DNA of 51,381 nt from Actinomycetes bacterium (GTDB lineage Bacteria > Actinomycetota > Actinomycetes > Nanopelagicales > Nanopelagicaceae). Where the stretch lies: positions 1-51,381 of the forward strand of contig JAHEXJ010000008.1 in the NCBI GenBank assembly GCA_023252155.1. Reading direction: 5' to 3'. Below are positions 1 to 51,381 of the stretch, piece by piece (positions within the stretch are counted from its first letter, which is position 1; the number at the start of each line of letters is the position of its first letter). The translations under genes were made by a program, and so were the position numbers. The notes below the pieces were generated by a model. That model had not been told where the DNA came from. It ran no database searches and saw nothing but the letters and a program-made list of their open reading frames with translations.

Positions 1-45
1 TAGAGCTGGGTCCGCCAAAGCGGGTGAGAATCGGACAATGCGCAT
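1..45 (-). CDS. Partial gene, first 15 codons only (possibly fumarylacetoacetate hydrolase family)
   Basis: An ATG on the minus strand at 45-43 opens a frame that runs off the left edge and reads MRIVRFSPALADPAL. A TANNNT-type -10 box (TACCCT, 57-52) lies exactly 6 nt before this ATG, the spacing seen at other apparently leaderless genes in this window. The opening MRIVRFS resembles the start of many actinobacterial fumarylacetoacetate-hydrolase-family proteins, but 15 residues are too few to assign a function. In other actinobacteria era would follow the cytidine-deaminase-like gene here, and this peptide does not look like Era. Confidence 0.35.
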   Translation of the reverse strand, partial: MRIVRFSPALADPAL

Positions 46-64
46 GAGGCTAGGGTATCGCGCC

Positions 65-388
65 TCAAAGCGCGGAAATTTCACCATCGATATCTACTCT
101 CCAGATCAAAGAATCTGGAGCGAATTCTCGCACAGGAGCAACATTGATCGGCCCCTCGCCAACAACGACCACGGCTTCAATTCCTGCGATTTGACTTGCC
201 ATCGCCACTGTGAAGACCGCGGCAATGGCATCTAGTGAAAGTGATGTAGTAGAAATGTTTATCGCAACGTAAGTACGTCCGGTTGAATCACGAAGCGCTG
301 CTGCTTGGTCAGAACCTGTCCGTCGCTGAGTTGCGATAGCAAGAGTTTCTAGTTTTGCGTCTTCTGCATCTACGAACTTAGAGCTCAT
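65..388 (-). CDS. Cytidine-deaminase-like protein without the zinc site
   Basis: A 107-residue protein if started at the ATG at 388, which overlaps the end of the CBS gene by 11 nt; an upstream in-frame ATG at 427 would lengthen it to 120 residues but overlap more. The order and the central segment (dSTGRTYVAINISTTSLSLDAIAAVF) fit the small cytidine-deaminase-fold protein found between CBS/CorC and era in actinobacteria. The catalytic HAE/CAE and PCxxC zinc motifs of true cytidine deaminases are absent, so deaminase activity is unlikely and the function is unknown. It is the last gene of the housekeeping run on this strand. A GC-rich hairpin without a T tract (59-74) overlaps its stop codon. 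Confidence 0.75.
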   Translation of the reverse strand: MSSKFVDAEDAKLETLAIATQRRTGSDQAAALRDSTGRTYVAINISTTSLSLDAIAAVFTVAMASQIAGIEAVVVVGEGPINVAPVREFAPDSLIWRVDIDGEISAL

Positions 389-1664
389 CCCGCTCGCCAT
401 CATCTTCAGGAACTTCTCGTTCGACAATTACGCTGCTGATGCGCCGACGGCGGCCCATGGGGCGTTCGGCCGTGATGTTCCAGCCGTTAAGCGAAATTGT
501 GCTTCCAGGAATCGGAACGCGACCCAATTTCTTGGCCATCATTCCTCCGACGGTATCAACATCGCGATACTCGCTTTCGGCAATCGTGATGTTCAATCCC
601 CGGGCAAGGTCTTCAACGTGCAGACTCGCCTGCGCCCTGGCTTTGTCTTCATTGAGCCAAGTAAATCCTTCTTCACCATCGTCGTATTCGTCTTCAATTT
701 CCCCGACGATCTCTTCCAAAATATCTTCGATAGTGATCAAACCCGCCGTACCGCCATATTCATCAATGACAATTGCTAAATGGATCTGATCCCGCTGCAT
801 CTCCTTGAGGAGTTCGACAGCCGTCTTGCTTTCGGGGACGAATGTTGCGGGACGCATGTGTTGCTCAACCTTTTCGGTTTGTTCGGCGTCATGATGATCA
901 AGCGCGCGCTTGGCCAAATCCTTAACGTAGGCGATCCCGATAATGTTGTCGATGTCGGTGCCAATGACCGGAACGCGCGAAAAACCAGAACGCAGCGCCA
1001 ATGAAAGTGCCTGACGCAAGGTTTTATCCCGCTCAATCCAGACCATATCCGTGCGTGGAACCATCAACTCGCGAACTAAAGTGCCGCCCAACTCAAAGAC
1101 CGAGTGGATCATCTCGTGCTCATCCGACTCAACGAGGCCACGCTCGTGGGCTTGATCTACGAGGTCACGAAGTTCTGCTTCATTTGCAAACGGGCCCTGG
1201 CGAAATCCCTTTCCGGGAGTTATCGCGTTCCCGAGTGCAATGAGGAGCGAGGTGATCGGTCCAAGAAATGTCGCCAAGTAGAACGAGACTACGGCGCCGG
1301 ATCGTGCCCACACGTGGGGATTTTGTTTTCCGAGCGTGCGCGGGCCAACCCCGACGATGACATAAGAAAGTACGACCATGATGACAACGGTCAAGAACAA
1401 TGCTTGGCCGCCATCAAAGTCGCGCGAAAGGATGACTGCCAACAAGACAGTCGCGGTGAGTTCGCACGTTTTCCTGACAAGCAAAAGCACGTTGAGATAA
1501 CGCGCTTGATCTGAAGTCACTCGCCGAAGGATTGCTCCACCCGGTCTTGATTCAAGTTCATCGATTTTTACGCGTGAAATAGAGGTCAAAGCCGCTTCAC
1601 TGCCTGCGAGGAATCCCGCGAAGGCCAAGAGAGCGATAATCGCAAGAATTAATACGGGCGTCAT
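378..1664 (-). CDS. CNNM/CorC (HlyC) family membrane protein with paired CBS domains
   Basis: 428 residues. The first ~190 hold a hydrophobic DUF21 (CNNM) domain with a signal-anchor-like first helix and further membrane segments. Two CBS domains follow at about 200-325, with ELMVPRTDM opening the first and the EYGGTAGLIT signature in the second, then an acidic linker and a CorC_HlyC domain to about residue 415. The family is linked to Mg2+/Co2+ transport or homeostasis; the older name hemolysin is misleading. The ATG overlaps the ybeY stop by 4 nt (ATGA), indicating translational coupling in the phoH-ybeY-CBS run. It is complete and of ordinary length. Confidence 0.93.
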   Translation of the reverse strand: MTPVLILAIIALLAFAGFLAGSEAALTSISRVKIDELESRPGGAILRRVTSDQARYLNVLLLVRKTCELTATVLLAVILSRDFDGGQALFLTVVIMVVLSYVIVGVGPRTLGKQNPHVWARSGAVVSFYLATFLGPITSLLIALGNAITPGKGFRQGPFANEAELRDLVDQAHERGLVESDEHEMIHSVFELGGTLVRELMVPRTDMVWIERDKTLRQALSLALRSGFSRVPVIGTDIDNIIGIAYVKDLAKRALDHHDAEQTEKVEQHMRPATFVPESKTAVELLKEMQRDQIHLAIVIDEYGGTAGLITIEDILEEIVGEIEDEYDDGEEGFTWLNEDKARAQASLHVEDLARGLNITIAESEYRDVDTVGGMMAKKLGRVPIPGSTISLNGWNITAERPMGRRRRISSVIVEREVPEDDGERDEL

Positions 1665-2095
1665 TTACTCCACCTTGCGACTATTCCGTCCTGCAGGTCA
1701 AACATCTCTTTCTCATCCTCTTTGTTTGCATGGTCATAGCCCACAATATGTAGTAGACCATGGACTCCGAGGATCGACATTTCGTGGTTGAAAGAGTGAC
1801 CTGCCTGATCCGCTTGACGCATCGCAACGCGAGGACATAGCACGATGTCGCCGAGAATTCCTGCCTCTTGCGAGTTGGGACGCAACTCATCCATAGGAAA
1901 AGTAAGAACGTCCGTCGGGCCAGGTTCTCCCATCCATTTGATGTGCAATTGGGTCATCTCTTCTTCATCGACGAGCATCACATCAAGATCACATTCGGAA
2001 TTTAGCCCAAGTTCGGCAATGCCAAAATGCAATAAAGATTCGAGGTCGTCGTCACTGAATGCAACTCCAGAGCGATTAACGATTTCTATGGCCAT
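1661..2095 (-). CDS. ybeY: Endoribonuclease YbeY (rRNA maturation factor)
   Basis: 144 residues, a little short for the family but complete. The zinc-binding signature HGLLHIVGYDH is at residues 112-122 (H112, H116, H122), preceded by the conserved TDVLTFP stretch near 61-67. YbeY is a metal-dependent single-strand RNase needed for 16S rRNA 3'-end maturation and 70S quality control. It starts 3 nt after the phoH stop and overlaps the following CBS-domain gene by 4 nt, the standard phoH-ybeY-corC arrangement of bacteria. Confidence 0.96.
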   Translation of the reverse strand: MAIEIVNRSGVAFSDDDLESLLHFGIAELGLNSECDLDVMLVDEEEMTQLHIKWMGEPGPTDVLTFPMDELRPNSQEAGILGDIVLCPRVAMRQADQAGHSFNHEMSILGVHGLLHIVGYDHANKEDEKEMFDLQDGIVARWSK

Positions 2096-2098
2096 AAT

Positions 2099-3100
2099 TT
2101 AGGAGCCAGGGCGCAGTTGGCGAGGTGCCCGCTGGTCTTGTGATTCGCGTTCGGCGCTGTACTTGCCATATGCCTCAACAATCTCGCCAACTAAGGTATT
2201 ACGAACGACGTCCTGCGAACTCAAATCAATAAAGGCAATGTCATCAACGTCGTTCAAAATATCGCGAATAACCTTCAGGCCCGATTTGGCGCCTGACGGA
2301 AGATCCATCTGGGTCACGTCACCAGTGATGACCATTCGAGATCCAAATCCAAGACGCGTCAGAAACATCTTCATCTGCTCTGGCGAAGTGTTTTGCGCCT
2401 CATCCAAAATAATAAAAGCATCGTTGAGCGTTCGACCGCGCATGTAAGCAAGCGGTGCAACTTCGATTATGCCTGTCTGCATCAAGCGCGGGATCGAGTC
2501 TTGGTCGATCATGTCGTGCAAAGCATCAAAGAGCGGGCGCAAATAAGGATCGATCTTCTCGGACAATGTTCCTGGCAGAAACCCAAGGTGCTCCCCCGCT
2601 TCGACCGCAGGACGCGTGAGAATAATTCTGTTGACTTCTCGAGATTGCAAGGCTGCTACGGCCTTAGCCATCGCGAGATAGGTCTTTCCAGTTCCTGCGG
2701 GGCCAATTCCAAAAGTGATGGTGTGCTCGTCAATTGCGTCGACGTAATGTTTCTGGTTGGCGGTCTTGGGTCGAATTGAACGACCACGGTTGCTCAAAAT
2801 GTTGAGGGAGAGAACTTCGCCTGGATGCTCCTGAGGAACGCTTCGCAACATTGAAATCGAGCGAAGAACTAATTCGCTGGTCAACGTCTGACCCGACCTG
2901 ATTACAACTAGCAATTCATTGAGTAGGGCCTCTAGGCGCAATCCCTCATTCGAATCGCCTTGAAATGTGATTTCATTTCCGCGGACAGTTATCGTCAACG
3001 TTGGAAATGCCGCTTCAATTATCCGCAAGTGTGCGTCTGTTGCACCCAAAAGCGAGACCATAGGTATCGCAGTTGGAACCGCGAAGAGTGTTCTTTCCAT
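2099..3100 (-). CDS. phoH: PhoH-like ATPase
   Basis: 333 residues from the ATG at 3100, close to the usual 320-350. The frame is open further upstream to 3268, but that would run into the HIT gene and adds no family-like sequence. Walker A GPAGTGKT lies at about 133-140 and a Walker-B-like FIILDEAQN further on. PhoH2-type proteins are ATPases related to RNA helicases and are associated with YbeY. A -10-like TAGAAT at 3113-3108 lies 7 nt before the ATG, so a leaderless transcript may begin here in addition to read-through from the HIT gene. Confidence 0.94.
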   Translation of the reverse strand: MERTLFAVPTAIPMVSLLGATDAHLRIIEAAFPTLTITVRGNEITFQGDSNEGLRLEALLNELLVVIRSGQTLTSELVLRSISMLRSVPQEHPGEVLSLNILSNRGRSIRPKTANQKHYVDAIDEHTITFGIGPAGTGKTYLAMAKAVAALQSREVNRIILTRPAVEAGEHLGFLPGTLSEKIDPYLRPLFDALHDMIDQDSIPRLMQTGIIEVAPLAYMRGRTLNDAFIILDEAQNTSPEQMKMFLTRLGFGSRMVITGDVTQMDLPSGAKSGLKVIRDILNDVDDIAFIDLSSQDVVRNTLVGEIVEAYGKYSAERESQDQRAPRQLRPGS

Positions 3101-3107
3101 CCCTAAT

Positions 3108-3113
3108 ATTCTA
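3108..3113 (-). promoter_or_regulatory. Putative leaderless -10 box of phoH
   Basis: TAGAAT on the minus strand, 7 nt upstream of the phoH ATG (3100), with no Shine-Dalgarno sequence between. No convincing -35 is visible. The geometry matches the other leaderless starts in this window. Confidence 0.4.
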
Positions 3114-3125
3114 CGGGTTATGGCT

Positions 3126-3473
3126 TTAGCCTGGTGGCCATGCGAAGTAACGGCCTCCCAGAAGGTGCAAATGAGCGTGAAAAACGCTCTGCCCAACGGA
3201 TGCACCAGTATTGAAAACGGTGCGATACCCGTCAAGTCCTTCAGATTTTGCAATCTCATCTGCGGCAAGTATTAGAGCTGCAGTAATTACAGATGACATC
3301 TTTGCCAGTCCTGCAGCATTCTCAACATGAACGGTTGGAACAATCACGACATGAGTCGGTGCTTGAGGATTGATGTCCCTAAATGCAACGACATTATCAT
3401 TGCGGTAGACAATATTGGCCGGAATGTCGCCTTCAATAATTTTGCAGAATAAACAATTTGCGTCTAAAGACAT
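3126..3473 (-). CDS. HIT family (HINT-like) hydrolase
   Basis: 115 residues. The histidine triad HAHLHLL is at residues 99-105 (H99, H101, H103), followed by GGR. Two N-terminal cysteines (C7, C10, in CLFCKI) are typical of the zinc-binding HINT group. Such proteins hydrolyse purine nucleoside phosphoramidates and related AMP-lysine adducts. AAGGA lies about 6 nt before the ATG. It sits 12 nt downstream of rsmE in the same transcription unit. Confidence 0.95.
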   Translation of the reverse strand: MSLDANCLFCKIIEGDIPANIVYRNDNVVAFRDINPQAPTHVVIVPTVHVENAAGLAKMSSVITAALILAADEIAKSEGLDGYRTVFNTGASVGQSVFHAHLHLLGGRYFAWPPG

Positions 3474-3485
3474 CTCAGGTCCTTA

Positions 3486-4208
3486 TCACCAAAGTCCGAG
3501 TGCGACGCTAAGGGCTGAAACCGCGGCGATACCCGCGTGTGCCGACCGCAAGATGGTTCGGCCTAATTTGGCTGGAACCGCACCCGCCTCGACCATCATC
3601 TCAAGTTCCTGTTCCGAAATACCACCCTCAGGGCCGATGATGAGAACTACGGATGTTAGGTGCGCATTCTTATCGACCACTTCAGATAATTTCTTATCGG
3701 TGTGCGCCTCAAGAACGATAGAAAGATCTGCACTTCGAATAATCGCTTGTAGTTGCTCTAAATCGACAGGGTCTGCGACTTCGGGAAGGTAATAACGACG
3801 AGATTGTTTGCCAGCTTCAATCACGGCAATTTTGAGTTTCTCGACACCATCAGGTAATTTGCCAATGGAACGCGACGCCTTCCAGGGCACGATTCGATCG
3901 ACACCGGCTTGAACAAGCAATTCGATATTTTCACGCGAGCGATCACCTTTTGTTATCCCTTGCACGACGGTGATTGATACGTCGCGCGGTGCTTGGAAAC
4001 CCGACTCAAGAACGGCGAGTTCGACTGAAGTCTTATCTAAAGTGATCACTGAAACCCGCGACCAATGGCCTTTGCCGTCTGAGAGCAACAACTCTTCACC
4101 TGGAATAGCACGGAGAACTCGTGATATGTGGTGCCCGATATGCCCGACTAATCGGCAGCGCTCATTAACTTTTGTGGGAAGGTCCGCGACGTAAAAAAGT
4201 GGGAGCAT
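3486..4208 (-). CDS. rsmE: 16S rRNA m3U1498 methyltransferase RsmE
   Basis: 240 residues. The SPOUT methyltransferase knot signature IGPEGGISEQE is at about 191-200, with a VVQGITKGDR stretch near 81-90 and QSRRYYLPEV near 135-144, both characteristic of RsmE. It methylates N3 of U1498 in the decoding region of 16S rRNA using S-adenosylmethionine. Its ATG directly abuts the dnaJ stop, so it is co-translated with dnaJ. Confidence 0.96.
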   Translation of the reverse strand: MLPLFYVADLPTKVNERCRLVGHIGHHISRVLRAIPGEELLLSDGKGHWSRVSVITLDKTSVELAVLESGFQAPRDVSITVVQGITKGDRSRENIELLVQAGVDRIVPWKASRSIGKLPDGVEKLKIAVIEAGKQSRRYYLPEVADPVDLEQLQAIIRSADLSIVLEAHTDKKLSEVVDKNAHLTSVVLIIGPEGGISEQELEMMVEAGAVPAKLGRTILRSAHAGIAAVSALSVALGLW

Positions 4209-5318
4209 CTATCGGCCAAATGCGTCTCGGAATTTGCTAAAGAAGCCACCATCTTGGCGTTGCATTTGAGACTCGCCTTCTTTCTCTCCGCGCGATTGCG
4301 CGAATTTACGGAGCAACTCTTCTTGTTCCTTATTAAGTTTAGTGGGCGTATGCACCTCTACGTGAACTATGAGATCGCCACGCCCGCCGCCTCTCAAATG
4401 CGTCACGCCTTTGCCCTTAATGGGGATTGCGGCACCGCTCTGAACTCCTGGTTTGATCGTCAGAGGAATCGGGCCATCAAGGGTCTCGACAGTAAGTGTC
4501 GTACCAAGTGTTGCTGCGGCCATCGAAATCCCTAATGCCAAATGCAATGTGTTGCCCTCGCGGACAAGGAATTCGTGCGGTGTCTGAACTATTTCTACAT
4601 AGAGATCGCCTGCAGGGCCTCCGCCTGGGCCAACTTCACCACGTCCGCTTAGCTGAATTCTGTTTCCGGTTTCAACACCTGCTGGAATTTTCACTTGAAT
4701 TGTCTGGCGAGATCGCACCCGTCCATCGCCCGCGCACTCTCGGCAGGGATTTGAAATGACGCTTCCGTAACCCTGGCAATTTGCGCACGGCCTGCTGGTC
4801 ATAACTTGGCCAAGGAATGACCGAGTCACATGTTGAGTCTCGCCTCGACCTTTGCAAATTTCACACAGTGTCGGTTGTGCTCCATCAGTACAGCCCGAAC
4901 CGTCACATTTGCTGCAGACAACGGCACTCTCGACGGTGATCTCGCGTTCGGTTCCAAAGCATGCTTCGTTGAGATCAACTTCAATGCGAATGAGTGCATC
5001 TTGTCCCGCACGTTTACGCGACCTTGGTCCGCGACTTCCCCCGCCACCGAAGAACGCGTCCATAATGTCGCCGAAGCCGAAGTTGACACCGCCACCGAAG
5101 TTCCCATAGGCACTCCCGCCGCCCGAGTCGTAGTTAGCGCGCTTTTGCGGATCACTTAGGACTTCGTAAGCAGCAGTGATGTCCTTGAAACGATCTTGCA
5201 CCTCCGGATCGGGATTAACGTCCGGATGCAACTCACGCACAAGTTTGCGATAGGCACGCTTAATCTGGTCTTGGTCGGCGTCACGAGTAACGCCCAAGAC
5301 TTCATACAAATCAGCCAC
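4209..5318 (-). CDS. dnaJ: Chaperone protein DnaJ
   Basis: 369 residues starting with GTG. The J domain has the HPD motif at 31-33. A Gly/Phe-rich linker follows, then four CxxCxGxG zinc-finger repeats (CSKCDGSG, CEICKGRG, CANCQGYG, CRECAGDG), and then the two C-terminal substrate-binding domains. It is the DnaK co-chaperone. The GTG start overlaps the hrcA stop by one base (TAGTG). The pairing hrcA-dnaJ is the usual actinobacterial dnaJ2 arrangement, distinct from the dnaK-grpE-dnaJ operon. Confidence 0.97.
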   Translation of the reverse strand: MADLYEVLGVTRDADQDQIKRAYRKLVRELHPDVNPDPEVQDRFKDITAAYEVLSDPQKRANYDSGGGSAYGNFGGGVNFGFGDIMDAFFGGGGSRGPRSRKRAGQDALIRIEVDLNEACFGTEREITVESAVVCSKCDGSGCTDGAQPTLCEICKGRGETQHVTRSFLGQVMTSRPCANCQGYGSVISNPCRECAGDGRVRSRQTIQVKIPAGVETGNRIQLSGRGEVGPGGGPAGDLYVEIVQTPHEFLVREGNTLHLALGISMAAATLGTTLTVETLDGPIPLTIKPGVQSGAAIPIKGKGVTHLRGGGRGDLIVHVEVHTPTKLNKEQEELLRKFAQSRGEKEGESQMQRQDGGFFSKFRDAFGR

Positions 5319-6331
5319 TACGAACCCTCATTCATATAACGCCCGACATAACGGGCCACTGCAGAAACTGCTGCAATCGACGATGCGTAATCCATGCGGG
5401 TCGGGCCAATTACTCCAAGTGCGCCAAGCGGAGTCATGTCGCTCCCATACCCAACGGAAACAACACTGGTCTGACGCAAATTTTGCTCGCTCTGCTCTTG
5501 ACCAATGCGAACCTGCACGTTCTCACCGACATCGCCCAATAGGCGCAGTAAGACAACTTGTTCTTCAAGTGCCTCCAATATCGGATGGATTTGCGCCGAG
5601 AAATCCTCACGAAAACGTGCCAAGTTTGCAGTTCCCGCCAGTACCACTCGCTCCTCCGGTTTCTCCAAGGCCATCTCAGTCAACATCGCAAAAATGCTGT
5701 CGACGTCATTTCGTTCGCGTCCAGCATGGACAGTCACCAGCGCAGAAAGGCGCTCAGCGACATCAAGCAGTCGAACTCCAGAAATCGCCTGATTCAATTG
5801 GGAACGCAATCCGACGACGAATAATTCCTCAAGGTCATGCCCAAACTCGATGACCCGCTGCTCCACACGGCCAGAATCGGTAATGAGGATCAGCATCAGT
5901 CGAGAAGGAGTCAGATTGACGAGTTCGAGATGGCGGACGCGTGACTTCACCAACGATGGGTACTGAACCACTGCCACTTGCTTGGTCACATCAGCTAGCA
6001 ATCGCACCGTGCGCATGACGACATCATCGAGATCATGGGCTCCCTCAAGAAAACTCTCAATTGCTCGCCGCTCGGCGGTAGAAAGGGGTTTTATAGTCGC
6101 CAACTTGTCAACGAAGAGTCTGTAGCCAAGATCGGTAGGAATTCGACCCGCGCTCGTATGAGGGTGCGTAATCAAACCTTGCTCTTCAAGAAGGGCCATC
6201 TCGTTTCGAATAGTTGCAGGTGAAATTCCAAGACTGTGTCGATCGGCAATTGCCTTTGAACCAACGGGCTCTTGAGTCGCAACATACTCATCGACAATTG
6301 CACGGAGAATTTCTAAGCGGCGAGATTCCAT
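5318..6331 (-). CDS. hrcA: Heat-inducible transcription repressor HrcA
   Basis: 337 residues. The N-terminal winged helix (about 1-70) carries the family signature SLGISPATIRNEMALLEEQGLI. A GAF-like ligand or chaperonin-sensing domain follows. HrcA represses groE-type operons by binding CIRCE; its folding depends on GroEL. No CIRCE palindrome is seen in front of hrcA or dnaJ, so the targets presumably lie elsewhere. It starts 9 nt after the DoxX-like gene and overlaps dnaJ by 1 nt. Confidence 0.96.
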   Translation of the reverse strand: MESRRLEILRAIVDEYVATQEPVGSKAIADRHSLGISPATIRNEMALLEEQGLITHPHTSAGRIPTDLGYRLFVDKLATIKPLSTAERRAIESFLEGAHDLDDVVMRTVRLLADVTKQVAVVQYPSLVKSRVRHLELVNLTPSRLMLILITDSGRVEQRVIEFGHDLEELFVVGLRSQLNQAISGVRLLDVAERLSALVTVHAGRERNDVDSIFAMLTEMALEKPEERVVLAGTANLARFREDFSAQIHPILEALEEQVVLLRLLGDVGENVQVRIGQEQSEQNLRQTSVVSVGYGSDMTPLGALGVIGPTRMDYASSIAAVSAVARYVGRYMNEGS

Positions 6332-6340
6332 TAGAGCCTA

Positions 6341-6679
6341 CTAAATCGTGACGAGGGCTATGGAGACCAACGTAAGAAAGAAAAACGGAGGAAAGGAAGA
6401 CTTGATCTTTTCTGCGCGGAAATGGAAGTACATCGCTCCGCTCATGTCTACCCATAAGACAACCAGAGCGATCCATTGCACGAAATTATTGCGCAGACCA
6501 ATCACTATTCCGAGCGCAGCCAGGGCCTCGACCACACCAACAAAGCGGGCAGGCCCATCTTTTACGTTGACTTCACGCGTGATGGAAAGACCCCTGGGAT
6601 TCCCACTGGCTTTTGCTAATCCGGCGATGACAAAAACCAATGCAATCAGGGACGAAATGATGACATGTGCGGTATGCAT
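6341..6679 (-). CDS. DoxX-like small membrane protein
   Basis: 113 residues from the ATG at 6679 (MHTAHVIISSL); the frame is open to 6772, but the longer start would overlap hemW by 79 nt and its N-terminus is not membrane-like. About four hydrophobic helices are present, with KASGN after the first, as in the DoxX/DoxD-like family. Function is unknown; family members have been linked to redox or thiol stress. It lies between hemW and hrcA on the same strand and is probably co-transcribed. Confidence 0.75.
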   Translation of the reverse strand: MHTAHVIISSLIALVFVIAGLAKASGNPRGLSITREVNVKDGPARFVGVVEALAALGIVIGLRNNFVQWIALVVLWVDMSGAMYFHFRAEKIKSSFPPFFFLTLVSIALVTI

Positions 6680-6693
6680 AGGACTACAAGGTA

Positions 6694-7839
6694 CTACACA
6701 ACTAATTCGCGGACGATTCGATCTGCAATAAGGCGCCCATTTGGGGTCAATTGCAGGGAGCCTTCTTCCCACCGGGTCGAATCTAAGTGCCCACTTTGGC
6801 GGTACGGCGCCACTTTTTCGCGCTGTGCTTGGGATAGATCAGAGAGGGAAATTCCATCGCGCATCCGGATGGAGAGCATTATCGATTCGTCTGATTTTTG
6901 CTGGGATGTCAATTCTTCACGATCTTGAATCGAGGATTGACCTTCAAATAGCGCTTTCTTATAAGCAGTCGGATGCTTAACGTTCCACCAGCGAACTCCG
7001 TCCAGGTGTGAATGCGCACCTGGACCGAGTCCCCACCAATTCGCATTTCGCCAATAGGCACCGTTATGCCTCGACTCGTGATTCGGTTTTGACCAATTGC
7101 TTAGCTCATACCAGGACAATCCCGTTTCCTCACAAAGTTGATCGACAAGCAGATACATATCCGCCATCAGATCATCATTAGGCATCGAGAGCTCGCCTCG
7201 CTTTATCTGCGCTGCAAGTTTGGTACCTGACTCGACTATCAATGCATAAGCGCTGAGATGGTCAACGCCGAGTCCCAGTGCGGTGGTGACCGATGTTCGG
7301 AAATCTTCGAGAGTTTCGCCTGGGGTGCCGTAAATTAAATCCAAACTAATGCTTTCAAACCCGGCCTCGCGGGCCGCACTAACAACTTTGGCAATGTTTT
7401 CTGGCTTGTGCGTGCGATCGAGAACTTGCAGAACGTGCGGGACCGCCGATTGCATTCCGAATGAAATCCGATTGAATCCTGCCGCGCGTAATTCGACCAA
7501 CTTGTCCGCATCTACCGAGTCTGGATTTGCTTCCAAAGTGATCTCGGCATCAGGTGCAAGATCCCACTTCTCTTTGATCGCAGATATCACTCGTCCCAGA
7601 TCGCGCGGAGGCAGGAGGCTCGGCGTACCACCCCCAAAGAAAATCGTTGAAACGCCTACGGCGGACACCTGTTCACGTGCAATCCGGATTTCTTCAAGCA
7701 CGGCATCAATGTAGTCACCAGAAACAGTTTCTAGTGTGCCGCCTTCACGTAATTCAGAGGGCGTATAGGTATTGAAATCACAGTAGCCACAGCGCTTCAC
7801 GCAATATGGAATGTGGACGTAAAAAGATAAGTCCGACAT
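6694..7839 (-). CDS. hemW: Radical SAM protein HemW (coproporphyrinogen III oxidase-like, heme chaperone)
   Basis: 381 residues. The radical-SAM cluster motif CxxxCxxC is at C13, C17 and C20 (YCVKRCGYCDF), followed by the FFGGGTPS segment and a C-terminal HemN-type domain. The single Cys pattern without the HemN-specific fourth cysteine (CxxxCxxCxC) marks it as HemW, a heme-binding protein, rather than a true oxygen-independent coproporphyrinogen oxidase. Location between lepA and hrcA is the classic actinobacterial and firmicute position. It starts 5 nt after lepA. Confidence 0.94.
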   Translation of the reverse strand: MSDLSFYVHIPYCVKRCGYCDFNTYTPSELREGGTLETVSGDYIDAVLEEIRIAREQVSAVGVSTIFFGGGTPSLLPPRDLGRVISAIKEKWDLAPDAEITLEANPDSVDADKLVELRAAGFNRISFGMQSAVPHVLQVLDRTHKPENIAKVVSAAREAGFESISLDLIYGTPGETLEDFRTSVTTALGLGVDHLSAYALIVESGTKLAAQIKRGELSMPNDDLMADMYLLVDQLCEETGLSWYELSNWSKPNHESRHNGAYWRNANWWGLGPGAHSHLDGVRWWNVKHPTAYKKALFEGQSSIQDREELTSQQKSDESIMLSIRMRDGISLSDLSQAQREKVAPYRQSGHLDSTRWEEGSLQLTPNGRLIADRIVRELVV

Positions 7840-7844
7840 TGGGA

Positions 7845-9716
7845 TTACTTCCTTGCGGCTTTCGCCTTATCGATATCGGCATCCGTTGCAAGAGCTGCGA
7901 CAAATGCTTCCTGTGGAACTTCGACTCGTCCCACCATCTTCATGCGCTTCTTGCCTTCCTTCTGCTTTTCGAGGAGTTTGCGCTTTCTAGAAATGTCACC
8001 GCCGTAGCACTTAGCCAGAACATCCTTACGGATTGCCCGAATGTTCTCGCGCGCAATAATGCGCGAACCAATGGCGGCCTGAATCGGAACTTCAAATTGT
8101 TGGCGCGGGATCAAAGCGTGCAGTTTTGCAGTCATCATCAACCCGTACGCGTAAGCCTTGTCGCGATGAACGATCGCACTGAAGGCATCCACTGCTTCGC
8201 CTTGGAGCAAGATATCAACCTTCACAAGATCGCCCTCGGCATCGCCGATTGCTTCATAATCAAGCGAAGCGTAGCCACGAGTGCTTGACTTCAATTTGTC
8301 GAAGAAATCAAAAACAATTTCGGCAAGCGGCAATGTGTATCGAATTTCCACGCGATCCTCGGAAAGGTAATCCATCCCAAGCAAAGTGCCACGACGTTGC
8401 TGGCACAACTCCATGATCGCGCCGATGAACTCACTTGGCGCCAGAATCGTGGCGCGAACAATTGGCTCCTCGACGCTCATGATCTTTCCCTCAGGAAATT
8501 CGCTGGGGTTGGTCACGATGATCGATTTTCCGTCATCCAATTTCACGTTGTAAACAACGTTTGGCGCTGTAGAGATAAGACTTAGATTGGATTCGCGCTC
8601 TAGGCGTTCGCGCACAATTTCCATGTGGAGAAGTCCCAAGAAGCCGCAACGGAAACCAAAGCCTAGAGCTGCGGATGATTCAGGTTCATAAACCAGGGCA
8701 GCATCGTTAAGTTGCAATTTGTCGAGAGCCTCACGAAGCAACGGGTAGTCTGCCCCGTCGAGTGGATAGAGGCCGGAAAAAACCATTGGCTTGGGGTCTT
8801 TATAGCCGGCAAGCGGTGTCTTCGTTGGGTTGGCGTAGTTCGTGACGGTGTCACCGACTCGCGATTGACGAACGTCCTTGACTCCAGTAATCAGATAACC
8901 AACCTCTCCAACACCGAGTCCCTTGCTAGGAATTGGTTCGGGAGAAATGACGCCGACCTCGAGCATTTCGTGACGAACCCCTGTTGAGAACATCTGGATT
9001 TGATCGCGTGATGAAAGGTGACCGTCAACAACTCGAACATACGTCACTACGCCGCGGTATACGTCATAGACAGAATCAAAAATCAATGCACGTGCGGGTG
9101 CATTGGGGTCGCCCTTAGGTGCAGGGATCTGTTCAACGATCTGATCAAGAAGGTCGGCAACTCCGGCGCCAGTTTTACCCGAGACCAGCAAGCAATCACT
9201 CGGTTCGCATCCGATCAACTTTGCCAATTCCTTGGCAAACTTCTCGGGTTGGGCAGCAGGCAAGTCAATCTTGTTGAGCACCGGAATAATCTTGAGGTTG
9301 TTCTCCATCGCCAAGTACAAGTTAGCCAAAGTCTGGGCTTCAATTCCTTGGGCGCAGTCAACAAGCAAGATCGCACCTTCACTTGCAGCCAACGAACGCG
9401 AAACTTCATAGGTGAAGTCGACGTGACCGGGTGTATCGATCATGTTGAGGATGTATTCCTTGCCGTCAATGCCCGATCGCCACGGAAGGCGAACTGCTTG
9501 CGACTTGATGGTGATTCCGCGTTCGCGTTCGATGTCCATGCGGTCGAGGTACTGCGCGCGCATATTGCGGGGATCTACGACTTCGGTGATGCCCAACATT
9601 CGATCGGCAAGAGTTGATTTGCCGTGATCAATATGAGCGATGATCGCAAAATTGCGAATTTGTGCCGGATCGGTAGCCGCCGGTTGCGGTGCCTTGGCAA
9701 GGGAGATCGCAGGCAT
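7845..9716 (-). CDS. lepA: Elongation factor 4 (LepA), ribosome back-translocase GTPase
   Basis: 623 residues. The G domain starts with AHIDHGKST near 28-35, then DTPGH and NKID motifs; domains II, III and V follow, and the LepA-specific C-terminal domain carries [22 protein letters not shown]4 binds the ribosome and remobilises stalled complexes, especially under ionic stress. Its N-terminus has an extra ~20-residue extension before the conserved [12 protein letters not shown], as in other actinobacteria. It lies 32 nt after rpsT. Confidence 0.97.
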
Positions 9717-9748
9717 GAAACTAGCCTCGCGTTGGAAGTGCTAGATAA

Positions 9749-10018
9749 TTAACGAACGCCAGCTTTTGTTGCCGACTTCGCCATGGATGACTTCTTGTTG
9801 GCTGCTGCATTCTTGTGAATGACGCCCTTTGCTACTGCAACATCTAGTGCCTTGGAGGCGGTGCGAAGTTCGGTTGTGATTACGGCGTGGTCACCGGATA
9901 CCACAGCAGCGCGGAACTTGCGAACGGCGGTCTTGATGGAAGATGAGACCGACTTGTTGCGAAGGCGTGCCTTCTCGTTGGTCTTGATCCGCTTGATCTG
10001 GGACTTGATATTTGCCAC
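9749..10018 (-). CDS. rpsT: 30S ribosomal protein S20
   Basis: 89 residues if started at the GTG at 10018, giving [21 protein letters not shown], the canonical S20 start. GGAG lies 7 nt upstream of the GTG. The frame is open to an ATG at 10075, but that would add an atypical leader. The protein is basic, helical and alanine-rich as expected; S20 binds the 5' and 3' minor domains of 16S rRNA. The lepA-rpsT-holA order is conserved in actinobacteria. Confidence 0.96.
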
Positions 10019-10116
10019 GCGCGCTTCTCCGGCTCTAAAAGTTAAGATTCTGGACTGACCCGTCTGGGTCTTCACTAAGAGCCAAAGGCTACCAGCGAGA
10101 GCGTGCTGGGCTCAAA

Positions 10117-11055
10117 TTACGAGCGTGAGCGGGCTATCTCGGTGACTGCCTTTTCAAGAGCGTAGATCGGATCCACGGCGGCCCCTTTGACTTGAGCGTC
10201 AGCCAGGGCAATTGCACCCACAGCGCGGGCAATTCCGGCTTGGGACCACGAACCGAGCTGGCGGCGGGCTTTATCTATCTGCCACGGGGCCATGCCTAAC
10301 ACCCCAGCCAATTCAAAAGATTTCGAGCCGCGATTGGCCCCGGAAACTTTGGCCAATCCACGAAGTGCAGAGGCAATAGCGCTGGTCACCATCACCGGAT
10401 CGGTTCCAGAATCCAAAGCATTGCGTAATGTGAGCAGGGCGCGCGGAACATCTCCGTCAAGGGTCGCATCGGCAACATCGAAGCCAGTAGTTTCAATTCG
10501 ACCTTGGTGATATTTATTCACCATCGCCTCATCGATGACTCCGGTGGTGTCGGATGCGATCTGGCTACAGGCCGCACTCAATTCACGAAGGTCGGTGCCG
10601 ACGGCGCTGATCAATGCATTCACCGCACCTGGTGTGGCCTTGCGTCCCAGATCCAAAAATAGGTGACGAACAAAATCTTGCTTCTCACTTTCTTTTTTCA
10701 GCGGATCGCAGGAGATGATCTGGACATCGGCTTTCTTTATTTGATCCAGGAGCGCCTTGCCCTTGACTCCCCCTTTGTGGATGAAGACCACTGTGATTGT
10801 TGGATCTGGATCGGCAAGATATCGGATGATCTCTGGCTGATTATCTACAGGGAGATCTTGAAGATCACGGAGAATCAATGCGCGGTTCTCTGAAAAAAGA
10901 GAGGGCGCTAGCGCGTCAGCAATGTCGCCGACCAAAACATCTGCTGCAAAAAGCGTGGTGACTTCTGCCCGTTCTTCGCTCAGCTGCGCCTGCAATTTGG
11001 ACAGTGCCCGATCGGCCAGTGCGGCTTCGGAGCCAAGCAACAAATAAATACTCAT
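10117..11055 (-). CDS. holA: DNA polymerase III delta subunit
   Basis: 312 residues from the ATG at 11055, whose ATGA overlaps the comEC stop; a longer frame to 11079 exists but lacks this coupling. The sequence has the clamp-loader delta layout: a degenerate nucleotide-binding N-terminal domain, a middle helical domain, and a C-terminal collar domain with RALLTLRNALDSGTDPVMVTSAIA. Delta opens the beta clamp. Strong positional support comes from the comEA-comEC-holA-rpsT order. Confidence 0.9.
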   Translation of the reverse strand: MSIYLLLGSEAALADRALSKLQAQLSEERAEVTTLFAADVLVGDIADALAPSLFSENRALILRDLQDLPVDNQPEIIRYLADPDPTITVVFIHKGGVKGKALLDQIKKADVQIISCDPLKKESEKQDFVRHLFLDLGRKATPGAVNALISAVGTDLRELSAACSQIASDTTGVIDEAMVNKYHQGRIETTGFDVADATLDGDVPRALLTLRNALDSGTDPVMVTSAIASALRGLAKVSGANRGSKSFELAGVLGMAPWQIDKARRQLGSWSQAGIARAVGAIALADAQVKGAAVDPIYALEKAVTEIARSRS

Positions 11056-13307
11056 CCAAGCCTCACCTTCTGCCACCATGCGCCGGCGCTAGTACGAACC
11101 GATACCTGATGCGCTTGCGCCATCAGCGCAATCGCCCCACTTTTATCGGTCCGATAAATTTTGCTCCGAAGTCTAGTCAGGGCCGCCGTTGTCTGCGACG
11201 CAGGGTGGCCGTAGGTATTTCCGGTACCAACGCTGATAATCGAAATGGTGGGCGCGAGACGTTCCATAAAGGCTTGATCTTGATAGATCGATCCGTGGTG
11301 GCTCACCTTGTAAATATCGACGTGGTGCATCGAGGCAAGTATTTCGTGTTGAGCACTGGGTTCAATATCACCGGCCACAAAAAGTGAGAAGTCCTCCCCC
11401 GAAATCTCAAGTGCCAGACTCGAGTTATTGATTGCCGAGCCATCGCCCGGGAGCACTTCGAAAGTATGCGAACCGTCATCGGGCCAGAGGGATCGTATGG
11501 AGATCGGCCCTCGCACACTCATCACGGTCGTTGCCGTTCCACGTAGGGCAACAACTCTGGGCACTTTGCGGAGCAATGAAAGCACCCGTCCGCTTTCGAA
11601 TGCGGGCTCATTGTTGTTGCTCACCCACACTTGTCCGACATCGCGACTATGGAGCAACCCAGCCACGCCTTCGACATGGTCTGCGTGAAAATGGGTCAGG
11701 ATCAAGAGTGGAACTGAATCTATTCCGAGTTGCTTAAGGCATCGATCTTCGAGAGCAGCATCAGGTCCCGTATCCACGACAACACCTTGGTGATTGCCCA
11801 AGTTGACGACCAACGAGTCGCCTTGACCAACATCGCAATTAGCAACTTGCCAATCTCCTCTCGGCCATTGCCCTAGCCAACCGAATATAAGAACGAGAAT
11901 CACAACAATTGCAATGGGCAGTTTGCGTGATATTCGAAACAGGACGATGGCAGCCCCAACAAAAAGTAGAAGAAGAATTCCTGATATGAATCCGCCGAGG
12001 CCCTTTGTTAATTGCACGACGGGAAAATTGCCTGCCCAATGTGCAACCCCTGCAATCCACGCGGCCGGCAACCTGATCAACAATATTAAGAATGAACTAA
12101 GCGGTGAAGAGAACGGCGAGATCAAGGCCGCAAGAAATCCGATGATCGTAATCGGCGCAACCATTGGCGCCGCCAACAGATTGGCAATAACCGTCATCGG
12201 CCCAAGATAACCAGAGAGCGCAACAAGAATCGGGGCACACATCACGACCGCAGCAATTGGCGGGCTCAACGAATTCGCAATGAAGGTTGGGACGAACTTT
12301 CCAAGCCAGACTCCAATACGCGGAGCCAATAACAGCAAACCCGCTGTCGCCAATACCGAAAGGGCAAAACCAGGATCACGCGCCTGCCACGGATCCGCGA
12401 TCACAACTGCGGCAATCGCAAAGCCCAACGCTGGCAGCGGATCACTTCTCCTTCCTACCCCTCGTGCAATGAGAACAACGCTTGCCATCGCTGCGGCCCT
12501 CAATACAGAAGGAGAAGGCCTAACTAACGCGATGAAACTCGCAAGCGCAATTGCAGTAAATACCAGTCGGATCCGAAGGGACCTGAAAATCCACTGCATG
12601 CACCAAAGAACGAAAAAGGAAATGATCGCGAAATTCGCGCCACTAACAGCAACCAGATGGGTCAGACCCGAACGCTTCATCGCGTTTTTGAAGTCAGGAC
12701 TCTGCAACGAGGTGTCGCCCAAGACCATTCCAGGAATGAGAGAGCTCGCATCGTCTTTACCGCACAGTGCGCGCAGGTGAGTGCGTATGGAACCCAGGGA
12801 ACTTGCCCACTTTGAAGCCTTTGTCTCGACAACAATTTTGTTTCGGATGATAAACATTGCAGCAACTCGAGCCTCTTTGCTGCTTCGGAGCGAGCCTTCC
12901 GCACTAACCGTCTGTCCTGGCAGCAGTCCAATGACACGCCGATCCTGTGTGATAACGCGTATCGGAATTCGAAGTCGATAACGAGTTGACCCATCTTCAA
13001 CTCGCAATGCCGTTGCAAGAAACGAATAACTGGCGGGTGCCAAAGTCGAACCAAATACTTTGCCAGCAGTCTTAGTTGGATCCATCGTGACCTGATACCC
13101 GATCACAACCGTCCGCCCAATTAGGTTGTGGACGATGGAGCTCTGAATGCTCATTTGACGAAGCGACATCACGCCCGATCCCAACAACATCGCACAAGCA
13201 ATGACCACGATCACTTTTCTTCGTTGTTGCATGGCAATCACCGCTAGGCCTGCACAAATAATCGCCCCACGCCAAGGTGTCACCCAACTTTGACTAAGAG
13301 CCCCCAC
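11052..13307 (-). CDS. comEC: ComEC/Rec2 family DNA-uptake channel protein
   Basis: 751 residues. Hydrophobic N-terminal helices lead into an OB-fold-like region (about 60-190), the Competence transmembrane domain (about 190-470, including LTHLVAVSGANFAI), and a C-terminal metallo-beta-lactamase domain with THFHADHVEG. It forms the inner-membrane channel for transforming DNA; the C-terminal domain may degrade one strand. The GTG at 13307 has no clear ribosome site, and the same frame reads VNDFRAVVLGAAIW just upstream, so the true start may lie further upstream, overlapping the end of comEA. It is co-transcribed with comEA and holA. Confidence 0.92.
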   Translation of the reverse strand: MGALSQSWVTPWRGAIICAGLAVIAMQQRRKVIVVIACAMLLGSGVMSLRQMSIQSSIVHNLIGRTVVIGYQVTMDPTKTAGKVFGSTLAPASYSFLATALRVEDGSTRYRLRIPIRVITQDRRVIGLLPGQTVSAEGSLRSSKEARVAAMFIIRNKIVVETKASKWASSLGSIRTHLRALCGKDDASSLIPGMVLGDTSLQSPDFKNAMKRSGLTHLVAVSGANFAIISFFVLWCMQWIFRSLRIRLVFTAIALASFIALVRPSPSVLRAAAMASVVLIARGVGRRSDPLPALGFAIAAVVIADPWQARDPGFALSVLATAGLLLLAPRIGVWLGKFVPTFIANSLSPPIAAVVMCAPILVALSGYLGPMTVIANLLAAPMVAPITIIGFLAALISPFSSPLSSFLILLIRLPAAWIAGVAHWAGNFPVVQLTKGLGGFISGILLLLFVGAAIVLFRISRKLPIAIVVILVLIFGWLGQWPRGDWQVANCDVGQGDSLVVNLGNHQGVVVDTGPDAALEDRCLKQLGIDSVPLLILTHFHADHVEGVAGLLHSRDVGQVWVSNNNEPAFESGRVLSLLRKVPRVVALRGTATTVMSVRGPISIRSLWPDDGSHTFEVLPGDGSAINNSSLALEISGEDFSLFVAGDIEPSAQHEILASMHHVDIYKVSHHGSIYQDQAFMERLAPTISIISVGTGNTYGHPASQTTAALTRLRSKIYRTDKSGAIALMAQAHQVSVRTSAGAWWQKVRLG

Positions 13308-13345
13308 CCAGATTGCCGCGCCAAGAACTACGGCACGGAAATCAT

Positions 13346-13966
13346 TTACACGCGGACTTTGCTCTTGAGTTGCGCGAATTTTGCACTGCCGATGCCGGAA
13401 ACTTTCTGCAGATCATCAACTGATAGAAATGGACCGTTCGCTTTTCGATAATCAATGATCCTCGAAGCCAAGACCGGCCCAATTCCCGGCAAAACATCCA
13501 ATTCACCAGTAGTGGCTCGATTGATATTGATCGGACCAGACTTCTTCTTCACTGGCTTAACCGGCGTACCACTCTGAATAAAAGGCTGGGAAACTGCAAC
13601 TGGATCGACGTACACCTGCTCACCATCTTTGACGATTCGTGCCAAATTAATATCGCTCGTGTCAGCGCCCGGGAGAGCTCCGCCCGCAGCAGTTATCGCA
13701 TCCATCACTCGAGAAGTCGCGGGCAATTCGTACACGCCAGGAGATTTCACTCCTCCCGCTACATCGACCATCACTTTGGGTGCCTCAACGACAATGGGCG
13801 GGGGTTCAACAACAGGTTGCGAATGTCCACGCGAAACGATGGCGATCAAAATTATTGATACCACGACAAAAACGGCAATCAGGGCTTTCTTATGGATAGG
13901 GGTAAAAGCGAGACCATCGGCCCAGTCCCGATACCGATCACGCAGCTCATCGACAAAGTCACCCAT
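13346..13966 (-). CDS. comEA: ComEA-like DNA-binding competence protein
   Basis: 206 residues. A cytoplasmic N-terminus of about 25 residues precedes one membrane helix (about 29-46), so most of the protein is outside the membrane. A SLBB domain follows (VMVDVAGGVKSPGVYELP), then a flexible linker, and the C-terminal helix-hairpin-helix pair (ININRATTGELDVLPGIGPVLASRIIDYR), which binds double-stranded DNA for uptake through ComEC. This gene marks the left end of the island described below; in most actinobacteria leuS or a few small genes lie directly upstream. Confidence 0.94.
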   Translation of the reverse strand: MGDFVDELRDRYRDWADGLAFTPIHKKALIAVFVVVSIILIAIVSRGHSQPVVEPPPIVVEAPKVMVDVAGGVKSPGVYELPATSRVMDAITAAGGALPGADTSDINLARIVKDGEQVYVDPVAVSQPFIQSGTPVKPVKKKSGPININRATTGELDVLPGIGPVLASRIIDYRKANGPFLSVDDLQKVSGIGSAKFAQLKSKVRV

Positions 13967-14049
13967 GTGCCCATTGAAAGGGGCTCCACTTAACTATTTC
14001 TCAGAACCAGCACCGTTTGTTTAGCATTATCCGTTGTTGATAACGTGAA

Positions 14050-14859
14050 CTAGCGCGCGGACGTTATTAAGGCGTCTTGGAGATTTAGAACTGTAACACT
14101 CTCATACTCATCCTCAGCCATCTCTTCGGTAATCCATTTCGGGACAGTTGCAACTTGGTCCTGTGTCCCGTAACCCATCGATGGTGAATAATCTGAGCCC
14201 CACATGAGACGTGATGCGCCAAAGGTCTCTAAAAGCTCACAAACATAAGGTCGAGCCCCAATGTAAGGATAAATTGGATCTACCGCATAAAATCCCGACA
14301 ACTTTACGAACAAGTTGGGCAACTTCGCCAAATCTAAGAGCGGGCCTATTCGCTCTCTGATTTGCGCCTGAGTTTTTAGAGACTCGGACCCAGGAAGTCC
14401 CATATGGCTAATAAGAATTTTGCAGGTCGACAATTGCGCGAATTGGTCTCGGAAGTGGATTATCGTTGTTGGGTTCGCATTAATACTTAATATCGCCCCC
14501 CGTTCACCTATTCTATGAAGAGCCGATATAACGTTCTCGGATAATCTTTCACTTTTCTCGCTGAGATAAAGGGCACATCCAGAAAATCCGCTCTCCAGGC
14601 ATTCCACAATTTCGATGTTCGCTGAATTCGATGAGGGATCAATAAAGCCAAGAGGATGGATCCACGGATGTGCCATGGCAAGTTTCAAGATGTAAGAATT
14701 ATTTCCCTTGTAACGCTCATTTCCTTCGTAACCAATGACCAATGCCGAATCAATTCGACCCAACTTGCGGATATTCTCATACTCGTCAATCTCAGCATTG
14801 GGATACAAGTCACCCTTAAATCCACGCTCGAATAGATGGATGTGTGAATCATTTGTCAT
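14050..14859 (-). CDS. Amidohydrolase family 2 protein, possible sugar lactonase
   Basis: 269 residues. The metal-site motif HIH is at residues 6-8 near the N-terminus, with ISHMG at about 150-154 (H152) and MWGSDYSPS at about 219-227 (D223). These are the ligand and catalytic positions of the amidohydro_2 TIM-barrel family (COG3618), which includes L-fucono-1,5-lactonase and 2-pyrone-4,6-dicarboxylate lactonase as well as decarboxylases. Within an operon of sugar-acid enzymes, hydrolysis of an aldonolactone is the most natural role, but this is inference. Its ATG overlaps the upstream regulator by 4 nt (ATGA), and it is the last gene of the five-gene operon. Confidence 0.8.
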   Translation of the reverse strand: MTNDSHIHLFERGFKGDLYPNAEIDEYENIRKLGRIDSALVIGYEGNERYKGNNSYILKLAMAHPWIHPLGFIDPSSNSANIEIVECLESGFSGCALYLSEKSERLSENVISALHRIGERGAILSINANPTTIIHFRDQFAQLSTCKILISHMGLPGSESLKTQAQIRERIGPLLDLAKLPNLFVKLSGFYAVDPIYPYIGARPYVCELLETFGASRLMWGSDYSPSMGYGTQDQVATVPKWITEEMAEDEYESVTVLNLQDALITSAR

Positions 14860-16178
14860 TCTTCAGAACCGATTGCGTTAGCCAAACCGTGAATATTCAC
14901 CGAAAAAACGCTTTGTGGCCGACCCGCCCGCGTTGAAGCCTCTACCCCAACCTCTGACGCATAACCCGCCTTAACCAATGCTCCAAGGATTCGCCGAGCA
15001 GATCGAGCCTCAATACCGTAAGACTCGGCAAGTTGGCGCGCCGTAAGCGAACTTGAATCTAAGCGTCGAAGTGCGCCGAGCAATCGAACATAGGACAGCG
15101 GACCAATTCCGAGTGATTCTGCAATAGCCTGAAACATTGAATTCGTCGCACGCATTTTCAATTTTGAATCTGCGTCCGCGTTAATCATTTCGCCATCAAC
15201 TAAAATAGCGTGGGTAATCCCAGTCTTTTCTGCAAGTGCAACTGCGGCTCGCGCCCGTTCCTCAGCGACGGACAGAGTTAGGCCCACCCCGAATCCGACA
15301 AGAGATCCTTCTGGCAAACCTTCGACATCAAGCGCAGATCGTTGGCCAGAACGTAATCGCGAAATAGTTTCATCAACCATGCCTCGACTGGTGGTTATTA
15401 AAAATTCGGAATCTGGTGAGCCAAGAAGGTGCCCACGAAGTTGCTTCGATAATTGAACTGCGACCGCCTTCATTCGTAGTCGCCTGACCTGCGACTCGTA
15501 AGGATCAAGTCTCTCATTCACATCTACTGGAAGGCGTACCAACGCCAACGCCATATGCGTCGCCTTGCTCTGCGCAAGTTCCGCCGTCAATAGCGCACGC
15601 TCCAAAGAATCTCTTAATGACGCGCGCGTATGTCCAATGCGCCATGCTGGGATTCCCATTTCTTGTAAATCTCGGTACACGACTTCAAGACAAGTCAAAC
15701 ACTCCTCTACTTCGCCGCTCTTCCAGAGAGATACGTGAAAAGCAACAAGCTCTTCACGAGTCGGCACTTCAATTGCTCCCAGCGTGCTAAACGGCATAAG
15801 ATTCTTAGGAACAGGAAGCTCAATTTCATTAAATGTTTCAGCGACCCAGTTGTCATCTATTGTGTCTATGCTCATTCGGGGTATCACGCCTTTTGAATGC
15901 AAGAGAATTCTAACGAGCGTGTTATATAGGTCGAGGCCAGTATGGGGAATGTATTGCAAACTTGCGGTCCAAGGAGATTTCTCTCTCATCGCCATCGCAT
16001 AAGGCAGTCGACCTGTGAAAAGTATGACGTCACAAAAACCGTCTAACTCTCGAGCTAGATTGATGGACTCAACGGGCGTCGTATAGGTGCGAGTCGCAAA
16101 ACCTTCGTCACTCACTACCGTAGATGCAACCTTGGCAAGTAACTCAACCGAGTCAATCGGGCCCACTAATCCGATCAT
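14856..16178 (-). CDS. Putative transcription regulator: N-terminal sensor, GGDEF/GTP-cyclohydrolase-III-like middle domain, C-terminal winged helix
   Basis: 440 residues. Residues 1-130 look like an alpha/beta (Rossmann-like) domain opening with MIGLVGPIDSVELL. Residues ~200-345 contain a GGDEF-like fold segment, GFGVGLTLSVAEERARAAVALAEKTG (about 295-320), which resembles GTP cyclohydrolase III or the degenerate GGDEF domain of CdaR/PucR proteins, and no GGDEF active-site motif is seen. Residues ~370-435 form a helix-turn-helix with LTARQLAESYGIEARSARRILGALVKAGY. I do not recognise a characterised member. It sits inside the operon it may control and could bind the inverted repeat in front of the divergent dehydratase. 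Confidence 0.6.
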   Translation of the reverse strand: MIGLVGPIDSVELLAKVASTVVSDEGFATRTYTTPVESINLARELDGFCDVILFTGRLPYAMAMREKSPWTASLQYIPHTGLDLYNTLVRILLHSKGVIPRMSIDTIDDNWVAETFNEIELPVPKNLMPFSTLGAIEVPTREELVAFHVSLWKSGEVEECLTCLEVVYRDLQEMGIPAWRIGHTRASLRDSLERALLTAELAQSKATHMALALVRLPVDVNERLDPYESQVRRLRMKAVAVQLSKQLRGHLLGSPDSEFLITTSRGMVDETISRLRSGQRSALDVEGLPEGSLVGFGVGLTLSVAEERARAAVALAEKTGITHAILVDGEMINADADSKLKMRATNSMFQAIAESLGIGPLSYVRLLGALRRLDSSSLTARQLAESYGIEARSARRILGALVKAGYASEVGVEASTRAGRPQSVFSVNIHGLANAIGSEE

Positions 16179-16199
16179 GAATTCACTTTACTGGTTCGC

Positions 16200-16955
16200 T
16201 CATACTGTAAAGACTGTTCCCGAAAGTGTTGCCGCTGTTGGTTCTGCCAATAAAAGAAGAACTCGAGCAACATCCTCGGCCGTGCCAAGACTGCTTCTTA
16301 TTTTCTCAATTTCGCCCGGATCAGCACCATAAGAGAGAGCCTCTTGAAGAGAGGCACGCATCAGTGGAGTGTCTACATCTCCAGGACAAAGGGTATGAAC
16401 TCGAAGTCCAGCGGACCTGAGCTGCTTATCAAGTGAAAGCGCGAGCCCATGGATTCCGCCTTTGCTGGCGCCGTAGGCGATCGAGCCCGAGGGAAGAGTC
16501 ACCCCTGATCGTGAAGCAACTAAAACCAAAGTCCCACCTTCAGGTAACAGGTGCGTGGCCGCATACTTCGAGATAAAGAATGCACCTTTGAGGTTCACAT
16601 CAATGACTGAATCCCATATGGCTTCGGTGAACTCGCGGATATCCAGCCGTTGACCTCGCATAACCCCTGCAGCACTTAGAACCACATGGATTCGACCAAC
16701 ATTTGCCACCGCACTCGAGAAAGCCTCTTTGACCTCCGATTCAACAGATATATCGGCCACAACAATATAAGGATCATGGCCATTTGCATGTAGCTCGGCG
16801 GCAACAGCATCTAGGCCAACCCTGTCACGATCCAGAAGAACTAATCGTGCGCCTCGCTCGGCTCCCAAGAGAGCCGTGACTCTTCCGACGCCGTTAGCTG
16901 CCCCAGTGACAAGAATCGTCAAACCCTCAAGAACCTGACGAGATGACGATCTCAT
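16200..16955 (-). CDS. Short-chain dehydrogenase/reductase
   Basis: 251 residues. The classical SDR motifs are present: the dinucleotide-binding TGAANGVG near 17-24, SAAG where NNAG is usual, and the catalytic Ser with YGASKGG (YxxxK). D39-type acidic residue after beta-2 (LLDRDR) suggests NAD preference, which is inference. It probably oxidises or reduces a sugar or sugar-acid intermediate; in non-phosphorylative deoxysugar pathways an SDR oxidises the 2-keto-3-deoxy acid. ATGA overlap with the E1 beta gene. Confidence 0.87.
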   Translation of the reverse strand: MRSSSRQVLEGLTILVTGAANGVGRVTALLGAERGARLVLLDRDRVGLDAVAAELHANGHDPYIVVADISVESEVKEAFSSAVANVGRIHVVLSAAGVMRGQRLDIREFTEAIWDSVIDVNLKGAFFISKYAATHLLPEGGTLVLVASRSGVTLPSGSIAYGASKGGIHGLALSLDKQLRSAGLRVHTLCPGDVDTPLMRASLQEALSYGADPGEIEKIRSSLGTAEDVARVLLLLAEPTAATLSGTVFTV

Positions 16956-17935
16956 TTCTGATACCCCACCAGACGAGTTGCCGCCTCCGCAATTGATTGA
17001 GCGTTTGGCAAAAGTGCAATCTGCAGTGATGGCGCAGCTGGAAAATGCACGTCGGGAGTCGCGATGCGAACAATCGGTGCCTTAAGGTGAGCGAACGCTT
17101 CCTCTGCACACCGCGCTGCGATCTCGCCGCCAAAGCCGCCAGTGAGATTAGCTTCGTGGGTAATGACCAACCTCCCGGTTCGAGATACGGATTCGATAAC
17201 AGTTGTCATATCCAAAGGAGAAAGCCATCGTAAGTCAATCACATCAGCTTCAATGCCCCGCGCCGTCAACACGTCAGCAGCGTCCAAAGCACTTGGAACC
17301 ATTGATCCCCACGACACAATCGTCACATCCTTACCAGCGCGGATTGTTCTCGCCCCGCCAATATCTTCGACAGCCGTGTCTAGTCGAACTATGCCTTTAG
17401 TTGGATACAGCATTCGTGTTTCGAGAAGAAGAACTGGGTCATCGCTTTGTACTCCAGAACGAATCATCTGATATGCATCATCTGGAGTTGAAGGCAAGCC
17501 AATCCGCAAACCAGGAGTATGCGCAAAGTATGCCTCTGCTGAGTGCGAGTGCTGCGAGCACGACCCCGGAGAGAAGCCTTGCTGTGCACGGATCAAGAGT
17601 GGTGCTTTGTTGCGCCCACCCGACGCATAGCGGGCAGTCGCAATTTGATTAACGATTTGATCCATTGCCACGAAGGCAAAATCTACGTACATGATTTCGG
17701 CAATTGGACGAAGTCCCGTAAGAGATGCACCTAATGCCATACCCAAGAATGCCTGCTCTGTTATCGGAGTATCGAAAATTCTTGACTTGCCAAATTCGTC
17801 GTAAAGTCCCTTAGTTGCGCCAAAGGGGCCACCCGGCAAGGCCACATCCTCGCCAAAATAAATGGTGTCGGGATGGCTTGCAAGTGACCAACGCAATGCA
17901 GCATTTACTGCCTGGATATATCGCAACTCAGGCAT
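16952..17935 (-). CDS. 2-oxoacid dehydrogenase-type E1 component, beta subunit
   Basis: 327 residues, the usual length. It shows the transketolase pyrimidine-binding domain (FGEDVALPGGPFGATKGL, then FDTPITEQAFLGMALGASLTGLRPIAEIM) and a C-terminal transketolase domain (VTIVSWGSMV). It pairs with the alpha gene just upstream, overlapping it by 8 nt. Together they form a TPP-dependent heterotetramer of the pyruvate, branched-chain or acetoin dehydrogenase type. No E2 or E3 gene is in the window, so the acceptor is unknown. Confidence 0.93.
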   Translation of the reverse strand: MPELRYIQAVNAALRWSLASHPDTIYFGEDVALPGGPFGATKGLYDEFGKSRIFDTPITEQAFLGMALGASLTGLRPIAEIMYVDFAFVAMDQIVNQIATARYASGGRNKAPLLIRAQQGFSPGSCSQHSHSAEAYFAHTPGLRIGLPSTPDDAYQMIRSGVQSDDPVLLLETRMLYPTKGIVRLDTAVEDIGGARTIRAGKDVTIVSWGSMVPSALDAADVLTARGIEADVIDLRWLSPLDMTTVIESVSRTGRLVITHEANLTGGFGGEIAARCAEEAFAHLKAPIVRIATPDVHFPAAPSLQIALLPNAQSIAEAATRLVGYQK

Positions 17936-18857
17936 ATACGTGATCCTTTGCTGTCGTGGAGTTCGGTGTTGACATGGCTCGAGCGCTCATGACGGCTTCC
18001 TCGATTTCTATTGCGACTTCATCCTCAATTGCCTTGTATTGCGCCGCAAGATCCGAATTTGCTTTTAGTTTAAGTCTGGCAATTGGCTCATCCAAACGAG
18101 CCTGTGCCAAATCGCCTGCGGGACGATACTGCTGAGCGTCCCCGCTGTAATGACCAACCAATCGAGCTGTCTTGGCTTCAATTAGCGTTGGCCCTTTGCC
18201 TGCCCGTGCACGCTCGACAGCTTGATAAGAGGCATCCGCCACAGCTTGCACATCGTTTCCATCAACGCTTACACCAGGAATTCCAAATGCGGGAGCGCGC
18301 TCGACAAGCGTTGTGCTTCGAATCATGTCCTTGATCGGACTCATTTCGGAATACACGTTGTTCTCCACGATAAAAATCAGAGGCAAGTCCAACACCGCAG
18401 CAAGATTAAGAGTTTCCGGAACGACTCCTTGGTTGACTGCACCATCACCGAAACTCACCACGACAACTTGCCCAGTTGCTTTTATCTTTGCACTCAAGGC
18501 CGCCCCTGCAGCGATGGGAGCCCCGGCGCCTACAATTGAATTCTCACCAAGAAAACCATCCTTAAGTGAAGAAAAGAAAGGAGAGCCAGCTCGACCACTA
18601 TTGAGATCTGATTCGCGCCCCATGAACTCAGCGAACAGTTGAGAAAGACTCACGCCACGGGCGATTGCCCATCCATGACCCCGATAAGTAGCACTTACCC
18701 AATCAGTTGGTTCCAGAGTTGAAAGCACGCCGACTGGAATGGCCTCTTGTCCGTTGCAAAGATGCACCGAACCCGGGATCTCTCCACCCTCCTTCAGGCT
18801 CAGAACCCGCTCTTCAAACAGACGGATGCGACAAAGTTCGCGAAACGTATTCTCCAT
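17928..18857 (-). CDS. 2-oxoacid dehydrogenase-type E1 component, alpha subunit (TPP-binding)
   Basis: 309 residues. The TPP/Mg motif GDG (137-139) is followed 26 residues later by NN (166-167), exactly the family spacing. RGHGWAIARG near 59-68 matches the active-site loop region. The protein lacks an N-terminal extension. This is the first gene of a five-gene operon (E1 alpha, E1 beta, SDR, regulator, amidohydrolase). TTAGGA lies about 8 nt before the ATG, and TTGCCA with AATATC at 17-nt spacing is a weak promoter candidate upstream. Acetoin- or branched-chain-type substrate cannot be decided from sequence. Confidence 0.92.
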   Translation of the reverse strand: MENTFRELCRIRLFEERVLSLKEGGEIPGSVHLCNGQEAIPVGVLSTLEPTDWVSATYRGHGWAIARGVSLSQLFAEFMGRESDLNSGRAGSPFFSSLKDGFLGENSIVGAGAPIAAGAALSAKIKATGQVVVVSFGDGAVNQGVVPETLNLAAVLDLPLIFIVENNVYSEMSPIKDMIRSTTLVERAPAFGIPGVSVDGNDVQAVADASYQAVERARAGKGPTLIEAKTARLVGHYSGDAQQYRPAGDLAQARLDEPIARLKLKANSDLAAQYKAIEDEVAIEIEEAVMSARAMSTPNSTTAKDHVYA

Positions 18858-18928
18858 GGATGTTTCCTAACAAATAGCCGAATTAAGATCGATATTCTGA
18901 TTCTACTAATCAATGGCAAAAAAAGAAA

Positions 18929-18969
18929 GTGTCTAGAGGTATTCACCCTAAATAGAAGCACCTCTACAC
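18929..18969. promoter_or_regulatory. Interrupted inverted repeat over the dehydratase promoter (candidate operator)
   Basis: Left arm GTGTCTAGAGGT (18929-18940) and right arm ACCTCTACAC (18960-18969) are inverted copies with seven perfect inner pairs (TAGAGGT/ACCTCTA), and the outer pairs continue after a 2-nt skip. The repeat flanks the -35 and covers most of the -10 box of the rightward promoter, a good place for a repressor. The likely regulator is the HTH protein at 14856-16178, by proximity only. Confidence 0.5.
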
Positions 18970-18970
18970 T
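18942..18970 (+). promoter_or_regulatory. Promoter of the enolase-superfamily gene
   Basis: A -35 TTCACC (18942-18947) and -10 TACACT (18965-18970) are separated by 17 nt. The transcript would have a leader of about 45 nt with a strong ribosome site (GGAGG, 4 nt before the ATG at 19023), so this gene is not leaderless, unlike many others here. Confidence 0.55.
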
Positions 18971-19022
18971 TAATACATAGGTGAGGCTGTGAAAAAAAAT
19001 CACAAACGATTACGGAGGAAAA

Positions 19023-20150
19023 ATGCACATTACCAGGGTGGATTCGAAAGTCGTCGGTACGGCGCACTTCGTCCAAATCGAATGTAACGATGGCACCGTG
19101 GGTATTGGGCAATCAGCATGTTGGGCATACCCCGAAGCTGTTCACACCATTATCGAAACTTTTCAAGATTACTTGGTCGGGGCCGACCCGCTTCGAATCG
19201 AACACCACTGGCAATACCTCTATCGAATGGGACCCTTTCGAGGATCAGTTCTCACCTCAGCTGTAAGCGCCATCGATATTGCCCTTTGGGATATCAAGGG
19301 AAAAATCCTTGAGGTGCCTATCTATCAATTGCTCGGCGGTGCCGTGCGTGAAAAAATTCGCCTACACCTGCTTCTGCCTGGAACGGGCACCGAAGCACTC
19401 GTCAGCCAAGCCAAAATCGCAGTGAAAGATGGATTCACGGCTATCAAAATGGATCCGCTGCCTGGAAACTACGCGGATCTCGGATTGGCTGAACTTGTTC
19501 GCCAAACTTCGGAAACCACTCATACCGTTCGCGATGCTGTTGGGCCAGAGATAGATCTCATATTTGAGCTTCATCGAAAATTGACGCCGTTGAAGGCGCC
19601 AAGTGTCATCGCCGCAATCAGTTCTACCCTCCCACTTATGATCGAAGATCCGATCCAGATAGACAGCATCTCTTCACAGGCAGACATGGCGAGATTGAAT
19701 GCGGCTCCTATTGGTAACGGAGAACGGATGCATACCATTTGGGAGTTTCGTGAACTCCTAGTTCAGGGAGGTGCGCAATATGTGCGACCCGATCTCGGTC
19801 TCGCTGGAGGAATTACACATACGAAGAAGATCGCCGCTATTGCGGAATCATTTCATTCTTCAGTAATTATGCACAATTGTCTTGGGCCCGTCCTCACTAC
19901 TGCCGCTATTCATCTGGCAGCCTCAATACCCAATTTCGAAGTGCTTGAGTACAGCCCTTTCGACGATTCTCTTCCAGGACCGAAAATAAAACCTAGTGTC
20001 CGACGCGAAGGAGGTTGGATGCCACTCCCAACGCAACCCGGACTCGGCGTAGAGATTGACTGGGACGGTTTAGATGCACACGATCTAGTAGGACGTCCTA
20101 TAACACAAATACCACTTCGTCAGGATGGGTCAGTCGCCTACTCTGTTTAA
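19023..20150 (+). CDS. Mandelate racemase/muconate lactonizing (enolase superfamily) sugar-acid dehydratase
   Basis: 375 residues. An N-terminal capping domain is followed by a TIM barrel. By comparison with the galactonate/mannonate dehydratase (DgoD/ManD) group, the metal ligands appear to be E182 (in FELHRKL, where many members have Asp), E208 (MIEDPI) and E234 (GNGER), with H184 and H284 (MHNCLGP) as the likely acid/base residues. LTPLKA after E182-H184 recalls the ManD motif. It probably dehydrates an acid sugar to a 2-keto-3-deoxy acid; the substrate is not determinable. It is transcribed divergently from the E1 operon and converges on the mutarotase gene with a 9-nt gap. Confidence 0.88.
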   Translation: MHITRVDSKVVGTAHFVQIECNDGTVGIGQSACWAYPEAVHTIIETFQDYLVGADPLRIEHHWQYLYRMGPFRGSVLTSAVSAIDIALWDIKGKILEVPIYQLLGGAVREKIRLHLLLPGTGTEALVSQAKIAVKDGFTAIKMDPLPGNYADLGLAELVRQTSETTHTVRDAVGPEIDLIFELHRKLTPLKAPSVIAAISSTLPLMIEDPIQIDSISSQADMARLNAAPIGNGERMHTIWEFRELLVQGGAQYVRPDLGLAGGITHTKKIAAIAESFHSSVIMHNCLGPVLTTAAIHLAASIPNFEVLEYSPFDDSLPGPKIKPSVRREGGWMPLPTQPGLGVEIDWDGLDAHDLVGRPITQIPLRQDGSVAYSV

Positions 20151-20159
20151 CTAAAAAAT

Positions 20160-20498
20160 CTAATATTTAAAGCGGAATACTTCCTTCAGCCAAAGAGGTT
20201 CCCCACCTGCGTCCGTTGTGGCTTCAAATAGATCCATCAAAGAAGCGCTCCATGCTTTCTGTACTTGATTCGCTGCCATAATCGCCATCGCATTGCTATA
20301 TCCCTGTAGTGCTTGCAACCGACAAACGACAATCTCCTCATGGCGCCAAATCTGATAATTGCAGATACCCACAAGATCTAGCATTTCTAGAAGCTCCGGC
20401 CAGACACTGCGATGACGAAGATCGTATTCCGCCCCCGCGCCGGACTTCAAACGATAGAGATACAAGAGAAACTCGTCCTCTTGCATATCCCCGTTCAT
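20160..20498 (-). CDS. RhaM-like L-rhamnose/fucose mutarotase (DUF718)
   Basis: 112 residues, the family size. The pattern YRLKSGAGAEYDLRHRSVWPELLEMLDLVGICNYQIW matches RhaM (L-rhamnose mutarotase), a dimeric ferredoxin-like protein that interconverts sugar anomers; H and W positions of the RHxxxWPEL motif are intact. Its ATG overlaps the upstream permease stop by 4 nt, so it is the last gene of the transporter operon. This is the clearest hint that the imported sugar may be a 6-deoxyhexose such as L-rhamnose or L-fucose. Confidence 0.85.
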   Translation of the reverse strand: MNGDMQEDEFLLYLYRLKSGAGAEYDLRHRSVWPELLEMLDLVGICNYQIWRHEEIVVCRLQALQGYSNAMAIMAANQVQKAWSASLMDLFEATTDAGGEPLWLKEVFRFKY

Positions 20499-21391
20499 CG
20501 GATCGAACCCGCCATTGCGCCAGAGAGAATCCGTCTTTGAAAAACGAGATAGACAAGAAGCACTGGAAGAAGAGCAACAAGAAGTCCAGCGCTTATGAGA
20601 GGGATAGAGATGTCATACTGCCCCGACAAAAGGGCAATACCCACCATTAATGTCGTTTTATCCGATCCACCCATGATTACAAGAGGCAGAAGAAGATCGT
20701 TCCACATCCAAACAAAATTCAAGATGGAGAGTGCAGCAATTGCCGGAGTGGCAATAGGTAAAAGAACCGAAAATAAAATCCGGAAATGCCCCGCTCCATC
20801 CATTCGGGCGGCCTCGACGAGTTCATCTGGAATCGTCTTAAAGTACGCTGCAAGTTGATAGGTCCCTAAAGGCAATCCAAATGCGGCCATCGCTAATATC
20901 AAGCCCTGGTAGGTGCCGCCGAAACCCATCTGTAAAATAGTTTCATACAATGGATAAATGATCGCTTGGCTAGGAATGACCAGCATCGCAATAACAAATA
21001 AGAAAATCAAATTGCTACCTCGAAATTTGATCTTTGTCACGGCATATGCGAGCAATAACGCACAAATCGTTGTCAATAGAATTCCACCGATAGTAACAAT
21101 TGCACTATTCATGAAAAGTCTCGGAACATTCATACGGGAAAATGTTTCGCGGTAATTCTGAATACTCAGATGACCTGGCAACGAAAGTGGGTTCCTTGCA
21201 TATTCAGGACTGCTCTTAAATGAGTTGAGTACTGTAAAAAGAAGAGGATAGAGGGCCGCCACCGCAATCATGAACAAGACGACGGTGATTATCCACTTAG
21301 TGCCAACGGACTTAATCAAAGCAACAAATGCTCTTCGATTCCTGATTTTTTTGTCCTCGTCCACAATTACGGTGCTGACTGTAGCCATCAT
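20495..21391 (-). CDS. Sugar ABC transporter permease (MalG type)
   Basis: 298 residues. Six membrane helices are expected, with the cytoplasmic EAA loop reading EAARMDGAGHFRILFSVLLP, which contacts the ATPase. The long-ish cytoplasmic N-terminus (about 30 residues) is typical of MalG-like subunits. The first ATG overlaps the partner permease stop by 4 nt. It belongs to the CUT1 group of carbohydrate importers with the preceding permease and binding protein. Confidence 0.93.
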   Translation of the reverse strand: MMATVSTVIVDEDKKIRNRRAFVALIKSVGTKWIITVVLFMIAVAALYPLLFTVLNSFKSSPEYARNPLSLPGHLSIQNYRETFSRMNVPRLFMNSAIVTIGGILLTTICALLLAYAVTKIKFRGSNLIFLFVIAMLVIPSQAIIYPLYETILQMGFGGTYQGLILAMAAFGLPLGTYQLAAYFKTIPDELVEAARMDGAGHFRILFSVLLPIATPAIAALSILNFVWMWNDLLLPLVIMGGSDKTTLMVGIALLSGQYDISIPLISAGLLVALLPVLLVYLVFQRRILSGAMAGSIR

Positions 21392-22320
21392 TTTTCAGCG
21401 CCCTTACCCTCGTGGTACATATATCGAACACTTAAGCCAGAAAAGATCGCCACAAAGACGAACAACGTCATACCGATGGCTGCTCCGTAACCTCGGTCCA
21501 AAAACTGAAATGTCGTGAGGAAAACCAGGAATTCGGGAAGCATTGTTGATACCCCCGGGCCCCCTTGCGTTAGTGCGTAAATCAAAGGGAACATCCAAAC
21601 AAGAACTCCCGAAGCGCATAAAACGGTCCAATAACCAACCATGGGTTTAATGAGTGGCAAAACTATTTGCAAGAGCATGCGCCAAAATCCTGCCCCGTCC
21701 AACCGCGAAGCTTCGATGACATCGAGTGGAATACTTGATAAGGCGGACAGATAAGTGAGGACCCCTAGCCCAAAGAAACTCCATAAGGCTACTGAAGTCA
21801 ATGACAAGAGAGAACTAGTTGGACCATTCAACCATGCAATTGCAAACCGCTTGAGTCCAACTGCGCGCAAAATTGAGTTTAGAGCTCCGTTGGGAGCCAA
21901 CATCTGTCGAAACATGATTCCAACCACAATTGGAGCAATCGTGTACGGCAAGAAATAGGTTGAACGAAAAAATTTCCAGCCAGGTGACTTCTGGAAGATC
22001 AAGACGGCAAGTATGAGGGGAAGTAAAATCCAAACGGGGAGCGTGCAAACAACAATGAAGGCGTGAAAAAAAGTTTTTCTTACTGTCGGATCATGCAACA
22101 TTCGATCGTAATTATGCAAGCCCGTGAATTTGGGATCGCTGAAACCTCTGGTTTCCAACATACTCAACCAGATCCCTTTAATGAGAGGGATGAATTTGAA
22201 CTCAAGAACTAGGAAAAGACCGGGAAGAACAAATAGGAATCCCACATATCGATGCAGTTTCGAAATTGCAGTGTTTCTCCGAAAAAATGAAACCAGCGCA
22301 CCGTCTTGAACGGTATTCAT
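21388..22320 (-). CDS. Sugar ABC transporter permease (MalF/UgpA type)
   Basis: 310 residues from the ATG at 22320, which has AAGGGGA about 9 nt upstream; a GTG at 22356 in the same frame is possible but has a poor ribosome site. The EAA loop EASRLDGAGFWRMLLQIVLPL is present in the second half and the first helix is preceded by RYVGFLFVLPGLF, both standard. It forms the membrane channel with the MalG-type subunit encoded next. Confidence 0.92.
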   Translation of the reverse strand: MNTVQDGALVSFFRRNTAISKLHRYVGFLFVLPGLFLVLEFKFIPLIKGIWLSMLETRGFSDPKFTGLHNYDRMLHDPTVRKTFFHAFIVVCTLPVWILLPLILAVLIFQKSPGWKFFRSTYFLPYTIAPIVVGIMFRQMLAPNGALNSILRAVGLKRFAIAWLNGPTSSLLSLTSVALWSFFGLGVLTYLSALSSIPLDVIEASRLDGAGFWRMLLQIVLPLIKPMVGYWTVLCASGVLVWMFPLIYALTQGGPGVSTMLPEFLVFLTTFQFLDRGYGAAIGMTLFVFVAIFSGLSVRYMYHEGKGAEK

Positions 22321-22384
22321 TGATGTATTCCCCTTGCGAGCCAATTTAATCCTCACCTTTTAGCGTTTCCTCGTAATTAAACAT

Positions 22385-22417
22385 AGTAGGGGCACAAGGC
22401 TTCCTCATACCCCTACT
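22385..22417 (-). other. Hairpin between the binding-protein and permease genes
   Basis: AGTAGGGG and CCCCTACT (22385-22392 and 22410-22417) form a perfect 8-bp stem with a 17-nt loop. There is no T tract. Hairpins here in mal-type operons usually protect the abundant binding-protein mRNA or reduce read-through into the permeases. Confidence 0.6.
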
Positions 22418-22433
22418 GGTGTTTTATATACTT

Positions 22434-23744
22434 TTAGTTCTTGCTTGGACTGTTCTGCAATGCAGTCTGCATTTGGGCGGTCCAATCAGCTACTGTCATT
22501 TGTCCGAGAGCTACTTGCTGCCACCCACGACTTAACGCATCAGCTTCTTGACTGCTAAGCAATACCCCGACGTGAAGAGTCGGGTGCGCAACAATCTTCT
22601 GAATCTGTGACAAGGCCGGTGAATTGGGAAGAGCGCTCTTGTCAACCTTCTTATTCAAAGCCTGACCCCCAACGTCTTTGACCCACAAGTTTCCATTAGT
22701 TGCGCCTGCAATCCACTTAACGAACTTAAAGGCAGCAACTTTTTGCTTGCTCCATGCAGTCACGCCATATACGGAGCCTTCAATTCCGGAGAACTTCTTG
22801 GCTAACGGAGCCGAGGGATCTATTGATGGCCAAAGCATGGCACCAAGGTTGGCATCTCCCAATGCTTTTCCAAATGACTGCCAGTTAACAGCATCTGAAA
22901 TAATCGTGCCAGCGAAAGCAGCTTTCCCACTTGAGAAGAGATCTGCCGCATCAGGCAACATCGAGATCGACGGTGCGTTTGTATTGGTCCAACCTGAGTT
23001 TGTCAGCATCGCAAGTCCTTGAAGGATTTTTACCATCTTTGGATCAGTCCATGGCATCTTTCCAGCAAGTATCTTTCGCATATCTGCTTCAGTCAGGTAG
23101 TTACGAGCAATTTCAGGAAAGTCCCAGTAAGCAGGGAATACGCCGGTGAGACCTAATGCTAGACAAGTGCTACCAGTGGCTTCAATGGCCTTGCATGCTG
23201 TGCCGAATTCAGACATCGTCGTAGGTGGCTTATTAGGATCAAGACCAGCCTTAGACAGAATTAACTTGTTGTAATACATGACGTTGCCTTGATAACTGAA
23301 AGGCAATCCGTAACATTTCTGAGTCACATCAAATCCGAGACATGCTCCACTATAGGTGAGTAGATCTTTACCGGCGGCACGGACATCTGCAGGAAGGGGA
23401 ACATAGGCTGATCGACGATCGAAAAGCTCTAGTCCTGCGTTATTTGCCATGACATCGGGCCCAGATTTCGAAGTGATATAGGGACCTTGTACTTCTGAAT
23501 ACTTGTCAAAAGGCACAGTCTCCAACTTCACCTTAATCGATGGATTGGCCTTTTGAAATGCGGCTACCGTATCCGCCCAGAATTTGGCATTGCCAGGAGC
23601 CCAGCCAAGTACTTTGATGGTCGTAACTTTAGGCGCCGCAAAACTGTAACTGCCACTCACAACGGCGAGCATCGCCGAAACAATTAGAGTAACAATTACG
23701 GGAAGCCCAAGTCGCTTTCCTCTGTATTGCTTTTCCCTCTTCAT
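22434..23744 (-). CDS. Extracellular sugar-binding protein of an ABC importer
   Basis: 436 residues. A Sec signal peptide (basic MKREKQYRGKR, hydrophobic core about 13-30, likely cut after SFA near residue 36) is followed by the bacterial solute-binding protein family 1 fold (WADTVAAFQKANPSIKVKLETVPFDKY). There is no lipobox cysteine. AAGGAG lies about 6 nt before the ATG. The gene is bracketed by two strong hairpins in the mRNA, consistent with higher output than the downstream permeases. Ligand unknown. Confidence 0.93.
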   Translation of the reverse strand: MKREKQYRGKRLGLPVIVTLIVSAMLAVVSGSYSFAAPKVTTIKVLGWAPGNAKFWADTVAAFQKANPSIKVKLETVPFDKYSEVQGPYITSKSGPDVMANNAGLELFDRRSAYVPLPADVRAAGKDLLTYSGACLGFDVTQKCYGLPFSYQGNVMYYNKLILSKAGLDPNKPPTTMSEFGTACKAIEATGSTCLALGLTGVFPAYWDFPEIARNYLTEADMRKILAGKMPWTDPKMVKILQGLAMLTNSGWTNTNAPSISMLPDAADLFSSGKAAFAGTIISDAVNWQSFGKALGDANLGAMLWPSIDPSAPLAKKFSGIEGSVYGVTAWSKQKVAAFKFVKWIAGATNGNLWVKDVGGQALNKKVDKSALPNSPALSQIQKIVAHPTLHVGVLLSSQEADALSRGWQQVALGQMTVADWTAQMQTALQNSPSKN

Positions 23745-23774
23745 CTTGATCTCCTTTGGGTGATTGGGGGGATT

Positions 23775-23802
23775 TTTTTGACAGCAGAAATGCTGTCAAA
23801 AA
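23775..23802. other. 12-bp perfect hairpin/palindrome in front of the binding-protein gene
   Basis: TTTTTGACAGCA and TGCTGTCAAAAA are perfect inverted copies separated by GAAA (plus strand reading). The right arm covers the stop codon of the Gfo/Idh/MocA gene. The T run is on the 5' side and the A run on the 3' side on both strands, the reverse of a Rho-independent terminator, so it is either an mRNA stabilising structure or a DNA operator. Confidence 0.65.
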
Positions 23803-24776
23803 TTTGTGGCACGCAATCGCGTGATTTCGCCACCATTGCTGGCGCTACGGAGAACGGCTTGTGCGATTTCTACGACATGAACCCCTTCTTCAGGAGTACA
23901 TAACGTAGACGGCTGGTTTTTCAGAACACAATCAAGGAAGTACTGCAACTCAGCAACGAGCGGTGCGTTCTCGATACCAAAACCGAAATGCTGGGGTTCA
24001 TCGTCAACGGAGGCAGTTTCGAGATGAGCCGTGCGGCCTGTTCCAAAGACACTCACGCTGTCGTCCACTTGTGCAGGGTCACCTTCAGAAAGAAGGCAAG
24101 ACACTTGAATCGTCGAAATGGCTCCACCATTGTGCAGACAGTGAGCAACAAAATAATCAACCTTGCCCTGCGAATTTCGGTGTTCAAGGGCACTTACTTC
24201 CGTTACCGGTCGAGCGGTAAGCCAGATCGCCAGATCGAAGTCATGCACTCCCAATAGAAACGCTGGATGAATATCTGGATAGAGGGAAATTAAGGCGCGG
24301 GATCGATTACGACTCAGCGTCACACCCACTACGGAACCGAATGCCGGTTGACTAATCACTGTCTTGAGATTTTGATGTCCCTGAGAAAAGCGGAGGAGAT
24401 GCCCTGGAAGGCACTTTCGCCCAAGGGCGGCCGCGACTTCAGCAAACTTTTGCGCATCCTCTGGAGAATCTGCAAAAGGTTTCTCAACAAGAACGTCGAC
24501 CCCCGCGGACATTAATTCTGTAGCGATGTGCAGTCGGGTTTTGCTCGGAGTAACAATTGACGCGGCATCCAATTTAGTCTCGGCCAACATTTCAGCCACT
24601 GAACTGAAAATCTTTGCGGTCTTTGCCAACGGATCTCTTTGCCACTCTAAACGACGTTTCTCGTTTGGTTCCACAATTGCAACGAGTCGGACCGAAGGCA
24701 TCCCTGCATATACGGAGACATGCTCTCTCCCAAATATGCCCCCTCCGATTACCGCAACGCGGATTGGCAGTGTCAT
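23796..24776 (-). CDS. Gfo/Idh/MocA family NAD(P)-dependent sugar dehydrogenase
   Basis: 326 residues. The N-terminal Rossmann fold shows IGGGIFGREH near 10-19, and EKPFADSPEDAQ carries the family EKP lysine motif. A C-terminal alpha/beta dimerisation domain follows. Such enzymes oxidise sugars, inositols or deoxysugars at a ring carbon, often making a lactone when acting at C1. It overlaps the M20 gene by 4 nt (ATGA). With a lactonase-type hydrolase and an acid-sugar dehydratase in the same island, a first oxidation step is plausible. Confidence 0.88.
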   Translation of the reverse strand: MTLPIRVAVIGGGIFGREHVSVYAGMPSVRLVAIVEPNEKRRLEWQRDPLAKTAKIFSSVAEMLAETKLDAASIVTPSKTRLHIATELMSAGVDVLVEKPFADSPEDAQKFAEVAAALGRKCLPGHLLRFSQGHQNLKTVISQPAFGSVVGVTLSRNRSRALISLYPDIHPAFLLGVHDFDLAIWLTARPVTEVSALEHRNSQGKVDYFVAHCLHNGGAISTIQVSCLLSEGDPAQVDDSVSVFGTGRTAHLETASVDDEPQHFGFGIENAPLVAELQYFLDCVLKNQPSTLCTPEEGVHVVEIAQAVLRSASNGGEITRLRATNF

Positions 24777-25948
24777 GGTTTACGACGATCCACTAACTGA
24801 ACAAGCATCGTCTTCAAAGCTTTGATACCTACTTCAATGCACCCTTCATCAACATCAAAGTTTGAAGAATGTAGCGGGGATGAAAATCCCTTTGCATCAG
24901 GCGAGGTTCCCAGTTTCATGTATAACATCGGTCCAAGTTCACCCAACAGGGCGAAATCATCTGAGGTCAAAGGTGGTGAGTCTATTTGAAAAGCTTGAAT
25001 TCCATCATTAGACAAATTTTCTAGAGCGATCTTGACGAGTTGGACATCATTCATCAAAGCAGGCATTTCGTTTGCCCACGTGATGGAACTGGATAACCCG
25101 ACAACATCGGCCACGCCAGCACAAACCCTTTCAATTGTTTGCTTTAGTCGATCTCTTACAAATGGATCATGAGTTCGGAGTGTTCCAGTCAATTCAGCAG
25201 AAGCGGCTAAGGCACTTTGCGAGGAGCCGGCATGAAAAGTGCCAACGTTGAATCCGACAAGATCGTTGGGATTGCGCTCTCTATTCAAACTGGCATGCAG
25301 GGCCAATACCGCGTTGCTTGCCGCCAAGATTGCATCTCGTCCATTTGCTGGGGTTGCCACATGCGCCGAAACCCCTAAAAACGTCACGCTGAATGCATCT
25401 TTGGCGGCCATTGCCGCTCCCACATCGACCCCGATCATTCCAACCTGAAGCTGTGGCCAACAATGCAATCCAAGAACAGCCGTGTAAGTCTTGTCTAAAT
25501 ACCCGGACTCGAGCATCGCCCGAGCCCCAGAGCCCTGCCCGAAGGGGATTTCTTCGGCAGGCTGAAACATCAGAGTTACTCTCTGACGTAAATCAGGCTG
25601 GGTGCTTAACTGCTCTGCAAGGCCGAGTAGGACAGTCATATGTACATCGTGACCACACGCGTGGGCCACCCCAGGATTCTGTGATGAATAGGCAACATCC
25701 TTTCCATCTCGGATCGGATAGGCGTCCATATCAGCTCTTAATAGGATCCGAGAACCCTCATAATCACCTGCCCACTGTGCCAAAACCCCGGTTCCGCCGA
25801 CCTGAGACTTCACTGACCAACCCAAATCAATGAGCTGATTTGCCACGATCCCGCTTGTTCTATACTCCTCGAAGCGCAATTCGGGATGAGAATGAAAGTC
25901 TCGTCGAAGAGCACTAAGCCTGTCATAAAAGTCAGAATGAGTGTACAT
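24773..25948 (-). CDS. M20 family metallo-amidohydrolase (hippurate hydrolase/aminoacylase-like)
   Basis: 391 residues from the ATG at 25948; in-frame TTG and GTG at 25957 and 25954 are alternatives and none has a clear ribosome site. The metal-site motif HACGHDVHM and the catalytic-glutamate region PAEEIPFGQGSGARAM are intact. The family deacylates N-acyl amino acids, but members also remove acyl groups from other amides. It is the first gene of the transporter operon, which suggests that the imported compound or its product carries an N-acyl group; this is inference. Confidence 0.88.
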   Translation of the reverse strand: MYTHSDFYDRLSALRRDFHSHPELRFEEYRTSGIVANQLIDLGWSVKSQVGGTGVLAQWAGDYEGSRILLRADMDAYPIRDGKDVAYSSQNPGVAHACGHDVHMTVLLGLAEQLSTQPDLRQRVTLMFQPAEEIPFGQGSGARAMLESGYLDKTYTAVLGLHCWPQLQVGMIGVDVGAAMAAKDAFSVTFLGVSAHVATPANGRDAILAASNAVLALHASLNRERNPNDLVGFNVGTFHAGSSQSALAASAELTGTLRTHDPFVRDRLKQTIERVCAGVADVVGLSSSITWANEMPALMNDVQLVKIALENLSNDGIQAFQIDSPPLTSDDFALLGELGPMLYMKLGTSPDAKGFSSPLHSSNFDVDEGCIEVGIKALKTMLVQLVDRRKP

Positions 25949-25960
25949 TTCCACCAATGT

Positions 25961-25983
25961 CCGTAATTAAGCGATAATTACGG
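25961..25983. promoter_or_regulatory. Perfect 9-bp palindrome between two divergent catabolic genes (candidate operator)
   Basis: CCGTAATTA (25961-25969) and TAATTACGG (25975-25983) are exact inverted copies around a 5-nt centre. The site is just upstream of the M20 gene start and 100 nt before the GH20-like gene, so one bound regulator could control both directions. A partial copy (CGTAATTAA) occurs upstream of the MalF-type gene near 22372-22380. Confidence 0.55.
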
Positions 25984-25986
25984 AAT

Positions 25987-26017
25987 GCTATTGTCGCTTC
26001 TGGAAATCGTCAATAGC
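25987..26017. promoter_or_regulatory. Second inverted repeat in the divergent region
   Basis: GCTATTG (25987-25993) and CAATAGC (26011-26017) are perfect 7-bp inverted copies with a 17-nt spacer. The right arm lies directly in front of the AAGGGG ribosome site of the small upstream frame at 26031. It may be a second operator or an RNA hairpin in the leader. Confidence 0.35.
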
Positions 26018-26030
26018 CAAAGGGGTCCTC

Positions 26031-26084
26031 ATGAATATCCACCAGATCCTGGAAACACACCGTCTGACCGAAGAGAGGCGCTGA
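26031..26084 (+). CDS. 17-residue upstream open frame (possible leader peptide)
   Basis: ATG at 26031 preceded by AAGGGG with good spacing, reading MNIHQILETHRLTEERR and ending in TGA just 1 nt before the ATG of the GH20-like gene. The ribosome site is better than that of many real genes here, and the stop/start spacing suggests coupled re-initiation. No known leader peptide is recognised. Confidence 0.35.
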   Translation: MNIHQILETHRLTEERR

Positions 26085-26085
26085 T

Positions 26086-27759
26086 ATGAGACTGCTCAGC
26101 GGTCGGGTTGCCCTCCTTGGAGCAGCCCAACACCCTCACGCAACAAAGCGCCTCAAGCAATCGTGGCCCAACCTCCATTGGTTTGAAGCCAAACCTGGCG
26201 ATGCGTTTCTAGATGAAGTCGCCGTGATCGTCCTTGCGACAAGTGCAGATAAACCTGAAGGCGCATATTCAATCCAAATTTCAGGTGATCGAGCACCAAG
26301 AATCAATATCGATGGTGGACCATTTTCAGGAGTCATTTACGGAGTTGAAGAACTCATTCAGCGCAGATCTACAAGCTCTCCTGCAGGGGTCCAACTCATT
26401 GTGGCTTCGATCGAACGAGTGCCAACTCTTAGCTACCGCACATTTTGGACTTGGGACCACTCCTCCAACTGGGAACTAGATCAAATCGGCCACCAAGAAA
26501 CGGGAGTCTTCAATCCTTACGGCAAACCACCAACTGGTTTTCTCGCCGATTACAAGAGGATGGTGGATTTTTGTAGTGCCCATCAAATAGCAGCAATAGT
26601 CGTGTACGGCTTTCTGCGTGATTCTCACGGTGGAATTCCTTCTGCACAAGAACTCTGTCGCTATGCAAATGAACGTGGAGTTCGCATTCTTCCAGGCATT
26701 GCAATTTGCGCGTATGGTGGCGTTTATTGGGAAGGACGCAATCAATATAACCTCGCGACCTGGCTAAAAAAGAATCCTTCATTTGCGTCACAAATACATT
26801 CCGATATCGGCTTTCAGATTGAGGATCTCTCCTTTCCGCTCGCATTTCCCCGAAGCGACTACACGCTTTCTGGGTGTCCTTCAGAACCTGCAAATATGGC
26901 ATGGATGGAAGATTCAGTCTCCTGGCTCGCTGAGACCTTTGACATTGGTGGAATCAACATCGAAAGTGGAGACTATGGAGTTTGTGATTGCACCCGGTGT
27001 AACTCTCGTCGTGGTGAACGCGAATCTGCAGAAAAGAGAGGCGAATCGCTCGAATCTTGGTCTCATGCCGACCTAACTCATAACTTCCCAAGACTCTTCA
27101 AGGCAGCGACTTCAAAACGATCCGACTTGTGGCTCTATTGCGAATTGCAGTGGGACAACTTGTTGGACCCCCTTGGAAGTGATTCCTTCCAGTCAATGCC
27201 CGAAGGTGGCGTCTACCAACACACGCTCAATCGCTCTTACTGGAATCGAGTAAAAAGAGAACTTACAGCCAACGACGTCGCCCGTTTACCGACCAGCAAA
27301 AACATCTTTCGTTGCCAGTTCGCTAGCCAGTGGAACGGCGACGAACGAACCGAGAGATACGCCTTTAACGGAAGAGACTTTGCAGATATGTCTCGTAAGG
27401 CCGCCGACGTCGGCATGATGGGACTCACGGTCTGGGGAGAAGCGTCGCCGCATCACGTTTCAACCGAACTTAGTTATCTTGCCTTCGGTCGTTTCAGTTA
27501 TGACCCATCTTTGACATGGGATGTATTCAAAGCAGAAGAAATTGATCCCAGGCTGGGTGGAGAGGCCACCGCTAATGAATTTGTATCGATTCTCGAAGAG
27601 CTAGATCGTAACCAGGTGTTGTCTCCGAAGAGACTTGAAGTTCTGCGTGGAATTTCCGCTGACGGCATAAAAAGTACGGCAGGTGACACGGAAGGGAGAT
27701 GGATCTGGCTCGCAAACCGTCTCAATCGCCGACTGGAAATGATGAAAGGCAAGGATTAA
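26086..27759 (+). CDS. GH20-superfamily-like glycoside hydrolase, cytoplasmic
   Basis: 557 residues. Residues ~45-110 look like the small alpha/beta domain that precedes GH20, GH67 and GH84 barrels (IDGGPFSGVIYGVEELIQR). The barrel follows with SYRTFWTWDHSSNW and, near 288-306, GGINIESGDYGVCDCTRCNSRRG. The E293/D296 pair sits where such enzymes carry acidic active-site residues, and C300, C302 and C305 could bind a metal. No signal peptide is seen, so it acts inside the cell on an imported glycoside. I cannot name a characterised family; hexosaminidase- or glucuronidase-like activity is possible. Confidence 0.6.
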   Translation: MRLLSGRVALLGAAQHPHATKRLKQSWPNLHWFEAKPGDAFLDEVAVIVLATSADKPEGAYSIQISGDRAPRINIDGGPFSGVIYGVEELIQRRSTSSPAGVQLIVASIERVPTLSYRTFWTWDHSSNWELDQIGHQETGVFNPYGKPPTGFLADYKRMVDFCSAHQIAAIVVYGFLRDSHGGIPSAQELCRYANERGVRILPGIAICAYGGVYWEGRNQYNLATWLKKNPSFASQIHSDIGFQIEDLSFPLAFPRSDYTLSGCPSEPANMAWMEDSVSWLAETFDIGGINIESGDYGVCDCTRCNSRRGERESAEKRGESLESWSHADLTHNFPRLFKAATSKRSDLWLYCELQWDNLLDPLGSDSFQSMPEGGVYQHTLNRSYWNRVKRELTANDVARLPTSKNIFRCQFASQWNGDERTERYAFNGRDFADMSRKAADVGMMGLTVWGEASPHHVSTELSYLAFGRFSYDPSLTWDVFKAEEIDPRLGGEATANEFVSILEELDRNQVLSPKRLEVLRGISADGIKSTAGDTEGRWIWLANRLNRRLEMMKGKD

Positions 27760-27787
27760 TAACAGAATCTACTTTCAAACTCGGCCA

Positions 27788-30280
27788 TCATGGATTGCTG
27801 ATAACGATGTTCACAATCTTTGGGGCGCGAGTGACCACCTTAGTCACGGTGGCGCCCTTAAGCGCCTCCACAATCGTGGGATGCGCAAGTGCCGAAATCT
27901 CTAACTGATCATCGGAAATCAAAGGTGAGACCTCGATACGTTCTTTGATCTTGCCGTTGATTTGAATCACGGCAACCAGGGCATCAGCGATTAAAAGAGA
28001 TTCATCCACCTTCGGCCATCCGACCAAGGCAACGCAGGGCTTATGACCTAAGCGCTCCCACATTTCTTCCGCTGTAAACGGAGCAATAAGGGAGAGCATG
28101 ATCGCGATTGCTTCGACCGCCTCGCGGGCTGCAGGATCGGACGGGCCACAACCAGAATCGATCGCCTTGCGCGTCGCATTGACCAATTCCATGACGCGCG
28201 CAATTGCAACGTTGAAACGCATTGATTCCACAGCGAAACCTGCATCGTTGACGGCCTTGTGAGTCGCCTTTCGCAACGTGACATCACCAAGTGAATAATC
28301 GATTCCCGGTGCACTGGAAATATCGCCTGAAAGCCGCCACGCACGGTTCAAGAATTTCACCGATCCGGACGGTGAGACATCCGCCCAATCGATGTCATCT
28401 TCAGGTGGACCGGCAAAGACCAACGACAGGCGAACTGCATCAACGCCGTGGGTAACCAATTCATCAGAAAGCTTCACAAGGTTTCCGCGACTCTTGCTCA
28501 TGGCTGAGCCGTCCATTGCAACCATTCCTTGATTGAGCAATCGCATAAACGGTTCGTCAAAGGAGATCATGTCCATGTCGCGTAAAACTTTTGTGACAAA
28601 GCGGCTATAAAGCAGATGCAAGATCGCGTGGGTTATGCCACCGACGTATTGATCTACCGGCAGCCACGCATTTACATCTTCGCTCCTGAATGCCTGCGTG
28701 TGATCGGTCGAGCTTGGGAAGCGAAGGAAATACCAGGACGAATCCACGAAGGTATCCATCGTGTCGGTATCGCGTTTGGCAGGCTTACCGCACTTGGGGC
28801 ATGACACATTGACCCAATCGGTCGCCGCTCCCAAAGGCGATGTTCCCTTGGGCTTCAAATCAAGCCCTGCGGCCTCGGGCAATTTCAAAGGCAATTGATC
28901 AAGTGGGACAGCAACTTCGCCGCAGGATTCGCAATGAACAATGGGAATCGGAGTTCCCCAATAGCGCTGCCGCGAAATCAGCCAATCACGAAGACGATAG
29001 TTGCGCCCCGCCTTGCCAAGTCCATCTCGTTCGAGTTGGGCATTAATGAAAGCAATGGCTTCGTCTTTAGGCTTGCCGTTAAGCGGTCCTGAATTGATCA
29101 AAGCACCATCACCTGCTGTTGCAATTCCGCTGACAGATGGATCTTCCTCACCTGTTTCGACGACAACTCGCACGGGCAAATTCATTGCGCGCGCAAAATC
29201 CAAGTCGCGTTGATCGTGGGCCGGCACGGCCATGATTGCGCCGGTACCGTAATCTGCAAGGACATAATCACTGGCCCAAATCGGCAGCTTCTCACCGTTG
29301 ACCGGATTGATCGCATAGCGTTCTAGAAATACGCCGCTCTTTGGTCGATCAGTTGCTAGGCGGTCGATATCACTAGCTGCCTTGATCTTCTCCAGGTACT
29401 CGGCGAACTGCTTTTCAACCGCAGTCCCCTTCGCCAACTCCGCTGCCAATTCGCTATCAGCCGCAACAACGAAAAACGTTGCACCGTACAAAGTGTCGGG
29501 GCGTGTGGTGTAAATCGTGACAGGCTCATCGCGACCCTCAATTTGGAAAAGGACGTTGGCGCCAGTCGATCGACCTATCCAGTTGCGCTGCATCGTCAAG
29601 ACTTTGTCCGGCCAATTGCCTTCAAGTTGTGACATGTCATCAAGCAAGCGATCTGCGTAATCGGTAATTTTGAAATACCACTGCGTCAATTTCTTTTTTG
29701 TAACTGGCGTATCGCATCGCTCGCACAACCCGGCAACGACTTGTTCGTTCGCCAAAACTGTCTGGTCCTTCGGGCACCAGTTAACATTCGATGCCTTGCG
29801 ATAGGCAAGACCGCGCTCGAACATCTGAATAAAGAGCCATTGATTCCAGCGATAAAACTCAGGATCGCATGTGTTGAATGTTCGATCCCAGTCGAAAGAA
29901 CATGCATAGCGTCGCATCGATGCCCTCTGCACCGCGATGTTCTCGTATGTCCAGACAGCAGGATCGATTCCGCGCTTAATTGCAGCATTCTCCGCAGGCA
30001 ATCCAAATGCGTCCCATCCCATCGGATGCAAAACGTTGAAGCCACGCTGCACCCAATATCTCGCGATGACATCGCCTAAGGCATAGGCCTCGGCATGTCC
30101 CATGTGGAGGTCACCCGATGGATACGGGAACATGTCCAGGACGTACTTCTTGGGTCGGTTATCATCTGGACGGCCCGATTTGAACGGAGCCAAGTTGTCC
30201 CAGACCGGAAGCCACTTCTCTTGGACATAGGCAACGTCATAGCCCTCGTGGACGAAATCACGCGTGTTATCGGTCGACAT
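27788..30280 (-). CDS. leuS: Leucyl-tRNA synthetase
   Basis: 830 residues. The class I signature HMGH is at 59-62 ([14 protein letters not shown]) and KMSKS appears as AMSKSRGN. The CP1 editing domain and a zinc-ribbon-like CxxC pair set (CERC, CPKCGK) are present. It charges tRNA-Leu and edits mischarged tRNA. It converges on the GH20-like gene with a 28-nt gap and no terminator in it. TAACCT (30292-30287) is exactly 6 nt before the ATG, indicating a leaderless transcript. It normally lies close to comEA-comEC-holA in actinobacteria. Confidence 0.97.
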
Positions 30281-30286
30281 GGGCCT

Positions 30287-30292
30287 AGGTTA
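30287..30292 (-). promoter_or_regulatory. Leaderless -10 box of leuS
   Basis: TAACCT on the minus strand with exactly 6 nt (AGGCCC) before the ATG at 30280. No ribosome site can fit. A -35 is not obvious. Confidence 0.45.
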
Positions 30293-30308
30293 CAGGGGTC
30301 TTGCATAA

Positions 30309-30578
30309 CTATCTGCGAAGGCTAGATTCCCCGAATTTGACCAGTGCTTGGGCATTCCGAAGGGCAGATTTTAGTTCAGGGCCGGAGACGTGAATAACAC
30401 CATAATGAGCGGTCTCTAATACAGCAAGAGCGGCTGCAACGTTTACTGATTCGGGGATTGCGTCTCCTTCGCTTGCAACTAGTTCAGCAACATCGAAGAA
30501 TTTCTTTGCGTGTGTTAATCGTATTTGCGCTTGACTACGGTCGCATTTTGCAGTTCGCATATCCGACTTAGAATTCAC
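30309..30578 (-). CDS. HEPN-like partner protein (putative toxin), short
   Basis: 89 residues starting with GTG, which overlaps the nucleotidyltransferase stop by 4 nt (GTGA). The helical pattern AALAVLETAHYGVIHVSG with RNAQALVKFG resembles the HEPN proteins encoded beside MNT-type antitoxins. It is shorter than the usual ~130 residues, and no clear RxxxxH catalytic motif is seen in what remains, so the RNase activity may be lost or the assignment weak. Position directly after an MNT gene is the main evidence. Confidence 0.55.
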   Translation of the reverse strand: MNSKSDMRTAKCDRSQAQIRLTHAKKFFDVAELVASEGDAIPESVNVAAALAVLETAHYGVIHVSGPELKSALRNAQALVKFGESSLRR

Positions 30579-31198
30579 TTTGTCCTCTCTGCGGCAACCA
30601 AAATGTTCGGCCCAAACAGCGATACTGCATCACGTCGCAGGGATTCAACGATTGGTTCATTCCGAGAGAGCATTTCTGATACCTGTGCAGGGGTAGCCTG
30701 AATTACACTGGCGTGATTGCCCGACCATCGGCGAATTAACGTACTTAACGTTGCAATTTGAATCTCCCACTGGAGGGCGCCATCCAGAACTTTCTTCGGG
30801 CTAACGATAAATAAATCGATATCAGACTCTAATCCGCCATCACCACGGGCCGCTGAACCGAAGACTGCTGCCGCAACTGGCTGAATTGACCACTTACTTA
30901 TCTCATCACTTATTCGTCTGAAGAGTTGACCTCGAAGGTCGATCAGCGCCAAAACTGCTGGCGCCGCCACATGATCACGATTAAGCGAGTAAAGATTGGA
31001 ACTCCCCGCTTCCATGACATCAATGAGGCCGTGCCGCTCAAGACGCTGTAGTACCAATTGAACCCCGCGAAGACTGCCCTTCCCTGCTACGCGACATACC
31101 TGGTTCCCCGTCATCGGCGAAGTAGTCCCTGCCAGCGTAAGTAAAACCTCAGCATCAAGGGTCGAAACGACAGCATGGGCCGGAAAGGTGAGATCCAT
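30575..31198 (-). CDS. Winged-helix plus MNT nucleotidyltransferase protein (putative antitoxin)
   Basis: 207 residues from the ATG at 31198, preceded by GGAGG at 6-nt spacing (an ATG at 31210 is weaker). Residues ~10-75 form a helix-turn-helix (TGNQVCRVAGKGSLRGVQLVLQRLERHGLI). A minimal nucleotidyltransferase domain follows with FGSAARG (113-119) and SDIDLFIV (125-132; D126, D128). MNT proteins of HEPN/MNT systems AMPylate and inhibit the HEPN toxin. The fused DNA-binding domain and the tandem repeats just upstream suggest autoregulation. Confidence 0.8.
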   Translation of the reverse strand: MDLTFPAHAVVSTLDAEVLLTLAGTTSPMTGNQVCRVAGKGSLRGVQLVLQRLERHGLIDVMEAGSSNLYSLNRDHVAAPAVLALIDLRGQLFRRISDEISKWSIQPVAAAVFGSAARGDGGLESDIDLFIVSPKKVLDGALQWEIQIATLSTLIRRWSGNHASVIQATPAQVSEMLSRNEPIVESLRRDAVSLFGPNILVAAERTK

Positions 31199-31216
31199 GA
31201 ACGCCTCCATCCTTAG

Positions 31217-31252
31217 CGACTACAATACTAGTTATTCGACTACAATACTAGT
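31217..31252. repeat. Two 16-bp direct repeats in front of the MNT-HEPN operon (operator)
   Basis: CGACTACAATACTAGT occurs at 31217-31232 and again at 31237-31252, identical copies with a 20-bp period, about two helical turns. On the minus strand each copy contains TAGTAT/TATTGT, candidate -10 boxes, so a bound protein would block transcription of the operon beginning at 31198. Confidence 0.75.
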
Positions 31253-31262
31253 CGCTTGGAGA

Positions 31263-32051
31263 TTAGTTGAAGGAGTTGTTCATCCCTAACGGTCTGCGAA
31301 TCGCCCGAAGTAATAGGAATCCGGAAATAATCGAGGCCATCAAGGCAGTTGCCGATTCCGAGTACCACATTCCCCTACCCCACGAACCGGCAATCACCGC
31401 ATCGCTCAGACCAAAAGCAAACAGGGCCACCGCCGCAACAAAGAACATTGTCGTTGCAATCGCCGAACTCAGAGTTGTCGGAAGAGACTTGATCGAATAG
31501 AAACGCGTCTGCTTCCATCCTCGTACCAGAGCAAGAATAATCAAACCCACAATCCCAAGTGCTCCGAGCATCCACGTCATGTCATGGGCGGCTTCCCATG
31601 TGCCGGCTTGCTGGCAATTCGCTGCAGTCGGGTGAATCGATAACCAATACGAGCAAGTTTGAATTGAAGGTAATGCAGTAGTCGGAAGACCAAATACCGC
31701 TTGAACTGAAGTGAAAAGCGAAACTATGTATGCGATTGCCGCACTCACCCCAATCGCGACGAATGCCATGGCGATCAGTTCTGCAGCCTTTGTAGATAAG
31801 GCCACCAGAGTCCCGATCAGCGAAAATCCCCATGCTTCAGCATTGTGTGCCTCGGCGACTTCCCTGGCTTTCCCAAATCGAGATATTGCTTCCTTCTGAG
31901 CATCATCTTCGGACAGCCCGGTTTTCATGAGATCGGCTGCAGAAAGTCGGAGGTGGTCCTCGGTCTCAAGCAGGGTGCGATGAGATTCGATTGCTGGACC
32001 CTGAAGATCGCGAGCAATTTTTTCGAGGTACTGATCGATGAAATCGCTCAT
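31263..32051 (-). CDS. Membrane protein with N-terminal PadR-associated helical prefix
   Basis: 262 residues from the ATG at 32051, which overlaps the padR stop by 4 nt (ATGA). Residues 1-65 (MSDFIDQYLEKIARDLQ ... SEDDAQKEAISRFGKAREVAEAHN) form the helical prefix (permease-prefix/HAAS-like) common in proteins encoded after PadR regulators. The rest has about five or six membrane helices including a long extracytoplasmic loop with three cysteines. Function unknown; such proteins are thought to be membrane or envelope-stress effectors. No terminator is seen before the neighbouring TA operon, whose repeats start 10 nt upstream on the other side. Confidence 0.7.
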   Translation of the reverse strand: MSDFIDQYLEKIARDLQGPAIESHRTLLETEDHLRLSAADLMKTGLSEDDAQKEAISRFGKAREVAEAHNAEAWGFSLIGTLVALSTKAAELIAMAFVAIGVSAAIAYIVSLFTSVQAVFGLPTTALPSIQTCSYWLSIHPTAANCQQAGTWEAAHDMTWMLGALGIVGLIILALVRGWKQTRFYSIKSLPTTLSSAIATTMFFVAAVALFAFGLSDAVIAGSWGRGMWYSESATALMASIISGFLLLRAIRRPLGMNNSFN

Positions 32052-32371
32052 GAGCTCATCCCCAAAACCATGTTCACCGAGTAGGAATACTTGGCCCAAG
32101 CCTTCTTCCCCGATTGAAAGGCGGCTCGGCCATTTGGAGTTATCTCATAAATCCTTCGCCGGCGACCCGATGTTGAATCCCAGCTACTACTTATCGCGCC
32201 AGATTTCTCGAGACGGTGAAGCGATGGGTAGACCGTACCTTCGGGCAAATCAAAAACGCCTTCGCTCGTTTCCTTGAGTTTCTGGATGAGTTCATAACCG
32301 TGCGCAGACTGCTGCCGCAAGATCCCTAAAAGAAGAGTGTCTAGATTTCCAGCGTTCCAGTTCTCTTTCAT
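32048..32371 (-). CDS. PadR family transcription regulator
   Basis: 107 residues. The winged helix shows LLLGILRQQSAHGYELIQKLKE and GTVYPSLHRLEKSGAISSSWD, the classic PadR signature, with a single C-terminal helix (subfamily 2). It is coupled to the membrane protein that follows by an ATGA overlap. A perfect palindrome overlaps its own start codon, so autoregulation is likely. Divergent from a second PadR gene 115 nt away. Confidence 0.9.
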   Translation of the reverse strand: MKENWNAGNLDTLLLGILRQQSAHGYELIQKLKETSEGVFDLPEGTVYPSLHRLEKSGAISSSWDSTSGRRRRIYEITPNGRAAFQSGKKAWAKYSYSVNMVLGMSS

Positions 32372-32390
32372 ACCTAGATACTCTAGGTAT
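32370..32390. promoter_or_regulatory. Perfect palindrome over the leftward padR start (operator)
   Basis: ATACCTAGA (32370-32378) and TCTAGGTAT (32382-32390) are exact inverted copies with a 3-nt centre. The left arm includes the ATG of the padR gene at 32371. Minus-strand -10 candidates (TAGAGT) lie within it, 8 nt before the ATG, so the transcript is probably leaderless and bound repressor would cover the start site. Confidence 0.65.
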
Positions 32391-32451
32391 AGAGCGAAAC
32401 GTTGTCAAGGCACAAACCCAGCAAAAAACAAGTCATCATTCCGTAAGTACC

Positions 32452-32480
32452 TTGACTGTCATAGTAATATGATGTACATT
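32452..32480 (+). promoter_or_regulatory. Strong leaderless promoter with a PadR-type box for the second padR
   Basis: TTGACT (-35, 32452-32457), 17-nt spacer, TACATT (-10, 32475-32480), then exactly 6 nt to the ATG at 32487. The palindrome ATGTACAT (32472-32479), which is the known core recognised by PadR proteins, overlaps the -10 box. This is the best promoter in the window. Confidence 0.75.
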
Positions 32481-32486
32481 GTATTT

Positions 32487-32816
32487 ATGTCAGAAACGAA
32501 ATTGTCTTCCGATTTACTTCGTGGGCACACAGACACGATGGTTCTAAAACTCCTAAACGAGGGCGACAAGTACGGGTATGAGATTTCAAAATTGATAACG
32601 GAGAAATCCCGAGGCGCCTATCAGCTCAACGAAGCAACGATGTACTCCTGCCTTAAGAGGCTCGAACGTGAAGCATGCATTAAGTCCTATTGGGGAGATG
32701 AAACCAACGGGGGTCGACGAAAGTACTACTCAATCACAAGACATGGCCAAGACCTGTACGTCCAGAATAAAGAGAACTGGGAAAACGCCAAAACAATTCT
32801 TAGCAAATTGCTCTAG
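32487..32816 (+). CDS. PadR family transcription regulator (second copy)
   Basis: 109 residues from the ATG at 32487; the open frame extends upstream, but the promoter -10 box ends only 6 nt before this ATG, which fixes it as the start of a leaderless mRNA. Motifs: MVLKLLNEGDKYGYEISKLITE and NEATMYSCLKRLEREACIKSYWGDETNGGRRKYYSIT, which are typical of PadR. It is followed after 17 nt by a pentapeptide-repeat protein. It is divergent from the other PadR and not closely similar to it. Confidence 0.93.
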   Translation: MSETKLSSDLLRGHTDTMVLKLLNEGDKYGYEISKLITEKSRGAYQLNEATMYSCLKRLEREACIKSYWGDETNGGRRKYYSITRHGQDLYVQNKENWENAKTILSKLL

Positions 32817-32833
32817 ATCACGAAGGGTTAAAA

Positions 32834-33679
32834 ATGAAGCAGAAATTGGAAGCACACCTGAACGAAGTCTTCAAACAGTACGGAGATTTTCCAGCGTTGG
32901 TCGATGTGAAACAAGAACTCCTCGGCAATTTGGAGGATAAGTTTCGCGATCTCATGCAACAAGGTTACGAGGAATCCGTGGCGTTCCAGATGACGATCGA
33001 CTCAATCGGCGACATTTCAGAATTCACGGAATCCAATTCCAATGATGCGATCACCGATGAGAGAGTTGCCTCCCCCCGAAATCTTTCAAGTTCCAATCTG
33101 CGCGGTGCCGACCTCGCCGGTTCCTCACTCGTAAATGCCAATTTCAAAAACTCTTCGCTCAAGAACGCAGATCTAAGCAACTCAGACTTGCGCGAATCGG
33201 TGCTTAGTTCCACGGAGCTAAGTCGCGCCACGTTTAAAGGGTCGGATCTTTCCAGAGCCAACCTTTCGAGGGCGGAACTCAGGGAAGCCAATTTCACCGA
33301 TTCAAATCTCACCGGAACTGCTTTTAAGGGTTGCGGTCTTAACCGCGCGAAATTTGACAGTGCCAACCTGACCAATACACGCTTTATTGGTTCAGGATTG
33401 AAAGAGGCAAGCTTTGGCGGTCAAGTAAAACTCATTGACACAGATTTCAGCAAATCAGATCTATCAGGTGTGAAATTCGACAACCTAGTGTTAACAGGCG
33501 TTAAATTCGACAACGCATCCTTGAAAGGCGTCTCCTTTCAAGGCGCGACACTAAATAACGTTTCCTTTCATCATGCTGCCGTAAAGAGAGCGATTTTCGA
33601 CGGCGCATCGATGGACAAAGTGACGTTTGCGCCATTGAAAAGCGCGGGAGCCCTTTTGGAAAACGTGCGTATTATTTAG
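32834..33679 (+). CDS. Pentapeptide-repeat protein with N-terminal helical (HAAS-like) prefix
   Basis: 281 residues. Residues 1-70 form a helical prefix similar in type to that of the membrane protein on the other side of the PadR pair (YGDFPALVDVKQELLGNLEDKFRDLMQQGYEE). From about residue 82 to the end, almost every fifth position fits the A(D/N)LxX pentapeptide pattern, giving a right-handed quadrilateral beta helix of roughly 38 repeats. No membrane segment. AAGGG precedes the ATG. Its stop codon overlaps the stop codon of the convergent broken oxidoreductase gene. The role is unknown; some beta-helix proteins of this kind mimic DNA and protect gyrase. Confidence 0.85.
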   Translation: MKQKLEAHLNEVFKQYGDFPALVDVKQELLGNLEDKFRDLMQQGYEESVAFQMTIDSIGDISEFTESNSNDAITDERVASPRNLSSSNLRGADLAGSSLVNANFKNSSLKNADLSNSDLRESVLSSTELSRATFKGSDLSRANLSRAELREANFTDSNLTGTAFKGCGLNRAKFDSANLTNTRFIGSGLKEASFGGQVKLIDTDFSKSDLSGVKFDNLVLTGVKFDNASLKGVSFQGATLNNVSFHHAAVKRAIFDGASMDKVTFAPLKSAGALLENVRII

Positions 33680-34199
33680 CGAACAACCTTAATGTTGAGC
33701 ATCGGGGTCTGAAAACCACCGTAAAGCCGAAGCCACAAAGGCAGATACATTTCAAGACCACGGACAGAAGTGATGTCTCCCAAATCAACGACGTTCTCTC
33801 GCTTCCATCCGAACGTTTCCAAAATTCTTGCAACTTCAGCCTTAGCCCCTTCATCGTTTCCGCCGACGAAAACGTTGTGATCTCCCGGCACCAGACTCGG
33901 GTTAACCATGAGTGGGGCCGTCATGGTGTTCAGACTCTTTACAACCTTCACTTCAGGAAAAGCAGTCTGTATCTGCTCGCCCAACGAAGAGTCGTTGCAG
34001 ACGCTCAGTGTTGGGGCATGCCCTTCGAGAAATCCAGAGGGTTGGCTATATCAATGAGTACTTTCCCATTCGGCGAATGCGCCTTGAGAGGTCTCTTCTC
34101 GACATCTCGCGTTCCAATGTGGACCAAGTACCCAAGCTCCGCGAACTTCCCGGCAATCGTCCGCCCAACTACACCTGTGCCAAATACATCGATTTTCAT
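33676..34199 (-). pseudogene. Broken NADP-dependent (F420-type) oxidoreductase gene
   Basis: The N-terminal frame (34199-34005) begins with MKIDVFGTGVVGRTIAGKF, a Rossmann motif, continues to GTRDVEK and then jumps to NGKVLIDIANPLDFSKGM. Family members (COG2085) have about 50-60 more residues between these blocks, so an internal deletion is apparent. Shortly after GMP the frame stops (QH then TGA). Removing this by one extra C in a CCCC run restores PTLSVCNDSSLGEQIQ, joining the second frame (33984-33676), which holds a normal C-terminal half (VVKSLNTM ... VVDLGDITSVRGLEMYLPLWLRLYG). Two lesions argue for a decayed gene; the homopolymer shift alone could be a sequencing error. Confidence 0.75.
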
Positions 34200-34241
34200 G
34201 GCGCCCCCTCTAACTCATTTACATCATATGACTCGAACATG

Positions 34242-34275
34242 AAAAAGGAGGACCGAGCCAATGGCCCGATCCTCC
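34242..34275 (-). terminator. Rho-independent terminator of yceI
   Basis: On the minus strand a 13-bp stem (arms 34275-34263 and 34259-34247, two G-U pairs) with a 3-nt loop is followed by TTTTT (34246-34242). It starts about 27 nt after the yceI stop. It is the clearest intrinsic terminator in the window. Confidence 0.85.
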
Positions 34276-34301
34276 CCATAGTTCAGTTAAGCGATAACCG
34301 C

Positions 34302-34865
34302 TTAAGCAGCGTCCCCGCTACGAACTGCTGAGATTTCGAACTCGAGAGTGATCTTCTCGCCGACGAGAACTCCACCGGCCTCAAGGGCCGCGTTGAAGTT
34401 GATACCCCAGTCCTTGCGATTGACGGTTGTCTTGCCCTCGAAGCCGACGCGCGTGTTGCCCCATGGGTCAACGGCGGTTCCGGTGTAATCGAGGTCAAAG
34501 GTGATCGACTTTGATACACCCTTGATCGTGAGGTCACCAGTGACGGTGTATGTATCGGCATCGGCCTTGGAGAAGCTGGTTGATACAAACTTGATCTCTG
34601 GGAACTGCTCCATGTCGAAGAAGTCATTGCTTCGAAGGTGGGCATCGCGGTCGGCATTGTTTGTGTTAACACTCTTTGCCTGGATAGTCACCTGAAGATT
34701 TGATTCTGCTGGATTTTCGGCGTTGAAATATCCGGTGCCGACGAAGTCGGTAAATAAGCCGCGGACCTTGGTGACCATCGCGTGACGGGCGCCGAATCCG
34801 ATTTGGCTGTGGGTTGGATCGATTGAATAGGTACCGGTTACGGAACCAACTGTTGCTGTAGTCAT
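34302..34865 (-). CDS. YceI family lipid-binding-like protein
   Basis: 187 residues. It has the YceI lipocalin-like beta barrel pattern: TYSIDPTHSQIGFGARHAMVTKVRG at the start, then DLTIKGVSKSITFDLDY and FEGKTTVNRKDWGINFN. No signal peptide, so this copy is cytoplasmic, as is common in actinobacteria. The family binds polyisoprenoids such as ubiquinone-like lipids. AAGGAG precedes the ATG. Expression is probably controlled by a MarR-type repressor at the palindromes upstream and ended by the terminator downstream, so it is a single-gene unit. Confidence 0.95.
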   Translation of the reverse strand: MTTATVGSVTGTYSIDPTHSQIGFGARHAMVTKVRGLFTDFVGTGYFNAENPAESNLQVTIQAKSVNTNNADRDAHLRSNDFFDMEQFPEIKFVSTSFSKADADTYTVTGDLTIKGVSKSITFDLDYTGTAVDPWGNTRVGFEGKTTVNRKDWGINFNAALEAGGVLVGEKITLEFEISAVRSGDAA

Positions 34866-34903
34866 TTGTAAAGCTCCTTAGCGTATCTGGGGACGTTTCC
34901 TTT

Positions 34904-34969
34904 TAGTTGAACTTTCATCAGTTGAAGTTTCAACTACTTGACTACTGTAACATAGTTGAAACTTCAATT
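34904..34969. promoter_or_regulatory. MarR-type operator cluster upstream of yceI
   Basis: Two near-perfect palindromes, AGTTGAAGTTTCAACT (34920-34935) and AGTTGAAACTTCAATT (34954-34969), have centres 34 bp apart, and a half site TAGTTGAAC lies at 34904-34912. The spacing is a little over three helical turns. MarR-family repressors bind such TTGAA-type palindromes. The MarR at 44500 is a candidate regulator but is 9 kb away. Confidence 0.6.
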
Positions 34970-35060
34970 ATTCCCCGATACGACAAATTTGCTTAAAATA
35001 GACTGTGACTTGGGCAACTTTTGCCCTTACCTGCGAATTGATTGCAGGTTTAGACCACGC

Positions 35061-35813
35061 TTATGAGGACAGAAGTTTCACAATGGCAGCTATACCGAAA
35101 GCGACAATGACTCCCCGGTAGACGGGTTCAGGCAATCGACGCCCGATATGCCCGCCAAGTTGTCCGCCGATTATCGAGCCAACCCCGATCGCACCGGCTG
35201 CTTCCCAGGCAATCCCGCCATGAACTATGAAGACGATCGCGGCCGCAGTGTTGGCCCACAACGCAAGAATGATCTTGATTGAGTTGAGGCGTTGGATGGT
35301 GTCGTCAAACATTGCGCCAAGAACTGACATCAATAGAACGCCTTGCGCAGCCCCAAAATATCCGCCATAAACACCCGTCAGGAAAAGTGCGATGCGATGG
35401 AAGATTGCGTGGCGGCGAGATATTCCCCCGCGTTGTGCCGCGCGCTTTCGAAGCCATGGCTGAATGATGACCAGAACAAGTGACAACCCGATAAGGACGG
35501 GAACGATTGCGCTAAACGCCTTCGAGGGCAATGCGAGAAGAAGAAGTGCTCCAGCAAGTCCACCAACAAGTGACAGCGCAGAAAGACGAATGACTCTGGG
35601 CCACTGACTTCGGAGTTCAGAGCGGAATGCATATGCCCCGCTTAGCGCCCCAGGCATGACGCCCACATTGTTGGTCATGTTCGCGACAAAAGGCGTGTGA
35701 CCGAAGGCAAGAAGAGCTGGAAAAGTTACGAGCCCGCCCGATCCGACGATGGTATTCATTGTTCCGGCAACGATGCCCACCAAGAAGAGCATCGCGACTT
35801 CAAAAAGCCTCAT
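35061..35813 (-). CDS. TauE/SafE family anion exporter
   Basis: 250 residues from the ATG at 35813 (a TTG at 35819 gives 252). Eight-helix pattern with the family repeat GTMNTIVGSGGLVTFPALLAFG near the start and FGAAQGVLLMSVLGAMF in the second half. The family exports or imports sulfite, sulfonates or related organic anions. A -10-like CATAAT (35824-35819) lies 5 nt before the ATG. It is transcribed divergently from the PAP2 gene. Confidence 0.9.
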   Translation of the reverse strand: MRLFEVAMLFLVGIVAGTMNTIVGSGGLVTFPALLAFGHTPFVANMTNNVGVMPGALSGAYAFRSELRSQWPRVIRLSALSLVGGLAGALLLLALPSKAFSAIVPVLIGLSLVLVIIQPWLRKRAAQRGGISRRHAIFHRIALFLTGVYGGYFGAAQGVLLMSVLGAMFDDTIQRLNSIKIILALWANTAAAIVFIVHGGIAWEAAGAIGVGSIIGGQLGGHIGRRLPEPVYRGVIVAFGIAAIVKLLSS

Positions 35814-35888
35814 AGCCAATTATGTCCGCGATACCTATAAAGCGAAAATGGTATCGATATATGGGATTGCACATATGCTAATTACCTT

Positions 35889-37568
35889 ATGAGAAGCGTT
35901 TCTACGCCCAAGAAGTACTATTTTGCGACCCTGACGACTGTAATTCTTCTCGCACTTAATTTGTACGCCACCAAGGCAATGCTTATCTTTGGCTCACCGA
36001 TGCTTTTTGCCCTCGCACTTTTGATTGAATTCGCCTTGCTCGGAGTCTTTCTCTACAACGTAACACGATCATTGGCTACGCCGGGACGAGTTGCAAAATC
36101 GCTCGCTTTCTCCGCTTGGGACGGTCTAAAAACAAATGTCTATGTGAAGAAAGTGCGCGAATCTAGATCGCCGCTTTTAGCTTGGACAAGCCGAAGGTTC
36201 CAAGTGCACGATAAGTATGGTCTGCTTCTCACAACCACCGCTCTCGTGGCTTCTTTCTTTCTCGTGAATTTCTTAAATCTTCTCTTTGCAGTCACAAGCA
36301 AGGGCCCCATTACCCAAATTGATACACGAGTGCTGAACTTGATGCCAAGCATCAGGACGCCACTCCAAACCTCCTTTTTTCGGGACGTTACGACCTTAGC
36401 TAATTTCCAAACGACCTTACTTCTTACGGTTGCGATCGTGATCGCATTGTGGCGAAAGCGCCATCGAGTATTAGCGGGCATATTTATCGCGGTTGTCGCA
36501 GCGGAGGAATTAATTACGTGGATTATTAAGAACTCCGTTCAACGCCACCGTCCCGATCAAACTTTGAGAATCATCCGAGAAGGTGGCTATAGCTTCCCGA
36601 GTGGCCACGCCTTTCGGGCGACACTTCTATTCGGCTTGCTCGCATACCTCTTTTATAAATCCACGGCGTCGAAGTGGGCAAGGTTCATTGCGATCGGTCT
36701 ATATGTGTTGAGCGTTTTCCTTGTGGCGGTTAGCCGAATTTATCTAGGTGTTCATTACCCATCTGATGTGTGGGGAAGCGTTCTGATTGGCTGCGCGATG
36801 TTGGCTTTGAGTATTGGTGGAATAGAAATCGTTACTCGTTATAAGAACTCCAGTGCAGGGCCAATGATCGTCAGCAAGAAGACGATCCCCGTAATCTCAG
36901 GGCTGCTGGTGGCGTTCGCCATTGCAGCCTCACCGTTCCTCGTTCTCATTCACCAAGTCGTGATAACCCCAGCAAATTTGGTGTTACAGGCGATTGATGC
37001 CAAAACAGTAAGCAGGCTCCCCCTCTACAGCGAGACCCTCACGGGCAGCCGCATGGAGCCAATTAACTTCATCTTCGTTGGGTCCGAAAACCAACTTGTG
37101 AACACATTTACAATCCATGGTTGGTACAAAGCTGATAAATCGACTGTCAGCAATACTTTGAGAGCAATTGCAGTCGGATTCCAGGGAAGGCAATACCTCA
37201 CCGCCCCCGTTACTCCTTCGTATTTAAACTATGAGCCAGAAAATATTGCCTTTGAACAATCCACGGCAACACATTCGCTAAAACAACGTCACCACACGCG
37301 CATATGGCGTACTGACTACGTCCTTTCAGATGGGCGCCAGATTTGGGTGGCCACGGCCAGCTTTGATGAAGGGGTTGAGTTTGCGGGCGCGGCGAAATTA
37401 CCCACGCACCATATTGATCCAAATATCGATCGCGAAAGAACTTACATCATTAAGTCACTCAGGCTTCAAGGCGATCTTCTTACGGTCGTGCAACCACAAC
37501 TCGGCAAAAACGCCAGTGGAGACAGTTTCTTTACAGATGGAAAAGCTGAACTCGTTTTCCTAAATTGA
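35889..37568 (+). CDS. Membrane PAP2 phosphatase fused to a C-terminal LssY-like domain
   Basis: 559 residues with several membrane helices. The three PAP2 motifs are complete: K214-x6-RP (KNSVQRHRP), PSGH at 237-240, and SRIYLGVHYPSD at 282-293 (S282, R283, H289, D293). After two more helices (to about 370) comes an extracytoplasmic or membrane-associated C-terminal region (NFIFVGSENQLVNTFTIHGWYKADKST) matching the LssY C-terminal family. PAP2 enzymes dephosphorylate lipid phosphates, such as undecaprenyl pyrophosphate or phosphatidic acid. It is a stand-alone gene convergent with lacI. Confidence 0.88.
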   Translation: MRSVSTPKKYYFATLTTVILLALNLYATKAMLIFGSPMLFALALLIEFALLGVFLYNVTRSLATPGRVAKSLAFSAWDGLKTNVYVKKVRESRSPLLAWTSRRFQVHDKYGLLLTTTALVASFFLVNFLNLLFAVTSKGPITQIDTRVLNLMPSIRTPLQTSFFRDVTTLANFQTTLLLTVAIVIALWRKRHRVLAGIFIAVVAAEELITWIIKNSVQRHRPDQTLRIIREGGYSFPSGHAFRATLLFGLLAYLFYKSTASKWARFIAIGLYVLSVFLVAVSRIYLGVHYPSDVWGSVLIGCAMLALSIGGIEIVTRYKNSSAGPMIVSKKTIPVISGLLVAFAIAASPFLVLIHQVVITPANLVLQAIDAKTVSRLPLYSETLTGSRMEPINFIFVGSENQLVNTFTIHGWYKADKSTVSNTLRAIAVGFQGRQYLTAPVTPSYLNYEPENIAFEQSTATHSLKQRHHTRIWRTDYVLSDGRQIWVATASFDEGVEFAGAAKLPTHHIDPNIDRERTYIIKSLRLQGDLLTVVQPQLGKNASGDSFFTDGKAELVFLN

Positions 37569-37588
37569 AGTTCAAGAAAATTATTTGC

Positions 37589-38671
37589 TCATCTAACTAC
37601 TAACATTGGTTTCAATAATATGTGCGCCGCAGTGTTTTCTGCGGCAAAATCCACTTTGCGAATCTCATTTCCTGTTTCCCCCATTAGGATTTCTAACGCA
37701 CCCCGTGAAACAGCAGGAAGATTTTGATCGAGACTTGAAAATCCGAATTCCTTTGCGATCGGGCTGTTGTCAAAACCAGTAATGCTGATCGCTTGTTTAC
37801 CCATTCGCTGAAATTCAAGAAGGCAACCAAGGGCCATGGTGTCGCTGACGCAGACAACGGCATCCAAGTCAGGTACAGCATCCAATAGACGGCGAGCGGC
37901 TTGTCTGCCGCTTGCGACAGATTGCTCTCCAAAGACGGCTAGGCCATTGAAACCGGGATCCGATCGCCGAGTTAGCTTCCCTGAAAGTTTCCCTGATGTG
38001 TTCTTCCATCCCAAATATCGATCTTCATCAACACTCTGCGGAACTCCGTCGGCAGAGTGAGAGCTAACCCACCCCGCGAATCCAATATTTCTGCAACCCT
38101 TTTTCCAGAGCATTGCGGTCGCTTCCGCGGTTCCCGACGCTCCGTCGATGTCGACCCACGGATGAGTCACCGAATACAAATCTTCTGCTCCCCATGGTCG
38201 GCCAAAGCTCAAGAAGGGAACGTTATTCATTTCAAGGAAACTCAATCGAGGGTCGTTGACCTTGGTGGTCGTAAGAATGATGCCATCAGTATCTTTTGAC
38301 TTAATGAGCTTCTTCAACTTCTCGACTTCTTGAGTTTCAGATTCAGCCGTGTAGGCGATGACCTTGATGCCCCTGCGCTCCGCGGCTTCTGTTAGTTCGT
38401 AGACAAAATCGTCCTGGATGAAACCTCTAAAGAATCCGGGCGTTGAGTTCGAATCGACTCGGACCGCCAATGAAGAAGATTTTTTCGAGCGTAACCGGCG
38501 GGCCGACAAATTGGGCGTGTAATCAAGGGTTTTCACGACCTGCAGGACGTGATCCCGCGTCAATGGTCTGACTCTCTCGGGAAAATTGAAAACATTTGAA
38601 ACGGTCTGAAGGGAGACACCAGCAGCTTCTGCTACATCAACAATCGACGAGTGTCGTCCTTTTCTTGCCAC
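37589..38671 (-). CDS. LacI family transcription repressor
   Basis: 360 residues starting with GTG. The N-terminal HTH and hinge read SIVDVAEAAGVSLQTVSNVFNFPERVRPLTRDHVLQVVKTLDYTPNLSARRLR, followed by a periplasmic-binding-like sensor domain (DTDGIILTTTKV, CVSDTMALGCL). It is the last gene of the sugar operon that starts at 43925, and the two palindromes AATTTGAACGTTCAAATT and TTTGAACGTTCAAA in front of that operon have the form of LacI-family operators, so it probably represses its own operon until a sugar binds. Confidence 0.93.
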   Translation of the reverse strand: MARKGRHSSIVDVAEAAGVSLQTVSNVFNFPERVRPLTRDHVLQVVKTLDYTPNLSARRLRSKKSSSLAVRVDSNSTPGFFRGFIQDDFVYELTEAAERRGIKVIAYTAESETQEVEKLKKLIKSKDTDGIILTTTKVNDPRLSFLEMNNVPFLSFGRPWGAEDLYSVTHPWVDIDGASGTAEATAMLWKKGCRNIGFAGWVSSHSADGVPQSVDEDRYLGWKNTSGKLSGKLTRRSDPGFNGLAVFGEQSVASGRQAARRLLDAVPDLDAVVCVSDTMALGCLLEFQRMGKQAISITGFDNSPIAKEFGFSSLDQNLPAVSRGALEILMGETGNEIRKVDFAAENTAAHILLKPMLVVR

Positions 38672-38716
38672 CTTAGTTGAACCTCCGACGCATGTCTCGA
38701 GCTCGGTTGTAATCGT

Positions 38717-40156
38717 TCACGAACTTGGAGTGCTTTCCAAGTTGTCAATGAGCCAAGCATATGCGCCTACTGTCCAACCTTGGATCATTTGCGGGGGTTG
38801 GCAGACTCTGTTTGTTTTTCCGCCATTCATTTCGGAAACCACGTCCGTCGTCTGAGTCGTTAATAGCCCATTGTCCAATGGGTCACTCCGAAAGAATTCC
38901 GGATATCCACCAACCGACTCGATTGCCGACTTAGTCTTTGAAAGAAGGAGCAAAGCCTGCGAATTAAACCCGTGACGTAATAAGCCTCGGGCCGCAAACA
39001 CTGAATCCATCGGCCAAGCAGAACCGGTGTGATATCCCCCAGGCCGATAGGAAGGGTGATTCGCTGACAAGGTCCTCAACCCACTTGGCCCTAACAATTG
39101 AGTGTCGCTCAGTGCCTCTGCGATTGCATTTCGGTATCCCAACATCTCGGGTCCGTCCAAAATTGTTGAATCAAGAAGTCGGCTCTGATTACTTGCTTGT
39201 GAATCCAACGGTTTTTGCACTCGATCATCATTACGCTCCGTGCCTAGTGCGAATCTATCGCCGAGCCAAAGTAAATCTATGAGCCTTTTGCGAATGTTTT
39301 CAGCTTCGCTCTTAAGGGCGTCTTCTGACATCGGCCAGTCACTGTGAGGTTTCAATTTCTGAATCACCGCGGCACCGAGCAGAGCTTCGTAAGCCTCACC
39401 TGTTGTTTCGATCGACGCTGTCGTATCGCCCCGAGCAAGGGTGCCATCAGCGTGCATATATGAATCTCCAGAGTCCTTCCAGACTTGGTTTTGAATTCCG
39501 TTCGGATTCACGCGGTGAGATTCAATGAGTCCGGAGGGGGTACCTAGTCTGCGAAGTGTCCATTCAGTGGCCGATATCGCTCGCCGCCAGAGCGGCATTC
39601 CGTCAATGACCATTTCAAGTACGGATGGATTCTCCTCGGCAATATTTGCCAAAGTTTTCAACCATATCAAAGTTGCATCGACCGAACCGTAATATGGAAA
39701 TCGCCATCCTAAGTTTGTCTCAATCAAGTTTCCTTGTTGATCGCTTGTATCCCTAACCTCATGAGCAATTCTTCCGGGCTCTTCTTCGCTCACATCGTCG
39801 TACTTGACCCCCTGAACCTCCGCAAGGGCTTTAACCACAGCCAATTCGAGATTGGGCATCCGTTTACGCAATAGGTTCGCAATGAGCAAGGAATCTCGAC
39901 CAAAAAGACACCGGAATAAGTTCTCCTCCGGTATTTGTTTGTGATGCTCAAGGGGAACGGCGGCAAAAGGCACTTGATATCCAAATTGCCAACCCAAAAT
40001 TAACTTGATGGCTTGATCGATCGGCGGCCTTGTACTCGCATCGAAAATGGGATCGTCCAGACCAAGTATCTGAATATCTGCGACTACACGCTCGCCTGGT
40101 TTGATATCTGAATTAGGCAAGATGGCCCCTCGTGTCCTGTGAATTGATAGCAGCAT
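38717..40156 (-). CDS. Glycogen-debranching-enzyme-like (alpha/alpha)6-barrel glycosidase
   Basis: 479 residues; a TTG start at 40120 with GAGGGG upstream is an alternative that removes 12 residues. Characteristic stretches are LFGRDSLL, VWKDSGDSYMHADG, LDSQASNQSRLLDSTILD, and YRPGGYHTGSAWPMDSVFAARGL, which match the C-terminal catalytic region of amylo-alpha-1,6-glucosidases (COG3408). No signal peptide. It should trim alpha-glucosides (or similar) after import by the ABC transporter encoded upstream; the exact linkage is unknown. It overlaps the membrane-protein gene by 44 nt and is followed by lacI. Confidence 0.8.
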   Translation of the reverse strand: MLLSIHRTRGAILPNSDIKPGERVVADIQILGLDDPIFDASTRPPIDQAIKLILGWQFGYQVPFAAVPLEHHKQIPEENLFRCLFGRDSLLIANLLRKRMPNLELAVVKALAEVQGVKYDDVSEEEPGRIAHEVRDTSDQQGNLIETNLGWRFPYYGSVDATLIWLKTLANIAEENPSVLEMVIDGMPLWRRAISATEWTLRRLGTPSGLIESHRVNPNGIQNQVWKDSGDSYMHADGTLARGDTTASIETTGEAYEALLGAAVIQKLKPHSDWPMSEDALKSEAENIRKRLIDLLWLGDRFALGTERNDDRVQKPLDSQASNQSRLLDSTILDGPEMLGYRNAIAEALSDTQLLGPSGLRTLSANHPSYRPGGYHTGSAWPMDSVFAARGLLRHGFNSQALLLLSKTKSAIESVGGYPEFFRSDPLDNGLLTTQTTDVVSEMNGGKTNRVCQPPQMIQGWTVGAYAWLIDNLESTPSS

Positions 40157-40778
40157 CCATCTCGTGACCGAGTGGCGACAAAGTCATGCACTGAGAAAAA
40201 GTTAACGCTAGAAATGCATACACAAAAAAGATGGGCCAGGCGAGGACCAGGACTGCCAGTGAAGTGAACACTCGCCGCTTGTGGTGCTGGAGAATACCAA
40301 GGGCTTCGGCAAGAACGATCGTCTCATCCTCAAATCGATCTCTTCGCACCGCCAGTGGCACGAGCAAGCTAACCGCAAGAAACCAAAGTATTAGGCACGA
40401 GATGGAGATTGATAGAAAAATAAGTTTCTGCAAGTAATTGGAGTTATGGAGTCTCGAGACGTTCTCCAAGGCAAGACATAAAGGAAAACCTGTTCCCATC
40501 AGCATCGCCCAACTGAAGCGATCGAGGATCGAGTCTTTCCAATTGGGCTCTCTTGTTGCTGGTGAATCCTTGACGATTAGCACGGCAGAAACGATGGTCG
40601 CCAGATTTGCCAGAAAAAGGGCTGCAAGTCGGATCACCAAGGAATGTGTTTCTATTATGAACCAGAATGAAACCGCCCAAACCAAAGCGGTAGGCATTGT
40701 TTGAATATTCAGATCCCACAGTGCGCGCAAGGCGCTTCGGATAGAGCTGGGCTTGGTTATTCGCATCATGGCACTCAT
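40113..40778 (-). CDS. Small integral membrane protein, YesL/DUF624-like
   Basis: 221 residues with about five hydrophobic segments (about 28-50, 50-70, 92-110, 122-145 and 175-200). Similar proteins of the YesL/DUF624 group are often encoded beside CUT1 sugar permeases. Catalytic residues are not recognised. Its ATG overlaps the MalG-type stop by 4 nt. Assignment to DUF624 is by size, topology and context only. Confidence 0.55.
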   Translation of the reverse strand: MSAMMRITKPSSIRSALRALWDLNIQTMPTALVWAVSFWFIIETHSLVIRLAALFLANLATIVSAVLIVKDSPATREPNWKDSILDRFSWAMLMGTGFPLCLALENVSRLHNSNYLQKLIFLSISISCLILWFLAVSLLVPLAVRRDRFEDETIVLAEALGILQHHKRRVFTSLAVLVLAWPIFFVYAFLALTFSQCMTLSPLGHEMDAAINSQDTRGHLA

Positions 40779-41614
40779 CCCTTTACCGATGAGGAAAGTT
40801 GCATATTAATAATGAACCGCTGCCCGAAAATATAAATAGCGAGGATCGGCAAAGTTGATAAGACGACCAGAGCCATAATCGGTGGCCAGTCAGTGGAGAA
40901 CTGTCCCTTGAACTCCAAGATTCCAAATGGCAGCGTCCAGTGGTTAGGACTTTGCAAAACAATTGATGGCCAAAACAAATCGTTCCAGGTCCCCTGAAAC
41001 GTAAGAATGGCCACGGTTGCAAGCACCGGCATTGCGTTGGGAAGCATAATCTTTGTAAATGTTCCGAACGGGCCTGCCCCGTCGATTTTCGCAGCGTCTT
41101 CCAACTCTCGTGGAATTGAAAGAAAGAATTGCCGTATAAGAAAAATGTCTGTCGCACTGATCGCCTTGACCAAGAAAATCGCTAGGTAGTTGGAAGGATG
41201 ACTATTTATCAAGCCCATCTTGACCAAAAGTTGGTAAATCGGAACTAATCTCAATTGGTCGGGAATCATCATTGTTCCGAGAACGACATAAAAGAGAAGA
41301 TCTCTTCCTGGAAATTTCAATCGCGCAAAGGCGTAACCGGCTAGAGACGCAAAGACTAAATGTAGGACCACGACCACCGACGCAATGAAGAGCGAGTTGG
41401 CGAATAGTGAAGGGAATGAAGGCTGAATGTGCTTGAAGACGGTTACGTAGGCCTTCACGGTGGCGTGGTGGGGAAGGATGTTAGATTGGAAAACTTCATC
41501 TTGTGGTTTGGCAGAGGTGCTTAGCGACCAGAGGAAAGGCACGACGGTAAAGGCCGAATAAGCAATCAATACGAAGTAGAAGAATTTTCTTTTTAGATTC
41601 TTAATGAGACTCAC
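40775..41614 (-). CDS. Sugar ABC transporter permease (MalG type)
   Basis: 280 residues from the GTG at 41614, whose GTGA overlaps the upstream permease stop and which has GGAG at 6-nt spacing; an ATG at 41626 and a longer frame exist. The EAA loop is LEDAAKIDGAGPFGTFTKIMLPNAMP. Six helices. CUT1 family. Works with the MalF-type subunit at 41611-42561 and the binding protein at 42693-43925. Confidence 0.9.
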   Translation of the reverse strand: MSLIKNLKRKFFYFVLIAYSAFTVVPFLWSLSTSAKPQDEVFQSNILPHHATVKAYVTVFKHIQPSFPSLFANSLFIASVVVVLHLVFASLAGYAFARLKFPGRDLLFYVVLGTMMIPDQLRLVPIYQLLVKMGLINSHPSNYLAIFLVKAISATDIFLIRQFFLSIPRELEDAAKIDGAGPFGTFTKIMLPNAMPVLATVAILTFQGTWNDLFWPSIVLQSPNHWTLPFGILEFKGQFSTDWPPIMALVVLSTLPILAIYIFGQRFIINMQLSSSVKG

Positions 41615-42561
41615 TCCCCTCTCCATGCGCTTGAGCCAAAGGCGAACCTCTGAAGGAGGGTGAGGGAAAAAATAATGACGAAGAGGATGATGCCAATGGC
41701 GCTGGCCAGTCCAAATTCGAATTGCCTGAAACATGCGTTGTAAATGTAAAGGACCATGGTCATCAGCGAGTAATCAGGACTTCCATCAGCACCACCAGCA
41801 AGAATGGCCTGGTCATAAAGTTGCAACGCGCCGATCATCCCCGAAGTAACAACAAAGAAGTGTGCAGGTTTTAATAATGGCATTGTGATATACCAAAACA
41901 CCTGCCTGCGCGTTGCGCCATCCATAACTCCGGCTTCCATCAAGGAGCCATCAATGCTTTGAAGATTCGCGAGGTAGAACAGCATCATCGTTCCGCTAGT
42001 GGTCCACATATTGAGGCCAACAATCGATAAGAGCGCTGTTCGCGAATCCGACAACCATGCGCCCTGATTGAAGAGATTTGGGACATTGACTCCGAAGAAA
42101 CTCAGTACTTGATTGAACAAGCCCGCTGGAGCCAGAAGGAAAATGAAGAGAGTGGTTATAGCGGCACTGCTCGCAATTGAAGGAAAATAGAAAGCGGCAC
42201 GAAAGAATTTGGCGCCCTTGATCTTGGAGTTCACGAGCAGAGCCAGAAGAAGTCCAAGTGCTGTTTGAAGAGGCACAACCAAAACCGCATAAAGAACTGA
42301 ATTTCGAATTGATTTCAAAAATATTGGGTCGTGAAAGGCTTGTTTGTAGTTCTTAAGTCCCACAAAGCCACGCGGCCCGAGCATCCCCCATTTGTAGGTG
42401 GAGATATATATCGCATAGAAGAAGATGCCGACGCTGAGGACGAGAAATAGTGCCATGGGCACAGAGATGAATCCCCAGCCGACAAAGGCTTCATTCCACA
42501 TACGCCGGCGCTTCTGCCTTGCCGCAACTGAATTGGGGGGACGCGTCGCAACTGCAAGCAT
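41611..42561 (-). CDS. Sugar ABC transporter permease (MalF/UgpA type)
   Basis: 316 residues from the ATG at 42561, with AGGGGA about 9 nt upstream (an in-frame TTG at 42579 is less likely). The EAA loop MEAGVMDGATRRQVFWYITMPLLKP deviates in A/G spacing but is recognisable. Helices flank it as usual. It forms the channel for the sugar delivered by the binding protein just upstream. Confidence 0.9.
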   Translation of the reverse strand: MLAVATRPPNSVAARQKRRRMWNEAFVGWGFISVPMALFLVLSVGIFFYAIYISTYKWGMLGPRGFVGLKNYKQAFHDPIFLKSIRNSVLYAVLVVPLQTALGLLLALLVNSKIKGAKFFRAAFYFPSIASSAAITTLFIFLLAPAGLFNQVLSFFGVNVPNLFNQGAWLSDSRTALLSIVGLNMWTTSGTMMLFYLANLQSIDGSLMEAGVMDGATRRQVFWYITMPLLKPAHFFVVTSGMIGALQLYDQAILAGGADGSPDYSLMTMVLYIYNACFRQFEFGLASAIGIILFVIIFSLTLLQRFAFGSSAWRGE

Positions 42562-42692
42562 TTTCGAATCCCCTCTCAATTCAATTGATATCTGGATTGA
42601 GACGCATGAAGCCTCGAATACTTCATGCGTCCCAATTTACCAAGACCATTTACGTCCCTTGCAGCGACGTTTGGCCCGCTAAGTAACTTGGT

Positions 42693-43925
42693 TTAGTTAC
42701 TCGGCCATGCAGCCTGCGCTGCTGAGAGGACCACGGCTGACGCTTTGGCTACATTGAATTTCTTGTTCTGTATCTGCTTCTTTGCCTGATTATTGAAGGC
42801 GTCAATAACCTTCGACCAACCGACAATTGCAGGTGGGCTTACCGTGTACTTGTCTTTGGCAACAAGGGCGTTCACGTCATACCCAAACGGAGTTGGCACA
42901 TCCGAACGCGACGGAATCGCCACACCTTGAGATGTCCAGATGGTCATTCCACGAGCTCCCGTCATGTATTGGATGAAGGTCCAGGCGTCGGCCTTATCGG
43001 CCGAATCTTTTCCAATGGAGTATCCAGCTGTAAACGCGAGCGAACCAGTGTGCTTACCCGTTGGCAAAGGAGCTTTCACCATGGCTTTGAATACGGCAGG
43101 GAACGAATCGTGAAGGAACGGATCCAGCCACGCGCCTTCCATTGTGTATGCACACTTTGCTTTTCCAAATGCTTCGCCAGCCCAACCGGCCGACAGCTGC
43201 GATGGTGTGCGGAAAGCGCCTGATTTGTAATTGCCCATTACCCAGTTCATAGCAGCTTTTGTCTGCGCAGTACCTAGGAGAGATTGGCTCCAGGATGAAT
43301 TGCTAATCCCACCACCGAAGGAAACGAAGAACGCACCTAGTCGGTTGAGATCTGCATCAACGCACATTGGCGTAATTTTCTTTGCCAACAACAATTTGGC
43401 TTGCAGATCAAATTCCTTGATCGTCTTCGGAAGGGCTTTGATCTTCGCCTTCGCCATCAAAGTCTTATTGCCCTCAAGAACTAGCGGATTGGCATCTTTT
43501 GGTAGGCCGTAGATCGCACCACCGGATTGGAATGGCTTCAGATAACTCTTATTAAAGGGTGCAAGACTGAAATTCGAACTTGCGATGGAAGATGAGAGGT
43601 CATACAAAACCCCTTGATTGATCCAGTCCTGGGCTACGCTCCAGTCGACGTAAAAAACGTCCGGGGGCGTGTGTGCTGCAAACTTGGCAGCCATTTGAGC
43701 ACTGTGATCGGTGTCAGTAATCAGGTCGACTTTGATGTTAGGGAATCGAGCCTGGAATGTGGCGATGGCGTCAGTTAGGGCAGCCGTTTCTGCTGGAGAA
43801 GAGCCCCATGTCGCCAAAGTTATGGTGTTCACTACCGGGTCTGCTGCAATAGCAGAGGGAGCCAACGGGGCCAGCAGGATCACTGCAGCAAGAGCCGCCC
43901 CGAACGTAAATCGCTTTCTTAACAT
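42693..43925 (-). CDS. Extracellular sugar-binding protein of a LacI-controlled ABC importer
   Basis: 410 residues. Sec signal peptide MLRKRFTFGAALAAVILLAP ending in SAIAA near 27-28; no lipobox. The family-1 solute-binding fold follows (TLATWGSSPAETAALTDAIATFQARFPNIKVDLI). It is the first gene of the operon (binding protein, two permeases, YesL-like, debranching enzyme, LacI). A ribosome site GAGGA precedes the ATG and two tandem LacI-type palindromes are 26 nt further upstream. Ligand not determinable; an alpha-glucoside fits the neighbouring glycosidase. Confidence 0.93.
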   Translation of the reverse strand: MLRKRFTFGAALAAVILLAPLAPSAIAADPVVNTITLATWGSSPAETAALTDAIATFQARFPNIKVDLITDTDHSAQMAAKFAAHTPPDVFYVDWSVAQDWINQGVLYDLSSSIASSNFSLAPFNKSYLKPFQSGGAIYGLPKDANPLVLEGNKTLMAKAKIKALPKTIKEFDLQAKLLLAKKITPMCVDADLNRLGAFFVSFGGGISNSSWSQSLLGTAQTKAAMNWVMGNYKSGAFRTPSQLSAGWAGEAFGKAKCAYTMEGAWLDPFLHDSFPAVFKAMVKAPLPTGKHTGSLAFTAGYSIGKDSADKADAWTFIQYMTGARGMTIWTSQGVAIPSRSDVPTPFGYDVNALVAKDKYTVSPPAIVGWSKVIDAFNNQAKKQIQNKKFNVAKASAVVLSAAQAAWPSN

Positions 43926-43951
43926 GGTCCTCCTCGGAACGAATGGGTCAT

Positions 43952-43984
43952 AATTTGAACGTTCAAATTATTTGAACGTTCAAA
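43952..43984. promoter_or_regulatory. Tandem LacI-family operators
   Basis: AATTTGAACGTTCAAATT (43952-43969) is an exact 18-bp palindrome and TTTGAACGTTCAAA (43971-43984) an exact 14-bp one; their centres are 17 bp apart. The central CG step in a TTGAAC-GTTCAA palindrome is typical of LacI/GalR sites. They lie in front of the binding-protein gene and overlap the probable promoter, whose exact hexamers I cannot fix. Confidence 0.8.
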
Positions 43985-44111
43985 AAATAGCCGATGTCTT
44001 TCGATTTGGAAATGGTCGCGGTCATGAATTTAGTAACGGTTTTGTAACTTTTATATCCGCAGACGACTCTCGCCCCGCAAGGACCCAACATTCAAGCCCG
44101 AAGTAAGACGC

Positions 44112-44348
44112 TCAACCCTCTGGCAGAGCAGCAAACGCCTTCTTCGTACTCTTGTACCAAGCCATTCCCGAGATCGGGCGCTTCCATCTGCCTTGCATGT
44201 CCTTCAACGCCGGTGCATGGCTCTCATCTCCACTTGCGCCCATTTCCTTTAGGTGCTTGTCCTGGGCCTTAATGACCTCATCGGCTGAGCTGCCCTGAAA
44301 TGCCATGTCGCACGGCCCACCCATTTGCTTGCACGTCATTGTTTTCAT
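44112..44348 (-). CDS. DUF1059 family small protein
   Basis: 78 residues. MKTMTCKQMGGPCDMAFQGSS opens the protein and WYKSTKKAFAALPE closes it, matching DUF1059, a small family with a conserved CxxxGGPCD motif of unknown function. GGGGA is about 10 nt before the ATG. It has a strong minus-strand promoter (TTGACA-N17-TAACTT) shared with the divergent marR gene. About 1.5 kb away are remains of a second copy of its start. Confidence 0.8.
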   Translation of the reverse strand: MKTMTCKQMGGPCDMAFQGSSADEVIKAQDKHLKEMGASGDESHAPALKDMQGRWKRPISGMAWYKSTKKAFAALPEG

Positions 44349-44444
44349 TCTCGGTTTTCCCCTTCGAATTTGTGATTACTTTTGTCGAAGACCCAAAACG
44401 TTGCCGTTGGCGACCTTGAGCCCCTCTATTAAGTTCGCTAGTAT

Positions 44445-44487
44445 TTACCTGTAAATTCAAGTTACTTGATTATCAAGCAATTGTCAA
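44445..44487. promoter_or_regulatory. Overlapping divergent promoters with MarR-type palindromes
   Basis: Minus strand, DUF1059 gene: TTGACA (44487-44482), 17-nt spacer, TAACTT (44464-44459). Plus strand, marR: TTACCT (44445-44450), 17-nt spacer, GATTAT (44468-44473). The palindrome CTTGAT-T-ATCAAG (44465-44477) fills most of the minus-strand spacer and covers the plus-strand -10, and a second palindrome ATTTAC-CT-GTAAAT spans 44443-44456. Confidence 0.6.
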
Positions 44488-44499
44488 TGGGGATGAAAC

Positions 44500-44961
44500 G
44501 TGGATTCGAAAAAAGAATTGCAAGAGCAGGTGTTCAGTGCCACCCGTGAATACGGTGTCAGTTCCGTTCTGTTCCGAAACGCAATCAGTCGAAAGATTGG
44601 TTTGAACGTTGCTGATTGGGAGTGCTTAAGTCTCTTAACGCTTCGAGGTATCTCCTCGCCTACTGAACTTGCTCGCTACACCGGATTAACGTCGGGATCA
44701 GTTACAACGATGCTTGATCGACTAGAAGCCGCAGAATTCATTACGCGAAAACCAAATCCAAATGATCGGCGCGGGGTGCTTATCGAGGTCAATCGAAAAT
44801 CTACGCCTGCAGTTGGACAGCTAGTCGGAGGAGTTCAAAAAGGACTGAAGGAAATTATCGAAAATTATTCAGAGAAAGATCTCAAGACGATTGTCGGCTT
44901 CCTTAATGCATTCACCATGAACGTGAGGAAACACACGGATGCAATCGAAGAGGATTCGTAG
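44500..44961 (+). CDS. MarR family transcription regulator
   Basis: 153 residues starting with GTG; GGGGA is about 7 nt upstream. The winged helix reads SPTELARYTGLTSGSVTTMLDRLEAAEFITRKPNPNDRRGVLIEVN, with the conserved DRR wing. Dimerisation helices surround it. It is divergent from the DUF1059 gene, and palindromes cover both promoters, so it probably controls itself and that neighbour. It converges on the membrane-protein gene that follows. Confidence 0.92.
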   Translation: MDSKKELQEQVFSATREYGVSSVLFRNAISRKIGLNVADWECLSLLTLRGISSPTELARYTGLTSGSVTTMLDRLEAAEFITRKPNPNDRRGVLIEVNRKSTPAVGQLVGGVQKGLKEIIENYSEKDLKTIVGFLNAFTMNVRKHTDAIEEDS

Positions 44962-44981
44962 GACTCAAATCCCGAGTGGCA

Positions 44982-45581
44982 TCACGAGTGTGCAGTTGAC
45001 GCTGCCTTATTTAGAGCACCCTTATTTGGGGCATCGGGATTCGTGACTGGTTTGAAAATGATCTCAAAGACAGCATCCATCATCTCGTGAAATTTAGTCT
45101 GTTCATAACCAATCGTAAAAGCCGCAAGCGCAAATATCGCCTCAGTTTGAATTGTTGACGCTTTCGGAGACAAAACCGAACCAGTTGCGCTGACAACCGC
45201 CTGAAGAGTCAGATAACTTGCCAGACCATATGCTGCTCCAACCAATCCCGCAAAAACATGCCAAACAGTGTCAGTGTGATTCCATCGCTTATTCTTTGCG
45301 AAAATCTGTTGCAAACTGTCGACGACACCGCCCAGAGTTCCAAACCAGAATACTAAAATCGGTACCGAAAACCCGAAAATACTGATGGTTCGAAGATTAT
45401 TCGAGGACGTTAAGGTGGAATCGGAAATCGGTGCACGATACACAATCAAAATGATTGCGAGAAATATCAAATAGATCAAAGGAATGGCAACTAACCACTT
45501 TGGCATGTGTCTCGAAGGTTTTTCTTTCAAAGATTCTGGATCGCTCATAACTTCAACAACTACGAACTCTGTTTCGCTCAT
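44982..45581 (-). CDS. Hypothetical membrane protein
   Basis: 199 residues from the ATG at 45581, preceded by GGGGAAG with good spacing; the open frame continues to 45644 without a ribosome site. After a polar N-terminus (about 30 residues) there are about four membrane helices. The pattern WFGTLGGVVDSLQQIFAKNKRWN recalls small actinobacterial membrane proteins, but I do not recognise a family. Single gene with no obvious partner. Confidence 0.6.
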   Translation of the reverse strand: MSETEFVVVEVMSDPESLKEKPSRHMPKWLVAIPLIYLIFLAIILIVYRAPISDSTLTSSNNLRTISIFGFSVPILVFWFGTLGGVVDSLQQIFAKNKRWNHTDTVWHVFAGLVGAAYGLASYLTLQAVVSATGSVLSPKASTIQTEAIFALAAFTIGYEQTKFHEMMDAVFEIIFKPVTNPDAPNKGALNKAASTAHS

Positions 45582-45681
45582 AACTTCCCCATTTCTAAGT
45601 GGGAAGTAGTTATTAAGTATGAGAACTGCGAATACTGAAAACAAGCATTTGCGGCAGTTTCAATGATCAAACATTTTCTGC

Positions 45682-45708
45682 CCCCTGTTCAGGGGTCATC
45701 GGGGTGAC
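45682..45708. other. Overlapping small hairpins in a 276-bp gene-free stretch
   Basis: CCCCTG-TT-CAGGGG (45682-45695) and GGTCA-N6-TGACC (45693-45708) can form alternative stems. CAATGATCAA occurs twice (45661-45670 and 45713-45722). No T tract follows on either strand. The rest of 45582-45857 holds only the decayed fragment noted separately. Confidence 0.4.
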
Positions 45709-45725
45709 CTCACAATGATCAAGCC

Positions 45726-45819
45726 AACATCTCGTCCGTACAACGCTCGACCGCACTCTTCACAAAGGCCAATACTTCATCGAAGATCTCAGGGCCCGGC
45801 CATTTGTTTACAAGTCATT
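45726..45819 (-). pseudogene. Possible decayed DUF1059-like fragment
   Basis: On the minus strand ATGACTTGTAAACAAATGG reads MTCKQMAGP before a stop, which matches the start of the DUF1059 protein at 44348 (MTCKQMGGP), and the nucleotides GTCATTGTTTTCA are shared. Read one base further on, the following frame continues as EIFDEVLAFVKSAVERC and stops in TGA. This looks like the rest of a degraded, partly rearranged copy, but the second part is not clearly DUF1059. Confidence 0.3.
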
Positions 45820-45857
45820 GTTTTCAAGTGAGTCATTCCCCAATTGAAAATTGCCGT

Positions 45858-46169
45858 CTATTCATTATCAACGAAACGACGTAGGGCTTCAAGCCGTATG
45901 TCCCAACGATGCTCAAGATCTGCGATAAAGGCTCTCCCCTGATCCAACATTTCGCGATTCATCTGGATATTGGTGCCCCTTCCTTTGGGTACCAGGGTCA
46001 CCAGTTGTGCGTCGGCCAATATCTGAAGATGTTTCCGTGCACCTTGGCGGGTGATGTCTAGTCCTTCAGAAAGTGAATTGATCGTGAAAACATCTCCGCT
46101 TGAAAGTCGACGGATCATCTCTAATCGAGAAGCGTCTCCCAGCGCTCGGAAAAGTTCTACAACAGCCAT
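45858..46169 (-). CDS. ArsR family transcription regulator
   Basis: 103 residues. Winged helix with LFRALGDASRLEMIRRLSSG and TRQGARKHLQILADAQLVTLVPKGRG. No cysteine metal site, so it is of the non-metal SdpR/PaaR type that pairs with SRPBCC proteins. It overlaps the SRPBCC gene by one base (TAATG). The operator is probably the palindrome at 46677-46702. Confidence 0.92.
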   Translation of the reverse strand: MAVVELFRALGDASRLEMIRRLSSGDVFTINSLSEGLDITRQGARKHLQILADAQLVTLVPKGRGTNIQMNREMLDQGRAFIADLEHRWDIRLEALRRFVDNE

Positions 46170-46612
46170 TATTCTTGATTCACCAATTTCTCCAGACGAT
46201 CCATCATGTACTCCCAGCCGCCGCTATTGTCTCTAAAGCTCGCTTGAGCAATCTCGGCCGGTAGCGAGGCGAAACCAGATTCTTTCAACGTAACTTTAGT
46301 TCCACTGTCTAACGCCTCGATATAAAACTCAACGAGGGTGTTGGGGACTTCAAGAACATCGCCAATGATGCCAGTCGAACCCGGAACCCATCGATACGCG
46401 AAGTACTCAAAAGGCCTGGCAGCCTCAACAAAAATCTGCGTCCGATGTTTTTCATTTGTGAATACAAAGATTGGCCGTTGGCCGACTTCCAATGTTCCAC
46501 CTTCAACGACGTCAGGAAACCAAGTAACAATTTCCTTCGGGTCAGTGATGGCCTTATAAACACGCTCTTTGCTGGCCTTGACGGTGATTTCTCGAGTGAT
46601 GACATCTTGCAT
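46169..46612 (-). CDS. SRPBCC/AHSA1 domain protein
   Basis: 147 residues. The helix-grip fold pattern EITVKASKERVYKAITDPKEIVTWFPDVVEG at the start and SWEYMMDRLEKLV-like GGWEYMMDRLEKLV at the end are typical of AHSA1 (START-like) proteins encoded with ArsR regulators. They bind hydrophobic ligands, but the role is unknown. GAGAGGAA precedes the ATG. First gene of a two-gene operon. Confidence 0.9.
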   Translation of the reverse strand: MQDVITREITVKASKERVYKAITDPKEIVTWFPDVVEGGTLEVGQRPIFVFTNEKHRTQIFVEAARPFEYFAYRWVPGSTGIIGDVLEVPNTLVEFYIEALDSGTKVTLKESGFASLPAEIAQASFRDNSGGWEYMMDRLEKLVNQE

Positions 46613-46656
46613 GGCTAGTTCCTCTCCTATTCATGAATAAGCCCTACTACGCCAGC

Positions 46657-46702
46657 AATCTACAGCCTTTTTTCTCAATAGGCAACCATTTAGTTGCCTA
46701 TT
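46657..46702 (-). promoter_or_regulatory. Promoter and operator of the SRPBCC-arsR operon
   Basis: Minus strand: TTGCCT (-35, 46685-46680), 17-nt spacer, TAGATT (-10, 46662-46657). The exact palindrome AATAGGCAAC (46677-46686) and GTTGCCTATT (46693-46702), with a 6-nt centre, overlaps the -35, where a bound ArsR would block polymerase. Confidence 0.75.
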
Positions 46703-46758
46703 CTAAGACGCAATATGCACGAATAGATCCGTAGAAAGACGGATAGCCCAAATAGTAT

Positions 46759-46800
46759 AAATAACACAGAATTGTGTTATTTCAATCATTTGTGTATCTT
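46759..46800 (+). promoter_or_regulatory. Leaderless promoter with operator of the GbsR-type regulator operon
   Basis: TTGTGT (-35, 46772-46777), 17-nt spacer, TATCTT (-10, 46795-46800), then exactly 6 nt to the ATG at 46807. AAATAACACA (46759-46768) and TGTGTTATTT (46773-46782) are a perfect 10-bp inverted pair around GAAT and overlap the -35, fitting negative autoregulation. Confidence 0.75.
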
Positions 46801-46806
46801 GAGGTT

Positions 46807-47298
46807 ATGGATAGAGACAAAGTCCTCGTTTTTAGTGATCACGTGGGGCGGTTTTATGCAGATCGCTATGGCTTTCCGCCCGTGGCAGGTCGCCTGATTG
46901 GCTACCTCTACGTCTGCCAACCAGCAGAACAGTCAATCAACGACATTGCCGACACCCTGCTAACGAGCCGAAGTGCAATCAACAATGGCGTCAAAATGCT
47001 AGAGACGCAGAAACTGATCCACCGTTCACGACCAGCCGGCACCCGTGCCGACCTCATCAGCCTTAACCCTCTTGGCTGGGAAAACATGGGCTTTGACCCA
47101 ACCGAATATCAACAGATGGCAGATCTGGGGCGCGAAGGACTTGGAATCCTGACAAAGGCCTCGCCGGAACGGCGACAAGCTCTTGAAGTTGTTGTCTCAC
47201 TCAATGAATTTCTTGCAGACAGAGTGCCAAAACTTTACGAGGAGTGGAACGCGCATCATCAGAAAAGTCAGACGACTAAGAATGCCAAGGGGAAATGA
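46807..47298 (+). CDS. GbsR/MarR family transcription regulator
   Basis: 163 residues from the ATG at 46807, fixed by the leaderless promoter directly upstream; an earlier in-frame ATG at 46774 lies within the promoter region. The pattern FYADRYGFPPVAGRLIGYLYVCQPAEQSINDIADTLLTSRSAINNGVKMLETQKLIHR marks the GbsR group. It overlaps the ABC ATPase by 4 nt (ATGA), so it controls the transporter that follows, probably by sensing a toxic compound. Confidence 0.9.
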   Translation: MDRDKVLVFSDHVGRFYADRYGFPPVAGRLIGYLYVCQPAEQSINDIADTLLTSRSAINNGVKMLETQKLIHRSRPAGTRADLISLNPLGWENMGFDPTEYQQMADLGREGLGILTKASPERRQALEVVVSLNEFLADRVPKLYEEWNAHHQKSQTTKNAKGK

Positions 47299-48230
47299 TG
47301 GAAGCGGCAATTTCGGTTAGCGGTTTAAAGAAATCTTATAAAGAGAATGCCGTTCTCACCGGAGTCGACTTCAGTGTTGAAAGTGGAACTATTTTTGCCT
47401 TGCTCGGCAGCAATGGTGCAGGCAAGACCACCATCATCAACATCCTGACGACGCTTATTGAATCTGACGCCGGTAACTCCATGGTTGGCGGTTTTGATGT
47501 CGCTAAATCCCCCAACGAGGTACGCCATCACATCAGCCTGACAGGGCAGTTCGCCGCGGTTGACGATATTCTCACGGCTCGCGAAAACTTAGTACTTATC
47601 GGCGATTTACGGCACGTGAGCAACCCTGCACAAACAGCCGTTGACCTCTTGAAAAAATTCGGTCTTAGCGACGCCGCTGATCGTCGAGTTACCACTTTCT
47701 CAGGCGGTATGCGTAGGCGACTAGATATTGCAATGAGTCTGATCGGCAATCCTTCGATTATCTTTTTAGATGAGCCGACAAACGGCCTTGATCCCGAAGC
47801 GCGCAACGATATGTGGCAGACGGTCAGAGCGCTCGCCAAGAATGGTACGACGGTATTTCTGACCACACAGTATCTTGAGGAAGCAGACGAACTAGCTGAC
47901 ACCGTCGCCGTATTGCACCAAGGCAACATCATCGCTAAAGGCACACCTGAGGAACTGAAGAAACTAATACCTGGCGGTCTGGTCAAGTTCACATTTCGTA
48001 ATGAAAATCAATTAGAAACTGCCATTAACGTTTTGGAAAATGACTACAAGATTACGGAAAGAAATGCGCTGACAATTACAGTCGCAACCGGGGGCAACAC
48101 GACTCAAATCGCCGACTTATTTATCCGACTCCGCGATGCGAAACTTGATCCGACCGACTTCTCACAACAGATACCGACTCTGGATGACGTGTTCTTCAAG
48201 CTGACGAGCAAAAAGGATGAGGCGAAATAA
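47295..48230 (+). CDS. ABC transporter ATPase, drug-export (DrrA-like)
   Basis: 311 residues. Walker A GSNGAGKTT (about 36-44), signature SGGMRRRLDIAMSL, Walker B IIFLDEPTNGLDPEAR, and a C-terminal DrrA-type extension of about 80 residues. Either of two adjacent ATGs may start it. It powers the ABC-2 permease encoded next. The DrrAB family exports drugs or lipids; the substrate is unknown. Confidence 0.94.
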   Translation: MMEAAISVSGLKKSYKENAVLTGVDFSVESGTIFALLGSNGAGKTTIINILTTLIESDAGNSMVGGFDVAKSPNEVRHHISLTGQFAAVDDILTARENLVLIGDLRHVSNPAQTAVDLLKKFGLSDAADRRVTTFSGGMRRRLDIAMSLIGNPSIIFLDEPTNGLDPEARNDMWQTVRALAKNGTTVFLTTQYLEEADELADTVAVLHQGNIIAKGTPEELKKLIPGGLVKFTFRNENQLETAINVLENDYKITERNALTITVATGGNTTQIADLFIRLRDAKLDPTDFSQQIPTLDDVFFKLTSKKDEAK

Positions 48231-48232
48231 TC

Positions 48233-49006
48233 ATGCGTGCACTCAAAGACACATGGACGATGACAAAGCGAAGCTTGCGTCACATCGTTCGAAGTCCTGA
48301 CACCATCATTACGGTTGTTTTAACCCCGATCGCGATGATGCTCATGTTCGTTTATGTTTTAGGCGGTGCACTCGGTCAACAAACCGGCTCGGTAAAATAT
48401 ATTGATTTCATTACTCCTGGAATCATCATTTTGACGGTCATTAGCGGCATTGCATATGCCGCGTTCCGCCTCAACAAAGACATACAAAAAGGGATAATCA
48501 ATCGATTTCGGACCATGCCAGTCGCGCCTTCCTCGATATTAAGCGGACAGGCCGTCTCCTCAACGTTGTCCAATTTATTTTCTTCCTTGTTGGTCCTCGC
48601 GGTGGCATTTGCCATCGGTTTCCGGACCAGCGCCGGACTCCTGGAGTGGTTAATGTTTGCCGGACTCGTAATTCTTTTCACGCTGGCGACTACGTGGATG
48701 GCAATTTACTTCGGGCTGAAAGCCAATTCGGCCGAGGGAGCTGGCTCGTTCAGTTATATCTTGATGCTACTGATTTTTATTAGCCCGTCCTTCGTGCCGA
48801 CGAGTTCCATGACTCCTCTTTTGCGCGGCTTTGCGGAGAATCAACCTTTCACCCCGATTATTGAGACGATGCGATCGTTGCTAACAACTGGCACTGTGGG
48901 CAATAAAGGATGGCTCGCACTTATTTGGTGTCTTGGGATTCTTGTTGTGATGTACTCCCTTGCCATCTGGCAATATGGACGAAAAACATTGGCGACCAAT
49001 AGCTAA
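48233..49006 (+). CDS. ABC-2 type transport permease (DrrB-like)
   Basis: 257 residues with six membrane helices; the N-terminal TWTMTKRSLRHIVRSPDTIITVVLTPIAMMLMFVYVLGG and the ISPSFVPTSSMTPLLRGFAENQPFTP block are typical of DrrB. It starts 2 nt after the ATPase stop. Together the regulator, ATPase and permease form a compact self-regulated export operon. Confidence 0.93.
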   Translation: MRALKDTWTMTKRSLRHIVRSPDTIITVVLTPIAMMLMFVYVLGGALGQQTGSVKYIDFITPGIIILTVISGIAYAAFRLNKDIQKGIINRFRTMPVAPSSILSGQAVSSTLSNLFSSLLVLAVAFAIGFRTSAGLLEWLMFAGLVILFTLATTWMAIYFGLKANSAEGAGSFSYILMLLIFISPSFVPTSSMTPLLRGFAENQPFTPIIETMRSLLTTGTVGNKGWLALIWCLGILVVMYSLAIWQYGRKTLATNS

Positions 49007-49045
49007 CTCTCGAATGCACTTAACGATTTCTTCAGGAAATTTTCC

Positions 49046-49051
49046 TATACT
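49046..49051 (+). promoter_or_regulatory. Leaderless -10 box of the vanZ-like gene
   Basis: TATACT with exactly 6 nt (CACCCA) before the ATG at 49058. No good -35 is seen at 16-18 nt. Confidence 0.5.
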
Positions 49052-49057
49052 CACCCA

Positions 49058-49552
49058 ATGAAACGCCTCTCCAGAACCGTCCTGGCCGTTTACCTCATTG
49101 TTCTTCTGTGGCTAGTTCTATTTAAATTCTCATCTAATCCCCTTTTAGTATTTTCAAGTTACAAAACAAGAAGTCTTAACCTAATTCCATTCGCAGACAC
49201 GTCTCAAAGTAACTTGTACCAAATCGCCGATAACGTTCTCATATTCATTCCCTTTGGCTTGCTACTAAGTGTCAATCTCAAGGCCACTGACTTCAAGCGA
49301 CGGCTCACATATATCGGCGCCCTTAGTGTTTGTGTTGAGATTACCCAATATGTTTTTGCAATTGGCAGAACGGATATTACAGATGTTATTGCGAATACAT
49401 CGGGCGGGCTAATCGGATTGCTGTTTTATGACGCAGTCAAGAAACACATTCGAAGTGAAAAGTTAAACCGATTAATAGATGTCGTAGGTGCTGTTCTTCT
49501 CATCCTAGTAATCCTGCTGCGCACTTTTATTTTTAGGATCAAATACCAATAA
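49058..49552 (+). CDS. VanZ-like membrane protein
   Basis: 164 residues with four or five membrane helices. The family signature is clear: DNVLIFIPFGLLLS, then SVCVEITQYVFAIGRTDITDVIANTSGGLIGLL. VanZ-like proteins may confer low-level teicoplanin or lipoglycopeptide resistance, but most have no known role. TATACT 6 nt before the ATG indicates a leaderless transcript, separate from the transporter operon. Confidence 0.88.
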   Translation: MKRLSRTVLAVYLIVLLWLVLFKFSSNPLLVFSSYKTRSLNLIPFADTSQSNLYQIADNVLIFIPFGLLLSVNLKATDFKRRLTYIGALSVCVEITQYVFAIGRTDITDVIANTSGGLIGLLFYDAVKKHIRSEKLNRLIDVVGAVLLILVILLRTFIFRIKYQ

Positions 49553-49618
49553 TTCTTGTGCCCCTTTACACAATTGAGACAGACAAATGGCAAAATCGCT
49601 CGAGTAAGTAGCTACAGC

Positions 49619-49978
49619 TTACTTAATAAATATGAGTGCCAATGAGGCAAATACCATTGTAATGTCGCGAAAAGTAACGGCTAATAGTCCGGTGTTTGTA
49701 AGAATTATTCCGCTGAATGTTAGAGCCGCTATCAATGCAGCGTACTTTATGTATGTACCTAAGAGTAGCCAAATGGCTAGTAGCAATTCATAAACCGAGA
49801 AGACGTGCAGCAAGAACTTGCCGGAGATGCAGCTTGTTAAAAAATGCGGCAAGTAGCCGATCCAATCGGCAGGCGTAATGAAAGAGGACACACTTGCATA
49901 TAGCAATACTGTCGCCAACCCGATGCGAAGCAAAAGATTCGCTATCTTATTGCCATTACTAACGTCTATCTTTAACAT
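49619..49978 (-). CDS. DoxX-like membrane protein
   Basis: 119 residues with four hydrophobic helices (about 13-30, 50-70, 72-92, 100-118). RIGLATVLLYASVSSFITPADWIGYLP is the DoxX-type opening with a W-x-GYLP turn. It starts 8 nt after the cupredoxin-like gene stop, so the two are one operon. An imperfect hairpin at its 3' end (49605-49626) may separate it from vanZ. Confidence 0.75.
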   Translation of the reverse strand: MLKIDVSNGNKIANLLLRIGLATVLLYASVSSFITPADWIGYLPHFLTSCISGKFLLHVFSVYELLLAIWLLLGTYIKYAALIAALTFSGIILTNTGLLAVTFRDITMVFASLALIFIK

Positions 49979-49986
49979 CCAACTCT

Positions 49987-50376
49987 CTATTCGATTGTAA
50001 TTTGCCCCTGAATACTTGGATCTAAGTGATCGTGATATCCAAACGAGCCAGTCTTAGTCACTGTGAAGGTCTTGCTTAAGCCTGCCAAGACTGACCCAAC
50101 GTTTAGATCAGTATCATCAGTGTGGACGGGATGAGGGTTCGAGTCCATCTGCAATTCGTTGGACGAAGTATTTGTAATAGTCACTTTTGACCCTGATTTA
50201 ACGGTCAACGTTGCTGGGCTGAACTGGCTACCATCAAAAGTGATGGCATTTGAACCAGTAGGGCTCGTGGAAGGGCTCGTAATTTGCGACGGACTGCTTG
50301 GAGATTTATGAAATGCCAAATACCCACCACCACCGATGACGATTGCCGCTATGAGCCCAATAATAAACTTCTTCAT
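49987..50376 (-). CDS. Exported cupredoxin-like protein lacking the type-1 copper cysteine
   Basis: 129 residues from the ATG at 50376, preceded by GGAGA; the frame is open to 50415. A membrane anchor or signal (MKKFIIGLIAAIVIGGGGYLAF) is followed by a Ser/Pro/Thr-rich linker and a cupredoxin fold (ITFDGSQFSPATLTVKSGSKVTITNTSS). The first copper histidine region (SNPHPVHTDD) is present, but the C-terminal loop reads FGYHDHLDPSIQGQI, with no Cys and no Met, so a blue copper site cannot form. It could bind another metal through its histidines. Confidence 0.75.
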   Translation of the reverse strand: MKKFIIGLIAAIVIGGGGYLAFHKSPSSPSQITSPSTSPTGSNAITFDGSQFSPATLTVKSGSKVTITNTSSNELQMDSNPHPVHTDDTDLNVGSVLAGLSKTFTVTKTGSFGYHDHLDPSIQGQITIE

Positions 50377-50484
50377 TTGCCGTCTCCTGATTGTGACTCG
50401 CTGAGTTTTGTACAATTACTCTGGTAACGAGACTCACCCTTATAACGTTCAATACCAAACCCACCCCTGGGGGGCTCTACGGGA

Positions 50485-51081
50485 CTAACTCCCACTCCCA
50501 CTGGAGCCCTTGACCAGCGGAGTCACTTGTAGGTTTCCACAATAGAAGCCAAGGCCCCTGCCTTGGATGAGGCCCATAGGGGCTTCATACATCGAGCGTG
50601 CTGTCAGGAGACCGCGCGAACCGGGCAGCGTGACTTGAAAATCTTTTATCTCTGGACAGGTTGGCGGATCGCCAAAGCTGGTCGATTGGATCGTGAAGGA
50701 GACGACTTGAGCATGGGAGGTGATCGAGATCCGAGGCAGCGGCCCATTCGCACTTTCGAATCCGCCGAGATAAGCCATACGCACGTAACTGGCCACCGCG
50801 GTTGAGTGGTTCGTGAGTTCAAGTCCGACGACTGGGTAGCCGCTCATCATGCACGGAGAAGGTGAAGTCACCAAGGCCCGCACTACCACTCCGCTATGCC
50901 CCATACCTCCCGGGATGGCCGTCACACGGAGAAGCTCCACACGTGCGCTTGGGCACGTCAGCGATCTCGACAGGGTAAAGCGAACAATTCCGATGACAAA
51001 GAGACAAGCCACTGCGACGACAACAGCAACAACGCGGAAGGGGAAACCGCGCCTATGTGACCCATTGTCGCGAATGTGCAT
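50485..51081 (-). CDS. Exported/anchored protein with DUF4232-like domain
   Basis: 198 residues from the ATG at 51081 (GAGG upstream; a TTG at 51102 is possible). One N-terminal membrane helix (about 15-37) anchors it. The outer domain contains GGMGHSGVVVRALVTSPSPCMMSGYPVVGLELTN and a later CPE/YCGN cysteine pair, resembling DUF4232, which is common in actinobacterial surface proteins of unknown function. No partner genes are recognisable. Confidence 0.55.
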   Translation of the reverse strand: MHIRDNGSHRRGFPFRVVAVVVAVACLFVIGIVRFTLSRSLTCPSARVELLRVTAIPGGMGHSGVVVRALVTSPSPCMMSGYPVVGLELTNHSTAVASYVRMAYLGGFESANGPLPRISITSHAQVVSFTIQSTSFGDPPTCPEIKDFQVTLPGSRGLLTARSMYEAPMGLIQGRGLGFYCGNLQVTPLVKGSSGSGS

Positions 51082-51271
51082 TATGAGAACCTCGACGTCC
51101 AAGAAATTAATCGAAGTGGGGTGCCGGAATGCGTGGTCATCGCCATCATCTCCTCCACTTAATGCCTGAAACGATACCGTGAATGAAAATTCGCCAACCG
51201 ACAGAAATGAAAATCAAATCGGCGTGTAATTGTGTACTTAGTTTTAATACCACGCCTTTGGTGGAGCTGAG

Positions 51272-51381
51272 GGTGTCCTGTTCCACGACATAGGTTACGG
51301 ATGTGTCGAGAGATAGGTGACACCTTTGGTTTAAATAAGGGATGTCTCCTGCCCCTCGTTCAAATAGTCAGTCCCAGGTCA
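51272..51381 (+). mobile_element. Possible left end of an insertion sequence (IS481-like), cut by the window edge
   Basis: GGTGTC (51272-51277) and GACACC (51319-51324) form an inverted pair. A frame starts at the ATG at 51342 (MSPAPRSNSQSQV) and runs off the window. The stretch from TGTCCTG onward resembles terminal regions of IS481-type elements in actinobacteria, but this is from memory of the style, not a match I can verify. The rest of 51103-51381 shows no other gene. Confidence 0.3.

Follow-up and report, generated by a model that had tools for sequence, protein, structure and literature searches.

The non-phosphorylative L-fucose/L-rhamnose pathway ends in a 2,4-diketo-3-deoxy acid hydrolase, while the myo-inositol pathway comprises IolG, IolE and IolD. 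E1 components are conventionally taught as parts of complexes, and both IolD and KivD are ThDP enzymes of families different from that of E1. Within a 51-kb window, the whole stretch of DNA analyzed here, positions 14050–27759 constitute a sugar-type uptake and oxidation gene island with an intact ThDP-dependent E1 alpha/beta pair. At the family level, the island resembles the L-fucose/L-rhamnose route in carrying mutarotase-like, dehydrogenase, Amidohydro_2 lactonase-like, MR_MLE dehydratase and SDR genes, but its first dehydrogenase is of the Gfo/Idh/MocA type, its dehydratase is nearer galactonate dehydratase, and in place of an FAH hydrolase or aldolase there is the E1 pair. With the PDH, BCKDH and acetoin dehydrogenase complexes the island shares the E1 alpha/beta families, the ThDP motif and the histidine motifs; unlike these, the island has no nearby E2 or E3, its E1 pair falls below the NCBI PDH cut-offs, and two of its relatives have decayed E2s. 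Moreover, the AcoC-type lipoyl gene of annotated acetoin dehydrogenase comparison loci is absent after the island E1 genes (six-frame profile search). The myo-inositol pathway likewise combines a Gfo dehydrogenase and a dehydratase with a ThDP enzyme, IolD, that works without E2, although the dehydratase family of the island acts on acid sugars.

A precedent for E2-independent chemistry is found in one report (PMC10644656), in which the ketoacid decarboxylase KivD was used on a 2-keto-3-deoxy sugar acid, 2-keto-3-deoxy-arabonate, albeit in an engineered butanetriol pathway. Searches of the open-access (PMC) literature turned up no sugar pathway described as finishing with an E1 that lacks E2.

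Gene content and insertion of the island

Thirteen open reading frames occupy the island, and relatives of all 13 lie in a single 14-kb block of Rhizohabitans arisaemae (locus L030), 11 of them collinear. Because the complete set recurs in one block of another actinomycete, a chance neighborhood can be ruled out; the recurrence in other genomes that the first-pass annotation had suggested looking for is thus borne out, and the set of dehydrogenase, lactonase-type, dehydratase, SDR and E1 genes occurs well beyond the window. In all eight same-genus relatives looked at, leuS and comEA are adjacent and the island is absent, indicating that it was inserted. Flanking repeats of note, as mobile-element ends, are absent within 13300–30300, and no tRNA occurs in the 51-kb window.

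The genes are described below with percent identities to L030, all on the minus strand unless marked plus. Curated Pfam cut-offs were exceeded by every product except those of 14856–16178 and 26086–27759, the two reading frames out of 13 for which Pfam gave no match at E 0.001. Uptake is represented by two ABC permeases (20495–21391, 64%; 21388–22356, 63%; both PF00528) and an ABC sugar-type solute-binding protein (22434–23744; PF13416, PF01547; 64%). The importer claimed earlier is supported to this extent but incomplete, as the island contains no ABC ATPase, and none was found in the Rhizohabitans locus. The Gfo/Idh/MocA dehydrogenase (23796–24776; PF01408; 38%) is nearest among NCBIfam models to UDP-GlcNAc 3-dehydrogenase (128.8, cut-off 450) and also matches IolG (93 bits, cut-off 355). 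A RhaM-like mutarotase (20160–20498; PF05336, 62.9 bits; TIGR02625, 30.3, cut-off 99.6; 41%) and an Amidohydro_2 family protein, a possible lactonase (14050–14859; PF04909, 73.9 bits; NCBIfam fuconolactonase, 24.9 bits, far below the cut-off of 400; 37%), accompany a galactonate-dehydratase-like MR_MLE acid-sugar dehydratase (19023–20150, plus strand; PF13378, PF02746; NF010624, 259.6, cut-off 311; best PDB match 3rr1; 64%, and 60% to locus L031) and an SDR dehydrogenase with YxxxK in its translation (16200–16955; PF00106, 141.6 bits; 56%). The E1 alpha subunit, which carries the ThDP site (17928–18857; PF00676, 243.7 bits; 62%), has the motifs GDG..ENN, YRGHGWA and GHYSGD, and the beta subunit (16952–17935; PF02779, PF02780; 67%) has the QHS motif; both score under the NCBI PDH E1 cut-offs (270.5 against 393.85 for the alpha equivalog, 286.7 against 321 for beta). 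In L031 the MR_MLE and E1 alpha genes are kept together, and the remaining nearby genes differ.

The product of 14856–16178 (44%) is probably a transcription regulator with a C-terminal winged helix, a reading prompted by weak matches in that region (sub-threshold MarR_2/HTH, best E 0.0012). The M20 amidohydrolase (24773–25957; PF01546; 52%) matches TIGR01891 at 284.1, above the cut-off of 153.75. The possible intracellular glycoside hydrolase at 26086–27759 (plus strand; 41%) matches only Glyco_hydro_20b (domain 2), at 13.3 against a cut-off of 26.1 (17.1 for its L030 homologue); an AlphaFold model from a two-sequence input reached a pLDDT of 48, and homologues were found in one of 396 phylum genomes, the host's own, in addition to L030. 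The "GH20-like" label given previously is therefore reduced to a hint from a sub-threshold match, and the N-acylated glycoside proposed as the starting compound, which would draw on this match and the broad M20 match, is now a weak suggestion.

E1 partners in two genomes and across the clade

The first-pass annotation had described a TPP-dependent E1 pair with an intact GDG...NN motif and without E2 or E3, and both parts hold near the genes. The GDG...NN and active-site His motifs are intact, and the motifs of PDH E1 are retained. Six-frame searches of the whole 51-kb window with custom lipoyl and E2 profiles gave nothing significant, a search of the window with one E3 sequence found nothing, and the 20.9-kb L030 locus likewise contains no E2 or E3; the same pattern recurs far outside the window. 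The suggested search for a lone E2 or E3 elsewhere yielded five E2 matches in the host genome (assembly 83.8% complete, so that a further E2 could be missing), each of which has a nearby E1 or E3 partner, sits at a probable contig join or is a Kgd-type fusion; among these, the E2 on contig C97 adjoins an E3-like gene, with no E1 beta match in the 14 kb read. Five of the six E2 matches in Rhizohabitans are similarly partnered, joined or fused, and the sixth is probably Kgd-type, judging from its 1267-aa frame.

In the tree, the window E1 falls within an actinobacterial clade of 43 rows (SH-aLRT 100). Thirty-five of these rows were evaluable, having 3 kb of flank or more; a real E2 is present in one, a decayed pseudo-E2 in each of two, and nothing in the other 32. 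At the thresholds used, a nearby E2 or lipoyl domain is lacking in 34 of these 35 rows versus 27 of 69 outside the clade, a comparison in which the clade rows are related, so that the counts are not independent, and in which the 27 outside rows may still hide divergent E2s. The absence was assessed near the E1 genes, and genome-wide in two genomes; the window's own row, a short tree locus, was set to "none" by hand, the six-frame search having covered the whole window. The first-pass annotation had named as evidence against its proposal a standard E2/E3 beside the orthologous E1 in relatives with pyruvate or branched-chain substrates; an E2 beside the E1 came to light in a single case, the sister locus L114 on a Rhodococcus plasmid, where a complete E2 lies directly downstream of a fused E1. 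The pseudo-E2s of L070 and L184 have lost the lipoyl lysine or domain, as well as the catalytic His, while the neighboring E1 motifs are intact. A lipoyl-profile match in L121 aligned as a biotinyl domain (ESMKMET) and was left out of the counts.

The lack of neighboring complex parts at almost all the loci examined in close relatives may indicate that this E1 has become an independent enzyme. We counted in favor of an E2-uncoupled E1 the MR_MLE–E1 alpha linkage kept in L031, the pseudo-E2s and the SDR, Gfo and lyase neighbors; counted against it were the intact E2 of L114, the retained PDH-type motifs and the fact that no sequence feature bars lipoyl use.

Neighborhoods across the 42 fetched clade loci (SDR in 30, Gfo in 19, Lyase_1, a lyase-type eliminase, in 18, Amidohydro_2 in 14, M20 in 8, MR_MLE in 5 and FAH in 2) show a repeated module of dehydrogenase, lactonase-type, dehydratase, SDR and E1 genes. 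A single substrate class common to the whole clade is nevertheless unlikely, since other neighbors surround the E1 genes of the fused-E1 subclade and those of the IclR/aminotransferase/M20/ADC loci. M20 was rejected as a shared theme, because the L070 M20 gene was unmatched by the window M20 query at E 1e-5 and the genes do not form one close group.

Proposed route and rival explanations

We propose, with a probability of about one half, that the island encodes a horizontally acquired route for sugar acids that is oxidative and non-phosphorylative and ends with an E2-uncoupled E1 acting directly on a 2-keto acid. This reading builds on the observed gene content, conservation, insertion and usual absence of E2/E3 beside the E1 clade, from which we infer the order of steps, the substrate and the E2-independent chemistry. 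An imported glycoside or sugar would be oxidized without phosphorylation, beginning with hydrolysis or deacylation by the 26086–27759 product and M20, followed by ring oxidation by Gfo (aided by the RhaM-like protein), lactone opening by Amidohydro_2, dehydration by MR_MLE to a 2-keto-3-deoxy acid and oxidation by SDR. E1 alpha/beta alone would then cleave or decarboxylate the 2-keto or diketo acid to an aldehyde or acid, with no acyl transfer to a lipoyl-E2. The earlier proposal of an oxidative sugar route with a partnerless E1 thus keeps its gene set and its absent E2/E3, and is tempered by the E2 of the Rhodococcus sister locus and the five genomic E2 matches.

Those same E2 genes mean that the distant E2 suggested earlier retains some weight, and they underlie the chief rival, a rather less probable reading in which E1 is the entry of an ordinary oxidative decarboxylation and passes its acyl group to a housekeeping actinobacterial E2 with a shared E3, yielding acyl-CoA. 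The MIase-fused E2 of L114 is nearest the housekeeping type (48–49% over about 470 aa to the host C97 copy, compared with 28–31% over 440–463 aa to three E2s that each come with a dedicated E1 beta; the C5 fragment reaches 37% over 219 aa). The position of the C97 E2 beside an E3-like gene and with no E1 beta match close by, the intact E1 motifs and the pseudo-E2s, which point to an E2-linked past, also count in favor of such borrowing, whereas the decay or loss of E2 genes while E1 persisted, and their absence beside E1 in nearly all evaluable rows, count against it. The frequency of SDR neighbors, the overlap of the SDR and E1 beta genes in the window, the distantly IolG-like Gfo and the likeness of the Gfo, dehydratase and ThDP-enzyme set to inositol catabolism would suit an E1 that, like acetoin E1, transketolase or IolD, breaks or forms a carbon bond adjacent to a ketone of the diketo compound made by SDR, with no 2-keto acid decarboxylation; we consider this improbable, given that no carboligase or acceptor-sugar enzyme is recognizable and that an E2 gene is retained in all three of the comparison loci whose annotation is of the acetoin type.

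We regard as very improbable a pathway finished by some other, unlinked aldolase or hydrolase, with the E1 pair carried along as incidental cargo. None of the 13 island genes encodes an aldolase or FAH hydrolase (Pfam), and a genome-wide search covering the FAH and DHDPS families found one FAH-family gene, adjoining a gene read as gltX, and two DHDPS-family genes, one within another cluster. These genes are candidates for such an unlinked ending, but the contexts of the FAH gene and of the clustered DHDPS gene, together with the MR_MLE–E1 alpha linkage retained in three loci, speak against it; the earlier statement that no dedicated aldolase or hydrolase is present stands for the island and, genome-wide, is partly borne out for these two families.

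More tentatively than for the island itself, we suggest that a whole actinobacterial lineage of PDH-type E1 heterodimers may have been freed from E2/E3, leaving pseudo-E2 fossils, and that stand-alone ThDP C–C cleavage may end several oxidative pathways for sugars and cyclic acids, in which the dehydratase would be exchangeable between MR_MLE and a lyase of the fumarase/CMLE type. If true, a lineage that keeps E1 while the adjacent E2 decayed or vanished would be a natural test of solo E1 ability, non-phosphorylative sugar catabolism would gain an ending beside aldolase and diketo-acid hydrolase, and some forty actinobacterial E1 loci would acquire a testable function in place of broad labels (for example, "thiamine pyrophosphate-dependent dehydrogenase E1 component"), the only kind borne by annotated clade records. 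In L163, the one Lyase_1 cluster checked, the Amidohydro_2 protein is fuconolactonase-like (199.5 bits, cut-off 400).

A sugar-type island between leuS and comEA

Thirteen ORFs occupy positions 14050–27759, with protein families assigned using Pfam and NCBIfam. A plus-strand MR_MLE dehydratase sits between two minus-strand runs: the first comprises, in order, an M20 amidohydrolase, a Gfo/Idh/MocA dehydrogenase, a solute-binding protein, two permeases, and a RhaM-like mutarotase; the second comprises E1 alpha and E1 beta of the ThDP-dependent pair, an SDR, a probable regulator, and an Amidohydro_2 protein. A plus-strand gene for a 557-aa protein lies at one end, and six adjacent gene pairs show operon-like overlaps of 4 or 8 bases. 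By NCBIfam, the M20 protein exceeds the cut-off of the general amidohydrolase model TIGR01891, the dehydratase falls below that of its closest model (D-galactonate dehydratase; 259.6 versus 311), and the Amidohydro_2 protein is distantly related to fuconolactonase (24.9 versus 400). The GH20-like enzyme of the first-pass annotation corresponds to the 557-aa protein, whose sole match, to domain 2 of GH20, is sub-threshold, and whose predicted structure model is poor. The 440-aa probable regulator (14856–16178) lacks any Pfam family across its N-terminal 360 residues and is matched, among the compared loci, only in the Rhizohabitans arisaemae locus (L030).

A LeuRS search of 12 same-genus genomes matched nine, and the leuS region was fetched from eight of these (the ninth match being near a contig start) and from two class relatives. 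Each of the ten regions has the order leuS, comEA, comEC, holA; the leuS–comEA gap spans 60 to 1278 bases, versus 13.8 kb in the window, and no match to island genes was found there. The island is inserted between leuS and comEA. Third-position GC is 0.42–0.50 in its 13 genes versus 0.48–0.57 in 13 hand-chosen other window genes, and no noteworthy flanking repeats or tRNA were found around the island or in the window.

Conservation of the gene set

Among the best 80 of 405 relatives kept from an E1 alpha protein scan, R. arisaemae carries relatives of all 13 island proteins in one block, providing the second instance of the gene set that the first-pass annotation had proposed seeking. Identities are 67% for E1 beta, 63–64% for the MR_MLE dehydratase and importer parts, 62% for E1 alpha, 56% for the SDR, 52% for M20, and 37–44% for the remaining five. 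Collinearity extends to eleven genes, those for the 557-aa and Amidohydro_2 proteins having swapped ends, and the genes bordering the block (rhodanese, GPP34, amino-acid permease) are unrelated. In an Actinomycetota MAG (L031), whose locus stops just past E1 alpha, the MR_MLE (60%) and E1 alpha (56%) genes are still divergent and neighbour an aldo-keto reductase and a different Gfo protein. Close relatives of the window's E1 alpha are rare, since only one genome besides its own, among 396 phylum genomes, matched at E ≤ 1e-80.

After addition of 31 neighbourhoods from genomes in Rhizohabitans' family, of which 28 fall inside the clade, and of one further neighbourhood from the phylum, a 124-row E1 alpha tree placed the window's E1 within a 43-row clade (SH-aLRT 100). 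Whole-locus sequence searches of the 42 fetched clade loci, the window left out, found SDR in 30, Gfo and VOC in 19 each, Lyase_1 in 18, Amidohydro_2 in 14, M20 in eight, MIase in six, AFOR and MR_MLE in five each, and FAH in two. The AFOR (aldehyde ferredoxin oxidoreductase-like) genes occur in L159, L162, L164, L166, and L183 (Pfam basis: L164). Typically, the Lyase_1 group combines LacI, Gfo, Amidohydro_2, a ribose-type ABC importer, VOC, the lyase, SDR, and the E1 pair; its lyase is nearest to, and below the cut-off of, carboxymuconate cycloisomerase, and the Amidohydro_2 protein of one locus (L163) is fuconolactonase-like (199.5 bits versus a cut-off of 400). This group follows the window's logic, with MR_MLE swapped for another elimination enzyme. 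The clade probably serves several substrates, because a second group differs in make-up (IclR, M20, acetoacetate-decarboxylase-like, aminotransferases).

E2 within the clade and in whole genomes

The first-pass annotation's sugar-type island with an E1 pair lacking E2 and E3 was borne out in the window, where profile searches gave no significant lipoyl or E2 match and a search with one E3 sequence gave none, and it extends further than first noted. E2/lipoyl genes were sought to 5 kb from E1 in rows flanked by 3 kb or more on each side, the label of the window's own row being assigned by hand. Thirty-four clade rows lack E2/lipoyl, one (L114) has it, and eight are too close to an end; outside the clade the counts are 27 without, 42 with, and 12 unknown (Fisher p 2e-9, which ignores kinship and one-query sampling bias). 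A no-filter six-frame search revealed decayed E2s in two of the 34, adjacent or close to E1 genes whose motifs are intact, each with sub-threshold Pfam matches only. In L070 (Mycolicibacterium neoaurum; 11918–12772) a different residue stands in place of the lipoyl lysine and the DHRxxDG motif has been lost; in L184 (11294–11995) the lipoyl domain and catalytic His are missing. From these sequences the clade seems to be losing E2, given the 34 rows without an intact copy, the two decayed genes among them, and the sisterhood of L114 and L184 on the E1 tree (support 91). Of the standard E2/E3 next to E1 in relatives with pyruvate or branched-chain substrates, named by the first-pass annotation as counting against its proposal, an E2 occurs in L114 but is not the clade's rule. 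The L114 gene, on a Rhodococcus plasmid (12000–13694), encodes a complete lipoyl E2 fused to a muconolactone-isomerase-like domain.

Five E2 matches were found in the window's own genome, which spans 1.81 Mb at 83.8% completeness. One (C97) adjoins an E3-like gene; a fragment (C5) is identical over a short stretch to the end of the C84 E1 operon, which it probably continues; two similar copies (C41, C106) each have their own E1 beta; and one (C75) reads as a Kgd-type fusion. The E1 beta–E2 segments of C41 and C106 are highly similar, possibly reflecting two strains mixed in the assembly (contamination 4.24%). Of the six in Rhizohabitans, three adjoin an E1 beta and a fourth an E3-like gene; another lies roughly 6 kb away from an E1 alpha, and the last, whose frame spans 1267 aa, is probably Kgd-type. 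Given these partner settings, neither genome shows a clear orphan E2, but each carries a housekeeping copy. The lone E2 suggested for a search was not apparent; the housekeeping-type E2 of C97 has an E3-like neighbour.

Possible roles of the E1 pair

MR_MLE dehydratases of this kind convert aldonates to 2-keto-3-deoxy acids. The island enzyme would therefore yield a 2-keto acid. E1 enzymes naturally act on substrates of this type, and the simplest reading, because no E2 is kept beside E1, is that the pair would directly decarboxylate or cleave it. We put the probability that the pair acts stand-alone at roughly 0.5. KivD reportedly acts in this way on 2-keto-3-deoxy-arabonate in engineered strains (PMC10644656). 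Clade motifs are well kept (YRGHGW 43/43, G[DE]G..NN 42/43, GHY 42/43, beta QHS 39/43), rows without a motif having the stretch missing or outside the search pattern. The beta QHS His aligns with that of PDH E1, described in PMC2663715 as a proposed second acid–base catalyst.

The proposal of a sugar pathway ending in E1 is partly supported: it gains from recurrence of the E2-less module, but is weakened by the L114 E2 and the five E2 matches of the window's own genome. The housekeeping E2 could be borrowed by E1, a less probable arrangement to which the housekeeping type of the L114 E2 lends some weight, against the absence of an intact E2 beside E1 in most clade loci. Acyloin-type cleavage by E1 appears unlikely, and that the pair is incidental cargo very improbable. 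No published description of an E2-less E1 ending a sugar pathway was found in the open-access literature searched; one may exist elsewhere. As to direct action by the E1 pair, the island's 13 genes include no aldehyde oxidoreductase, and the presence of such a gene in five of the 42 clade loci is compatible with an aldehyde product of E1.
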